Shown in pieces: positions 1 through 38,789 of a DNA stretch of 38,789 nucleotides. How positions within the stretch are numbered: position 1 is the stretch's first letter; the number at the start of each line of letters is the position of its first letter. The stretch covers positions 1 through 38,789 of IMG/VR virus record IMGVR_UViG_3300031985_000014, one strand, 5' to 3'. Under the pieces are notes generated by a model. It ran no database searches. It had not been told where the DNA came from and saw only the letters and a list, made by a program, of their open reading frames with translations. The position numbers were made by a program, and so were the translations under genes. This stretch comes from a virus.

Positions 1-107
1 CTGCGCTGTATGACCTGTGTCTGGTGTCGGACCCGGAATTGACAGACAACGAAGGCAAGGGGCGCGGGCTCAGAATCGCGGAGCTGGTGATGAGGGTGGC
101 GGCATGA
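1..107 (+). CDS. 3' end of a small phage protein, duplicate of the 36663-37130 gene
   Basis: Only the last 34 or so codons are present; the reading frame begins at base 3 and stops at TGA 105-107. The protein end (ALYDLCLVSDPELTDNEG...) matches the C-terminus of the protein encoded at 36663-37130. The first 55 bases are identical to 37024-37078, after which the two copies diverge while remaining recognisably homologous (RGLRIAELV against RGLQIAAVV). It is therefore either a second copy of that gene or an alternative allele joined through the shared 55 bases. The function is unknown. The gene runs convergently toward rha, with two hairpins between them. Confidence 0.75.
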   Translation, partial: ALYDLCLVSDPELTDNEGKGRGLRIAELVMRVAA

Positions 108-124
108 CAACCCGGCCACGAAGA

Positions 125-148
125 AGCCCCCGGATCGCTCCGAGGGCT
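125..148. terminator. Hairpin between convergent genes
   Basis: A 10-bp stem with one mismatch (AGCCCCCGGA / TCCGAGGGCT) and a TCGC loop lies just after the partial gene. It is followed on the plus strand by CTTGGTTT, a weak T-rich tail. It probably ends plus-strand transcription coming from the early operon and could also act on the minus-strand rha message. Confidence 0.5.
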
Positions 149-157
149 CTTGGTTTC

Positions 158-182
158 AACCGTCAAGAAGTCCTTGACGGTT
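158..182. terminator. Perfect 10-bp hairpin at the rha stop codon
   Basis: AACCGTCAAG and CTTGACGGTT form a perfect stem around a five-base loop. The stem runs into the first base of the rha stop codon (complement of 182-184). It sits directly downstream of rha on the minus strand and next to the 125-148 hairpin, so the two together form a convergent termination region. There is no strong T tract. Confidence 0.5.
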
Positions 183-1087
183 CACCTTCCCAGCACGGCC
201 AGCCCGCACAAGAGCTGGGCGTGGTCAACGAGGGACAGGAAGGCCATGTCCACGGTCCGCAGCGCGCAGCGCGGGCTGGAGCGGATCGCGTCCATGAACT
301 TGTGCCTGGAGACGATGGCCGATGGGTCGGAGTCGGCGCCGATGTGCGGCGTGACTGCAGTGCCCATGGCGTCGGTCAGCTCCCGGCCCTTGCGCTCCAC
401 CTCGGCCAGGGCCTTGGTGCAGGCATGGTTCGCGTCCATGACGGCGTGGTAATAGTCCGTGGCCATGGTCCTGATGTCCTGGCCGGCAGCGGGCAGGGCT
501 TTGACTTCGCGGGCGGGAAGTGTCTTCAGGATCATGTCGATATGCTCCTGCACGAAGCTGATGGCGTCTGGAATCCAGTCCACGGGCAGCTCGGTCACGG
601 ATTGCAGGTTGAAGTTCGCGTTGACCATCGCCCAGCACTGCGCGTGAGCAATACCCGACTGCTGCGCCCACGTCTTGATGAGCCGGTCGAGAGGCTTGCG
701 GTCGTGCGGCGTGGACTTGGTCAGGGTGGGATGAGCCGTGGGCAGGGCCTGGGCGCGAAGCTCGGCCTCCATGGAGTTGAAGGCTTCGATGTACTTCAGC
801 TTCCATTCCAGCGCCTTCTTCCCGGTGAAGCCCATCACGATCAGTGTGAACCCGTCGCGGGTCATCAGGATGACGGGGGATGTGATCGGAGTGCCACCGC
901 TAGGGTTTTCGCGTTCGACAACCGTCTCCGCAAAATTGCGGACACGGTAGTCATCTGGGATTTCGAGCGAACGGATGGAGCGCAGCAGGTCGGCGTGCCG
1001 TTTGTCGAAGTGATCGGCGATGTGCAGGGAAGAAGCCTTGGGAGTGCCGTCAACGAGAGAAAGAATGGGGGCAAGAGACGTGTTCAT
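182..1087 (-). CDS. rha: Rha family phage regulatory protein with ORF6C-like C-terminus
   Basis: A 301-residue protein. The first ~115 residues match the phage pRha domain: ADHFDKRHADLLRSIRSL, then a VVILMTRDGFTLIVMGFTGKKA-type core and the KLKYIEAFNSME helix. Residues ~130-185 (LDRLIKTWAQQSG... LPVDWIPDAISFV) resemble the ORF6C domain often paired with it. Rha proteins are phage DNA-binding regulators; in P22-like phages Rha interferes with growth in certain host backgrounds. ATG at 1087 is preferred over an upstream TTG at 1102 because GCGAGG stands at normal distance before it. It is alone on the minus strand, divergent from the integrase operon, behind a good sigma-70 promoter and a folded leader. 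Confidence 0.88.
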   Translation of the reverse strand: MNTSLAPILSLVDGTPKASSLHIADHFDKRHADLLRSIRSLEIPDDYRVRNFAETVVERENPSGGTPITSPVILMTRDGFTLIVMGFTGKKALEWKLKYIEAFNSMEAELRAQALPTAHPTLTKSTPHDRKPLDRLIKTWAQQSGIAHAQCWAMVNANFNLQSVTELPVDWIPDAISFVQEHIDMILKTLPAREVKALPAAGQDIRTMATDYYHAVMDANHACTKALAEVERKGRELTDAMGTAVTPHIGADSDPSAIVSRHKFMDAIRSSPRCALRTVDMAFLSLVDHAQLLCGLAVLGR

Positions 1088-1133
1088 AAAAAAACCTCGC
1101 AAGTTTTTCTTATTGACCCCTGCAGAAATAGCA

Positions 1134-1212
1134 AAGGTCGGGAGCTAAGAACCGCTTGCGACGGCCAGGCCTATTTCCCTTTCGGGTATTTTATTAGCCT
1201 ACTCCCGACCTT
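1134..1212 (-). ncRNA. Folded 5' leader candidate upstream of rha
   Basis: An 11-bp perfect inverted repeat (AAGGTCGGGAG at 1134-1144, CTCCCGACCTT at 1202-1212) closes a region that contains two further hairpins when read on the minus strand: CCC-GAAA-GGG at 1177-1186, with a GNRA-type loop, and CCGT-CGCAA-GCGG at 1152-1164. The closing stem begins a few bases after the predicted start of transcription. No T tract follows, so it does not look like a simple terminator. It matches no riboswitch or ribozyme that I recognise. It may be a cis-regulatory RNA or a protein-binding operator; only the folding potential is seen. Confidence 0.45.
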
Positions 1213-1222
1213 GATAGGTGGT

Positions 1223-1250
1223 ATTATAGCTTGCAAATCTCAGACTTCAA
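1223..1250 (-). promoter_or_regulatory. Sigma-70-like promoter for rha
   Basis: On the minus strand a perfect -10 TATAAT (complement of 1223-1228) lies 16 bp from a -35 TTGAAG (complement of 1245-1250). Transcription would start near 1216, giving a leader of about 130 bases before the rha ATG that begins with the folded element. Confidence 0.6.
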
Positions 1251-1351
1251 GTCCTGAAATGCAAACAAAAAATGCCACACAACGGGGTGACTGTCCGCGC
1301 AAGAGGTGTTCTTAGGCACCGTGAGGCCAGCAGAATCAGAACGGAACGAAA

Positions 1352-1420
1352 ATGTCAAGAGGGATACGAATCATGATGCTTGAACAGCTCGGGCGCGAAC
1401 TGCGCGTGAAGGAGGAGTAG
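1352..1420 (+). CDS. 22-residue leader peptide or small protein
   Basis: ATG at 1352 opens a frame reading MSRGIRIMMLEQLGRELRVKEE, ending at TAG 1418-1420, three bases before the GTG of the HTH gene. A purine-rich stretch (GGAACGAAA) stands before the ATG. The end of this frame contains the Shine-Dalgarno sequence of the next gene, so translation could be coupled. Coding status is uncertain because the frame is very short. Confidence 0.35.
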   Translation: MSRGIRIMMLEQLGRELRVKEE

Positions 1421-1423
1421 CCG

Positions 1424-1696
1424 GTGCTTCTGACCACCGCCGAAGTCGCGACCCTGCTCCGCACCACGCCCACGGCCGCCCGTGGCGTGCTTGAGCGGCT
1501 GCGCGTCAAGCCGGTCAGCCTTGGCTCTGGCCGGGGCTTGGGCCTGCGGTGGTACAGGCATGAGATAGACGAAGCCCTGGCCCTGAGCCGGGAGCCAAAA
1601 AAGACGCCACCGCGCAAGCGCCATGCAGATCCTTTCGCTGGAAAATCCGTGGCTCAGATCGTGGCAGAATTGACACCAGGCGGCCCGGAGCAGTAG
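1424..1696 (+). CDS. Excisionase-like helix-turn-helix protein
   Basis: A 90-residue basic protein starting at GTG 1424 behind GGAGGA, seven bases upstream. The N-terminus (LLTTAEVATLLRTTPTAARGVLERLRVKPVSL...WYRHEIDEAL) has the layout of the MerR-like/HTH_17 fold of AlpA and excisionase-type proteins: a helix-turn-helix, a short basic wing, then a helix aligned as for a 'tip' interaction. The rest is a basic tail. Its position immediately before the integrase on the same strand supports a role as a recombination directionality factor, which is inferred. A transcriptional regulator of the integrase operon is the alternative. Confidence 0.7.
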   Translation: MLLTTAEVATLLRTTPTAARGVLERLRVKPVSLGSGRGLGLRWYRHEIDEALALSREPKKTPPRKRHADPFAGKSVAQIVAELTPGGPEQ

Positions 1697-1705
1697 CCCA
1701 CGATC

Positions 1706-2824
1706 ATGGCCGTCAAGCTGCTGCAGGGCCGCGCCCTTCCCTACCGCGTCTACTGGCGCAACCCCTTCACCGGGAAGGTCCAGACCAAACACGTCGCGAC
1801 CCTGGCCGAGGCCAGGAGGCTCGACAGCCTGGTCAAGCATCAAATCCAGCATGACCCAGAGGCCTTGCGCCCAGAAGACCAGTCCGCTCCAGCCCTGACC
1901 GCGCCGACAGTGGCGAGCATCGTCTGGACACACCTGCGGACCAGGAAAATGAAGCCGGACAACTTGCGGGAGACGATTTACCACGCCCGGCCAGTACTGG
2001 ACCACATCGGCGCCGTCCCAATCTCAGACCTGAAAAAATCCCACTTGCGCGACGTGGTGGCGCTCATGCGCGACGCCGGGCTGTCCTCATCGACGATCAA
2101 CCGCCGCATGGCCATTATCAAGGCGGCGCTGAATTGGGCCGAGGTCGAAGAGATGATCGAGACGAACCCGGCCCGGCTGTTCTCGGTCCCGCGCGGCCAG
2201 GCCCTGCAGATCCCGCCCCCGACGCCTCGCGAGCTTGAAGCGATGCTGGCCGTAGCCATGCCGCACATTCAGCGAGTCATCATCCTTGGGCTGTCATTTG
2301 GCGTGCGCGTCGGGCCGTCAGAGCTGTTCGGGATTCAGTGGGCGCATGTGGACTTGTTCCGATGGTCCATGCGCGTCTGGTCGGCGGACAAAAATCAAAA
2401 TCGCCAGTACAGGGATCTGAAGATCAGGGAATCGTTACGGCCGACGTTTTCCGCTTGGGCCGAACAAGACGCGGCCATGGGGGTGACCCATCTGATCCAC
2501 TGGCGTGGCAAGCCAGTCAACGCGATCAAGCGATCCTGGAAAGAGACGCTTGACAAGGCCGGCATCACCCGCAGGATCAGGCCCTACGACCTGCGCCACG
2601 CCCACGCCACCGAGGCCCTGGCCCACGGCGCCGACGTGAAGGCCGTGGCCGAAAACATGGGGCACTCGGACACGACGATGATTTACAGACACTACCAGCA
2701 TGTCCTGGTCCGCCAGCGCGAAGCAGCCCTTGAATCGGTGCCCGATCTGGTAATACAAACCGGTAATACAAACGGGCATATTTCACCCATTTTTTGTGAT
2801 ACCGCAGAGGAAAAAGTTCAATAA
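1706..2824 (+). CDS. int: Tyrosine recombinase integrase
   Basis: A 372-residue phage integrase. Residues ~65-150 form the SAM-like core-binding domain. The catalytic domain shows Arg201 (GVRVGPSELFG), the HxxR-equivalent YDLR with Arg297 (the first His is replaced by Tyr294), His320 in MGHSD and the nucleophile Tyr327 in TTMIYRHY. It catalyses site-specific integration and excision between attP and attB. The start at 1706 follows the HTH gene by nine bases; the ribosome site (GGAG) lies rather far upstream. The gene ends 24 bp before a tRNA-Ala 3' half, which is the normal relation of int to attP. Confidence 0.95.
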   Translation: MAVKLLQGRALPYRVYWRNPFTGKVQTKHVATLAEARRLDSLVKHQIQHDPEALRPEDQSAPALTAPTVASIVWTHLRTRKMKPDNLRETIYHARPVLDHIGAVPISDLKKSHLRDVVALMRDAGLSSSTINRRMAIIKAALNWAEVEEMIETNPARLFSVPRGQALQIPPPTPRELEAMLAVAMPHIQRVIILGLSFGVRVGPSELFGIQWAHVDLFRWSMRVWSADKNQNRQYRDLKIRESLRPTFSAWAEQDAAMGVTHLIHWRGKPVNAIKRSWKETLDKAGITRRIRPYDLRHAHATEALAHGADVKAVAENMGHSDTTMIYRHYQHVLVRQREAALESVPDLVIQTGNTNGHISPIFCDTAEEKVQ

Positions 2825-2848
2825 TATCAACACCAAAACCCCTTGGCG

Positions 2849-2898
2849 CCGCGTTCGCAATGCGGAGGCCAGGGGTTCGATCCCCCTCATCTCCACCA
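2849..2898 (+). other. attP core: 3' half of a tRNA-Ala (CGC) gene
   Basis: This piece contains an anticodon arm (CCGCG-TTCGCAA-TGCGG, anticodon CGC), a variable region AGGCC, a T arm (AGGGG-TTCGATC-CCCCT), the acceptor 3' strand CATCTCC, discriminator A and CCA. The T at position 70 of the acceptor implies a G3-U70 pair with a 5' strand GGGGATG, the identity mark of tRNA-Ala. No 5' half (acceptor strand or D arm) is present upstream, so it is not a working tRNA. Phages that integrate into tRNA genes carry such 3' halves to rebuild the tRNA. Phage genes lie on both sides, so this is attP in an unintegrated form. Confidence 0.8.
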
Positions 2899-2907
2899 GG
2901 AGAAACA

Positions 2908-2944
2908 AAGGGTTAGAGACAAAAATCTCTAACCCTTCTTTTTT
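2908..2944. terminator. Strong intrinsic terminator after int/attP
   Basis: A perfect 12-bp stem (AAGGGTTAGAGA / TCTCTAACCCTT) with loop CAAAAA is followed on the plus strand by CTTTTTT. It ends the integrase transcript and would also terminate the tRNA-Ala gene after integration. On the minus strand the stem is followed by TGTTTCT, so it may also stop the late tail operon coming from the right. Confidence 0.85.
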
Positions 2945-2973
2945 GGTAATACTGAGCGGTAATACAGGAGGCC

Positions 2974-3501
2974 CTAGTCCATGCTTTCCGGAATCGCCGC
3001 CATGGCCGCTCTGTCCCCGGCCGCGTAGGCCGTGGCAAGCTCCTGCTCCATGGCCGCCTGCCACGCGAAGCACGCCTGGATGTGCCCCCGGTAAACCGGG
3101 ATGAGCGCCGCGAAAAGCGCCGCGTCCATCGTGACCCACTGGCCTGTTGATGCCTTCCAGTGGGTGCTGAAGCCCGGATCAATCTGGAACTGCGTTGCGG
3201 CCTCCAGATACGCCAGGCGGGCCTTGTAATCGCTATCAAACCGCGCGCCATCGTGCATGAACCCGGCGTCAAGAGCCTGGTTTTTCCCCTCGTTGATGGC
3301 CTTCATCTTGGCCGCGAAGAACTCCTGAATCGGCGTGGACGCGAGTTCGGCTTGTCTTTTGGCATCCGCCTCGGACTGCTCCATGGCCCTCTTGGCTTCG
3401 ACTATTTGGAGGTACTCGGGTTCGGGCAGGGCCGAGGACTCGGCCCCGCCGATGGGGTCGCCCTCGTGTGGACCGAAGGTCGGATGAAAATAGTAGGCCA
3501 T
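2974..3501 (-). CDS. DUF4376 tail-fibre-associated protein
   Basis: 175 residues. The C-terminal half (FFAAKMKAINEGKNQALDAGF, then FDSDYKARLAYLEAATQF and the VTMDAALFAALIPVYRGHIQ region) fits the DUF4376 family, found in phage tail-fibre or fibre-assembly proteins. A helical, charged segment precedes it. ATG at 3501 has GGAG before it. It is the last gene of the tail operon, just after a fibre protein, as is usual for fibre assembly or fibre-tip proteins. The exact role is unknown. Confidence 0.75.
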   Translation of the reverse strand: MAYYFHPTFGPHEGDPIGGAESSALPEPEYLQIVEAKRAMEQSEADAKRQAELASTPIQEFFAAKMKAINEGKNQALDAGFMHDGARFDSDYKARLAYLEAATQFQIDPGFSTHWKASTGQWVTMDAALFAALIPVYRGHIQACFAWQAAMEQELATAYAAGDRAAMAAIPESMD

Positions 3502-3511
3502 GTGTTATCTC

Positions 3512-4369
3512 CTATGGAAGCGTTGCGACCAGAAGGCGAAAGTTCCGCACCCGTGCGGTCCTGCCGTTGACGGGCCGCGCCTGCAACTGCACAACGTCGC
3601 CTTTTGCAACTGTGATGTTTCGCGAACGTGTCGAATACGACGTCTGCGACCACGTCTCCTGCACAGTTGCATTGACGGCAAGCAGGAAATCAAGCCCCCC
3701 AAACCCGCTACCGCTTGTTTCCATTGACGCGGTCACTGTACCCGCGTGAGCGACTCGCATCGCCGCCATGTTGCCATCCAGTGCGTACCACATCGCAAGA
3801 GCCCCGTCGCTGGTGTTGTTCGCGAGCAGGGCTGGAAACGCGGCATTCGCTTCATACGCCTGGAAGCGCTCGGCGTCCCACCGCATGTAGATGGCGGATC
3901 CAACGGCCAGCGTTGGTTCGACGTAGGGGGCGGAGGACTTTGCGGCCGATATCCACCCGGCCCCGGTGCACACCAGGATCGCGGACAGGCCCGCGCCAAT
4001 GGTTGTCGTCAGCAACCCATCCACCAACTCCGATCCGTTCGGGTCGATGGTGATGATTCCTGGCCCCGAGTTGCGGACCGCAAACGCAAACCCGACACCG
4101 GCTGTAGCCGCTGCGGGAAGCGTCAGCGTCCATGTGCCCGTTGCATCGATGAGTTTGCCACGATCCCCGGCGACTACGGTGTACGCGCCGGACCTGGCGT
4201 CGACACCAGCCCCGAGCAGGGCCTGGAGCGCCACTTGTGCCGCCGCCTGCGTCCCGGCGGTCCCGAGCAGGTCAGCCAGGAAGTCGCGCATGTTCGTCAT
4301 CGCGGTCTTGAATTCGGCCTCGGTGATCCCGGAGCCCGTGAAAGCGGTCGATGCTGGCAAAGTCGGCAT
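3512..4369 (-). CDS. Tail fibre or receptor-binding protein
   Basis: 285 residues starting at ATG 4369 behind GGAGGG. The first ~50 residues (ITEAEFKTAMTNMRDFLADLLGT) resemble the attachment segment seen at the start of many phage fibre proteins. Residues ~60-125 are a beta-rich, Gly/Thr-rich repeat-like stretch (YTVVAGDRGKLIDATGTWTLTLP), common in fibre shafts and needle-like head domains. The C-terminal ~100 residues form a beta-rich tip domain. Position after the J-like protein and before DUF4376 supports a role in host recognition. The receptor cannot be deduced. Confidence 0.75.
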   Translation of the reverse strand: MPTLPASTAFTGSGITEAEFKTAMTNMRDFLADLLGTAGTQAAAQVALQALLGAGVDARSGAYTVVAGDRGKLIDATGTWTLTLPAAATAGVGFAFAVRNSGPGIITIDPNGSELVDGLLTTTIGAGLSAILVCTGAGWISAAKSSAPYVEPTLAVGSAIYMRWDAERFQAYEANAAFPALLANNTSDGALAMWYALDGNMAAMRVAHAGTVTASMETSGSGFGGLDFLLAVNATVQETWSQTSYSTRSRNITVAKGDVVQLQARPVNGRTARVRNFRLLVATLP

Positions 4370-4378
4370 TCTGCCCTC

Positions 4379-7024
4379 CTAATATTTCCACATAAGTTTT
4401 GAACTGTCGGCGTCCCACATGAGGGTCGCGTCATTGGCTGACCACATATAGTCCGCGCTGCTTCCGTAGTTGATGACCACCCAGGGACCCCTGGCCCCAC
4501 CCATCGCCGCTACCCGGACAATGGTTGCGCTCCCATAAATGGCCGTCGCGGCGCAGTTGGCGGCGGACGGTTCGTGCGTCCTGGTCCACGTCTGCCCGTC
4601 GCTGGATTGTTCCACCAGGTAAAAATCAGCCCAGGGCGAGGGCTCCCAGGAAAGAAGCATCCTGGACGGGTCCCCGACGACAGACCGCGCCACCAGGCCC
4701 CGGATGACCGGCGCGAGCTTGTAGCCCTCAAGCTGGCTGGTGGCCGGAGCTGGGGCGAACAGGCCCTGCTCCAGCGTGTGTACGTTGTCATCCTCGTTGA
4801 CGGCCTCAATGTCGACCTGGTTCAGGGACCGGGGCCGAATCGACAGGACCCGTGCCCGGAGAAAGGTCGTCGCGCCCCACCCAAAGGAAATGTGGGTCCT
4901 CTCGCGCTCCATCCCGGTGTAGGGGACGATGGCGGGTATTTCGGCCAATACCACATGGTACGCAGACCCCCCCATCGTGCAGGAATACGGCCCGACAAGG
5001 CCCCCATCTGGCTTTCTCAGGGCGACGTAATGTGTTTCCCCGTCCATCCAAGTCAGTGGCTCGGAAAGGCGCGCGGTCATCGTTCCCGCGTCCCACTCGA
5101 CAATTTCCCCGTGTTGACCGAAGGCGGGCATGTCGTGCTGTATGGCGATGAGGTCGCCAGGGGAGATGAGAAACCCTTCCATTTCTGTCGAAAAATTGAC
5201 GAACACTCGCCTCCAGGCGTTTGTTCCCGCGTGGTAGATCCCTTCTCTGAACGCCTGCTGCCGATCCGTGATCCCGAAAAGGTCAAGCGTCGCTGGCTTT
5301 GTTTCAGGGGCACCAGGCACCTTTACTCTCACCGTGCGTTCCGCCCAAACGTCAGCATCAAAATATTTGATGTCGATGCAGTCTGCCGTGTCCTCGGACG
5401 GGAGCGCGAAGCGGATTGAGAAGGAGTCCCGAAGGATGTTCCGCTGCGAAAAAAGGGCCACGGGGATTGATTCGGCCTGGTCGCGAAAGACGCGGAGAAT
5501 CCCAGCCTGGAGAAAGGGCCTGGCGCGACCGGCGACAAGAATCTTGGCGATTGCAGACCATGCGTCGGATGTCGAGTCGAAGCGGGCGTCGAAGGTGTCA
5601 CCCCGCGCAGCCCAAGTCGCCTCAAGGGTCAAAAAGGCGGGCAGGTCAATCATCGCGTCGGGAAATCCGACTTGCTTTGCCGCGTGAACGGCGGCCCAGG
5701 CAATGGACCTGGTCGGCAAAAGTCCTGACCAGGCGGATCCGTTCCATGTCGCCAGCTTGCGGGTGGCGATGACGTTGATCTTGCGGGAAGACAGGCCCGT
5801 GAGCTGGCTGGACGCCCGCATTTTGATGGCCAGGTGCGTTGTGTCTCCGAATGTCCGCTGGTCTTTGATGTACCCGCGCAGGCCGCCCCAAACAATATTA
5901 TGGCCGTATCGACTGCTGGTCTGTTCTGCGTTGGTGCGCACGACGCGAGCCTTGTAGCGGCCCGGGGCCACGGGGATTTTTTCCGAGTATCGTTGCGGCG
6001 TGGCCGTGGCCCCTGTGTAGGTCTTTGTAACGACCGTGGTCCAAGATCCAATCTCTGCGCCATGGTCATCGATCAGGCACAACTGACCCTGCACGGAGAT
6101 AGATACAGAGGACAGGCTCCCATTGTCGTTTGCGTAGAACAAGCCACGTGGAGTGATAAAGTCGAATCCGACAAAGTTGACCGCTGTTCCGGAAGCGTTG
6201 ACCGTGAACGCACTGGTCGGGACGTTGTGCGGCATTTCCTGGCCGCCAACTTCCACGGACGTGACAACGTTGGCCGGAAACAGAGTCACGGCCTGGTGCG
6301 GCCCAACTAGCTCATAGGTCACATCTTCAAACTCAGCAAGCGGGGTGTCTTCGATCCGGATGGCCTCGATACTGTATTCCCCGCGCCCGATACACAAAAA
6401 ACAATAGAGAAACTGTTCGTTACCCTGGAACTCCTGGTATGGCTGCGCACCATAGTCCGGGTATGCAAGCATACGGCCGAAGTGCTCCGGGACGGGCAGC
6501 CCCAAGCGGGCAGTGTTGCCCTGCGCGGTCAACGTGTAGGTCGGAGACAAGGCCGTGGACCCAGCGCCGGCGGACGGGAGGGCCTGTGCCGGAATCAGGG
6601 CGTTGACGATGGCCGACCCGACCATCATGGTCACGCCTGCCCCTATGGCTCCCCAGGCGGATCCACCGAGCCCAAGAAGGGTCCCTCCGTTTGCGAACAT
6701 TGCCGCCCCGCCGATCCAGGCGCCCACGCCTGCGGAGAGCGCCACCACGGCAAGCATGGCGATGATTCTGAGCGGGTTTGACCCGCCTCCCCCCTGGGGA
6801 AGGGCCTCAACGTCGATGAAGACCAGTATTTGCCCGCGCAAAACAATGAGATTCCCCCACTCCCTGCGGAGGACCGGCTTTCCGTCGAGCAGGGCCACAT
6901 AGGGCCGATCCCATTTCGGGTCGAGGGTGGCGATGCTCTGCTCACCGATGACCTCCACGCGCCGCCGCTGCGGGCAAAGAACGTGGTCAATGAAAACGGC
7001 CGTGGCGTGCTGGTGGTCAACCAT
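4379..7024 (-). CDS. J-like tail tip / host specificity protein
   Basis: 881 residues. The N-terminus is a short beta domain followed by two long hydrophobic, glycine-rich stretches (NPLRIIAMLAVVALSAGVGAWI and a Gly/Ala-rich second one), then the large TipJ-type region (AQGNTARLGLPVPEHFGRMLAYPDYGAQP, YCFLCIGRGEYSIEAIRIEDTP) and fibronectin-like modules near the end. This is the central tail-tip protein of lambda-like siphophages, forming the hub to which fibres attach. ATG 7024 is chosen over a start 39 bases upstream because AGGAG stands before it and it overlaps the NlpC/P60 stop by eight bases. The C-terminal 40 residues (MWSANDATLMWDADSSKLMWKY) are a Trp/Asp-rich repeat. Confidence 0.9.
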   Translation of the reverse strand: MVDHQHATAVFIDHVLCPQRRRVEVIGEQSIATLDPKWDRPYVALLDGKPVLRREWGNLIVLRGQILVFIDVEALPQGGGGSNPLRIIAMLAVVALSAGVGAWIGGAAMFANGGTLLGLGGSAWGAIGAGVTMMVGSAIVNALIPAQALPSAGAGSTALSPTYTLTAQGNTARLGLPVPEHFGRMLAYPDYGAQPYQEFQGNEQFLYCFLCIGRGEYSIEAIRIEDTPLAEFEDVTYELVGPHQAVTLFPANVVTSVEVGGQEMPHNVPTSAFTVNASGTAVNFVGFDFITPRGLFYANDNGSLSSVSISVQGQLCLIDDHGAEIGSWTTVVTKTYTGATATPQRYSEKIPVAPGRYKARVVRTNAEQTSSRYGHNIVWGGLRGYIKDQRTFGDTTHLAIKMRASSQLTGLSSRKINVIATRKLATWNGSAWSGLLPTRSIAWAAVHAAKQVGFPDAMIDLPAFLTLEATWAARGDTFDARFDSTSDAWSAIAKILVAGRARPFLQAGILRVFRDQAESIPVALFSQRNILRDSFSIRFALPSEDTADCIDIKYFDADVWAERTVRVKVPGAPETKPATLDLFGITDRQQAFREGIYHAGTNAWRRVFVNFSTEMEGFLISPGDLIAIQHDMPAFGQHGEIVEWDAGTMTARLSEPLTWMDGETHYVALRKPDGGLVGPYSCTMGGSAYHVVLAEIPAIVPYTGMERERTHISFGWGATTFLRARVLSIRPRSLNQVDIEAVNEDDNVHTLEQGLFAPAPATSQLEGYKLAPVIRGLVARSVVGDPSRMLLSWEPSPWADFYLVEQSSDGQTWTRTHEPSAANCAATAIYGSATIVRVAAMGGARGPWVVINYGSSADYMWSANDATLMWDADSSKLMWKY

Positions 7025-7424
7025 CCATTTTGCTCCTGTGCCGCAGGAACTGCTTGCGGCCAAATCCGGAGGCCTGCCACGCGGCGTTGCGGGTAAACAC
7101 TACGGAGGCCCGCCGGACGCAATGCAAGACCCCAGGGCCGGTTGGGGTTTCGATCCAAACCCCGACGTGGCGGGGCCGGTGAACGATGACGAGATCCCCG
7201 TGCCTGGGCTCCTTGACCGGGAACCACCCCTGCGCCTCGGCCTGGGTTTCGATAAGGCCCACCAGACCCAGGGCATCGTCATAATCCGGGACCATGACCC
7301 GGGAAACCTCGACGCCGAAAACCTCCCGCTGGACGGCCCGGAAAAGGGCCGCGCAGTCATACGCGTCCGGACCTTCCGCCCACGCGGCCCAGGGCTTGCC
7401 TATATATTTCTCGATCTCCCTCAT
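7017..7424 (-). CDS. NlpC/P60 family tail hydrolase (lambda K-like)
   Basis: 135 residues. A compact NlpC/P60 cysteine peptidase with nucleophile Cys24 (DAYDCAALFR), His86 (RHVGVW) and a third polar residue, probably His101 (VLHCVR). Such tail-tip enzymes cleave peptide stems of peptidoglycan to let the tail tube pass during infection, or help tail assembly. The start is the ATG at 7424, overlapping the stop of the DUF1833 gene as ATGA. The order DUF1833, NlpC/P60, J matches the L, K, (I), J region of lambda-like phages. Confidence 0.88.
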   Translation of the reverse strand: MREIEKYIGKPWAAWAEGPDAYDCAALFRAVQREVFGVEVSRVMVPDYDDALGLVGLIETQAEAQGWFPVKEPRHGDLVIVHRPRHVGVWIETPTGPGVLHCVRRASVVFTRNAAWQASGFGRKQFLRHRSKMDG

Positions 7425-7948
7425 GCCACAACCAGTCCGGGCCAATGCTCGGCCGTGAATTCTTGGGTGGGGAACTTGCGGTTCATCAGGTTTGGAAAGC
7501 CGGCCGTGGCGGTGACGAAAAGCAGATCGGCGCTTGCGTCGAAAATGTCCATGTGCATCGGTGGGTCGTTCTCCGGCCCAATGTTCAATCCAGTGTCAAG
7601 AAACTCCCGGTATGTTGCCTTCAAAGGCGCCTGTGACTTGGACACCGCCAGTAGCGCAGCAGTGATCATCCGATCGATGTTCTCGATCTCGATCCGGAGG
7701 GTCGGGACGCCTTCCGGGGTCACGTCGGGTTTCACGAACCGGAAGAAATATCGGACGAAGGTGACGAGGCTGCCCGCCCCGACCGGCGCGGACGCCTCCA
7801 GCCTGGCATGAATGCTGTCGTTGCCCAGAACAAGGCGGATCGGGTCGGTCAAACTCGCGTGCCGCAGTTCCAACGTGTGGTAAATGACCCGGCCAGGAGC
7901 CGAAGCATAAGCCTCTCGGATGGCTTCGGACAGCGACACATCAGGCAT
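7421..7948 (-). CDS. DUF1833 minor tail protein
   Basis: 175 residues. MPDVSLSEAIREAYASAP followed by YHTLELRHASLTDPIRLVLG and a later RIEIENIDRMI matches the DUF1833 family, found between tail proteins and NlpC/P60 genes in siphophages and occupying the place of lambda L. ATG 7948 overlaps the stop of the preceding gene. It probably forms part of the distal tail or tip complex; that role is inferred from position. No catalytic motif is visible. Confidence 0.8.
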   Translation of the reverse strand: MPDVSLSEAIREAYASAPGRVIYHTLELRHASLTDPIRLVLGNDSIHARLEASAPVGAGSLVTFVRYFFRFVKPDVTPEGVPTLRIEIENIDRMITAALLAVSKSQAPLKATYREFLDTGLNIGPENDPPMHMDIFDASADLLFVTATAGFPNLMNRKFPTQEFTAEHWPGLVVA

Positions 7949-8333
7949 CGCGGACCTCAAGGACGGCGGAAACCTTCCACCTCAGCGGCCCAATAACCCG
8001 AGCCGAGTATGTGCTCCCGAAACGGGCCTGGGTGGGCACGATTCCGCCGGTCCCATATGCGAGGTTTTGCCAGAACCAGGCCGCCCCGCCGTTGGCCCCG
8101 TTCGGGGACAAGAACCAATCCCGGAAGTCCTGAAAGCCCTGGTCGTCAAACGTCCACGTCACGTTGACCCTTTCAAGTGACGCGAAGCACCTGCGCCGGA
8201 CGCGACCCGGGCCGGCCTCAAAGCTCTGGCGCAGGACCTGCTCGAAAGGATTGACCTCGTACCCATCCACAAGCGGGGCAGGAAGAGTCGAAACAGACGG
8301 GGTCGTAGCTCCAATGAGGATCGGCAGCAACAT
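7941..8333 (-). CDS. Minor tail protein (lambda M-like position)
   Basis: 130 residues. The pattern RRCFASLERVNVTWTFDD... FRDWFLSPNGANGGAAWFWQNL... RFGSTYSARVIGPLRWKVSAVLEVRD is typical of small tail proteins encoded just upstream of DUF1833 in this phage type. It holds the place of lambda M, at the distal end of the tail tube next to the tip. ATG 8333 follows a short gap from the previous gene. It is likely a distal tail or tip adaptor; the identification rests on position and general pattern. Confidence 0.65.
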   Translation of the reverse strand: MLLPILIGATTPSVSTLPAPLVDGYEVNPFEQVLRQSFEAGPGRVRRRCFASLERVNVTWTFDDQGFQDFRDWFLSPNGANGGAAWFWQNLAYGTGGIVPTQARFGSTYSARVIGPLRWKVSAVLEVRDA

Positions 8334-8344
8334 GGCGGCAGCTC

Positions 8345-9163
8345 CTAAGCGAAGGACATTGCCAGGCTGACCTGGTTCAGCGCGACGGCGGTTGTGTCGG
8401 CGTCGGCCGCAGCCCCGGTGATCGCGTAGGCGATTCCGGTTGCGAAGCTGACCCCGACGCTATTTCCGATGCCAAAATCAACGGACTGACCGGCAGGGAT
8501 GCCGAAGACGAGAACGGGGACGTCGGTGCCCACCGTTGGTGCCGATGCCTTGTTGTAAAACTTCAGGAAGGCCGCGCCCGCTCCGGAGTTGAAGGCCCGT
8601 CCGCCGTACAGGGTCCCTGCAGTAGCCTTGAGGCTCGTTGCGTTGGTAGTGGCGGCCGAAATATGCTTGGCTGGAGTGGCCCCGCCCACGGCCTTGCCGG
8701 AAACGCCGACAATGCCGGTGCGGGCAGACCCCTGGGTGGACCGGCCGCAGGCAATCATCATCGTGCCGGAGGTGTAGGCGGTTGAGCGCACACGGATCTT
8801 CGCAAATCCGGCCACTCCGAACTCCCAGGCCAGGGCGGTGCTGGAAAGCGTACCGGAGGCCGTGGCGAATGTGGCCGCGTCCGTCTGGGCGCCCGCGATG
8901 GCGAACCAGTTCGTTTCGTCGATGGTGGCCTCAAAGGCGATGGCGACCGAGCTGTAAGTCCCGGTTGCGGCGATGACAGCGGTCACGGCATCGACTACGA
9001 CGAACTCGACGGTCTGCCCGTTGCCGGTGATCTGCCCGGTCAGGACGGCCAGGGGGTTGACGTTGGCGATGGCCTGGATCTGCTCCGTGTCGGGTCCGTC
9101 CACACGCTGGAAGGTCATGACCTTGGCGTTGCCGAGGCTGCTCGGCAGTGTGATGTTGCTCAT
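8345..9163 (-). CDS. Virion structural protein downstream of the tape measure
   Basis: 272 residues, beta-rich and low in charge. The first half includes ITGNGQTVEFVVVDAVTAV and GTYSSVAIAFEATIDETNWF, which look like a beta-sandwich (an Ig-like or cell-surface-binding fold). The second half (LKATAGTLYGGRAFNSGAGAAFLKFYNK... VPVLVFGIPAGQSVDFGIGNSVGVSFATGIAYAITG) is another all-beta domain. I do not recognise a family with certainty. ATG 9163 overlaps the tape measure stop as ATGA, so the two are probably co-translated. It may be a tail-tip decoration protein. Confidence 0.6.
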   Translation of the reverse strand: MSNITLPSSLGNAKVMTFQRVDGPDTEQIQAIANVNPLAVLTGQITGNGQTVEFVVVDAVTAVIAATGTYSSVAIAFEATIDETNWFAIAGAQTDAATFATASGTLSSTALAWEFGVAGFAKIRVRSTAYTSGTMMIACGRSTQGSARTGIVGVSGKAVGGATPAKHISAATTNATSLKATAGTLYGGRAFNSGAGAAFLKFYNKASAPTVGTDVPVLVFGIPAGQSVDFGIGNSVGVSFATGIAYAITGAAADADTTAVALNQVSLAMSFA

Positions 9164-11139
9164 CTGAAAGCACCTCTTGAGCGGTTAAGTCCGAAAGTTT
9201 TTGTCATGGCTGCCGTTGTGGCCCCGCGCCCCTGGTTGATGTTCGTGGCGATCCGCGCGTCGATCTGGTCGAAAAAAATGTCGATCACGCTCGCCCCGTC
9301 CTCCTGCCTCTGGTCAGACTGGCCGCCCTTGCCCTGGGCCTCGATGATGTTCACGACGAGCTTGGTCGGGCCTCCCGTGGCGCGAACCCCGAGATTGCCG
9401 GAGGAGTCGCGCCCCAGGGGCATGATGGCCTCTGGACCGGCTTCCCCGAAAACTCCCCCCCGGGCGAAGGCGAATAGTTGCGGGGTATGATAGATTCCGT
9501 TCGAGTAGGCCGAGAGGCTCGGGCTATGATAGACGTTGCCCTTTGCGTTCAGACTGAAAAAGGACGAGAGCTCGCCCGCGTAGTTGAAGCCACCAGCGGC
9601 AGACCCAGCGGCGAAAGATGGCCCAGAAAACAGGCCCGAGATGAAGTCCCCGGCGGCAGACGCCAGTGGCCCGACGATCTGCTGTTGTGCAACGATACGG
9701 GCCATGTCCGCGATGACCGACTCCGCGAAGTCGGAGAACGAGGCCTTGCCGGTCATGGCGAAGTCAACAAGCGCGTCACCCATGTTCTGGAACGCTCCGG
9801 AGACAGTGTCTTCCATGGCCTTGGCCGAGTATGCGGACCATGTTGTCAGCTCCTCTATAGCGTCGCGCTCAACTGCGGCGGCGGACACTCTCGCGGCTGT
9901 GCCGTCCACAATGGCGGCAACGCGGCGAGTCTCGTAGTCGTCCCAATATTGCTCCAGTACATCAGCGGCTTTTTTGCCGTCGGCCAGCATTTGCTCGTAA
10001 GCCTTTTGCCTGGCCTTGGCTTCTCTTTCGGCCGCGTTAACACCTCCACCTCCGGCCGAAGGGGGTGTAGGGGGCTCAACGGGGGGCGCGATCATATCCC
10101 GCCTGACCTTGCCGCGCCAAGTGTGCAGGGGGCCACCCTGATCAACCATGCGCTGGCGATCAAGAAACGAGGCCTGCACGAACTGTTGGTAGTTGATTTT
10201 TCCCTTAGCCGCCATCGCCACGCCTTGAGCGAACGTCTCGGACACAGACCGCAGGTTTGCCCACTCCGCCAAAGTCCGGACGGCATCCGTGACCTTGTTG
10301 ATGCCTGCCACGGCTGTTTCGGAATGGAACATGTTGTTCTTGAGGTCGGTCCACGCCTCGGACAGGCGATTGACGGCGGCCTGGGCGCTCTCCAGTCCGG
10401 CGGTTTCGGCTGCGGTCCCGTACATGCGGTGGAGTTCATCGGCCAGTTTCGGGAGGAGATCGGCGGCCAGCACCTCCCCTTGCTCCAGCATCTTGTTGAG
10501 CGCTTGGGTCGACACGCCCATGGCCCTGGCGGCGATCTGGAACGCGCCCGGGAGGCGTTCGCCCAGCTGGCCCCGCAGCTCCTCCGCCTGGACATTGCCC
10601 TTGCTGATCATCTGCTGGAGCGCGTTAAGGGCTCCACTGGTCTGCTCGGAGGAAAGCCCAAGGGCGGTTGATGCCTCCGCGACGGCAGAAAAGATTTTGC
10701 GGGTCTGCTCGCCTTCCAGGGCGGTCCCCCTGGCAGCTGCGGCGATCTGCTTGAACTGCGGGGCCAGGTCGTAAAAGGATTGGCCAAGACGGTCGGCTTC
10801 GACGCGGAGGAAGTCGAGTTCGGCGGCGGCACCTGCGGTCCCGAAGATTGCGGCGAATGAACGGTTGAGGCTGTCGAGCGCAATCCCTGCGTCAAGAATG
10901 GACTTCGCGAAGGCGGCGACGGAAACGCCTGCGAGGATTGGCCCAAGACGTGCGGCCGCTCCTCCCAGCGCACCCATGGACGCGGCCGCGTTGCTGCCAC
11001 TCCTCTCCAGCTGGTTGAGCCCTCCGCTGGCCTTCATGGCCCCGGAGTCGATCTGGCGCAGGTTAGCCTCGACGACCCCGATCTTGGCCTTGATGTCCGA
11101 GATGTCGCCCGTGATCCTGATCGCGAGGGTGTTGCTCAT
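9160..11139 (-). CDS. Tail tape measure protein
   Basis: 659 residues. The N-terminal coiled coil (IKAKIGVVEANLRQIDSGAMKASGGLNQLER), a tape-measure core at residues ~90-235 (SFAAIFGTAGAAAELDFLRVEADRLG... QMISKGNVQAEELRGQLGERLPGAFQIAARAMGVS) and the C-terminal lambda-type region (AMEDTVSGAFQNMGDALVDFAMTGKASFSDFAESVIADMARI, then FARGGVFGEAGPEAIMPLGRDSSGNLGV) are diagnostic. It sets tail length and is ejected during infection. At 659 residues the predicted tail is fairly short compared with lambda (853). The segment near residue 365 is a Pro-rich linker. Confidence 0.95.
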   Translation of the reverse strand: MSNTLAIRITGDISDIKAKIGVVEANLRQIDSGAMKASGGLNQLERSGSNAAASMGALGGAAARLGPILAGVSVAAFAKSILDAGIALDSLNRSFAAIFGTAGAAAELDFLRVEADRLGQSFYDLAPQFKQIAAAARGTALEGEQTRKIFSAVAEASTALGLSSEQTSGALNALQQMISKGNVQAEELRGQLGERLPGAFQIAARAMGVSTQALNKMLEQGEVLAADLLPKLADELHRMYGTAAETAGLESAQAAVNRLSEAWTDLKNNMFHSETAVAGINKVTDAVRTLAEWANLRSVSETFAQGVAMAAKGKINYQQFVQASFLDRQRMVDQGGPLHTWRGKVRRDMIAPPVEPPTPPSAGGGGVNAAEREAKARQKAYEQMLADGKKAADVLEQYWDDYETRRVAAIVDGTAARVSAAAVERDAIEELTTWSAYSAKAMEDTVSGAFQNMGDALVDFAMTGKASFSDFAESVIADMARIVAQQQIVGPLASAAGDFISGLFSGPSFAAGSAAGGFNYAGELSSFFSLNAKGNVYHSPSLSAYSNGIYHTPQLFAFARGGVFGEAGPEAIMPLGRDSSGNLGVRATGGPTKLVVNIIEAQGKGGQSDQRQEDGASVIDIFFDQIDARIATNINQGRGATTAAMTKTFGLNRSRGAFR

Positions 11140-11157
11140 GCTCGTTCGCCTTGCCTT

Positions 11158-11277
11158 TCAGTTGATGTGCCATGCCGGGGCCGTTGTCGCCGGGGCCTTG
11201 CTCTGCCAATACACCGGGGCCTGGATTTTCCCGGCCCTTTTCGCGGCCGTGTTCCTGACTGCCTGGAACGGCATCAT
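11158..11277 (-). CDS. 39-residue small protein between chaperone and tape measure
   Basis: An ATG overlapping the stop of the GT frame (ATGA) opens a frame of 39 basic residues beginning MMPFQAVRNTAAKRAGKI and ending HIN, with strongly G/C-ending codons like its neighbours. It fills the 134-base gap before the tape measure gene, whose own ribosome site lies at its end. A gene at this place would be made with the tail chaperones. No family is recognised, and the opposite strand also has an open frame here, so confidence is moderate. Confidence 0.5.
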   Translation of the reverse strand: MMPFQAVRNTAAKRAGKIQAPVYWQSKAPATTAPAWHIN

Positions 11278-11603
11278 TTAGCCCGAGCCCGATACACCCT
11301 GAGCGCCTCCGCCTCCATCGCCCGGCAGTCCATGAACGCCTGCTTGCGATCGTCCACGCCCAGCATGTCCATCACGCTGGCCAGGGCCGGATAATCCAGG
11401 CCCATGACCACTCCGTTCATGCCGTCCACCCTCCACTGGGTGTTCATGGCCAGAAACACTTCCAGGCTCAGGGCGCATTCCGGCCACACCTCGTAGGGCT
11501 CCGGGTCCGGGACCTCCAGGACGATGCCCAGGGTTCTGGCGTTGGCCCGGGCCTCGACCATGTCGCCAGGGCCTTCCAGCAGGTGCCGGACGGCCCCGGT
11601 CAG
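11274..11603 (-). CDS. Tail assembly chaperone T-domain, read by -1 frameshift (GT-like)
   Basis: This frame carries a DUF1799-like segment (EPYEVWPECALSLEVFLAMNTQWRVDGMNGVVMGLDYPALASVMDMLGV). It has no obvious ribosome site of its own. The upstream chaperone gene ends in AGA AAA AAC TGA, containing the classic slippery heptamer A AAA AAC. A one-base backward slip there reads straight into this frame without a stop, giving a fusion of about 219 residues. In lambda and many siphophages the equivalent GT protein binds tape measure and recruits tube subunits. An independent start at ATG 11561 is possible but weak. Confidence 0.82.
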   Translation of the reverse strand: MTGAVRHLLEGPGDMVEARANARTLGIVLEVPDPEPYEVWPECALSLEVFLAMNTQWRVDGMNGVVMGLDYPALASVMDMLGVDDRKQAFMDCRAMEAEALRVYRARAK

Positions 11604-11932
11604 TTTTTTCTGCGGCCTTCTGGCGTGTGAGCTTCCATGAAAGCCCGGGTCAGGGCCGGCAAGACCGGCCAGACCGAAAGCAGGCGCTCCAGGTTCTCGG
11701 CCGAAAACGGCAGAGCTGACCCGGCTTCATCCTCGACGCCGCGCCAGCCGAGCAGGTGCTGGCGCATGAGATCCAAATCCTTTGTAGCAGCGCCAATGGC
11801 GGTGATTCCGTCCATGGTCAAGCGCCGAAAGCGGGCCTCGAATTCGTGTTTCTGGGGCTGCCCGCCATCGTCTAGGATCTCGACCTGGACCGGGTACCAG
11901 AACGCCTCGGATTGACCAATGCTAAGGGGCAT
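11600..11932 (-). CDS. Tail assembly chaperone (lambda G-like)
   Basis: 110 residues starting at ATG 11932. Sequence PVQVEILDDGGQPQKHEFEARFRRLTMDGITAIG is the typical start of a tail chaperone, which coats the tape measure protein before the tube polymerises. It lies between the tail tube and tape measure genes, the invariant place of lambda G. The last codons form the slippery site at 11603-11609 used to make the longer GT fusion. The unshifted product ends in EGRRKN. Confidence 0.85.
   Translation of the reverse strand: MPLSIGQSEAFWYPVQVEILDDGGQPQKHEFEARFRRLTMDGITAIGAATKDLDLMRQHLLGWRGVEDEAGSALPFSAENLERLLSVWPVLPALTRAFMEAHTPEGRRKN
11603..11609 (-). promoter_or_regulatory. -1 ribosomal frameshift site (A AAA AAC)
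   Basis: On the minus strand the codons AGA AAA AAC precede the TGA stop. The heptamer A AAA AAC is phased exactly as required for a -1 slip, and the -1 frame is open for a further 109 codons. Its place at the end of the G-like gene is the well-known location of programmed frameshifting in tail chaperone genes. Confidence 0.85.
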
Positions 11933-11940
11933 GCGATCTC

Positions 11941-12903
11941 CTATTTGACGATGATGAGCAGTTCGTCGTTGCCGCTGACGGGGATGAAGCGCACGTCCAC
12001 GGACACGCCCAGACGCCCCTGAGACTCCTCGTATTGCGGTCGCCCGAACTGCGCCGCCGGCGCGTAGAGCTGCACGATCTGACCCGCTCCAGCGCCGTGT
12101 TTGATGCCCAGTGCCCTGGTGGTCACGGTCTTGGCGTCGTTGAACATGGTCGCCTCAGTGGCGGCCGACAGCAGCAGCTTCAGGTTGCCCCTGGTTTCGC
12201 GGTTCGTGATGTCAACCACGGAGGAACCCAGCATGGGCACGAACTCGACGGCCTGGCCCAGCTCGACCTGTGCGCTGATGGACGGCAGGGCCGTGCCGCC
12301 GGTAACGGCTCCGGCCGCATAGGCGCAATCGATGAGGATGTCCCCCGTGTTGGCGGCGGCCACGGGCAAGGGCGCCCGCCAGGCCGTCATGGACACGCCC
12401 GTTGGCTGGGCCAAGGCTGCCGGGTCGAGGTGGACCACGCCGGACAACGAAAAACTGATGCTTGGCTTGGACCCGGGCGCGATGTTCAGGGTGGCCGTGC
12501 CGCGCACCCCTTTGAGGCGGTGCGTGACGCCGTCGGCCGCGTACAGGATGCTGAGCGACTCCAGGCCGGTCGAAACCGGGTTGTAGACCACGTGCGCGCC
12601 GGCGGACACGGTCTCGGCCATGGCGCAGGCCCGCAACAACCTACCCCAGGCGGGGGCCGTGCCGGCGGTGCCGGAACCGGCCATTTCCACCGTGAATTCG
12701 ATGTTCACAGGGCTGTCGCCGATGAGCTGTTCCGACGCGCCGAAATACGGGCGCAGCAAATCGCGTTCGACGATCCTGTCGTCATACCTGATGGACGCGT
12801 CGCTGATCAGCAGGGCGTCCGTGGCCGGCGCTGGGGCCAGATAGGTGCCGGGAGTTGTCTCGACCTTGGCCAGAATGACCAAGTTCCGGTAATATCTACT
12901 CAT
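11941..12903 (-). CDS. Major tail tube protein
   Basis: 320 residues. The N-terminus (NLVILAKVETTPGTYLAPAPATDALLISDASIRYDD) and the later FTVEMAGSGTAGTAPAWGRLLRACAMAE, SFSLSGVV and C-terminal GVSVDVRFIPV segments match the phage tail tube family common in siphophages of proteobacteria. It polymerises into the hollow tail tube. ATG 12903 has GGAGGCGG ahead of it, and the start overlaps the end of the 44-residue gene. Its size is within the usual range for this family. Neighbours (head genes upstream, chaperones downstream) agree. Confidence 0.9.
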   Translation of the reverse strand: MSRYYRNLVILAKVETTPGTYLAPAPATDALLISDASIRYDDRIVERDLLRPYFGASEQLIGDSPVNIEFTVEMAGSGTAGTAPAWGRLLRACAMAETVSAGAHVVYNPVSTGLESLSILYAADGVTHRLKGVRGTATLNIAPGSKPSISFSLSGVVHLDPAALAQPTGVSMTAWRAPLPVAAANTGDILIDCAYAAGAVTGGTALPSISAQVELGQAVEFVPMLGSSVVDITNRETRGNLKLLLSAATEATMFNDAKTVTTRALGIKHGAGAGQIVQLYAPAAQFGRPQYEESQGRLGVSVDVRFIPVSGNDELLIIVK

Positions 12904-13030
12904 TGTCCGCCTCCTTGGGCTCCGTCACGGTTTCAGCCAGCGCGGGCCCTACAGGCTGTTCCGCCCTGGACAGCTCGCCATTCTCGGTCAAGATGTAGCT
13001 GCCGCCAGACTGGGGTAGCTGGTCGGTCAT
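12896..13030 (-). CDS. 44-residue small virion-region protein
   Basis: ATG 13030 overlaps the stop of the upstream gene (ATGA) and the frame ends at TAG 12896-12898, inside the start of the tail tube gene. The product begins MTDQLPQSGGSYILTENGEL and is acidic toward its end. Small proteins with a GGSY motif are often encoded just before phage tail or head proteins, but their function is unknown. The overlaps on both sides and the GC-rich third positions support a real gene. Confidence 0.7.
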   Translation of the reverse strand: MTDQLPQSGGSYILTENGELSRAEQPVGPALAETVTEPKEADNE

Positions 13031-13203
13031 CTCTTTTTCCTCCCGCGCGGTTTTCGCGTCTCGGCCGAATCGGATTCGGCTTGTTCTGCGACTTGCTCTC
13101 GATCAAGATCAGGCCCGGCCATGGCGTCAGCAACAGGGGCGGCCGAAGCCGCCGCCTGTTTTTCTTGTTCGCGCCGTATGCGGTTAAACGCCGCCAATCC
13201 CAT
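13027..13203 (-). CDS. 58-residue basic protein between capsid and tail tube genes
   Basis: MGLAAFNRIRREQEKQAAAS is followed by an acidic stretch and a very basic end (RKPRGRKKR). ATG 13203 is preferred over an upstream start because of GAGGTG seven bases ahead. Small proteins with this helical start and basic tail are common directly downstream of major capsid genes. A head-tail joining or DNA-contacting role is possible but not shown. Confidence 0.65.
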   Translation of the reverse strand: MGLAAFNRIRREQEKQAAASAAPVADAMAGPDLDREQVAEQAESDSAETRKPRGRKKR

Positions 13204-13211
13204 TATACACC

Positions 13212-14183
13212 TCACGCCAGCTTGTGCCGGAAGGCCACGACGCGGATCTGTTTCGGATCGTAGACGCGGGTCCAGTTCGTGCCCGTGGCCAGTTCGGCGC
13301 GGGTCGGATGTCCGGACGCGACGTCACCGGTGGACACAACGGCAGAGCCGACCCACTTCACGCCACGCGGATGCAGCACAAAGTGTCTCCGGTTGATGAG
13401 GATGTCCTCACCGGCCAGGCTGTCGCGGTCGGTTTCCGTCGACACCCTGGGCGAGCCCTCGGCATACCCGAACGCGCCGGGTCCAAAGAGATAGGTCGTG
13501 TACACTGCGCCGGAGACGGGCAGGCCATCATCCACAATGATGCGCTTGCCCTGGTACGTGGCGAAGGCCGCGCCATCCGCGCCCTTGGCCGTATCCAGCA
13601 GGTCGTCCTTGTAGAGCTTCTGAAGGGTGGCGCTGTGCATGGCCACGGAGGTCAACCCGCCGGACGCGTCGCCCAGCTTGAACATGGCATCGGCGAAGGA
13701 GTTCTTGTCGATCACGGCCAGCGCCCCAGCCAGTCCGGAGATGTTGTGAACGTTGCCGCTCATGCTGGCGGCCGCAAATACGCCTTCTAGGGTTTTGAGC
13801 AGGCGCTTCTGCATAACCCTGGCCCACCAGGTCGCCACCAGGTCGCCAATGGCGGCCATAGGGTCAGCGCCGGCCAGGGCTCCGGCCAGGTCATTGGCGC
13901 CCCACGCCTTGCCAATGGCCTGCAACACGGCAACATCCTGCGTGGCCGTGATGGCGGACACGGTCAGAGCCTTCAATGCAGACAGCTCTTCTTCGTCTCC
14001 AGTCAGGTCGTTCCAAAACGGCATGTTGATCGTCTCGCCACCGGAACGGGAGCCAATCTCCACGCGACCGTCATTGACAACGATCCCGGCCGCCCACAGG
14101 GCGGAAAGTTCCGCGCTGCGGTTGATCAAATAGGGGTTGAAGACTTCCGGTACAATGACGTCGGAAATTTTAGTGCTAGGCAT
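13212..14183 (-). CDS. Major capsid protein
   Basis: 323 residues. Start MPSTKISDVIVPEVFNPYL with NMPFWNDLTGDEE, VMQKRLLKTLEGVF, FKLGDASGGLTSVAMHSATLQKLYK, and near the end SLAGEDILINRRHFVLHPRGVKW mark a well-known HK97-fold capsid family of siphophages and prophages. It forms the icosahedral shell. GAGGTATGTC stands ahead of the ATG. A separate scaffold gene lies directly upstream, so no N-terminal delta domain is needed, in agreement with the short N-terminus. Confidence 0.93.
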   Translation of the reverse strand: MPSTKISDVIVPEVFNPYLINRSAELSALWAAGIVVNDGRVEIGSRSGGETINMPFWNDLTGDEEELSALKALTVSAITATQDVAVLQAIGKAWGANDLAGALAGADPMAAIGDLVATWWARVMQKRLLKTLEGVFAAASMSGNVHNISGLAGALAVIDKNSFADAMFKLGDASGGLTSVAMHSATLQKLYKDDLLDTAKGADGAAFATYQGKRIIVDDGLPVSGAVYTTYLFGPGAFGYAEGSPRVSTETDRDSLAGEDILINRRHFVLHPRGVKWVGSAVVSTGDVASGHPTRAELATGTNWTRVYDPKQIRVVAFRHKLA

Positions 14184-14195
14184 GACATACCTCTT

Positions 14196-14882
14196 TTATC
14201 GCGCGGCAGATTCGCTCATCTGCTTGGCGAGTTGTGGGTTTTCGCGCAGCATCCGGCCCTGTTCGGTCAAGTTGAACGTGTCCTTGCTCCACGGATTGCG
14301 CTGGCCAGAGCCTCCCGCCCCAAGCCGCACGCCAGCGCCTCCCGCGCCGGCAGACTTAAGCAGCGTCGGCTTGGCCTTGGCCAGCCCCGCTACTCCATCC
14401 TTGACCGAGACCAGCGTTTCTCCGTCCCGGTACAAAAGATCGCCCCCCTCCCACTCCAAGCGGGCGGAAACGAACGACTCCACCACGTCACGGTCAATAA
14501 ACTCGTGTGCCGAAAGGGCCTCGGCCAGCATCGCCTTTTGCAGGGCAGAGCGGTGCATGCCGGCGATGTCGTCACGCTCCTTGAACGCGTCCACCACCTG
14601 CTTTTCCATGCGCTTGAGCTTGGCCTCCAGTTGCTTGACGGCATCGGCCTGACCCTTGGCGTCGGGTATCCCTTCCAGGTCGTCCAGGGACGCGAGCCCC
14701 AGCTTGTCCAAAAGGTTGGACTGCGCGGACTCAAGTTCTACAACGCGGGCCTTCAACGACTTGCGCCCGTCAATGCTTTCCTTTTTCGCTGCGTCACGCT
14801 GCGAAACAAGGCCGTTGATGTGGGCTTCAAGTTCTGAGAACGTCTCGTCCCCAAGTTTTTCCTTGAGCGTGGAAATATTCAT
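14196..14882 (-). CDS. Capsid scaffolding protein (GP20-like)
   Basis: 228 residues starting at ATG 14882 behind GGAGG. The first ~125 residues are a long coiled coil (LEAHINGLVSQRDAAKKESIDGRKSLKARVVELESAQ... VKQLEAKLKRMEKQVVDAFKERDD), followed by LAEALSAHEFIDRDVVESFVSARLEWEGGDLLYRDG and a Gly-rich, then NPWSKDTFNLTEQGRMLRENPQLAKQM tail. This is the usual layout of phage minor structural GP20-type scaffolds. It would guide capsid assembly and be removed from the prohead. It directly precedes the capsid gene. Confidence 0.88.
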   Translation of the reverse strand: MNISTLKEKLGDETFSELEAHINGLVSQRDAAKKESIDGRKSLKARVVELESAQSNLLDKLGLASLDDLEGIPDAKGQADAVKQLEAKLKRMEKQVVDAFKERDDIAGMHRSALQKAMLAEALSAHEFIDRDVVESFVSARLEWEGGDLLYRDGETLVSVKDGVAGLAKAKPTLLKSAGAGGAGVRLGAGGSGQRNPWSKDTFNLTEQGRMLRENPQLAKQMSESAAR

Positions 14883-14940
14883 GCTGCCTCCGTGATGTGA
14901 TGAATCGCTTTGCACACGATTGGCGATGTGCCCGGGCAAT

Positions 14941-14966
14941 CATATCCCGAACTAGTTCGGGATATG
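14941..14966. promoter_or_regulatory. Perfect 26-bp palindrome between scaffold and portal genes
   Basis: CATATCCCGAAC-TA-GTTCGGGATATG reads the same on both strands over all 26 bases. It lies in the 115-base gap between the divergently transcribed scaffold (minus) and portal (plus) genes, 32 bases before the portal ATG. A protein-binding site for a dimeric regulator controlling one or both directions is the most likely role; I see no good sigma-70 elements near it. A recombination or cruciform site is possible. Confidence 0.6.
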
Positions 14967-14997
14967 CTGACGCGCGGACACAGGCCACGACATTGGC

Positions 14998-16326
14998 ATG
15001 ATAGACCGCAAACGACTTGCCCTTGTTCGGGACGCCCTTGAAGGCATCAATGGATTTCGACCCATGGTGACGCTGGGCGCAGACGGAAAGCCGCTGAAGA
15101 CAATCGGCCCCACGCACCTCGTTCCGTTCCCGCGCGAAAGCCAAGAGAAGTTCGCGGGCAGAAACCATGTCGCATGGCACACGACGGACCTCATGGATGC
15201 CTGCGAGCGCTTCGCGGGCTACCTCGCGACAAAGACGCCGGAGCGCGGCGGCCTTGAACACGAGCTGCTCAAGACCATGGCTGACGACCTGGACGGCATG
15301 GGGAATAATCAAGATGTATTTTGGTCTGCCTTCACGGTGCAGGCCAAGGCGCGAGGCACCATGTTTCTGCTGGTGGACATGGACCCACTGGAGGTCGGCA
15401 CCATGGCTGATCAAATCGCACGACGGATGGTCCCGAGCTGCACCATGATCTCGCCAGAGGATGTCGACGACTTCCAAGTGGGGCCAGACGGCAAGATTGA
15501 TTGGATTGAGTTTGACAGGTCCATGCGCCTCGACGGGAAATACACCCGCGTCACCTGGCGTTTCGACCGCTCCGGATGGTCCGCCAGAAAGGGCGAGGAT
15601 ATTCTTGTCAGCGGCGAGCACCCGTGCGGCGAATGCCCTGTGCTCATTTTCACGGAATCAGGGCGGTTTCCCTGCTATGGGCAGTTCTCGCAGCTCGCGG
15701 ACCTGTCCCACAGGCTCTTCAACGCGCGTTCCGAGCTGGACGAAATCCTCCGCAGCCAGACCTATTCCATTTTGGCCTACCCACGCCCTGACAACCAGGC
15801 CGTGGACATTGATCAGATCGTCGCCACCGTGGGCACGTCGAACATGCTCGAATACTACGGGTCGAACGCCCCGGAATACGTGGCCCCGCCCAACGGCCCG
15901 GCCGATACGTATTTCAGACTCATAGAATATCTGGAAGCCAAGATCAAAACAGTGAGCCTCAACGTCGAGAGCCCGGACCAACTGGAAAGCGGCCTCGCCT
16001 TGCAGATGCGGTTCCAGGCCCTAAACGCGGCTCTGTCCAAGTGGGCGGGGCGCATGGAGGATCTGGAGCTGCGCATGTGGACACTGGCCGTGCGATGGCT
16101 GGGCATGACCGACGCCATGATTCCGGAAATCAGATGGCATCGCAACTATATGCTCGCCGACGTGGGCGCGGAAATTTCCATCTTGCAGCAGATGCAGGCG
16201 GGCGGGATGCCCCGGAAGGCGACCGCCGCGCAGATGAAGCGGATCACCTCCATCCAGTTCGGCGGCCTGGACCAGAACCGGCTGGACGAGATCACGGCGG
16301 AAATCGACGAGATAGAGGCCGAGTGA
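14998..16326 (+). CDS. Portal protein (DUF4055-like)
   Basis: 442 residues. The region LEHELLKTMADDLDGMGNNQDVFWSAFTVQAKARGTMFLLVDM, the YTRVTWRFDRSGW segment, and QLADLSHRLFNARSELDEILRSQTYSILAYP with the C-terminal helical part fit the DUF4055 family of phage portal proteins. The portal is the dodecameric ring through which DNA enters and leaves the head. ATG 14998 is the first possible start after an in-frame TGA at 14968-14970; its ribosome site is weak. It is transcribed opposite to terminase, scaffold and capsid genes, which is unusual. Confidence 0.85.
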   Translation: MIDRKRLALVRDALEGINGFRPMVTLGADGKPLKTIGPTHLVPFPRESQEKFAGRNHVAWHTTDLMDACERFAGYLATKTPERGGLEHELLKTMADDLDGMGNNQDVFWSAFTVQAKARGTMFLLVDMDPLEVGTMADQIARRMVPSCTMISPEDVDDFQVGPDGKIDWIEFDRSMRLDGKYTRVTWRFDRSGWSARKGEDILVSGEHPCGECPVLIFTESGRFPCYGQFSQLADLSHRLFNARSELDEILRSQTYSILAYPRPDNQAVDIDQIVATVGTSNMLEYYGSNAPEYVAPPNGPADTYFRLIEYLEAKIKTVSLNVESPDQLESGLALQMRFQALNAALSKWAGRMEDLELRMWTLAVRWLGMTDAMIPEIRWHRNYMLADVGAEISILQQMQAGGMPRKATAAQMKRITSIQFGGLDQNRLDEITAEIDEIEAE

Positions 16327-16481
16327 TGGATGATAAGACACCTGGAATTGCCGCGCTGTTCTTATTAGCTGTCGCGGAACTTGTGTATTGTTTCTACGCG
16401 GACGCCACGCCGATGCACACCGGAACCATTGTCGGCGCGATCGCTGGGTTTGTAACAGGATCTGTAATTCAGAATAGATAA
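16326..16481 (+). CDS. 51-residue membrane protein with two transmembrane helices
   Basis: The ATG overlaps the last base of the portal stop (TGATG). Two hydrophobic segments (GIAALFLLAVAELVYCFYA and GTIVGAIAGFVTGSVI) are joined by a short loop, with a charged N-terminus MDDK. Such two-helix small proteins can be holins or anti-holins, but the lysis genes are elsewhere in this genome (26080-26879), so the role here is unclear. No family is recognised. Confidence 0.65.
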   Translation: MDDKTPGIAALFLLAVAELVYCFYADATPMHTGTIVGAIAGFVTGSVIQNR

Positions 16482-16492
16482 GGAGATCTATC

Positions 16493-16870
16493 ATGCCTTT
16501 TTTACACGACAGAGTTTACGACAATGGTCTGACTGTCCTCGATACCGAGGCCAATGCGTTGCACATTTGCAACTTGGAACCTTCAACTTTTGCCTCGGCC
16601 ACGACGACAAACAGCCTGGGTAACAAAGCCTTGGCCGCTGGCGGGATTGGTGCTCCTGGGGCCGGCACTCCGAATGGCCGACAGGTGACGGTAGCGGCTA
16701 TCACTGACGGGTCTGTAACGGGGACGGGGACGGCATCACATTGGGCGATTGTGGACACGGCCAACTCTCGGCTACTGGCCACAAACGCGCTGTCCGCGAC
16801 GCAGGCCGTGACGTCTGGTAACGTGTTCACCTTGGGTTCGTTCACGATTCGTATCCCGGCTCCGGCGTAA
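16493..16870 (+). CDS. Head-associated virion protein
   Basis: 125 residues with a strong AAGGAG before the ATG. MPFLHDRVYDNGLTVLDTEANALHICNLEPSTFASA and the NSLGNKAL motif are characteristic of a small virion protein found next to portal genes in many phages, presumably a decoration or connector protein. The end (NVFTLGSFTIRIPAPA) is a beta strand-rich tail. The function is not established; the call follows pattern and position. Confidence 0.65.
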   Translation: MPFLHDRVYDNGLTVLDTEANALHICNLEPSTFASATTTNSLGNKALAAGGIGAPGAGTPNGRQVTVAAITDGSVTGTGTASHWAIVDTANSRLLATNALSATQAVTSGNVFTLGSFTIRIPAPA

Positions 16871-16873
16871 GTC

Positions 16874-17131
16874 ATGGGCTGTGCGACAGCGGAGCCAATC
16901 GTATGGGTGCTGCGATTTGGGCCGCAGCATCGTCAATGGGGCGACCCCTGGTCGTTTACCGTTACGTGTACCGCCTGTGGCGAGACAGCTTATTTGCATG
17001 CGGGCCAGGGGGCGATTCCTCCCAGTGCAATGCGTGCCCTGGCAGAGGTGCTGCGCGGCCTGGGATTCAAGCAGGCTGCGTGGCATCGCAGAAAAAGTGG
17101 ACAGGCCGTGACGGTCTGCCGCGACCTGTAA
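16874..17131 (+). CDS. 85-residue protein with a CxxC motif
   Basis: The protein MGCATAEPIVWVLRFGPQHRQW contains TCTACGETAYLHAG (one CxxC pair) and ends in a basic segment with a further Cys (SGQAVTVCRDL). The two pairs of Cys could bind a metal. ATG 16874 lies three bases after the preceding stop without a clear ribosome site, so coupling to the upstream gene is likely. It belongs to the portal operon; its function is unknown. Confidence 0.55.
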   Translation: MGCATAEPIVWVLRFGPQHRQWGDPWSFTVTCTACGETAYLHAGQGAIPPSAMRALAEVLRGLGFKQAAWHRRKSGQAVTVCRDL

Positions 17132-17145
17132 TAATTGGAGGAAGC

Positions 17146-17985
17146 ATGGCAATCACGACTCGCGATCAGCTCATCAACGCAATGGGCAACAACTATTCGC
17201 AGGTTTTTGTTGACAAAGCTACAATCTCGTCCCAGGCGGCGGCGACGCACGTTTCCCTGTGGCGTGCTACTGGTCAGCCAGGGCAGGGGGCCATCCCTGC
17301 TGCCGCCGCGCGGTGCACGCATGCACTGACCGGGGCTATCGGGTTTACACAACAGACGCTCCCGGCGACGTCGTATCTGGGGCATCTTGAGGGGATGTGT
17401 GGTAACGCCGGGACCACACTGGAAGTGCATGATCGCATCATGCATATGGGCGGACTCAATGGAACGCTAACGACAGCACAAACCGTTGCCATTGACTTGT
17501 CTGCAAACCTCGGGAGCGATAATGTTGCCGCGCGCATCGGGGCAAGCAACTATTCGAACGTGGCGTGGTGGCTGGAGTGGTACTCGGCCACGGGCGGAAC
17601 TGCCGTCACGGCCACTATTAACGTGACGTACAACGATGCGACAACAGGCGACCTTTCTGCTGTATCGCTTGCGGCTACCCGGCCAGCGTCCTTTATGCAG
17701 TTGCTCAATGCCTTTACCCCGGCGGCGGCTTCGGGAAAGTTTATCCGCCACGTTAACACCGTAACCTTGTCCGCAACGACCGGCACTGCCGGATCGTTTG
17801 GCGTGACTGCGACCCGGCAACTCGCTGTCATGTACAAACCGCTAGCCAACGTCCGATTTGTTTCTGACTGGGCGAGTGTGGGCTTGGCCGAAGTGCCAAA
17901 TTCGGCCTGTCTGATGCTCATCCAGATTGCTGGCACTACGTCTACTGGTATTGTCCGGGCATCGGGCAAGATCCTGCACGGGTGA
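17146..17985 (+). CDS. Virion structural protein
   Basis: 279 residues starting at ATG 17146 behind GGAGGA. It opens with MAITTRDQLINAMGNNYSQVFVDKATI and is rich in Ala, Thr and beta-forming residues, with a stretch TPAAASGKFIRHVNTVTLSATTGTAGSFGVTATRQLAV near the end. This kind of protein is found between head and fibre genes in related phages. A neck, decoration or fibre-base role is likely, but no family function is known to me. It immediately precedes the large adhesin. Confidence 0.6.
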   Translation: MAITTRDQLINAMGNNYSQVFVDKATISSQAAATHVSLWRATGQPGQGAIPAAAARCTHALTGAIGFTQQTLPATSYLGHLEGMCGNAGTTLEVHDRIMHMGGLNGTLTTAQTVAIDLSANLGSDNVAARIGASNYSNVAWWLEWYSATGGTAVTATINVTYNDATTGDLSAVSLAATRPASFMQLLNAFTPAAASGKFIRHVNTVTLSATTGTAGSFGVTATRQLAVMYKPLANVRFVSDWASVGLAEVPNSACLMLIQIAGTTSTGIVRASGKILHG

Positions 17986-17990
17986 TGTAG

Positions 17991-20837
17991 GTGTCGACCC
18001 GATTTTCACAGCACGACCTGCCCAGCAGCTTACTTGGGCGGCTGTCTGGCGCGTCCTTGGTCTGGGATCGCCCTGCCGGGCCGTTGCTGTGGATTGAGTT
18101 TGCACCATTTTCTAATCACACGCTGACGGCTCAGTCGCTGGAGGCTGGTGTTCCGGCCATCGGGACTCCAGCCATCGGTCAGACCCATACTTTGACGGCT
18201 CAGTCGCTGGAGGCTGGTGTTCCGTCTCTTGGGGGCCCGGCCCTGGAACAGGCTTCCGCATTGACAGGCGTGAGTCTGGAGACAGGTTCTGTTGTTCTTG
18301 GTGTGCCGGTATTTCAAAATACCGGCATACCTATAACGCAGACGGAGCTGATCAGCTCCGGCGGGTATGTCAATCTGGGGCAGCCTGCTGTAATTAACAA
18401 CTTAGTCGCTCGTACGTATATGTACTATGGGCGACCAACGTCTGTACAAAACCCTGGACAGATTTGCATTAAGGCGGATGCGACGTCTTCTGGCGGGCCT
18501 CGTTTTCAGATTTCTTCATCGAACAATAACGCACAAATTATAACGCCGACCAACGCCAGCATTCTAAGTCCTTCGTTTCGCAGTGCAACAAACAGCCTAA
18601 CGTTCAGTACGTGGGTCAACTTCGCCGCGTCGTGGGACGGCGTCACTGCCATCAATACAACAGGAAAAATATACAAAGATGGCGTGTTGGAAACGGCCCC
18701 AGAAGTTTCTGCTGGTTCGTCTCCATACCACACCGGCGCTGGACATGACTTCTGGTTGTTTAATCGGGTTGGCCAGGACCGTACTACGCTCGGGAGTCAT
18801 GCATATGTTGTAGTTTGGAATCGTGTACTGTCCGACGCCGAAGTAGCTGCTGCTGTAGCTAATGGTCCGCTGAGCATTTCTAGTGGACTTGTTTTATGTT
18901 GGGCCAATGGACAGGACTATGGTCCGAACAACATAACTCCGGTTGCCCGGAGCACGTTTGCGGCGGGCTTACTTCCGCCGCGAACGGGGCTTGGCGTTTA
19001 CTCGCCAGCAAGTCATACGTTGTCTGCCCAGCCACTGGTAGCTGGCAATCCGGTCCTGGGTGCCCCTGCCTTGAACCAAGCATCGTCCTTGGTCGCCCAG
19101 TCGCTGGAGGCTGGTGTTCCGGCCCTCGGGACTCCGGCCCTCGGTCAGGTCCATGCGCTGACGGCCCAGTCGCTGGAGACCGGTGTTCCGACTCTCGGGA
19201 CTCCGGCTCTTGGCGTTACGCACTCACTTGTCTTAATTGTGGCGGGCGACTCTCATAACGCGCACCCCACAAATTCGACAATTACAAATCCTGAAGCAGC
19301 AAGTCCTGTCGTTAATGTTGCGGTTCGGGTGATTTATGCTGGGTGGCGGCAGTTTCTTTTCCAGATAACTGGAGCATCTGGCAAGCGTCCTCTGTTCAGG
19401 ATCATCAACCCCAGTGACCACGTCAATGGTGTATTCCGCACTTCTTGGCGGCCTTGGTACAGCTATGATGGACTGACCTGGGTGCAGTTTGATGCTGCGC
19501 CTATCGACAACACGACAACATGGGATTTCCAGTTGTCCACGGCTTTTACTGGCGATGCTGTCTTTGTTGCATATCAACCGGCATGGCCGTTGTCTCGCAC
19601 GCCATGGCTAATTGGCCAGCTACAAGCTCTTGGCGCAAGCCGCGTGCATCAGTTGCCGTCGGCTCCGAATTTTGAATATCCGACGTTGATTTCAAATCAA
19701 ATTGATGAGCTTGGGCAGACTGTCCCTGGTCAGAAGATGTACGCTTTCGGCCTTTGGGACGACACCCTGCAGCCTCTTGACGGCTTGGCGAAACGTCTTG
19801 CTGTTATCATTGGCGGTTGTCACGCTGGCGAGCATGTCGGTTCTTGGGCAATGGAGGGCTTCCTGCGCTTTTTGCTCGGGGGGTCGGCCCAAGCAACAAC
19901 GTTGCTACGAAACTTCCGCTTCCTGGTTTACCCCTGCGTCAACCCGATGGGCCGGATCATGGGCCACTATCGGGGACAACGCCAGGCAGGCAATTTTACA
20001 CTTGACCCAAACCGAGACTGGCCTGAGGACAATTCCGCTTCTATTTTTCAGTCTACGCAATTTTTCCGGGCCATGTTGGCCACGGACATGGATGGTCGGG
20101 ACGCTGCTGTTTGCCTAGACTTCCATGCGACGTGGGGAACAGCCACTGCGTTCTATTATGCTAACAACGCTGACCCAAACGCATTGTATCTAGCCGAATG
20201 GGACAGCCGGGTTAAGACCTATTCGTCTTTTGCCGTACAGTACACGACAACCGCAACGATGCTGGTATCTGGCATTTCAAGAGTCTACGGGCCTCATCAC
20301 TGTTACATACCAGAATCTTATGAGTCTAGCGCCTTTCCTGGCGGCATTTCCGATGTTCTTGGCGTTGGGGTTGTTTTTGCAAGGGCGCTGGCGGACACGC
20401 CGCTTACAGAACTTCGGTTGCCCTTGGAGGAGCATTCCTTATCTGCCGCGCCGCTGACAGCTGGCGCTCCAGTTCTTGGGGCTCCGGCCCTGGGTCAGAC
20501 TCATGCCCTGACGGCTCAGTCATTGGTGGCTGGTGCTCCGGTTCTCGAGACTCCGGCCCTGGGCCAGATTCACGCTTTGGCGGCTCAGTCATTGACGGCT
20601 GGTGCTCCGGTTCTCGGGACTCCGGCCCTGGGCCAGGTTCATGCGTTAACGGCCCAGCCACTGGTGGCGGGCGCTCCGGTCCTCGGGACTCCAGCCCTAG
20701 GGATGTTGCCGCCCATCAACCCCGATGACATTCGGGGATTCGTGGTCGCCAAGCCACGCCGCGTCCTGTATAGTGGAGACCTCCGCGTGACCTCTTCCAT
20801 TGCACCCAACCGCAAAAGGACCGTGATCCATGCTTGA
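17991..20837 (+). CDS. Large adhesin with 23-residue repeats and a CCP-like zinc carboxypeptidase domain
   Basis: 948 residues, GTG start. Ten copies of a 23-residue repeat (HALTAQSLxAGxPxLGTPAL...) occur in three clusters: residues 43-111, 342-410 and 815-906. Between clusters 1 and 2 is a lectin-like beta domain (LamG/concanavalin type, with WDGVTAINTTGKIYKDGVL). Between clusters 2 and 3 is an M14 carboxypeptidase of the cytosolic (CCP) type: a beta domain with FRIINPSD and WYSYDGLTWVQF, then His611 and Glu614 (HAGEH), Asn651, DPNRDW (Asn674, Arg675), His712 (LDFHAT) and Glu775/778 (PESYESS). It could trim peptides on the host surface during adsorption (inferred). Base composition is visibly more AT-rich in the middle domains than in the neighbours. 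Confidence 0.85.
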   Translation: MSTRFSQHDLPSSLLGRLSGASLVWDRPAGPLLWIEFAPFSNHTLTAQSLEAGVPAIGTPAIGQTHTLTAQSLEAGVPSLGGPALEQASALTGVSLETGSVVLGVPVFQNTGIPITQTELISSGGYVNLGQPAVINNLVARTYMYYGRPTSVQNPGQICIKADATSSGGPRFQISSSNNNAQIITPTNASILSPSFRSATNSLTFSTWVNFAASWDGVTAINTTGKIYKDGVLETAPEVSAGSSPYHTGAGHDFWLFNRVGQDRTTLGSHAYVVVWNRVLSDAEVAAAVANGPLSISSGLVLCWANGQDYGPNNITPVARSTFAAGLLPPRTGLGVYSPASHTLSAQPLVAGNPVLGAPALNQASSLVAQSLEAGVPALGTPALGQVHALTAQSLETGVPTLGTPALGVTHSLVLIVAGDSHNAHPTNSTITNPEAASPVVNVAVRVIYAGWRQFLFQITGASGKRPLFRIINPSDHVNGVFRTSWRPWYSYDGLTWVQFDAAPIDNTTTWDFQLSTAFTGDAVFVAYQPAWPLSRTPWLIGQLQALGASRVHQLPSAPNFEYPTLISNQIDELGQTVPGQKMYAFGLWDDTLQPLDGLAKRLAVIIGGCHAGEHVGSWAMEGFLRFLLGGSAQATTLLRNFRFLVYPCVNPMGRIMGHYRGQRQAGNFTLDPNRDWPEDNSASIFQSTQFFRAMLATDMDGRDAAVCLDFHATWGTATAFYYANNADPNALYLAEWDSRVKTYSSFAVQYTTTATMLVSGISRVYGPHHCYIPESYESSAFPGGISDVLGVGVVFARALADTPLTELRLPLEEHSLSAAPLTAGAPVLGAPALGQTHALTAQSLVAGAPVLETPALGQIHALAAQSLTAGAPVLGTPALGQVHALTAQPLVAGAPVLGTPALGMLPPINPDDIRGFVVAKPRRVLYSGDLRVTSSIAPNRKRTVIHA
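18117..18323 (+). repeat. Repeat cluster 1: three 69-bp units
   Basis: Three tandem 69-bp units encode 23-residue repeats; the first two are nearly identical (starting at 18117 and 18186) and the third, from 18255, is degenerate. This cluster precedes the lectin-like domain. Confidence 0.85.
19014..19220 (+). repeat. Repeat cluster 2: three 69-bp units
   Basis: Three further 69-bp units starting at 19014 lie between the lectin-like and carboxypeptidase domains of the adhesin. Spacing remains exactly 23 codons, and the second and third units closely resemble cluster 1. Confidence 0.85.
20433..20708 (+). repeat. Repeat cluster 3: four 69-bp units
   Basis: Four tandem 69-bp units from 20433, the most uniform of the three clusters, follow the carboxypeptidase domain and end just before a 42-residue basic C-terminal segment. 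Confidence 0.85.
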
Positions 20838-21117
20838 CCCCAAGACCCCGCGCGAAGCCTACCCAGTTGAGTTCGACTTTTCCCGCCTCTTGACCTCCAT
20901 CACGGCGGCGTCCGTGTCGGCTCACCTCCTGGCCGGAACAGATGCCGCCCCCTCCTCGATTTTGTCCGGGACGGCCCAGATCTATGGCTCGAAGGTCTTC
21001 CAAGCCCTGACCGGCGGCATGGATGGGGCCAAGTACGGCTTGCTTTGCCAAGCCTCGGACGGGGTACGGGTCTTTGAGCTTGCGGCCTCCATCGAAGTCA
21101 GGGAGCCCATGCCGTGA
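20830..21117 (+). CDS. Fibre-tail or head-tail adaptor-like protein
   Basis: 95 residues. DPKTPREAYPVEFDFSRLLT... ITAASVSAH... SKVFQALTGGMDGAKYGLLCQASDGVRVFELAASIEV is a short all-beta protein of the type annotated as a phage fibre-tail adaptor, with a conserved YxVxFDFS start and a C-terminal beta module. The ATG overlaps the adhesin end by eight bases, so the two are co-translated; this supports a role in attaching the adhesin to the particle. The adaptor role is inferred from the family name and position. Confidence 0.65.
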   Translation: MLDPKTPREAYPVEFDFSRLLTSITAASVSAHLLAGTDAAPSSILSGTAQIYGSKVFQALTGGMDGAKYGLLCQASDGVRVFELAASIEVREPMP

Positions 21118-21554
21118 TCACCGTCACCGTCCATGGCGTCGAGCAGGTCGCGCAGCGCCTACAGGATGTTCCAAAAAATCTCGCCCACGGCGTGATCCTG
21201 GAAATGTCCCAGGTTGTCTTCGACCACATGCAGGCCGGTGCGGATCGACACACCAAGACAGGCGCCCTGTTCCAGAGCGTCTACAACCGGGCCATCCCCG
21301 GTGGGCGCGAGGTCGGACACGACCAGGATCGCGCCCCGCATGCTCTGTTCGTGGTCTGGGGGGCCAAGCCGCACAAAATCAAACCACTGAACAAAAAATC
21401 CTTACGCTGGTCTGGCCCGGGCGGGTTCATCTTCGCCCGGTTCGCCAACCACCCAGGATACAAGGGCGACAACTACATGCAGCGGGCGGCTGACGAGGCC
21501 ATCCGTCGCATGCCGGAAATTGTCGCCAGACACACAAAAAAGGAGACCGTCTGA
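21114..21554 (+). CDS. HK97 gp10-like head-tail connector
   Basis: 146 residues, starting at GTG 21114 overlapping the preceding stop as GTGA. ITVTVHGVEQVAQRLQDVPKNLAHGVILEMSQVVFDHMQAGADRHTKTGALFQSVYNR matches the HK97 gp10 family, a connector component between head and tail. The C-terminus has a HPGYKGDNYMQRAADEAIRRMPEIVARH helix, also typical. It would seat in the head-to-tail joint with the tail terminator encoded two genes downstream. Confidence 0.8.
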   Translation: MITVTVHGVEQVAQRLQDVPKNLAHGVILEMSQVVFDHMQAGADRHTKTGALFQSVYNRAIPGGREVGHDQDRAPHALFVVWGAKPHKIKPLNKKSLRWSGPGGFIFARFANHPGYKGDNYMQRAADEAIRRMPEIVARHTKKETV

Positions 21555-21865
21555 TGCCGACCACAAACACCTATCATGACGCTTACCTTGTCAAACACTG
21601 CACACAAGTGCGCGAGGAGCGAGCCTATGACGACGTGGACGCCCTGGGGACATTCTCCGCGCAATGGCGCGACAAGCTGGCCGTATTGCGCTGCTTCGTC
21701 ATTGTTTGCCTGGAGTGCCAGTCGGAGCCGGATGACCTCTACGGCGCAAAGCTCAAGCACTACCGCACGGAGTTCGAAACACTGTTGACACAGGCCAGGG
21801 CCGCCACGCCGGACGCCAATGGCAACCCGCGCCCTTTCCTGTCCAGACCCATTGCGAGGGGTTAA
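21554..21865 (+). CDS. Conserved phage protein in the connector region
   Basis: 103 residues. The ATG overlaps the stop of the gp10-like gene (TGATG). The core AVLRCFVIVCLECQSEPDDLYGAKLKHYRTEFETLLTQARAATPD suggests a helical bundle. Proteins of this kind lie in this place in related phages without a known role. It may be a connector or head-closure component, given its neighbours. Confidence 0.55.
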   Translation: MPTTNTYHDAYLVKHCTQVREERAYDDVDALGTFSAQWRDKLAVLRCFVIVCLECQSEPDDLYGAKLKHYRTEFETLLTQARAATPDANGNPRPFLSRPIARG

Positions 21866-22264
21866 ATGTCAAAGATCATGACCAGGCTGGAAGAACTGCG
21901 TGACGTCCTGGCCGCAATTCCCAGCGTGTCCACCTGCAAGGTCGGGCTAGAGCACGGCATCTCTCCGGGCGACTACCCGCTGATCCGCATCGTGCCGAGC
22001 GTGGTTACAGACGGCCCGACAATCTCCAGGAAACAATGCGACGTCTGGATTTATTTCGGAGCCGAGGCCAAGGAGGTGGACGCAGAAGCCGACGCGGACG
22101 GCCGGGTAGGCCTTGAAAAGGTCTACGCGGCTTTGTTCGATCTGGAAGGCCTGATTCGCGACGCCGTCCACGCCAATGGCGGGATCTGCCGCGACACGGT
22201 GACGGACGAAGACCGCCTGAGCGCGTATAAGCTCATGGCGATCAAGGCCGTGGTGGAAGGCTGA
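21866..22264 (+). CDS. Tail terminator-like protein
   Basis: 132 residues. MTRLEELRDVLAAIPSVSTCKVGLEHGISPGDYPLIRIVPSVV... DVWIYFGAEAKEVD... GLEKVYAALFDLEGLIRDAVHANGG has the layout of small tail terminator (gpU-like) proteins that cap the tail tube after assembly. ATG 21866 directly follows the previous stop. It is the last gene of the plus-strand block; 50 bases later the minus-strand genes begin to end. Identification is by size, pattern and position. Confidence 0.65.
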   Translation: MSKIMTRLEELRDVLAAIPSVSTCKVGLEHGISPGDYPLIRIVPSVVTDGPTISRKQCDVWIYFGAEAKEVDAEADADGRVGLEKVYAALFDLEGLIRDAVHANGGICRDTVTDEDRLSAYKLMAIKAVVEG

Positions 22265-22314
22265 TATTTCCCAAGCCGGGTATTGCAGATTTTTATGCGG
22301 TGTTGCGGTGGAGG

Positions 22315-22524
22315 CTAGGCGGTTTTGCGGAGAGGCTCGGAGAGCAGCGCGATTTCGTGCGGCTCGCAGCTCACGGCAATCCAATCATTGCCTTCATCAA
22401 GCATAAACTCGACCTCGTATCCAGCAGGCCGAGAATAGACATCAATGATTGTCCCTTTTGCACCCTTCTTTACTCGGCCTTCATCCAGGTCGCTCAGTGC
22501 GATAACTATGTCATGTTCTTTCAT
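22315..22524 (-). CDS. DUF4926 protein, possible immunity or antitoxin partner
   Basis: 69 residues. MKEHDIVIALSDLDEGRVKKGAKGTIIDVYSRPAGYEVEFMLDEGNDWIAVSCEPHEIALL is a clear DUF4926, an SH3/KOW-like small fold. ATG 22524 overlaps the end of the head protein gene by 14 bases, so translation is coupled. DUF4926 genes very often follow DUF6883 genes in bacterial genomes, and the upstream protein here ends in a DUF6883-like domain. A neutralising role for that domain is inferred. Confidence 0.75.
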   Translation of the reverse strand: MKEHDIVIALSDLDEGRVKKGAKGTIIDVYSRPAGYEVEFMLDEGNDWIAVSCEPHEIALLSEPLRKTA

Positions 22525-24013
22525 TTCTTTTCCCACGCAAAAACGCTGTTACTAGTCGCGGTCTGTCAGATCCATGGTCATATTGCCACGTTGTGCTAAT
22601 ATTTTCAACATGAGCATTTCTCCCAGTGATGGCAAGTTCAACATCAAATTTCTTGCCCCACTTCGTTTCTCGCTCGCGCGCGACTATCCCCCTGGGCAGA
22701 GCGTCTACCAGGGCGCTCGCAAGATAGGCAACATCTGCGTCGCTGTCCGTCAGCCCAAACGCAGCGGACAAGACACGGGCCTTATGCCGGCCTTCTTCAT
22801 TCTCAAAACTTAAAACATAACCACGAATCTTGCTTGTCGGCGGAATTGGGTTGTCCACATTCGGCATCACATCCCTGGCTAGTTTCTGGTCGCTCATCGC
22901 CACCACTCCTAGCCCAGGAGCGCCATCCCTGGCAACGTCCCCTACCAGACGCACCCGGTACATGGGATCGGAGTTCGAGTTCCAAACGGCCAGCGGATCG
23001 GCTCCGTTCAAAACGGCGTCCCGCCGCGCCTTGCTGCCCATGACGCGGGCCGCCTCGTCCTTGCCGACGGACCGCAGGTAGGCCCGTTCAGATCCAGGAC
23101 GCAGGCGGGACTTGGCGTCCGCCGAAATGTCCAGCCTGGGGCTCACGACACATCGGCAATGCGGGTGACAAGGGGCCTTTGGCGCCTTGGCCTTTGGGTA
23201 CACGCCCGGCCCAAGCCCGTACTTGTCCTGCTTCGCCCATAGGTCGCAGATGTCCATGCGTGGATGCGTGACGCTCAAGCGATACTGCACCCAGACGATG
23301 TCAGGATCGTTCATCAGCTCCGTGGCCTGGCGGTCGGCGTAGGCCCGGTGCAGCTCGGTCTGAGCAATACGGTTCGCGAAATAGCGCATGCGCTCGTGGA
23401 AGGCCACCCGCATGCGTTTGCGTAGCAGTTCCTGGCCGGCTCCGGCCTGAATTCCGCCCAGAAATTCCAGATATGCGGCCTTGAGGGCCGGGGTTTTGAG
23501 CTTCGAGGCCTGGACATTGGCGAAATGCCGGGCCAGCTCGCCTGTGATGCCCGGATCGGTCAGCAGCTCCTGCCGCAGATACTTGGGCAGCCGGGCGTTG
23601 CTGCGAGTGACGCGCAGCGGTTCGCGGTCCCTGAACCCGTATCCCTCGTACAACTCCAATGTCAGCTTGCGTGCGTCCTGCCAGCCCTTGATGTGCCGGT
23701 TGACGATCCCGGTCACAACCTGGCCCGTCTCGCGTGACTGCCGGTAGAGGCGGGCAGACAGGGCCACGCCGGAAATCGTCATGGCCAGCACCGAGGACGA
23801 GCCCACGGAGCGCCCCAGAATGCCCGTGAATGCCGTGGCTAGCGTCTCGGCATACTGGCCCTGGAACGTGGCCAGCACGGCAGCCACGGCGTCACGCGGG
23901 GCCTCTCCCTCACTCATGAGCCGGAGCAACTCCGCATAGGCCGCATCCAGCTCCTGGGCGATGCCCAGGGCCACGGCGTCGAGCAGCGCCCGCTCTTGTG
24001 CCGGCGTTATCAT
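22511..24013 (-). CDS. Mu F-like minor head protein with C-terminal DUF6883-like domain
   Basis: 500 residues. Residues ~1-295 are a phage head morphogenesis protein of the Mu gpF/SPP1 gp7 type: YFANRIAQTELHRAYADRQ, then VTHPRMDICDLWAKQDKYGLGPGVYP and HPHCRCVVSP near 283-292. Residues ~394-492 form a separate domain resembling DUF6883: GYVLSFENEEGRHKARVLS, WGKKFDVEL, TTWQY and RPRLVTAF (484-491). Head proteins of this class are injected with DNA in several phages and sometimes carry effector domains ('polyvalent' head proteins). The overlap of its start with terL and of its end with the DUF4926 gene shows a tight operon. A nuclease-like activity of the extra domain is an inference. Confidence 0.85.
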   Translation of the reverse strand: MITPAQERALLDAVALGIAQELDAAYAELLRLMSEGEAPRDAVAAVLATFQGQYAETLATAFTGILGRSVGSSSVLAMTISGVALSARLYRQSRETGQVVTGIVNRHIKGWQDARKLTLELYEGYGFRDREPLRVTRSNARLPKYLRQELLTDPGITGELARHFANVQASKLKTPALKAAYLEFLGGIQAGAGQELLRKRMRVAFHERMRYFANRIAQTELHRAYADRQATELMNDPDIVWVQYRLSVTHPRMDICDLWAKQDKYGLGPGVYPKAKAPKAPCHPHCRCVVSPRLDISADAKSRLRPGSERAYLRSVGKDEAARVMGSKARRDAVLNGADPLAVWNSNSDPMYRVRLVGDVARDGAPGLGVVAMSDQKLARDVMPNVDNPIPPTSKIRGYVLSFENEEGRHKARVLSAAFGLTDSDADVAYLASALVDALPRGIVARERETKWGKKFDVELAITGRNAHVENISTTWQYDHGSDRPRLVTAFLRGKRNERT

Positions 24014-25206
24014 AGGCCCGGTATCCTGTGCGTCATGCGCGCGGGGATAATCTTGTCGAGCGAATTGAAGGCATGGGCCGCCGCGTCCACGCCGTCGTCG
24101 TGCTGGCCCTCTGGAAACGACAGCAACTCGTCCCGGAACCAGGCCGGGACCCTGGCCGGGTCATGGCGCACCTGGCGTTGCTCGTAGCGGGTCAGCAGCG
24201 GCATGAAGCGGGTCAGCTTGTCCTTGTCCGGCTTGATGCCGCGCACGGGGAGCCGCGTTGTCCTGATCAGCTCCTGAATCACGGCGGCCTGATACTGGGC
24301 TTGTTCAATGGCGATGAGGCGCGGATTGTGGCGCGCGGCCGCGTCCTTGATCCTGGACAACACGTCATGGAAGGCGCAGCGGTGGCGTTCAGCCTCCAGA
24401 ACGTGAACAATGCCCGATTGCGGATCACGGCACAGGGCCACGATGGCCGTAAAGTCCGCGCTCTGCTTCTCGGATATGGCCAGATCCACGCCAAGGACCA
24501 CGGGCAGCCCCGTCGGCGCCGTTCCGGTCTGGACCATGTCCGGCTTGACCAGGCCGGCGCCAAAGGTCACGAACTCGGCCAGGTATTCCTGACGGAAGAC
24601 CAGTTCCGGCAACTCGGCCCGGTACCGCTCCACTTCGTCGGCGCTGATGTGCGGGTTGACCGTGGTCGGCATGTGCCAGGACTGCCAGTCCGGCTCGCCT
24701 TGCACGCCGCGCTGATAGAGTTCGTGGAAAAAATTAAGGCCCTTGGGCGTGGAAATGAACCAGGCGTGCCCCTTGAGGTCGGTCAGTGTCGGCGAAATGG
24801 CCCGCTCCCAAGCCTCCCGCAGATATCGGGCATGGGCCGCCTCATCGATGACAAGCCGGGCGTATTTGCGGCCACGGCCAGCGTCAGGGTCTTCCAGGGT
24901 CCAAAAGTCGACCTTGCCCCCGGTGATGAGTTCGATTCGCATTTCCGCCTTGTTGGCCTTGCGCGTCACTGGCTTCAAGGCGCGCTCCATGTCGGTCCAC
25001 ACGTCCAGCAAGAGCTTGTAGGTGGGGGCGAAGAAGGCCACCGGAGCGCCGTCAAGCGCTCCGCCAGGCAAGAGCGACAACCATTCCACCGACAGCATCG
25101 TTTTACCGAACCGGCGACCAGCCGACACCACGCGAAAGCGACTGGACCCGTTCAAGATGGCTTGCTGCCCAGGGTGCAAGGCGAACGGCGGAACGACGAT
25201 TTTCAT
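24010..25206 (-). CDS. terL: Terminase large subunit
   Basis: 398 residues. The ATPase part shows Walker A SAGRRFGKT (28-36) and Walker B ARLVIDEA (116-123). The nuclease part has Asp241 (LGVDLAISE), Glu301 (IAIEQAQYQ) and Asp371/374 (HDDGVDAAAH), the usual RNase H-like set. It pumps DNA into the prohead and cuts it at packaging. The ATG overlaps the terS stop, and its stop overlaps the head protein start. The small size matches the compact terminases of lambdoid-like prophages in Gram-negative hosts. Confidence 0.94.
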   Translation of the reverse strand: MKIVVPPFALHPGQQAILNGSSRFRVVSAGRRFGKTMLSVEWLSLLPGGALDGAPVAFFAPTYKLLLDVWTDMERALKPVTRKANKAEMRIELITGGKVDFWTLEDPDAGRGRKYARLVIDEAAHARYLREAWERAISPTLTDLKGHAWFISTPKGLNFFHELYQRGVQGEPDWQSWHMPTTVNPHISADEVERYRAELPELVFRQEYLAEFVTFGAGLVKPDMVQTGTAPTGLPVVLGVDLAISEKQSADFTAIVALCRDPQSGIVHVLEAERHRCAFHDVLSRIKDAAARHNPRLIAIEQAQYQAAVIQELIRTTRLPVRGIKPDKDKLTRFMPLLTRYEQRQVRHDPARVPAWFRDELLSFPEGQHDDGVDAAAHAFNSLDKIIPARMTHRIPGL

Positions 25207-25673
25207 TTGGACCCATAGCCGCGATCAATGACCACGACACTTTCCGGGGCATCGTCTAGCCCATGCGCTGCCCGCTCTGCCTTCTGGCGGATAGCCAGCA
25301 TCTCTGCGCAAATTTTGGCGGACTTGCCCAGGTCGAAATCATTGGCCACGCCGTGGACCGTGAACCTGTTGTGGTGTTCCTCCCAGTCCCGCCGGTGACG
25401 AACGATGATGGCCGCGCCCTTTTCTGCTTCGGCAGTGATGGCCTCGGCCTTCTTTTTCGGGTCGCAGGGTGCGACCAAGCCCGCGACCTTCTCTGCGACT
25501 TTGCGCCGCACGGTCTGACCGACATCCAGCCCGTCGCCCCAGCCTTCAGATTCGATCCGCTTTTGGATGGCCTTACGCGACACTCCGAACTTTTCCGCCA
25601 GAGCGGAGATAGTTGCCCCCGTCTCTCGTTCGGCGCGGACGGTCCCCCATGTGTCAGATGTCAATCGCGGCAT
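25203..25673 (-). CDS. terS: Terminase small subunit-like DNA-binding protein
   Basis: 156 residues. A helix-turn-helix of resolvase/HTH_29 type at residues ~15-45 (TGATISALAEKFGVSRKAIQKRIESEGW) is followed by a helical part, as in many terminase small subunits. It sits immediately upstream of terL with overlapping stop and start. ATG 25673 is used because it overlaps the stop of the DUF1353 gene (TAATG); a longer start 34 codons upstream would lie inside that gene. It should recognise the pac or cos site and bring terL to it. Confidence 0.82.
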   Translation of the reverse strand: MPRLTSDTWGTVRAERETGATISALAEKFGVSRKAIQKRIESEGWGDGLDVGQTVRRKVAEKVAGLVAPCDPKKKAEAITAEAEKGAAIIVRHRRDWEEHHNRFTVHGVANDFDLGKSAKICAEMLAIRQKAERAAHGLDDAPESVVVIDRGYGSK

Positions 25674-26083
25674 TATCGCTCCATTATTTCGCGATAGGCG
25701 TCGGCATCCCGGCAGTTGTTCCAGGCCCCCCAGGCTCCGACGCGGACGCCTGCCCACATGGCCCACCGCTGCCACCTTGGGACACCGAGTCCTGCCATTG
25801 CGTCAAGAAACAAGTCATCGGCCTGCTTGCGGGAGATGGGCGCGTCGTTGACCATGCCGATCTTATAAAGATAGTCATGGAGCAGGGATGCCTTATTGTA
25901 TTTTCCGAATGGCGGAAAGACGTTCCACAGCCCCCTGGGCACGCTGGCCCCGTCCGTCAGAAACCCGTCCGGGATGACGAGAGTCTGGCCGTCGAAGGAA
26001 ACCACGACGTCGTTGAGCAAGCGGCGTGTCCTGCCGGACGGCAGGTCGCAATAGTGGGGCTCGGTTTTGAACTCAACCCTCAT
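25673..26083 (-). CDS. DUF1353 family phage protein
   Basis: 136 residues. VIPDGFLTDGASVPRGLWNVFPPFGKYNKASLLHDYLYKIG and RKQADDLFLDAMAGLGVPRWQRWAMWAGVRVGAWGAW are hallmarks of DUF1353 (DGASVP and the HDYLY motif). The family is frequent near lysis and terminase genes of phages; its function is unknown. ATG 26083 overlaps the stop of the muramidase gene as ATGA. The conserved His and Asp could bind a metal or catalyse a reaction, which remains unproven. Confidence 0.85.
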   Translation of the reverse strand: MRVEFKTEPHYCDLPSGRTRRLLNDVVVSFDGQTLVIPDGFLTDGASVPRGLWNVFPPFGKYNKASLLHDYLYKIGMVNDAPISRKQADDLFLDAMAGLGVPRWQRWAMWAGVRVGAWGAWNNCRDADAYREIMER

Positions 26084-26628
26084 ATCGTCTCCATGAGCAG
26101 ATGGACCCTGCTGAGCCATCCGGCCAGAAAAACGCGCTTCTCTGGGTTTCGCCTGGCCCTGGCCACATATTCCCCCATGCGGAGTGCGCAAACGGTCATG
26201 GCCAGGGCGGCCGGGTCCATGCGCTTGACCGCGCCCATTGTTTTTGGCCCGAGCACGCCGTCTTCAGTGACCAGGTTCACGCCAGCCAGGCGGTTGATCG
26301 CGTGCTGTAGGAGTTCGACCGCGCCCCTAGCGTTGTCACCTGGCCGCCCTGGCCCCATGTTCACGACCGCGTCGCAAACGGCCTCCCGGAGCATTGCAGG
26401 CAGCCTGTCCCAATACGGGGCCAAGAGGTCCCGATAAAAGGCCCGGACGAGCGCTTCGAATTGGGGGCCGGAGGAGGAGCCCTGGTCAACCAACGCCCAT
26501 CCGGGCCAACCGGGATGAAATTTACGGGCGATGCCCCAGGCGGTCTGCCCCCCTGGGTCGCGCGGGTCTGTGTGGACGGTTCGGGCCTCGCGATCCATGA
26601 GCCACTCGAAAAATTGTTCCCAGGTCAC
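26080..26628 (-). CDS. GH108 N-acetylmuramidase endolysin
   Basis: 182 residues starting at GTG 26628, which overlaps the stop of the upstream gene as GTGA and has GAGGTGG before it. FFEWLMDREARTVHTDPRDPGGQTAWGIARKFHPG shows the GH108 pattern, with Glu14 as the probable catalytic acid and the D-x-GG-x-T-x-GI motif. The C-terminal part (NRLAGVNLVTEDGVLGPKTMGAVKRM) looks like a peptidoglycan-binding helical domain. It cuts glycan strands of the cell wall at lysis. No signal peptide is seen, so a holin is expected and lies directly upstream. Confidence 0.9.
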   Translation of the reverse strand: MTWEQFFEWLMDREARTVHTDPRDPGGQTAWGIARKFHPGWPGWALVDQGSSSGPQFEALVRAFYRDLLAPYWDRLPAMLREAVCDAVVNMGPGRPGDNARGAVELLQHAINRLAGVNLVTEDGVLGPKTMGAVKRMDPAALAMTVCALRMGEYVARARRNPEKRVFLAGWLSRVHLLMETI

Positions 26629-26879
26629 TGTCCACCTCGCAAAAAATACGGGGCCAACTTGACCACCATGCCTCCGAAAATGGCGGAGGCGGTGGCCACT
26701 GCCGACAAAACCATCCACCCGCCCTTGGTCTGGTCCCGCCATGATTCGATGCCAGCAAGGCGCGATTCCAGGTCTGCCAAAGTCTCAAGCCTGGCCGAGC
26801 ACCGTTCGTCTATGCGCCCGAAATGCCCCCGCAGCATTTCTTCGATGCGCGCCAGCCTAACCTCTACCGTCTCGTTCAT
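26625..26879 (-). CDS. XhlA-like holin or lysis-associated membrane protein
   Basis: 84 residues: an amphipathic, coiled-coil N-terminus (VEVRLARIEEMLRGHFGRIDERCSARLETLADLESRLAGIES) followed by a single transmembrane segment (WMVLSAVATASAIFGGMVVKL). This layout is that of XhlA-type haemolysin/holin proteins. It lies immediately before the muramidase gene and their ends overlap. The assignment as holin is based on layout and position. Confidence 0.7.
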   Translation of the reverse strand: MNETVEVRLARIEEMLRGHFGRIDERCSARLETLADLESRLAGIESWRDQTKGGWMVLSAVATASAIFGGMVVKLAPYFLRGGQ

Positions 26880-26973
26880 GCTTCACTTCCCCTAAATTGT
26901 TCCGGCAGTTTCACCTGGCTCTGAATGTTTTCTCGTATCGTGGAGATGGGGCAAGGAAGCGACCACCCCGAAC
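26880..26973 (-). promoter_or_regulatory. Gap that may hold the late promoter
   Basis: The 94 bases between the Mor-like gene and the lysis genes are the only untranslated gap in a long run of overlapping minus-strand genes. In Mu-like phages Mor acts at a promoter directly downstream of its gene. No strong sigma-70 hexamers are seen, which would fit an activator-dependent promoter. This is an inference from position. Confidence 0.35.
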
Positions 26974-27354
26974 CTATTCGGGCGGGGCGAGCGGAAGGTT
27001 CCTGATGACCTGCCGCCGCCGGGCCTGGTATTTGACCATCTCGACCCAGCGGGTTGTGACCCGACATTCGCGTGCTATCTTGGCGATCGACCATCCCTGC
27101 GTGAGCAAAAAGAGGATTCGCCCCTTTTCCGGCCTTGGCTTGTTGACGTGATTTGGCAGCTTAATGATCGATCCGCCAAAGGCGGCGCACAGGCTCTTCG
27201 TGGCGATGGTCCCGAGGAGCGGCGACAGATCTCCGCGATCGTGGTTCATTGGCACGCTGACGTACCCGCCGCCGCGATGCCGGCAGAGGCATGTTGCGGC
27301 ATCTTTCCCGAGGATCTCGCACAGTTCGACGAAAGAAACGTGTTGTGCCGCCAT
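26974..27354 (-). CDS. Mor-like transcription activator
   Basis: 126 residues. LCAAFGGSIIKLPNH in the middle corresponds to the fGGxxIYIP segment of the Mu Mor/C family, and GRILFLLTQGWSIAKIARECRVTTRWVEMVKYQARRR is the helix-turn-helix at the C-terminus. The N-terminal half (FVELCEILGKDAATCLC) is a short helical dimerisation part. GGAGGTCC stands before the ATG. Its place, last of the early leftward genes and just before lysis, terminase and head genes, makes it the likely late gene activator. Confidence 0.75.
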   Translation of the reverse strand: MAAQHVSFVELCEILGKDAATCLCRHRGGGYVSVPMNHDRGDLSPLLGTIATKSLCAAFGGSIIKLPNHVNKPRPEKGRILFLLTQGWSIAKIARECRVTTRWVEMVKYQARRRQVIRNLPLAPPE

Positions 27355-27843
27355 TTAGAGGACCTCCAGCCTCACTTTTGGTCCAATTCCTGGCCGGTCG
27401 TCCTCGCCAACTCCGCGCCGCTCGTAGGCTACCAGAAACGCCGCGTTGGTCAGCACGTGCCACAGGTGCGAGTGTCCGCTTTCCGGGTCTTCGTCCTGTC
27501 CGCCCCACCACGCCAGCAGGTGGCGCAGGAGTGCGGCGTAGGGGCGGCTCCAGGCCATGCCTCGCTCCCAATTGCGTTGGCCGTACTTGACCGCGCCATC
27601 GGTCAGGATCTGCGCCAGGGCCTCGACGGCGTCCTGGGGCAACAGATCCATGCGGAGCTTGCCGGCGTCATGTTTAATGCCGCCCCTCTGTTTTTCGCTC
27701 AAATTTAGCGTCTCCCGCGTTTCGTCGCCGTTTCCCTCCCACGCATCGCCTTTCGGGCCGGAAGCGCCCTGGCGGGCAATTCTGCGCGAAATTTGGCTAT
27801 TCCTTGGCCTCAGTTCAAAATCTTTCCACCTCCCAGCCGCCAC
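27355..27843 (-). CDS. dATP/dGTP diphosphohydrolase-like protein (DUF5664)
   Basis: 162 residues. KHDAGKLRMDLLPQDAVEALAQILTDGAVKYGQRNWERGMAW and RHLLAWWGGQDEDPESGHSHLWHVLTNAAFLVAYERRG are typical of the DUF5664/dGTP_diPhyd_N family of all-alpha nucleotide pyrophosphohydrolases. The family includes MazZ of phages with 2-aminoadenine DNA, but no PurZ is visible in this window, so ordinary nucleotide-pool control is likelier. The N-terminus is uncertain: the GTG start at 27843 overlaps the DUF1064 gene and lacks a clear ribosome site; the conserved part begins near residue 50. Confidence 0.75.
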   Translation of the reverse strand: MAAGRWKDFELRPRNSQISRRIARQGASGPKGDAWEGNGDETRETLNLSEKQRGGIKHDAGKLRMDLLPQDAVEALAQILTDGAVKYGQRNWERGMAWSRPYAALLRHLLAWWGGQDEDPESGHSHLWHVLTNAAFLVAYERRGVGEDDRPGIGPKVRLEVL

Positions 27844-28159
27844 CGGATTTTTTGGACTGTTTCTTCACGGCCACGAACGCAAACGGGTACATATCGGCCG
27901 CGACCTTGATTTTGACCCTGGCATCGTCCGTCCAGAACCCCTTAACCTCGTGGCACTCGATTTCACCAGAGGCGAGCATGACCGCGAAATCGGGCGTGTA
28001 GAACGTGTTGTCAGCCAGCCTGAGCTTCAGGCCCTCGAACCTGTGCCACACAATTTCACCTGCTCTGTGGCGGGCCTCCAGGGACTTCGCGTACTCGGCT
28101 TCGGTCGAGTTCATCTGGCCGCTCTTGAGTCGTCCCAGGACCTGAACGCTACGCTTCAC
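27815..28159 (-). CDS. DUF1064 PD-(D/E)XK endonuclease-like protein
   Basis: 114 residues starting at GTG 28159 (GTGA overlap with the upstream stop). NSTEAEYAKSLEARHRAGEIVWHRFEGLKLRLADNTFYTPDFAVMLASGEIECHEVKG contains the PD...ExK catalytic pattern (YTPDF, then ECHEVKG), with a preceding Glu. DUF1064 proteins are phage nucleases often found near replication genes, where they may process branched DNA. The gene lies among other replication genes, which supports this. The cleavage specificity is unknown. Confidence 0.8.
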   Translation of the reverse strand: MKRSVQVLGRLKSGQMNSTEAEYAKSLEARHRAGEIVWHRFEGLKLRLADNTFYTPDFAVMLASGEIECHEVKGFWTDDARVKIKVAADMYPFAFVAVKKQSKKSGGGWEVERF

Positions 28160-28332
28160 TTCTTCGCCTCCATGGATTTTCGCTTCATGCGCTCGTTGCG
28201 TTGTTCGAGTCTTTCCGGATCGTACAGGATGCAGGACTCGGGACCGAAGATCGTTTGGTGCCCGCAGTAGCCTTTGCGCTTCTCCCAGGACGGGCAAGGC
28301 TCATCCAGGCAGATCGGACGTGGCTGGTTCAT
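28156..28332 (-). CDS. 58-residue cysteine-rich protein
   Basis: MNQPRPICLDEPCPSWEKRKGYCGHQ has four or more Cys/His residues that could form a small metal-binding knuckle, followed by a basic helical end (ERLEQRNERMKRKSMEAKK). ATG 28332 follows the upstream stop by 12 bases. Its stop overlaps the GTG start of the DUF1064 gene. No family is recognised; a nucleic-acid-binding role would fit the basic tail. Confidence 0.6.
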   Translation of the reverse strand: MNQPRPICLDEPCPSWEKRKGYCGHQTIFGPESCILYDPERLEQRNERMKRKSMEAKK

Positions 28333-28344
28333 GTGTGACCCCAC

Positions 28345-28896
28345 TCACCAGCTGCTTTCTTCATGGCGGTCCTCGTAGTCGTCGTAACGGTCAGGGTGCG
28401 GATACTGTTCGTCACGCCTGGCCCGTGCCAGCTGATCGGCGATGTCGGCCTTGCTGCCGAAACCGACATTTCGGACCTTCGTGTTACGCCAGCCCTGGCG
28501 CTCCAGATAGGCCAGCGTTGACCGGCCAACCGTGCCGGAGCTACCCGCGTAACACTGGCAGAACACGGCCGCCGTTTGCATTCGGCCCTTGCCGTCGGGT
28601 CGCTCCACGAACAGCACGCCCCTTTCGCAATCGCGGCATCCCTGCTCGACAATGGCGGCGCACTTGCCTGGGTTCTCCATCTGCCAGATCCGGAATTTAT
28701 CCCGGAATGCCTTGGGCAGGTTCGCGGGCATCCTGTCGGCTTCGTCGGTAATTTTCTCGACGATGAAGGCGACGGCCTCAGCCGGGATGTGCTTCACCTT
28801 GGGCATCCAGGCCAGGAGCTTGGTGGCCGTTGGTGTCGTTGCGCCCAAAAAATCGGCGATGTGGTTTGCAGCCTGTGAAAATTCCGCGTCGTTCAT
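28345..28896 (-). CDS. Replication-region protein with a four-Cys motif
   Basis: 183 residues starting at ATG 28896, overlapping the stop of the replication initiator gene as ATGA. A helical first half (DAEFSQAANHIADFLGATTPTATKLLAWMPKVKHIPAEAVAFIVEKITDEADRMPANLPKAFRDKF) is followed by CRDCERGVLFVERPDGKGRMQTAAVFCQCYAG, a CxxC...CxC zinc-binding pattern, and an acidic, tyrosine-rich tail. A helper of the initiator or a helicase loader would be expected here, but no ATPase motif is seen. The function is unknown. Confidence 0.65.
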   Translation of the reverse strand: MNDAEFSQAANHIADFLGATTPTATKLLAWMPKVKHIPAEAVAFIVEKITDEADRMPANLPKAFRDKFRIWQMENPGKCAAIVEQGCRDCERGVLFVERPDGKGRMQTAAVFCQCYAGSSGTVGRSTLAYLERQGWRNTKVRNVGFGSKADIADQLARARRDEQYPHPDRYDDYEDRHEESSW

Positions 28897-29852
28897 TGCT
28901 TGAGCCCTCGCATTGCCTTTATGTCCTGCATTTGCTTCACGATTTTTGCCGCTCCATCCTCGGGAGGCCCGGCCTCCCACCGTCGCTCTCGAATCCACCG
29001 CGAGAGGCTTGGGACGTATCGCCCGCCGTCGTCTGTCCATTGCGGCGATGCCCGCCATTGGGCCAGGATTGGCAGCACGATGGGGTGTCCGGGGTAGGCA
29101 TGAGACGCCTTGCACTGCTTGAACGCTATCCAGGCAGCGGCCATGCCCTCTTCTTTGCGCGGGTAGTGGTCGGCCAGCTCCAAGAACTCGGAGCTGTACT
29201 CGGTCGGTGCCGGGCCAGGGGGCAATGGCGCTTTGCGCTGGCTGGCCTCGCCAGATAGCGGGGCCGTAACCGTGTCCGCCCGTGGCGGATCGGCAGGGGG
29301 TATTTCCGGAATTTCCGGAGAAGCGGAGCGATCAACGCGCGCGCGCGCGTCTTGAGCGTGTGGAGCTGGTTCTGGAGATGGAGATGGAGATGGAGATGGA
29401 GATGGAGATGGAGATGGGGCATTGCCTTTGGCATCATTCCGCATTGCGCCCGCATTGCGCCCGCATTGCCCTTCCGATGCGCCCGCATTGCCATCGCATT
29501 TGCGCTTGCCTTCCCATCGTGTATTCGCCGCATTCCGCGCGGCTTCAGACCGTCTTGACGCGGTGGCTGCGTATCCGTTGTGAAGGTCCCACTCATGGAG
29601 TTTGTAGCCGGATCCAGCCCTATCCAGATAACCAGCGTCAGCCATGGCATCTGCGAGGTCCACGGAATTTTCCCAGTCCACGGCCATCTCGATGTCCTCG
29701 CGCGAATAGATACGCGACCCGTCATGCTCGTTTTGCGCAGCGTAGGCCCAAAGCATCAGGAGGGCCATGACTCCATCATTTCCGGCGCGCCTCTTCAGGC
29801 GCTTAGTCTTGATGTGCGAGAAAAAACCAACATCTACGCGAAAGTCCGCCAT
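28893..29852 (-). CDS. Phage replisome organiser / replication initiator-like protein
   Basis: 319 residues starting at ATG 29852 behind GGAGG. The N-terminal ~110 residues (MADFRVDVGFFSHIKTKRLKRRAGNDGVMALLMLWAYAAQNEHDG...) form a winged-helix domain of the kind found in phage replication initiators, ending in RRSEAARNAANTRW. A long low-complexity linker follows, including a (Ser-Pro)7-like tract, then a C-terminal domain (YSSEFLELADHYPRKEEGMAAAWIAFKQCKASHAYPGHPIV... YVPSLSRWIRERRWE) as in replication proteins O of lambdoid type. It probably recognises the origin, whose repeats lie within this gene. Confidence 0.8.
   Translation of the reverse strand: MADFRVDVGFFSHIKTKRLKRRAGNDGVMALLMLWAYAAQNEHDGSRIYSREDIEMAVDWENSVDLADAMADAGYLDRAGSGYKLHEWDLHNGYAATASRRSEAARNAANTRWEGKRKCDGNAGASEGQCGRNAGAMRNDAKGNAPSPSPSPSPSPSPSPEPAPHAQDARARVDRSASPEIPEIPPADPPRADTVTAPLSGEASQRKAPLPPGPAPTEYSSEFLELADHYPRKEEGMAAAWIAFKQCKASHAYPGHPIVLPILAQWRASPQWTDDGGRYVPSLSRWIRERRWEAGPPEDGAAKIVKQMQDIKAMRGLKQ
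29336..29349. repeat. Alternating CG tract
   Basis: Fourteen bases of strict C-G alternation lie inside the replication initiator gene. Such tracts can take the Z-DNA form. They encode Ala/Arg (RARA) in the protein. Confidence 0.6.
29374..29415. repeat. Hexanucleotide microsatellite (GGAGAT)x7
   Basis: Seven perfect GGAGAT units (plus strand) encode a Ser-Pro linker in the replication protein. Because the unit is a multiple of three, changes in copy number would alter linker length without breaking the frame. Confidence 0.9.
29440..29503. repeat. Iteron-like CGCATTGC repeats, candidate replication origin
   Basis: CGCATTGC occurs at 29440, 29451, 29462 and 29484, that is at steps of 11, 11 and 22 bases, with a fifth degenerate copy at 29495. 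They lie within the initiator gene, as in lambda, where the origin iterons are inside gene O. Regular helical phasing supports binding by a repeated protein. No AT-rich stretch is obvious beside them. Confidence 0.5.
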
Positions 29853-29980
29853 CACGCCTCCGTGAAACAGCAAAACAGTTCTATCCAAAATCTCGGGCAC
29901 GCCTCTTTCAACATCCACGGCTTCTTGCCGACGATCCGGATCATGACAACTCTGCGCTCCTCAAGTTTTCTCATCCTCAT
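29852..29980 (-). CDS. 42-residue basic protein upstream of the replication initiator
   Basis: ATG 29980 overlaps the preceding stop as ATGA, and the stop overlaps the ATG of the initiator gene as TGATG. The product MRMRKLEERRVVMIRIVGKK has a basic N-terminus and a hydrophobic, Cys-containing end (FWIELFCCFTEA). The overlaps on both sides make it a good candidate for a real coupled gene. No family is recognised. Confidence 0.55.
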   Translation of the reverse strand: MRMRKLEERRVVMIRIVGKKPWMLKEACPRFWIELFCCFTEA

Positions 29981-30375
29981 CTTCCCACCTCCATCGTTTC
30001 CAGCTTCACGGCCTTGCTCTCGCCCATGACGAACACCCGCCACTCGCACCGATGATCAAGGAACGGAGCTGACGACGTGAAACCCTTGCGCCGCATGGGC
30101 ATCAAGTCGTCATCGAACGCGACGTAGCGGACTGGCGTGTTAATCGGGAGCTTGAACGGTGGAACCGGATCGGCCCCTATTGTCTCGGCATCCCAGCCGA
30201 TGGCGTCGCAGACCATGGCAAGGACGTCCTCCCGGGAATGCACGGACTCACGCTGGCCTGGTTTATTCTGGCGCTTGCGGTTGATTTCGACGTGAAAAAA
30301 GAGAGGTTCTAGCGCGTCCGAAAGGATGATTTTCACCGGGCTAGAGTTGTCAGTTTTGACAGATATGCGGATCAT
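29977..30375 (-). CDS. Hypothetical phage protein
   Basis: 132 residues. MIRISVKTDNSSPVKIILSDALEPLFFHVEINRKRQNK starts with a beta-rich part; the middle holds a helical segment (SREDVLAMVCDAIGWDAE) and later RRKGFTSSAPFLDHRCEWRVFVMGESKAV, again beta strands. ATG 30375 overlaps the preceding stop. It lies in the early leftward operon between small regulators and the replication genes. I do not recognise the family and infer no function. Confidence 0.6.
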   Translation of the reverse strand: MIRISVKTDNSSPVKIILSDALEPLFFHVEINRKRQNKPGQRESVHSREDVLAMVCDAIGWDAETIGADPVPPFKLPINTPVRYVAFDDDLMPMRRKGFTSSAPFLDHRCEWRVFVMGESKAVKLETMEVGR

Positions 30376-30701
30376 GCGGCGTTTTCCTTGTCGATCAGGT
30401 CCAGCAAGTCCTCGAACGTCCTGATTGGACGCACATCTCCGTCATATCCGGCTTCTCGCCCGTCAGCGCCCCAGTTGTTCTCGTAGATGAACCATTCGAG
30501 CCAGGACATTTCGAGCGTGTCGCCAAGCAGCAGTGCCACGGACGATGTGGCGATCCCGTGCAGCTCCCATGTGCTCTCCTGAAACGGCCCGTCAGGATGG
30601 CAGCCAAAGACAGAAAAAACGCGCTCCATCATCTCGCGTGATGCGGTGATGTGCTTTTGCAGGTCGTGCAGGAGGGCAAGTTTTTGCTCTCGCGTCAGCA
30701 C
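30372..30701 (-). CDS. Hypothetical phage protein
   Basis: 109 residues if GTG 30701 is used, which has GGAG eight bases before it and overlaps the upstream stop; a TTG six codons earlier is the alternative. LTREQKLALLHDLQKHITASREMMERVFSVFGCHPDGPFQESTWELHGIATSSVALLLGDTLEMSWLEWFIYENNWGADG is helical with an aromatic, acidic C-terminal half. The WLEWFIYENNWG type of motif recurs in small phage proteins of early operons. The role is unknown. Confidence 0.65.
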   Translation of the reverse strand: MLTREQKLALLHDLQKHITASREMMERVFSVFGCHPDGPFQESTWELHGIATSSVALLLGDTLEMSWLEWFIYENNWGADGREAGYDGDVRPIRTFEDLLDLIDKENAA

Positions 30702-30916
30702 GACGGTGACTCCATCCAATACTCCGCTACCCTGGCCATCTCGCCATTCGCTTTCTGCACTCTGATGAGGGTCGTTTTGACACGATAGCCGAGCGTGCGC
30801 AGTTCATCGACCCGCGCCGCCGCCCTGGAAATTCCGCCCTCACGAAGGGCGTCCAGGTGTGTCATGCGGCGGCCGTTCAGGAGTTGGGCCAGGAGCCATT
30901 CGGCCTGTGGCTTCAT
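30695..30916 (-). CDS. Small winged helix-turn-helix protein
   Basis: 73 residues behind GAGGAGGTG. MKPQAEWLLAQLLNGRRMTHLDALREGGISRAAARVDELRTLGYRVKTTLIRVQKANGEMARVAEYWM has the layout of a short winged-helix domain (helix, turn, DNA-reading helix RAAARVDELRTLGY, then a beta wing) widespread in phage early regions. ATG 30916 overlaps the upstream stop as ATGA. It is probably a DNA-binding regulator of early genes. Confidence 0.75.
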   Translation of the reverse strand: MKPQAEWLLAQLLNGRRMTHLDALREGGISRAAARVDELRTLGYRVKTTLIRVQKANGEMARVAEYWMESPSC

Positions 30917-31086
30917 TCCAACACCTCCTCGGTTTCCTCTGCCCAGGCTTCGCTCGTCATTCTTCCGGCAACCCATTGGTTCTTGCGGACCAGATCGAGA
31001 ACTGCGCCCAAGTCGTTGGTATCGACATAGGCCGTGCAGACCAATTCAGCGCGGCCAGCTGATGCGTAGATACGGAAGAGCGTCAT
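30913..31086 (-). CDS. 57-residue early protein
   Basis: MTLFRIYASAGRAELVCTAYVDTNDLGAVLDLVRKNQWVAGRMTSEAWAEETEEVLE is a small beta-alpha protein that ends in an acidic helix. ATG 31086 follows the RHH gene by 25 bases, with a weak ribosome site (ACGAAG). The stop overlaps the next start. No family is recognised. Confidence 0.6.
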   Translation of the reverse strand: MTLFRIYASAGRAELVCTAYVDTNDLGAVLDLVRKNQWVAGRMTSEAWAEETEEVLE

Positions 31087-31111
31087 TGCTTCGTGATCCT
31101 TTCGTCCGACA

Positions 31112-31303
31112 TTATTCCCTGATATCCTCAAGGCAAACTCTATCGAGCCCGCGAATGTTCCGGACCTGGGGCATGGCCAGGATGATGCAAGCGCGGATGA
31201 TGTCCGAGGCCGACCGATCCTGTTCAAACGCCTGGCGTTGCAACCAAGCCTTGAAGGCCTCGTCGCACTTGAACGATATGGACTCTTCCTTCGCGGCCAT
31301 CAT
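31112..31303 (-). CDS. Ribbon-helix-helix-like DNA-binding protein
   Basis: 63 residues. KEESISFKCDEAFKAWLQRQAFEQDRSASDIIRACIILAMPQV has the beta strand, helix, helix pattern of the Arc/MetJ/CopG fold, with the strand ISFKCDE and the two helices around the SASDIIRACI turn. It begins in overlap with the stop of the HTH gene (ATGATG). Placed second in the leftward operon, it may act as an early repressor or co-regulator. The operator is not known. Confidence 0.75.
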   Translation of the reverse strand: MMAAKEESISFKCDEAFKAWLQRQAFEQDRSASDIIRACIILAMPQVRNIRGLDRVCLEDIRE

Positions 31304-31503
31304 TCCCCGCTCGCCTGCTGGCGGGGAGTCTCACCGTAGAGGATTGGCCAGAGCTTTTCGAGTGAGGCAATCGTGATGGACTTTCCACGGAGAAATTTTG
31401 AGATGCTCGGTTGTGCGACCCCGCTTTTTTCAGCCAATTCACGCTGTGAAATACCGAGGGCTCTGATCTTATCCCGGATGGATTCTTGATTGATTGTGTT
31501 CAT
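31300..31503 (-). CDS. Small Cro/CI-type helix-turn-helix repressor
   Basis: 67 residues, essentially one HTH_3 domain: RDKIRALGISQRELAEKSGVAQPSISKFLRGKSITIASLEKL, with recognition helix around QPSISKFLRG. There is no C-terminal oligomerisation or peptidase domain, so it is Cro-like in size. No Shine-Dalgarno stands before the ATG; the -10 of the promoter is only seven bases from it, so the message is probably leaderless, as for lambda cI made from PRM. It is a likely binder of the paired dyads beside its start. Confidence 0.85.
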   Translation of the reverse strand: MNTINQESIRDKIRALGISQRELAEKSGVAQPSISKFLRGKSITIASLEKLWPILYGETPRQQASGE

Positions 31504-31510
31504 GGGGGCA

Positions 31511-31539
31511 CTTCTATGCTAGACAGAATAAAACGTCAA
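31511..31539 (-). promoter_or_regulatory. Leftward early promoter
   Basis: On the minus strand -35 TTGACG (complement of 31534-31539), a 17-bp spacer and -10 TAGAAG (complement of 31511-31516) precede the HTH gene. Transcription would start at or within a base or two of the ATG. Confidence 0.65.
31513..31523. promoter_or_regulatory. Left operator dyad TCTA-TGC-TAGA
   Basis: An 11-bp dyad overlapping the -10 region of the leftward promoter. It forms part of the 18-base arm 31514-31531, which is inverted (17 of 18 bases) at 31563-31580. Confidence 0.65.
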
Positions 31540-31554
31540 GTAAGAACAAATTTA

Positions 31555-31583
31555 TTGACACATTATTCTATCTAGCATAGAAG
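31555..31583 (+). promoter_or_regulatory. Rightward early promoter
   Basis: -35 TTGACA (31555-31560), a 17-bp spacer and -10 TAGAAG (31578-31583) drive the recombination operon. The -10 hexamer is identical to that of the leftward promoter. Confidence 0.7.
31571..31581. promoter_or_regulatory. Right operator dyad TCTA-GCA-TAGA
   Basis: The mirror image of the left dyad, overlapping the -10 of the rightward promoter. A dimer bound here would block polymerase. Confidence 0.65.
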
Positions 31584-31589
31584 CTAAAT

Positions 31590-31992
31590 CAACAACGCCG
31601 CACCGCCGAACCGGCCGACCACGGGAGGCCCCAGTACGCGGGACGGAGTTGCCGGAAGGCCGACGAAGCGAAGACCGCCGAAGTGATGGGATGACGAGCT
31701 GGCATAGCCAGACGCTCCCACAAGTAGGCGAGGGACCTAGGAGGCCGGAAGGGATCTGACAACCACATAGCGAGTTCGCGTCATCCGGTGCGCATCATTG
31801 ACCGCGCGCCGTGTCAGCCCGGGAGCAACAATCCCGGGACATTGGAACAACGGGCGGACGTTCCGGCCAGGTGCGGCCGGTCCGGTCAGAGTAATCCTCT
31901 CCGCTTGGGGTCGAGCTTTCACTCCTTTCTCGACCCCGCACCAGATGACGCGAACGACAACGGACGGCTGAGAAGCCGAGGGAGCGTGCGTA
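31590..31992 (+). ncRNA. Structured leader or non-coding RNA of about 400 bases
   Basis: This stretch between the rightward promoter and the first small gene has no convincing frame with a ribosome site. It contains clear hairpins: CTGGC-ATA-GCCAG near 31700, nested in a TGGGA/TCCCA stem, CCCGGGA/TCCCGGG near 31820, CCGGCC/GGCCGG near 31865 and GGGGTCGAG/CTCGACCCC near 31905-31935, the last a perfect 9-bp stem. An antitermination or regulatory RNA is possible. Two open frames exist here (31788-32054 plus; 31737-32117 minus), but neither has a ribosome site. Confidence 0.4.
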
Positions 31993-32133
31993 ATGAGCAT
32001 CAGGACATGGCTTTCCATACACTGGCCATTCTCTCCGAAGACGCGCCTGATTGATCTGGACGGCGCGACCCTGGTCAAGCTGATCCGGATCGCAAACAAC
32101 AAAGAGAGGTTTCGCAATGTTCAGACTCGATGA
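31993..32133 (+). CDS. 46-residue first protein of the recombination operon
   Basis: ATG 31993 has GAGGGAG eight bases before it. The product begins MSIRTWLSIHWPFSPKTRLI and includes DLDGATLVKLIRIANNKERF. It overlaps the exonuclease gene by 17 bases in another frame, so its translation could be coupled to it. Small basic proteins at this place may be exonuclease modulators, but no family is recognised. Confidence 0.55.
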   Translation: MSIRTWLSIHWPFSPKTRLIDLDGATLVKLIRIANNKERFRNVQTR

Positions 32134-32968
32134 CACCGCAACACTGATTCAGGTCGGGTTGATCCCGAACATTCCGATTGAGGAATATCATCGGCACGCC
32201 AGCGTGTCGAAGTCGCAGCTTGACCAGTTCGCGAAGAGCCCGGCGCACTATCTCGCCAGCCTGACAGCGCCGAGAAAGAAAACGCCCGCAATGCGGATTG
32301 GCTCCCTGTTCCATGGCCTCGTGCTGGAGCCAGAGCGCGTCAAGGTCGCCGTCGCGCCGGACGGCGACAAGCGGACCAAGGACGGCAAAGCGGCATGGGA
32401 AGCCTTCTGTCTCGAAAACGCCGGGGCCGAGATCGTGACGGCGGATGAGGGTGAGATGCTGAACGGCATGGCCGAGTCCATCCGCAAGCATCCTGCGGCA
32501 TCTGCACTGCTCTCCGGGCCAGGAACCGCAGAGGGGTCGTGCTGGTGGTACGACAACGGATCCGGGGAGCTGTGCCGGTGCAGGCCGGACTTCTACCGCG
32601 CCGACCTCGGCATCATCGTTGACCTCAAGACGACGGACGACGCTTCGCCCGCCGGGTTCGCCAAGTCCATCTGGAAATACGCCTACCATCGCCAAGCGGC
32701 CATCTACATGGACGGGACCAGCTCGGCCACTGGCGACCACGTGAAAGGGTTTGTGTTCGTAGCCGTGGAAAAGGCCAGCCCGTATGCGGTGGGCGTCTAC
32801 AGGCTCGACATGCAGGGAGAAGAGGCCGGCCGCGTGAGCTACCAGAGCCTTCTACTTGATCTGGCGGGCTGCAAGATTAACCGGAATTTTCCCGCCTATT
32901 CCAACAAAATCGAAACCATCAGCCTCCCGGCATATGCCGTGAAAGAGGTCTACAATGAGTACGAATAA
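32117..32968 (+). CDS. PD-(D/E)XK exonuclease (RecE/DUF3799 type)
   Basis: 283 residues. HASVSKSQLDQFAKSPAHYLAS at the start, then MRIGSLFHGLVLEP (conserved His), CRCRPDFYRADLGIIVDLKTTDD (catalytic Asp and Glu/Asp-x-Lys) and YHRQAAIYMD (Gln-Tyr motif) place it in the RecE/RecB-nuclease phage exonuclease group. It degrades 5' ends of double-stranded DNA and leaves 3' overhangs for the recombinase encoded next. GAGAGG stands eight bases before the ATG. Its stop overlaps the recT start. Confidence 0.9.
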   Translation: MFRLDDTATLIQVGLIPNIPIEEYHRHASVSKSQLDQFAKSPAHYLASLTAPRKKTPAMRIGSLFHGLVLEPERVKVAVAPDGDKRTKDGKAAWEAFCLENAGAEIVTADEGEMLNGMAESIRKHPAASALLSGPGTAEGSCWWYDNGSGELCRCRPDFYRADLGIIVDLKTTDDASPAGFAKSIWKYAYHRQAAIYMDGTSSATGDHVKGFVFVAVEKASPYAVGVYRLDMQGEEAGRVSYQSLLLDLAGCKINRNFPAYSNKIETISLPAYAVKEVYNEYE

Positions 32969-33896
32969 CCTCCCCGCCACCGCCCAGCCCGCTGCGCCGA
33001 TTCAAGTTGGCCTGACCGACTCGCAATCCTTTGAACTCGCCCAGCGCGTTGCGAAATGCTTCGCTATGAGCACACTGGTGCCGAAGGACTACCAAAACAA
33101 CCTCCCAAACTGCGTCATCGCGCTGAATATGGCCTCTCGCATGGGCGCGGACCCGATGATGTGCATGCAAAATTTGCACGTAGTACACGGGCGGCCGGCC
33201 TGGTCTGCACAGTTTCTAATTGCCACATTCAACAAGTGCGGGCGCTTCAGCGCAATCCGCTACGAGTTCATCGGACAGGAAGGTACTGACTCTTGGGGAT
33301 GCCGAGCCAAAGCGACGGAGCTTGCGACAGGCGAAGTCCTGTCCGGCACCACAGTGACCATCTCCATGGCGAAAAAGGAAGGATGGTACCAGAAGAACGG
33401 CTCCAAGTGGCAGACCATGCCAGAGCAGATGCTCATGTATCGCGCCGCCTCCTGGTTCGTCCGCGCCTACGCCCCGGAAATCGCAATGGGCCTTCAGACT
33501 GCCGAGGAAATGCGCGACACATACGAACTCGAACGCGACGGCGAGTCGTTCAGCCTCCCGCCCAAGGGCCAGACGAGCGCGGACCTGAACGCCATGCTGC
33601 ACCCATTTCAGGAGCAGGTCGAGCCGGTCGACTTGCCGCCAGCCACTACCCATACTCAGAAACCACATCCCCAGGATCAGGCCCAGCAGCCCTCAACCAC
33701 GCAGCCAGAAAACGGCAAGAAGCGCCCAACCGCCCAGGAACTCGAAGAAATGCGCGCTGACATGGTTTGCGAGATTGAGGCCAAGGGCGTCAGCCTGAAG
33801 GAGATCGAAAAGGAAGTCGGCGAGTTCTCCAATCGCTGGATGCCCAGGCACATCGAAAAGATCAGGGGAGAGATTCTGCCTGGTCTCCTGGAATAG
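32955..33896 (+). CDS. recT: RecT family single-strand annealing protein
   Basis: 313 residues. The core QSFELAQRVAKCFAMSTLVPKDYQNNLPNCVIALNMASRMGADPMMCMQNLHVVHGRPAWSAQFLIATFNKCGRF and the KWQTMPEQMLMYRAASWFVRAYAPEI segment belong to the RecT/RedB family. It binds the 3' overhangs made by the exonuclease and anneals them to complementary DNA. The last ~100 residues are a Pro/Gln-rich linker and a helical tail (RPTAQELEEMRADMVCEIEAKGV), longer than in E. coli RecT. The pairing with exonuclease and SSB is a standard phage recombination set. Confidence 0.93.
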   Translation: MSTNNLPATAQPAAPIQVGLTDSQSFELAQRVAKCFAMSTLVPKDYQNNLPNCVIALNMASRMGADPMMCMQNLHVVHGRPAWSAQFLIATFNKCGRFSAIRYEFIGQEGTDSWGCRAKATELATGEVLSGTTVTISMAKKEGWYQKNGSKWQTMPEQMLMYRAASWFVRAYAPEIAMGLQTAEEMRDTYELERDGESFSLPPKGQTSADLNAMLHPFQEQVEPVDLPPATTHTQKPHPQDQAQQPSTTQPENGKKRPTAQELEEMRADMVCEIEAKGVSLKEIEKEVGEFSNRWMPRHIEKIRGEILPGLLE

Positions 33897-33899
33897 GCC

Positions 33900-34091
33900 A
33901 TGTGCTGCAGCGGATGTCCCTACGAAAACTTCCACGGCGAGTGCAAGGGCCGTCCGCGCGGCCCAATCACGGCCAGGCCACACTGCTTCGAGCCCGAGGA
34001 TGTCGAGTCCTACAACGAGAGCGTCGAGGCTGATGCGTGCCTGGATTACGACCTGCTGCAGGAAGATGCGGCTATTTCCTATTCCTGCTGA
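33900..34091 (+). CDS. 63-residue cysteine-rich protein
   Basis: MCCSGCPYENFHGECKGRPRGPITARPHCF contains five Cys and a His in the first 30 residues, a likely metal-binding knuckle, followed by an acidic tail. ATG 33900 follows the recT stop by three bases. It lies within the recombination operon. No family is recognised. Confidence 0.6.
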   Translation: MCCSGCPYENFHGECKGRPRGPITARPHCFEPEDVESYNESVEADACLDYDLLQEDAAISYSC

Positions 34092-34104
34092 ACCGCAAGC
34101 CCAC

Positions 34105-34126
34105 GGGCCGGGGGCGAAACCGGCCC
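34105..34126 (+). promoter_or_regulatory. Hairpin before the coiled-coil gene
   Basis: GGGCCGG and CCGGCCC form a perfect 7-bp stem with loop GGGCGAAA in the 48-base gap between the cysteine-rich and coiled-coil genes. No T tract follows; the ribosome site AAGGAA comes next. It may influence mRNA stability or translation. Confidence 0.4.
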
Positions 34127-34139
34127 AAGGAATTTAAGA

Positions 34140-35198
34140 ATGAACACCGCAACACCGCTCCTCCTTATGCCGACCGCTGCCGACCCGGTTGAGACGAAAG
34201 AAGCCACTCTTGCCGTCATCCCAAAAGCCAAAGCCCTGGAAGCCTTCCTTGAGGGCAAGGGAATCGACGAGCTGCTGGCCGCTTGCGCAGAAAAGGCCTT
34301 GACCGTCACCACGGATGCCAGCACCGCCAAGGGCCGCGCCGAAATCAAGTCCATGGCCTACCTGGTAACGCGCACCAAGACCGCAGCCGAGGAAATCCGC
34401 AAGGCCCTGGCCGACGAATACAAGGAAAAGCCAAAGCGCATCGACGCCAACGGAAAGAGGCTTCGGGATGGACTGGATGCGCTTCAGAAACGCGTCCGCG
34501 AACCGCTGACGAAATGGGAGGATGCAGAAAAGGCGCGGATTGAAAAACACATGAGCGGCATCAGGGCCATCAGCATTCGCAAGGAATGTGGCGATCTTGA
34601 CCTGGCCGAATTGTCCAAGAACATCGAATGGCTCGAAGGCCTCTCCGTTGACGAAAGATGGGAGGAGTTCGCCGCCGAAGCGCAATCAGCCAAGGACGGG
34701 GCTCTGGCCAAGCTCTATGCCGCAAAAGACATGGCCCTGAAGTACGAAGCCGAGCAGGCAGAGCTGAAGCGCCTGCGCGAAGAACAGGCCAAGCGCGAAC
34801 AAGAAGAGCGCGAGGCCAGCATTGCCCAGGAAGCAGCCGAGAAGGCGACACGTGATGCCGAAGATAAGGCCGCGCGCGAGAAGGCCGAATCCGAGGCCCG
34901 GGAACTTCGCGCTAGGCTGGCCCAGGAGCATGCTGAACGCGAAGCAGCCAAGGCAAAGGCCGATGCTGAAGCCAGGGCGCATGCTGCCGTCGAGGCCGAG
35001 AAAAAGCGGGTTGCGGAAGCGGAAGCCAAGGCCAAGGCCGAGGAAGAGGCCAGGATCCAGGATGCACAACACCGGTTCCTGATCCACTCCGAGATCCTTG
35101 ACGATCTCCTGTCCCTTGGCCTGGCCGGGACCCAGGCGACCATGATCCTGGACGCGATCCGCGATGGTCAAATCCGTCACCTGAAGATCGAATACTAG
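34140..35198 (+). CDS. Coiled-coil recombination-associated phage protein
   Basis: 352 residues. The N-terminal ~190 residues are helical ([30 protein letters not shown]..., [37 protein letters not shown]). Residues ~195-315 are a long charged coiled coil rich in Ala, Glu, Lys and Arg. The C-terminal ~40 residues ([35 protein letters not shown]) form a small domain. Proteins of this sort stand between recT and ssb in many phages and may organise the recombination complex, but their function is unknown. AAGGAA and AAGA precede the ATG. Confidence 0.8.
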
Positions 35199-35206
35199 GG
35201 GAAAAT

Positions 35207-35614
35207 ATGGCTGGGAGCCTGAACAAGGTGATTTTGATCGGCCGTCTGGGCCGGGACCCGGAGATGCGCTATACGCCCTCGGGACAGCCCGTGACCAATT
35301 TTTCCCTGGCCACGGACGAGAGCTACACGGGCAAGGACGGCAACAAGGTCGAGAAGACCGAATGGCATCGTATCGTGGTCTGGGGCAAGCAGGCTGAATT
35401 CTGCGGCAACTATCTGGCCAAGGGCCGACTCGTGTACGTCGAGGGCAAGCTCGAAACCCGCAAGTGGACGGACAAGGACGGGGCCGAGAAGTACACCACG
35501 GAAATCAAGGCAGACCGTGTCTTGGGCCTTGAATCTGCCCAGGGCCAGGCCGGCGCCGGAGTTCCTCAGGCCCAGGCCCAGGAGCACAACTCTATGGACG
35601 ATTCGCCATTTTGA
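35207..35614 (+). CDS. ssb: Single-strand DNA-binding protein
   Basis: 135 residues. [92 protein letters not shown] is a canonical OB-fold SSB, and the chain ends in the acidic tip MDDSPF that recruits partner proteins. It coats single-stranded DNA in replication and recombination. The linker is short (Gly/Gln-rich), giving a smaller protein than E. coli SSB (178 residues). Confidence 0.95.
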
Positions 35615-35624
35615 GAGGACCTGC

Positions 35625-36371
35625 ATGTTTGACCTCGACGAAATCAACCTCGACCCGAATGGCCCAACATCGAAGGCTACGAAAACGGCCAGCGGCAACG
35701 CGATCAGCACGGCCAAGGCGCTGCTGCGGAACCAGAAATTCTACTGCCCGCGCATCAAGGCCGAGGTGCTGCCGCGCAACTGCAAGGGCAAATACAACTA
35801 CGCCAAGGCGCAGAGCCTCACGATGTCGCCCTGCCTTGAGTGCGCCAAGGTCCTGGCCATGCTCCGCAAGGAGCCCTCCGCTGAGCCTCAACCAACCATC
35901 GACCCCAAGGAGCTTGCCGCCATGGCCCGACCCACCAAGAAAGGAACGCCCGACCAGATCCAGCAGGAGGCGAAGCCCGAGCCAACGCCAGACAACCTTT
36001 CCGGGTTGACCCTCTACAGTCCGAAGAAGTTGCGCATCGATGCGCAGGCCAAAACCGCTCCGTATGTGTTCCTGGCCAAAAGCTGCCTGACGTTCTCCGC
36101 GTCGGCCGTGTCCAGGTTTGACATGAACAAGGTCAAGTCGATCAGCGTGTTTCACGACGGGACGCCCGGAAACATCACGCGACTGGTATTTCACCTTGGT
36201 GGCGCGGTGATGAAGCTGTCGGCCAGCGGAGCCGGAAGCATCGCGCGCAAAATATCATCTCATGGCCTCGTCAAGAACCTGAAGTTGGGCGCCCACGTTG
36301 GCAGGCGGTATTCAATTCAGGAAATCGCGCCCGGGTACCTGGAAATTCAACTTGATGAGGTGGCGGCATGA
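35625..36371 (+). CDS. Hypothetical phage protein with a four-Cys motif
   Basis: 248 residues starting at ATG 35625 behind GAGGACC. It has KFYCPRIKAEVLPRNCKGKYNYAKAQSLTMSPCLECAKVL (four Cys, possibly zinc-binding), a Pro-rich linker, and a C-terminal beta-rich domain from SGLTLYSPKKLRIDAQAKTAPYVFLAKSCLTFSASAVSRF to the end. Its place after ssb implies a role in DNA metabolism, but the family is unknown to me. It overlaps the next gene as ATGA. Confidence 0.65.
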   Translation: MFDLDEINLDPNGPTSKATKTASGNAISTAKALLRNQKFYCPRIKAEVLPRNCKGKYNYAKAQSLTMSPCLECAKVLAMLRKEPSAEPQPTIDPKELAAMARPTKKGTPDQIQQEAKPEPTPDNLSGLTLYSPKKLRIDAQAKTAPYVFLAKSCLTFSASAVSRFDMNKVKSISVFHDGTPGNITRLVFHLGGAVMKLSASGAGSIARKISSHGLVKNLKLGAHVGRRYSIQEIAPGYLEIQLDEVAA

Positions 36372-36580
36372 GTTTCACGATCGAAGAAGACAGACTGAAA
36401 GACATCAAGGCCGCAATCAAGCAGGCCCGTGAGTTTCTGAAAAGGGCAGAGCTTGCGCACTTGGCGTTTACGACAAAGGCCGAGAGCCACTTCCATTCGA
36501 AGTCTTTCGCAGCAGCCAAGCGCGCCAGTATGGATCTGACCAGGTCATTGGCGAAGATGAGAGGAGGAGCGACAAAATGA
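36368..36580 (+). CDS. 70-residue helical basic protein
   Basis: MSFTIEEDRLKDIKAAIKQAREFLKRAELAHLAFTTKAESHFHSKSFAAAKRASMDLTRSLAKMRGGATK is almost entirely helical and basic. It overlaps the genes on both sides by four bases (ATGA). A nucleic-acid-binding role would fit its charge; no family is recognised. Confidence 0.65.
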   Translation: MSFTIEEDRLKDIKAAIKQAREFLKRAELAHLAFTTKAESHFHSKSFAAAKRASMDLTRSLAKMRGGATK

Positions 36581-36666
36581 CCTCCTTCTCTATTGGTCTT
36601 TTTCTTGGTTTTTTTTGTGGCATGGCCCTCATGTCCTGCCTGGCCATGTCGAGGGACGACGAATGA
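36577..36666 (+). CDS. 29-residue single-pass membrane peptide
   Basis: ATG 36577 overlaps the previous stop and the frame ends at TGA 36664-36666, overlapping the next start. The product MTSFSIGLFLGFFCGMALMS is one transmembrane helix followed by CLAMSRDDE. It contains a run of eight T in the DNA. The double overlap suggests a real gene; the role is unknown. Confidence 0.55.
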   Translation: MTSFSIGLFLGFFCGMALMSCLAMSRDDE

Positions 36667-37130
36667 GCGCCTGGAAAAAACAAGCCATTCCGCTTGTGTT
36701 TATTGAAATCGGCATGGGCGCCGTGGTGCAGTCCAATGGCCACCTCGCCGCTGTCCGGCGCATCCAGGCCCGCATCGATAAGTGGCTGCATGAGGCATGG
36801 GCACCGCTCCGGGACCGTGGGCGCATCGATGATGCACAGGCCCAGCGAGTGACGCAGAGGGCCGCCACGGCCACCCAGGCCAGCCTGGCGCTCCTGTGGA
36901 TTGATGGCGGAATGAAGACCCCAAGCGAGCTTCCCAGCGCCATGCTGGCCATAGCCGAGGACGTGCGGCAGCAGTTGCCGCGCAACGACCGGCAGCGGAC
37001 CAGGGCCTGGGGCTACCTCGTTACTGCGCTGTATGACCTGTGTCTGGTGTCGGACCCGGAATTGACAGACAACGAAGGGCAGGATCGTGGGCTGCAGATT
37101 GCGGCCGTGGTGCTCAAGGAGGCGGCGTAG
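36663..37130 (+). CDS. Small phage protein, intact homologue of the window's first gene
   Basis: 155 residues starting at ATG 36663 (ATGA overlap). MSAWKKQAIPLVFIEIGMGAVVQSNGHLAAVRRIQARIDKWLHEAWAPLRDRGRIDDAQAQRVTQRAATATQASLALLWIDGG is mostly helical. The C-terminal part is nearly identical to the protein end encoded at 1-107. No family function is recognised. It lies amid small genes of the early rightward operon. Confidence 0.65.
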   Translation: MSAWKKQAIPLVFIEIGMGAVVQSNGHLAAVRRIQARIDKWLHEAWAPLRDRGRIDDAQAQRVTQRAATATQASLALLWIDGGMKTPSELPSAMLAIAEDVRQQLPRNDRQRTRAWGYLVTALYDLCLVSDPELTDNEGQDRGLQIAAVVLKEAA

Positions 37131-37241
37131 ATGGACGTATTCACATTCACACTTTGGGCACTGGCGATCATGTTCCTTGGTGTCCCTGCGTTGTTTTTTC
37201 TGACGGCAATCATCATCTCGTGGATCGAAAGCGAGAGGTGA
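37131..37241 (+). CDS. 36-residue membrane peptide
   Basis: ATG 37131 directly follows the previous stop, and the frame ends at TGA 37239-37241. MDVFTFTLWALAIMFLGVPA continues as LFFLTAIIISWIESER, giving a long hydrophobic stretch able to span the membrane once or as a hairpin, with a charged end. It is a second very small membrane protein of this operon. Confidence 0.55.
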   Translation: MDVFTFTLWALAIMFLGVPALFFLTAIIISWIESER

Positions 37242-37244
37242 AGA

Positions 37245-37433
37245 ATGAACGAGATTGACCGTCTAAAGGCAGTTATCAAGATTCTTGAGGCAGACATCGA
37301 GCAACAAGAGTCGCTTCTGAAGCCAATGGCGGACGCCCTGCGCGAAGCAATCGAGCTGTTGCCTAGATGCTCAACTACCTGGATGCGTACAGTTATTGAG
37401 CAATACGAATTCATCACCGGAGATAAACAATGA
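37245..37433 (+). CDS. 62-residue coiled-coil protein
   Basis: MNEIDRLKAVIKILEADIEQQESLLKPMADALREAIELL has heptad repeats for a coiled coil over its first 40 residues, then CSTTWMRTVIEQYEFITGDKQ. GAGAGGTGAAGA stands before the ATG. Its stop overlaps the next start. Small coiled-coil proteins of this type are common in phage early operons; the function is unknown. Confidence 0.6.
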   Translation: MNEIDRLKAVIKILEADIEQQESLLKPMADALREAIELLPRCSTTWMRTVIEQYEFITGDKQ

Positions 37434-37873
37434 TCAAACTCGTACCGCAAGCCGACGCCAAGTCCGCTATTATGGGATGGTTATTTGACCCTGGATTCAT
37501 CCAGAATGTCCAACGCGTAGCCGCCGACGTAGAGGACCCGTCCATGGAGTCGATTGACTCCGTGCTCTTCGCCTTGCGCGAAATGGGTTGTATCAAAACA
37601 GCGCCAACGTGCGAACACGGATTCTCGGTTGATGAATGCGTAAGTGGCATGTGCGAATTGCAGACCGAAAACGCCGCACTCCTCGCCCGCGTGGCGAGGC
37701 TGGAGGAGGCGCTGAAACGAGGCATTGAGTTGCATGAAAATTGCGACGCTGACACATGTATGTGTGGAGAAAGCATGTTGCACCCGCTGTCCGACCACAA
37801 GCCAACGGCGATGCTGCAATATTACGGCGACCAATGGGTAGAAGAAGCCCGTCGCGCGCTGGAGGAGAAATGA
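37430..37873 (+). CDS. 147-residue protein with a Cys-rich and coiled-coil middle
   Basis: The N-terminal part (PQADAKSAIMGWLFDPGFIQNVQRVAADVEDPSMESIDSVLFALREMGCIKTAPTC) is helical; the middle has HGFSVDECVSGMCELQTENAALLARVARLEEALKRGIELHENCDADTCMCGESM (coiled coil with several Cys); the end is QYYGDQWVEEARRALEEK. The start overlaps the preceding stop by four bases. No family is recognised. A metal site is possible. Confidence 0.6.
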   Translation: MIKLVPQADAKSAIMGWLFDPGFIQNVQRVAADVEDPSMESIDSVLFALREMGCIKTAPTCEHGFSVDECVSGMCELQTENAALLARVARLEEALKRGIELHENCDADTCMCGESMLHPLSDHKPTAMLQYYGDQWVEEARRALEEK

Positions 37874-38172
37874 GCGTGATTGCAAAGTGCCCAGTGTGCG
37901 GCGAGACGCTATCCGGCCATATTGACGGTGTTGTCGAGTGCAAAGATGGGTGTTCGTTTCGTTGTGGTGGCTATGCGCTCCCACGCATTGCCGCCGCAAT
38001 GGAGTTGGCGAAGGCTGCCGTGTGGGCCTATGAATGTGAAGACCAGAAGGACTATATGGACGACACAACTTCAAACCGCGATGCATGGCGAAGCATTGTC
38101 AATCTTGACTTAGAGGCCAACGACAAGGCCCTTGAAGCGCAGGATCGCGTCATCGAGGTGTTTGAAAAATGA
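37870..38172 (+). CDS. Zinc-ribbon-like protein
   Basis: 100 residues starting at ATG 37870 (ATGA overlap). CPVCGETLSGHIDGVVECKDGCSFRCGG near the start has four or more Cys arranged like a zinc ribbon. The remaining part is helical and acidic (AMELAKAAVWAYECEDQKDYMDDTTSNRDAWRSIVNLDLEANDKALEAQDRVIEVFEK). Small zinc-ribbon proteins with such tails are frequent in phage accessory operons. The function is unknown. Confidence 0.65.
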   Translation: MSVIAKCPVCGETLSGHIDGVVECKDGCSFRCGGYALPRIAAAMELAKAAVWAYECEDQKDYMDDTTSNRDAWRSIVNLDLEANDKALEAQDRVIEVFEK

Positions 38173-38315
38173 AAGCACGATTTGATCGTCAAGAGTATCT
38201 TGCGTTTGAGGAAGTCTTTGAGGCCGGACAACTCGACGATGTGACCGCCGCAAATCACCGGCGGCGTAGCCGTCCGAGTGAATTTGCCTTGTTAGCTGCT
38301 TTTGGTGATTTATGA
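38169..38315 (+). CDS. 48-residue small protein
   Basis: ATG 38169 overlaps the preceding stop and TGA 38313-38315 overlaps the next start. The product MKARFDRQEYLAFEEVFEAG is followed by QLDDVTAANHRRRSRPSEFALLAAFGDL. It is small, charged and of unknown function; the overlaps are the main evidence. Confidence 0.55.
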   Translation: MKARFDRQEYLAFEEVFEAGQLDDVTAANHRRRSRPSEFALLAAFGDL

Positions 38316-38677
38316 AAACGATGCTTGGCAGGGAATATTTTGAACTGTGGGAATGTGGCCTGTGCGGTGCAAGGCACGGTGAGCGGGGGAAACATGCCTT
38401 CTCCTTGGCGGTGGAAATTCCGCCGATGGAAGATGATGGATGCGGGTATTCCTGCCCACTGCTTAGGAGCGACGAAGACGGAGAATATTGCCGCAATGGG
38501 CTGGAGTTGCCAGCCGATACCAACGGCGACAAGGTAATAAAATGCAGACCTGGGCCAGGGTGCCCACGATGGGAGGTTGAGCCATGCAGGAAATCAAGTT
38601 CTGGTGTTATTTCGTATTGGCGAGAGTGCGCGGAATCGGAAGGGCATACAACGCTATGCCAAAAGGAGAAGCGGTGA
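38312..38677 (+). CDS. 121-residue Cys-rich protein
   Basis: The protein opens with MKTMLGREYFELWECGLCGARHGERGKHAFSLAVEIPPME and has many Cys: CGLCGARH, CGYSCPLL, EYCRNG, KCRPGPGCPRWEVEPC. It is probably zinc-binding. The start overlaps the preceding stop and its own stop (38675-38677) overlaps the GTG of the next frame. No family is recognised. Confidence 0.6.
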   Translation: MKTMLGREYFELWECGLCGARHGERGKHAFSLAVEIPPMEDDGCGYSCPLLRSDEDGEYCRNGLELPADTNGDKVIKCRPGPGCPRWEVEPCRKSSSGVISYWRECAESEGHTTLCQKEKR

Positions 38678-38781
38678 GTACTGGCATTTACAAGGTTTCC
38701 GAGGTGCGGACGATGTTTTTCCGGCATGGTTGGATTCCATATTGTTTGACGGGCCGAGGCGGTTCGTTTTTGTGCAGCTAA
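38674..38781 (+). CDS. 35-residue small protein at the window end
   Basis: GTG 38674 is preceded by AAGGAG and overlaps the previous stop as GTGA. The product begins MSTGIYKVSEVRTMFFRHGW and ends in IPYCLTGRGGSFLCS with TAA at 38779-38781. A longer start in the same frame at 38584 is less likely since it would overlap the Cys-rich gene by about 94 bases. Confidence 0.5.
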   Translation: MSTGIYKVSEVRTMFFRHGWIPYCLTGRGGSFLCS

Positions 38782-38789
38782 CAAAGAGT

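Follow-up and report, generated by a model that had tools for sequence, protein, structure and literature searches.

The window, by which we mean the whole stretch of DNA analysed here (an IMG/VR record of 38,789 bases), encodes an integrase, an exonuclease, RecT, a terminase, a capsid protein, a tape measure protein and a J-like tail-tip protein. The tape measure gene and the tail genes identify the phage as a siphovirus of the NrS-1-like type, and the relatives of its exonuclease and tail-tip protein point to a host among the Proteobacteria. Portal, neck and two more genes are on the + strand, and the remaining head and tail genes are on the opposite strand, so that the block running from portal to neck (14998-22264, +) is inverted relative to 9160-14183 and 22511-25775 (both -). 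We considered an invertible segment around this block and rejected it, because the inverted repeats were only of the grade expected by chance. The inverted block and the gene order are common to the window, Nitratiruptor phage NrS-1 and ctgwJ031; the inversion is a stable trait.

Between the portal and neck genes the window has an interval of about 4.6 kb that contains genes for a gp80-family protein, a 360-aa open reading frame (ORF), a fibre and a gp77-like protein (Table 1). This cassette is an insertion at the portal/neck junction that is missing from NrS-1 and ctgwJ031. The possibility that the 360-aa ORF codes for a second capsid protein was unsupported; the capsid gene lies elsewhere, on the - strand. 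The fibre ORF is intact (948 codons, with a GTG start), and its LTAQ repeats comprise ten units of exactly 23 aa each, in arrays of three, three and four placed on either side of the LamG domain and of the peptidase. The basic C-terminal tail is a possible anchor. G+C content is 0.54-0.59 over the fibre gene, compared to about 0.6-0.66 across most other parts of the head and tail region, which is in line with acquisition of the gene without proving it.

Table 1. Features of the fibre locus and of the surrounding head and tail genes in the window.
Feature	Position	Strand	Basis
J-like tail-tip protein	4379-7063	-	
Capsid gene	13212-14183	-	product ~50% identical to SPP1 capsid protein
Portal protein; left border of insertion	14998..16326	+	phrog_145 1.2e-35; synteny with NrS-1
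gp80-family small fibre protein, 125 aa; first cassette gene	16493..16870	+	homologous to PF23140 members
360-aa ORF without a family match; actual start possibly further in	16903..17985	+	
Fibre gene, 948 aa: repeats, LamG, repeats, CCP-type M14, repeats, basic C-terminal tail	17991..20837	+	intact ORF; Pfam
First 23-aa repeat array (units at aa 45, 68, 91)	18117..18323	+	
LamG (concanavalin A-like) domain, aa 124-286	18360..18848	+	Laminin_G_3 PF13385 1.3e-9
Second 23-aa repeat array (units at aa 344, 367, 390)	19014..19223	+	
Probable CCP-type N-terminal beta domain, ~aa 412-540	19224..19610	+	PF18027 below cut-off; fold match covers both domains
M14 catalytic domain, aa 571-811	19701..20423	+	PF00246 1.2e-12; Foldseek to CCPs
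Zinc motif HAGE, H611 and E614	19821..19832	+	alignments
R661, equivalent of CPA Arg127	19971..19973	+	invariant in three alignments
N674-R675, equivalents of CPA Asn144/Arg145	20010..20015	+	alignments; roles from PMC3940198
H712, predicted third zinc ligand	20124..20126	+	alignments
E775, probable catalytic Glu (CPA Glu270)	20313..20315	+	invariant column in three alignments
Third 23-aa repeat array (units at aa 817, 840, 863, 886)	20433..20711	+	
Basic C-terminal tail, aa 908-948	20712..20834	+	sequence
Putative gp77-like fibre-tail adaptor, 95 aa	20830..21117	+	PF23148 E=2.5e-4, below cut-off
Neck1 / tail completion protein; borders the insertion on the right	21114..21554	+	phrog_5 5.3e-7; synteny

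A sequence-only reading of the fibre gene had described its product as a phage adhesin with an embedded M14 metallopeptidase resembling cytosolic carboxypeptidases (CCPs), an identity that profile, PDB and fold searches all bear out. The Pfam match to Peptidase_M14 at aa 571-683 scores 48.5 bits against a cut-off of 21.6, well past what chance would give. The model for the CCP N-terminal domain, PF18027, matches aa 455-528 with an E-value of 0.0067 in the window and 0.0021 when the domain is searched in isolation, both below cut-off; it scores 6.4e-6 in another member of the family, and the fold alignment spans the corresponding region. Among PDB sequences the best matches are CCPs (3k2k, 1.2e-7; 4b6z, 7.6e-7), with CCP5 also matched, and each of the six matches that a profile search of the PDB gave at E<=0.001 is a CCP or a bacterial protein of CCP-like type.

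For structure prediction we gave AlphaFold2 a ten-member alignment of the phage domains. The model of the window domain is moderate (pLDDT 68, pTM 0.76), with 92 residues below 50, including the DPNR segment, and the model of its relative from contig L014 is better (pLDDT 81, pTM 0.80). In Foldseek comparisons, CCPs fill the first 15 places for the window model, with E-values from 1e-14 to 3e-18, followed by the next M14 class at 1e-7; they also fill the first 14 places for the L014 model. In both cases the gap in E-value between CCPs and other M14 enzymes is six to seven orders of magnitude. The models and the sequence matches support assignment of the peptidase unit, with its catalytic domain and probable beta domain, to the CCP type (M14D).

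The residues named in the earlier reading are all where it placed them, in HAGEH at 611, LDFHAT at 709 (with H712), DPNRDW at 672 and YIPESYES at 772 (with E775 and E778), and the beta-domain motifs that it named are present too, FRIINPSD at 469 and WYSYDGLTW at 489. The window domain has the complete M14 residue set, consisting of HxxE with a third His, the catalytic Glu, and the equivalents of Arg127 and Asn144/Arg145. By transferring the residue roles known for BcCCP (PMC3940198) through alignment, we predict that H611, E614 and H712 are the zinc ligands, R661, which we add to the residues of the earlier reading, the oxyanion Arg, and N674/R675 the carboxylate clamp. The earlier proposal of Glu775/778 can be narrowed: both residues are present, and E775 fits the catalytic Glu better, occupying that column in three of four alignments as against the full-length alignment alone for E778. 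The catalytic domain is under purifying selection, both between the window and its relative L002 (pN 0.14, pS 0.79, with synonymous sites saturated) and between L014 and L022 (dN 0.094, dS 0.50).

We searched for relatives in IMG/VR and in one genome from each of 84,980 species, and found them in 15 further viral contigs, some of them near-identical, and in one Burkholderiales MAG. For this Burkholderiales carrier, no second phage-type copy was found at E 1e-20 in the 398 phylum and 300 order genomes sampled. We aligned the window domain with nine further distinct domains. The L002 fibre is 65% identical overall to the window fibre and has the same HxxE motif, whereas eight of the ten aligned domains (those of L004, L007, L009, L010, L011, L014, L022 and L030) have HxxxE, in the form HAAGE or HSAGE, which is one residue longer than the HxxE of M14 enzymes. 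The HAAGE/HSAGE domains retain DPNR and the downstream Glu. In L030 (9917-12016) an Asn takes the place of the third zinc His; L027, a close relative of L030 (97.6% identity over the compared stretch), retains this His. Thus the zinc residues have not been lost throughout the homologues: L002 has all of them, and in the others they persist with an altered spacing, apart from one His. At E 0.01 Pfam detects M14 in only three of the ten domains, and PHROGs in none. Because Pfam and PHROGs miss most of the relatives, the family is larger than annotation shows.

The surroundings of the peptidase vary. The order LamG, repeats, M14 is fused in a single protein in L002, L004, L014 and L022, whose phage backbones differ, and the LamG domain is kept across six members. 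In L007 it is encoded by the gene before the peptidase gene, and L010, L030, L009 and L011 have a different N-terminal part or a different preceding protein. L050 (2719-4119) encodes a LamG protein that belongs to this family and carries different repeats and no peptidase; the peptidase therefore seems to be an optional module. In a protein encoded on a Persicobacter plasmid (L053, 1-2517), a long N-terminal part precedes a CCP unit in which both the HAGE motif and the residues around it resemble those in the window. A search of 50,697 phage-isolate records for the M14 domain gave no match apart from one to the LTAQ repeats, in Octadecabacter Antarctic DB virus 2 (L015). The matching gene (7065-8591) has LTAQ-type repeats and is annotated 'ribonuclease E'; it is two genes on from a homologue of the gp80-family gene in the window, and is more likely to encode a misannotated fibre protein.

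The genes on either side of the fibre recur as well. In the window and most related contigs the fibre is flanked by relatives of gp80 (PF23140) and probable relatives of the gp77 adaptor (PF23148) of podophage GP4, although the window phage is a siphovirus and its fibre is not a GP4 protein. The gp80 family is above cut-off in six of the eight relatives' contigs, and in five it is located directly upstream of the fibre or within about 1.7 kb. In G004 it is some 15 kb from the fibre, and therefore outside such a cassette. L002 has a divergent gp80 homologue immediately upstream of its fibre gene; in the window another divergent homologue is separated from the fibre by one gene, and this copy matched no Pfam model directly and has 23-57% identity to aligned homologues; a profile built from the window's family matches PDB 8jou_a (2.9e-4). 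Five contigs have a gp77-like gene after the fibre, scoring above cut-off in three relatives and below it in L009 and in the window, whose protein scores 21-22 bits against a PF23148 cut-off of 27.

The closest known systems by both sequence and fold are the bacterial CCPs (MEROPS M14D; BcCCP 4b6z, BmCCP 3k2k, PaCCP 4a37), which share the zinc and catalytic residues and, probably, the two-domain layout. In contrast to these free-standing enzymes, the window unit is embedded between phage-fibre repeat arrays; the fold alignment shows about 16-17% identity, and most of its phage relatives carry HxxxE. M14 domains in phage proteins have a precedent: a zinc carboxypeptidase (M14-fold) domain in Clostridium phage phiCP24R was reported as then new to viruses (PMC9234517). 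Unlike the window fibre, it is listed among the lytic domains of a Gram-positive phage (PMC9234517). It matches the fold of the HAAGE-type model weakly (TM 0.40 of query); when viral models were searched by fold with the L014-type model, a few weak matches came up, and no sequence match was found in phage records. PghP/PghL are likewise phage-derived zinc enzymes with a carboxypeptidase-like fold and a surface-polymer substrate, but belong to another family, with other substrate residues and HxxxxE spacing (PMC6506827). Our literature search on M14 or zinc carboxypeptidase tail fibres found no direct precedent apart from the mention of phiCP24R, and in the phage records and literature that we searched we did not find lectin-type fibres that bear a CCP-type unit and are accompanied by a GP4-like cassette in several lineages.

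From these features we infer the virion location, activity, substrate and entry role of the fibre peptidase. The reading to which we give about an even chance is that it is a fibre-type virion protein whose CCP-type peptidase would act, as the phage adsorbs, on some peptide or protein at the host surface. The fibre would probably be attached near the portal/neck (to the neck or connector) via the GP4-like cassette, with the 23-aa repeats serving as rods or spacers that carry the peptidase. When the phage meets its host, the LamG domain would grip a surface glycan and hold the fibre in place, and the peptidase would cut C-terminal residues off a peptide-bearing surface component, such as a protein tail or a poly-glutamate-like polymer, so as to expose or free the receptor. 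Because the phage has its own J-like tail-tip protein, the fibre would be an accessory. The gp80/gp77 cassette and its recurrence in differing phages strengthen the virion-fibre part of the earlier reading. The reading as a whole is tempered by the HxxxE motif of most relatives and the one missing His, and by the previous report of an M14 domain in phiCP24R.

The HxxxE motif and the missing His would suit an M14 domain that only binds, as a former peptidase turned into a scaffold for receptor recognition on the fibre. Since eight of the ten domains have HxxxE, and one has exchanged a third-ligand His for Asn, some members may only bind; in addition, confidence in the L014 model falls below 50 at residues 204-206, which are the zinc motif in its HAAGE form. 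We nevertheless regard this explanation as unlikely, because the window and L002 have all the catalytic residues at normal HxxE spacing and the HAAGE form is itself conserved alongside DPNR and the downstream Glu. Altered spacing need not abolish activity, since the ligands of PghL are HxxxxE and the phage gamma-PGA hydrolases are active despite this (PMC6506827).

An active enzyme might also have other targets. It could open a peptide-containing barrier on the surface, made of a poly-gamma-glutamate-like polymer or the peptide of peptidoglycan, rather than trim a receptor, which we consider improbable. The two-domain CCP layout differs, to our knowledge, from that of peptidoglycan-active M14 enzymes, which counts against this idea, and the window has no Pfam match to the PghP family at E 0.1. 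On the other hand, PghP is a phage zinc enzyme akin to carboxypeptidase A that is thought to clear gamma-PGA (PMC4497714, PMC6506827), and CCPs are tied to glutamate removal, with an S1' site in bacterial CCPs that suits an acidic residue (PMC3940198). R764, which only alignment places close to the S1' position, hints that the substrate may end in an acidic residue, but the HAAGE group lacks this Arg. Moreover, BcCCP cleaves a furylacryloyl-glutamate substrate poorly (PMC3940198), and the exopeptidase set Arg127/Asn144/Arg145 is kept in the window domain but replaced in PghL (PMC6506827). Processing of the phage's own structural proteins during assembly, with no use on the host, would suit a gene that sits amid head and neck genes. 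It appears very improbable, given that the peptidase is fused to LamG and repeats and moves with fibre genes among differing phage backbones, and that NrS-1 and ctgwJ031, which have the same head genes, lack it.

Extended to the whole family, our reading of a peptidase acting on the host surface becomes that of a transferable fibre module, in which a CCP-type peptidase, in most cases with the derived HxxxE motif, would edit protein C-termini on the host surface as phages of several lineages adsorb; we put this forward tentatively and with some doubt.

Virion enzymes known to open the host surface mostly have polysaccharide or peptidoglycan targets. A lectin-type fibre that carries a carboxypeptidase of the CCP type would mark protein C-termini or peptide-bearing polymers as targets in adsorption and, if the reading is true, would represent a class of enzyme-carrying adhesins directed at protein, not sugar. 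The substrates of bacterial-type CCPs are not known (PMC3940198), and action on the host surface would give these enzymes one concrete role. The features of the fibre gene and its relatives suggest that some phages may trim peptide ends on the surface of their hosts at attachment.

Follow-up and report, generated by a model that had tools for sequence, protein, structure and literature searches.

In phage lambda, the integrase gene is located at the far end of the recombination arm. In phage Mu, the first gene of the early operon encodes Ner, a small Cro-like repressor of divergent promoters, its own among them. According to a published account, lambda-type repressors act at two master operators that overlap divergent early promoters (PMC1934351). 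The Cro protein of the telomere phage PY54 is described as having a 16-bp palindromic operator, the only one that it recognises, in a system with leaderless mRNAs (PMC4488713); the same source proposes that this Cro acts against the gene of the prophage repressor, leaving its own synthesis unrepressed.

The sequence analysed here, referred to below as the window, is the 38,789-base IMG/VR virus record IMGVR_UViG_3300031985_000014, which derives from environmental DNA and is classed as linear. The best-scoring inverted repeat of the whole window, among those with a span below 120 bp, occupies positions 31511-31583. Its left arm (31511-31531) pairs with its right arm (31563-31583) at 20 of 21 positions, and the longer arms 31511-31539 and 31555-31583 are paired at 25 of 29 positions (86%). 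A recount of the 18-base arms noted in the sequence-only reading that preceded this analysis gave the same 17 inverted bases of 18. The repeat scored 18, whereas none of 1000 dinucleotide-shuffled versions of the 140-bp stretch exceeded 13 and none of 200 shuffled versions of 600 bp exceeded 11; the repeat is far beyond chance expectation.

The repeat contains two promoter-like sequences arranged as a divergent, inverted pair. The leftward one, on the minus strand, consists of a -35 hexamer TTGACG (31534-31539, read from 31539 to 31534), with like geometry before the corresponding gene in two related records, and a -10 hexamer TAGAAG (31511-31516, read from 31516 to 31511), which lies 7 nt before the ATG of a gene for a helix-turn-helix (HTH) protein. 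The rightward one, on the plus strand, comprises TTGACA (31555-31560) and TAGAAG (31578-31583), 7 nt before a leader with a homologue in one of these records. Every letter of the matching -35 hexamers, identical -10 hexamers and 17-bp spacers claimed beforehand is present. The pattern TTGAC[AG]-N16-18-TA[GT]AA[GT] has two matches in the 38,789 bases, namely, these two promoters. The AT-rich centre between both -35 hexamers (31540-31554) may be a UP element used by both promoters, or a place where polymerases interfere with each other. Since TAGAAG matches TATAAT at four of six positions and lacks the final T (-7T), and a consensus scan of positions 29000-34000 that required this T returned neither promoter, the promoter reading leans mainly on comparison with related genomes. 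An alternative -10 for the rightward promoter, TAGCAT, was rejected: it is located 12 nt past TTGACA, which is too short a spacing, and it is also disfavoured by the related genome L013, whose -10, measured from the start of the leader, falls where TAGAAG does.

The dyad TCTA-N3-TAGA occurs exactly at 31513-31523 and 31571-31581 and nowhere else in the window, as expected from the earlier description of an identical dyad overlapping each -10. It is better read as a putative 17-bp operator, TTCTAT-N5-ATAGAA. The left operator, TTCTATGCTAGACAGAA (31512-31528), has one mismatch to this pattern, and the right operator, TTCTATCTAGCATAGAA (31566-31582), is a perfect 6+6 dyad; the other three of the five matches in the window need three mismatches, which is about chance level. 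At each promoter, the operator spans the spacer to the -10, and a hand count puts its centre 4 bp before that hexamer in both cases. Over 30-base segments brought into register at the -10, the window's promoters were identical to each other at 25 of 30 positions. The exact operator string CTATGCTAGAYAGAATAA did not occur in the viral contig collection. The presence of a matched operator at each promoter agrees with the proposal that one regulator could shut off both sides. That it would do so equally is not to be assumed, because the right promoter has the stronger features, a consensus -35 and the perfect dyad.

The leftward operon is led by the gene of the 67-aa HTH protein (31300-31503, minus strand), whose product matches Pfam HTH_3 (E 6e-10; 39.4 bits, cut-off 23) and regulators in PHROGs. 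Its structure model (pLDDT 79) gave Foldseek matches to SinR, HipB, controller proteins including C.Esp1396I, and P22 c2 with a TM of about 0.6 and a best E of 0.038, so that the protein combines the HTH_3-type profile and the helical fold of Cro/C1-type regulators. The next gene (31112-31303, minus strand), whose start overlaps the HTH stop codon (ATGA), encodes a 63-aa protein with weak resemblance to ribbon-helix-helix (RHH) proteins. It is followed by a gene for an HTH_39 (winged HTH) protein (30695-30976, minus strand), which is kept in the related records L013, L014 and L167, and then by genes for a replication initiation protein, a Holliday junction resolvase and a late activator, past which lysis, terminase and structural genes are found.

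The predicted rightward transcript begins with a 5′ leader (31590-31777, plus strand) homologous to L013:4854-5015, followed by a 46-aa small ORF (31993-32133, plus strand), a RecE-like exonuclease VIII (DUF3799; 32117-32968, plus strand), which is the first large gene of the operon, a RecT-like annealing protein (32955-33896, plus strand) and SSB. The small ORF stands just before the exonuclease start and overlaps it; it has no Pfam or PHROGs match and is kept in L013, where its counterpart (5859-6017) shows 75% DNA identity over 96 nt and a similar protein. An integrase gene (1706-2824, plus strand), which indicates temperate ancestry or lifestyle, takes the far end of this operon if the record ends join. 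Joining is supported by the L014 record, whose left end carries the SSB homologue and whose exonuclease runs off the right end. The small RNA sRNA-Xcc1 is mentioned alongside integrons; a match to its Rfam family (RF02221, 59.3 bits, cut-off 53) was noted at 1128-1210 (minus strand), just upstream of the integrase; a scan of five loci from relatives gave no match at the gathering cut-off.

Three other viral records hold parts of this early region. Two of them, L013 (IMGVR_UViG_3300040971_000025, 36,845 bases) and L014, include the divergent region, giving three genomes comparable across it; their exonucleases are 71% and 78% identical to that of the window, respectively. A BLASTN search of 30900-32200 against the phage collection returned nothing, and an exonuclease-alignment scan of genome contigs returned just three distant Aeromonas loci. 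Only one new record (L167/L184) was gained from scans that used the gene at 29977-30375 and HTH_39, and its contig ends before the promoter. These sequence searches yielded no isolate, no host and no additional divergent region.

L014 has the gene order of the window and likewise places its HTH gene back to back with the rightward promoter. L013 has the same early operons, but its promoters are 1.3 kb apart. The segment between them contains a 122-aa gene with a weak HTH_3 match (E 0.007) and a 174-aa ORF, after which a terminator-like hairpin was seen by eye, and the leftward arm carries a CII-like gene (PF06892, E 1.9e-11). The predicted layout of L013 is that of lambda: cro, OR, candidate repressor, accessory gene, OL. 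The 174-aa ORF, with no family match, is a possible lysogenic cargo gene; a signal-peptide-like N-terminal stretch was noted in it by eye (L013:4198-4722, plus strand). The segment with the candidate repressor is missing from both the window and L014, and it is in this sense that the window can be called simpler than lambda, as had been suggested.

A different putative operator, the 16-bp TTNCCCAWWTGGGNAA, was found in L013. It is present in three copies in the 36,845 bases, against none for a reversed-pattern control; one copy overlies the HTH-gene promoter and the other two are at the exonuclease promoter. By hand count, the operator centre precedes the -10 by 5.5 bp on either side. The 30-base segments of the two L013 promoters agree at 20 of 30 positions, and those of the window and L013 at 12-14 of 30. 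In L014, no operator common to both promoters was detected (13 of 30 at best, small shifts allowed), which counts against a universal design. Thus, in two of the three genomes, the putative operators appear to be alike within a genome and unlike between genomes, as in lambdoid immunity types. Since both homologous promoters of L013 share one different operator at a constant distance from the -10, the reading of the window as divergent early promoters with one matched putative operator each is well supported.

The same comparison bears on whether the repeat is a structural element, such as a replication origin, a hairpin or a recombination site, and not a promoter pair. A long hairpin can indeed be folded from the repeat strand, and a cmscan search of the region returned solely microRNA-precursor models far below their cut-offs. 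Nevertheless, the promoter spacing, the -10 offset, the gene-start geometry and the leader start are all kept in the relatives, though the long repeat is absent there or split over 1.3 kb, which makes a purely structural role very improbable.

As for the transcript starts, all three genomes have a candidate leftward -10 sequence (TAGAAG, TAAGCG and TAGACG) 6-7 nt upstream of the HTH start codon (ATG), so that leaderless HTH mRNAs are predicted; in the window, the mRNA would probably start at about 31503. The leftward -10 might instead be TAGCAT in another register, where L014 has TATCAT; in this register, the mRNAs would carry leaders only a few nucleotides long.

The putative rightward start at about 31590 is supported by the homologous leader in L013. 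The local alignment score of the two leaders was 97, compared with a mean of 40.7 and a maximum of 64 in 500 shuffles, and the homology starts 6-7 nt after the -10 in both genomes, upstream of which the operators differ. The leader of L014 is homologous to that of L013 (score 170) and has no detectable homology with that of the window (score 25, reached by 366 of 500 shuffles). A block common to L013:5000-5143 and L014:4640-4783 shows 80% identity over 147 columns, with a near-identical stretch of more than 40 nt; it was not detected in the window.

A structured RNA in the leader was considered and provisionally rejected. The two-sequence consensus fold contained one compensatory and one one-sided change among 29 pairs, and 277 of 300 column-shuffled alignments folded equally well or better. 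The z-scores of the single-sequence folds were -1.75 for the window and -0.08 for L013, and no Rfam family fits the leader. Inspection by eye found no reading frame shared by the window and L013 in this region. Possibly, the leader functions in antitermination. Pattern searches of the viral contigs with leader motifs gave 33 stretches for the first pattern and 91 for the second, with all four and all five of the respective extra motifs nearby solely in the contig of L013. The third pattern gave 13 stretches, and the 12 other than that of L013 scored 34-60 against both leaders, which was taken as chance.

The likeliest binder of both putative operators is the 67-residue HTH protein, to judge by its conservation of position: its gene stands first in the leftward arm in all three genomes whose records include that end. 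Its identity to the other two HTH proteins is low (37% and 33%), and all three diverge in the first residues of the recognition helix, which is consistent with their differing operators. The sequence-only reading had named the 63-residue RHH-like protein as a second possible binder. The Arc operator has TAGA half-sites, and Arc-type dimers use tandem short boxes; the window offers arrays of such boxes on the right (TCTA-TCTA-GCA-TAGA) and on the left (TCTA-TGC-TAGA-CAGA), on which the RHH-like protein could sit in the manner of Arc-type dimers. In addition, its gene belongs to the HTH operon, with translational coupling to the HTH gene, and its model weakly resembles the folds of CdbA, CopG and Arc. 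A word search of the open-access literature for papers on Arc half-sites found none. The RHH-like protein is, however, absent from both L013 and L014 and thus found in one of the three genomes, whereas the HTH protein is present in all of them, and L013 has paired operators though no RHH-like protein was found there. Its model is also poor (pLDDT 68.6), with no Pfam match and a best PDB sequence E of 0.77. Of the two proposed proteins, the HTH is therefore favoured, and binding by the RHH-like protein seems quite unlikely.

There is no CI-type repressor gene between the promoters of the window and no room for one within 31503-31590. In searches of the window with HTH_3 and HTH_26, profiles that can miss a divergent repressor, the 67-aa protein was the sole match; HTH_3 also missed the HTH protein of L014 itself. 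Peptidase_S24 had no match in any of the four records examined. All four carry an integrase, which makes lysogeny likely. It is thus conceivable, if somewhat doubtful, that the main binder is a lysogenic repressor supplied by the host or by an unrecognised part of the genome, with the HTH protein as its antagonist at shared sites in a CI/Cro-like relationship. The integrases and the 122-aa weak HTH_3 gene between the promoters of L013 speak for such a repressor, which would be compatible with the favoured explanation; against it, the profiles match just the 67-aa HTH protein and S24 none in the window, a record that may be incomplete. The more radical reading, in which the 67-residue autoregulator and the two operators are the whole switch, a CI/rex-type segment has been lost, and any lysogeny is held by the Cro-like or the RHH-like protein, appears unlikely. 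If it were true, the two operons would be fused back to back, with one dimer per promoter setting both.

Taken as a whole, the region is likely to be a reduced lambda-type PL/PR early pair in which the HTH protein shuts off both arms. In this scheme, both promoters would fire upon infection. The leftward promoter would give a leaderless mRNA beginning at the ATG of the Cro-like HTH gene and running into the operon of regulators and replication genes, and the rightward promoter would give a leader of roughly 530 nt followed by the RecE/RecT recombination operon. As the HTH protein accumulates, its dimer would cover both -10 sequences, switching off its own operon at the same time as the recombination operon. 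One small Cro-like protein would thus probably shut off both sides, the most likely mode being delayed shut-off of the Cro/Ner type by a single autoregulator. So understood, the window would be a natural minimal lambda-type early switch, with two promoters, two operators and one regulator in about 90 bp of control DNA. Word searches of the open-access literature found no description of a repressor-less back-to-back PL/PR pair, which may exist elsewhere.

The resemblance to PL/PR of lambda, with its OL and OR operators and its CI and Cro proteins, lies at the sequence level in the diverging early promoters, each overlapped by a related putative operator. A small Cro-like gene comes first in the arm leading to replication, and the exonuclease and annealing protein genes are in the other arm, with the integrase at its far end, assuming that the record ends join. 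In contrast to lambda, with three operators per promoter and a repressor gene between the promoters, the window has a single putative operator per promoter and no such gene between them; its predicted starts are about 86 bp apart, while those of lambda are over a kilobase apart. With Mu Ner, the HTH protein of the window shares its small size, Cro-like nature and place as the first gene of an early operon; the opposite promoter serves the repressor gene in Mu and the recombination operon in the window. PY54 Cro, as described, provides a precedent for a single 16-bp operator combined with leaderless mRNAs (PMC4488713); unlike that system as reported, the window has an operator pair covering the two early promoters, and no repressor gene was recognised in that region. 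Finally, L013 is like the window in its early operons, in one operator type at both promoters and in the homologous leader, and it differs in the operator sequence, the three copies and the 1.3-kb segment with the candidate repressor and possible cargo gene between the promoters. The two together offer a test of what the repressor segment contributes and of whether one Cro-like protein is enough for a phage that carries an integrase.
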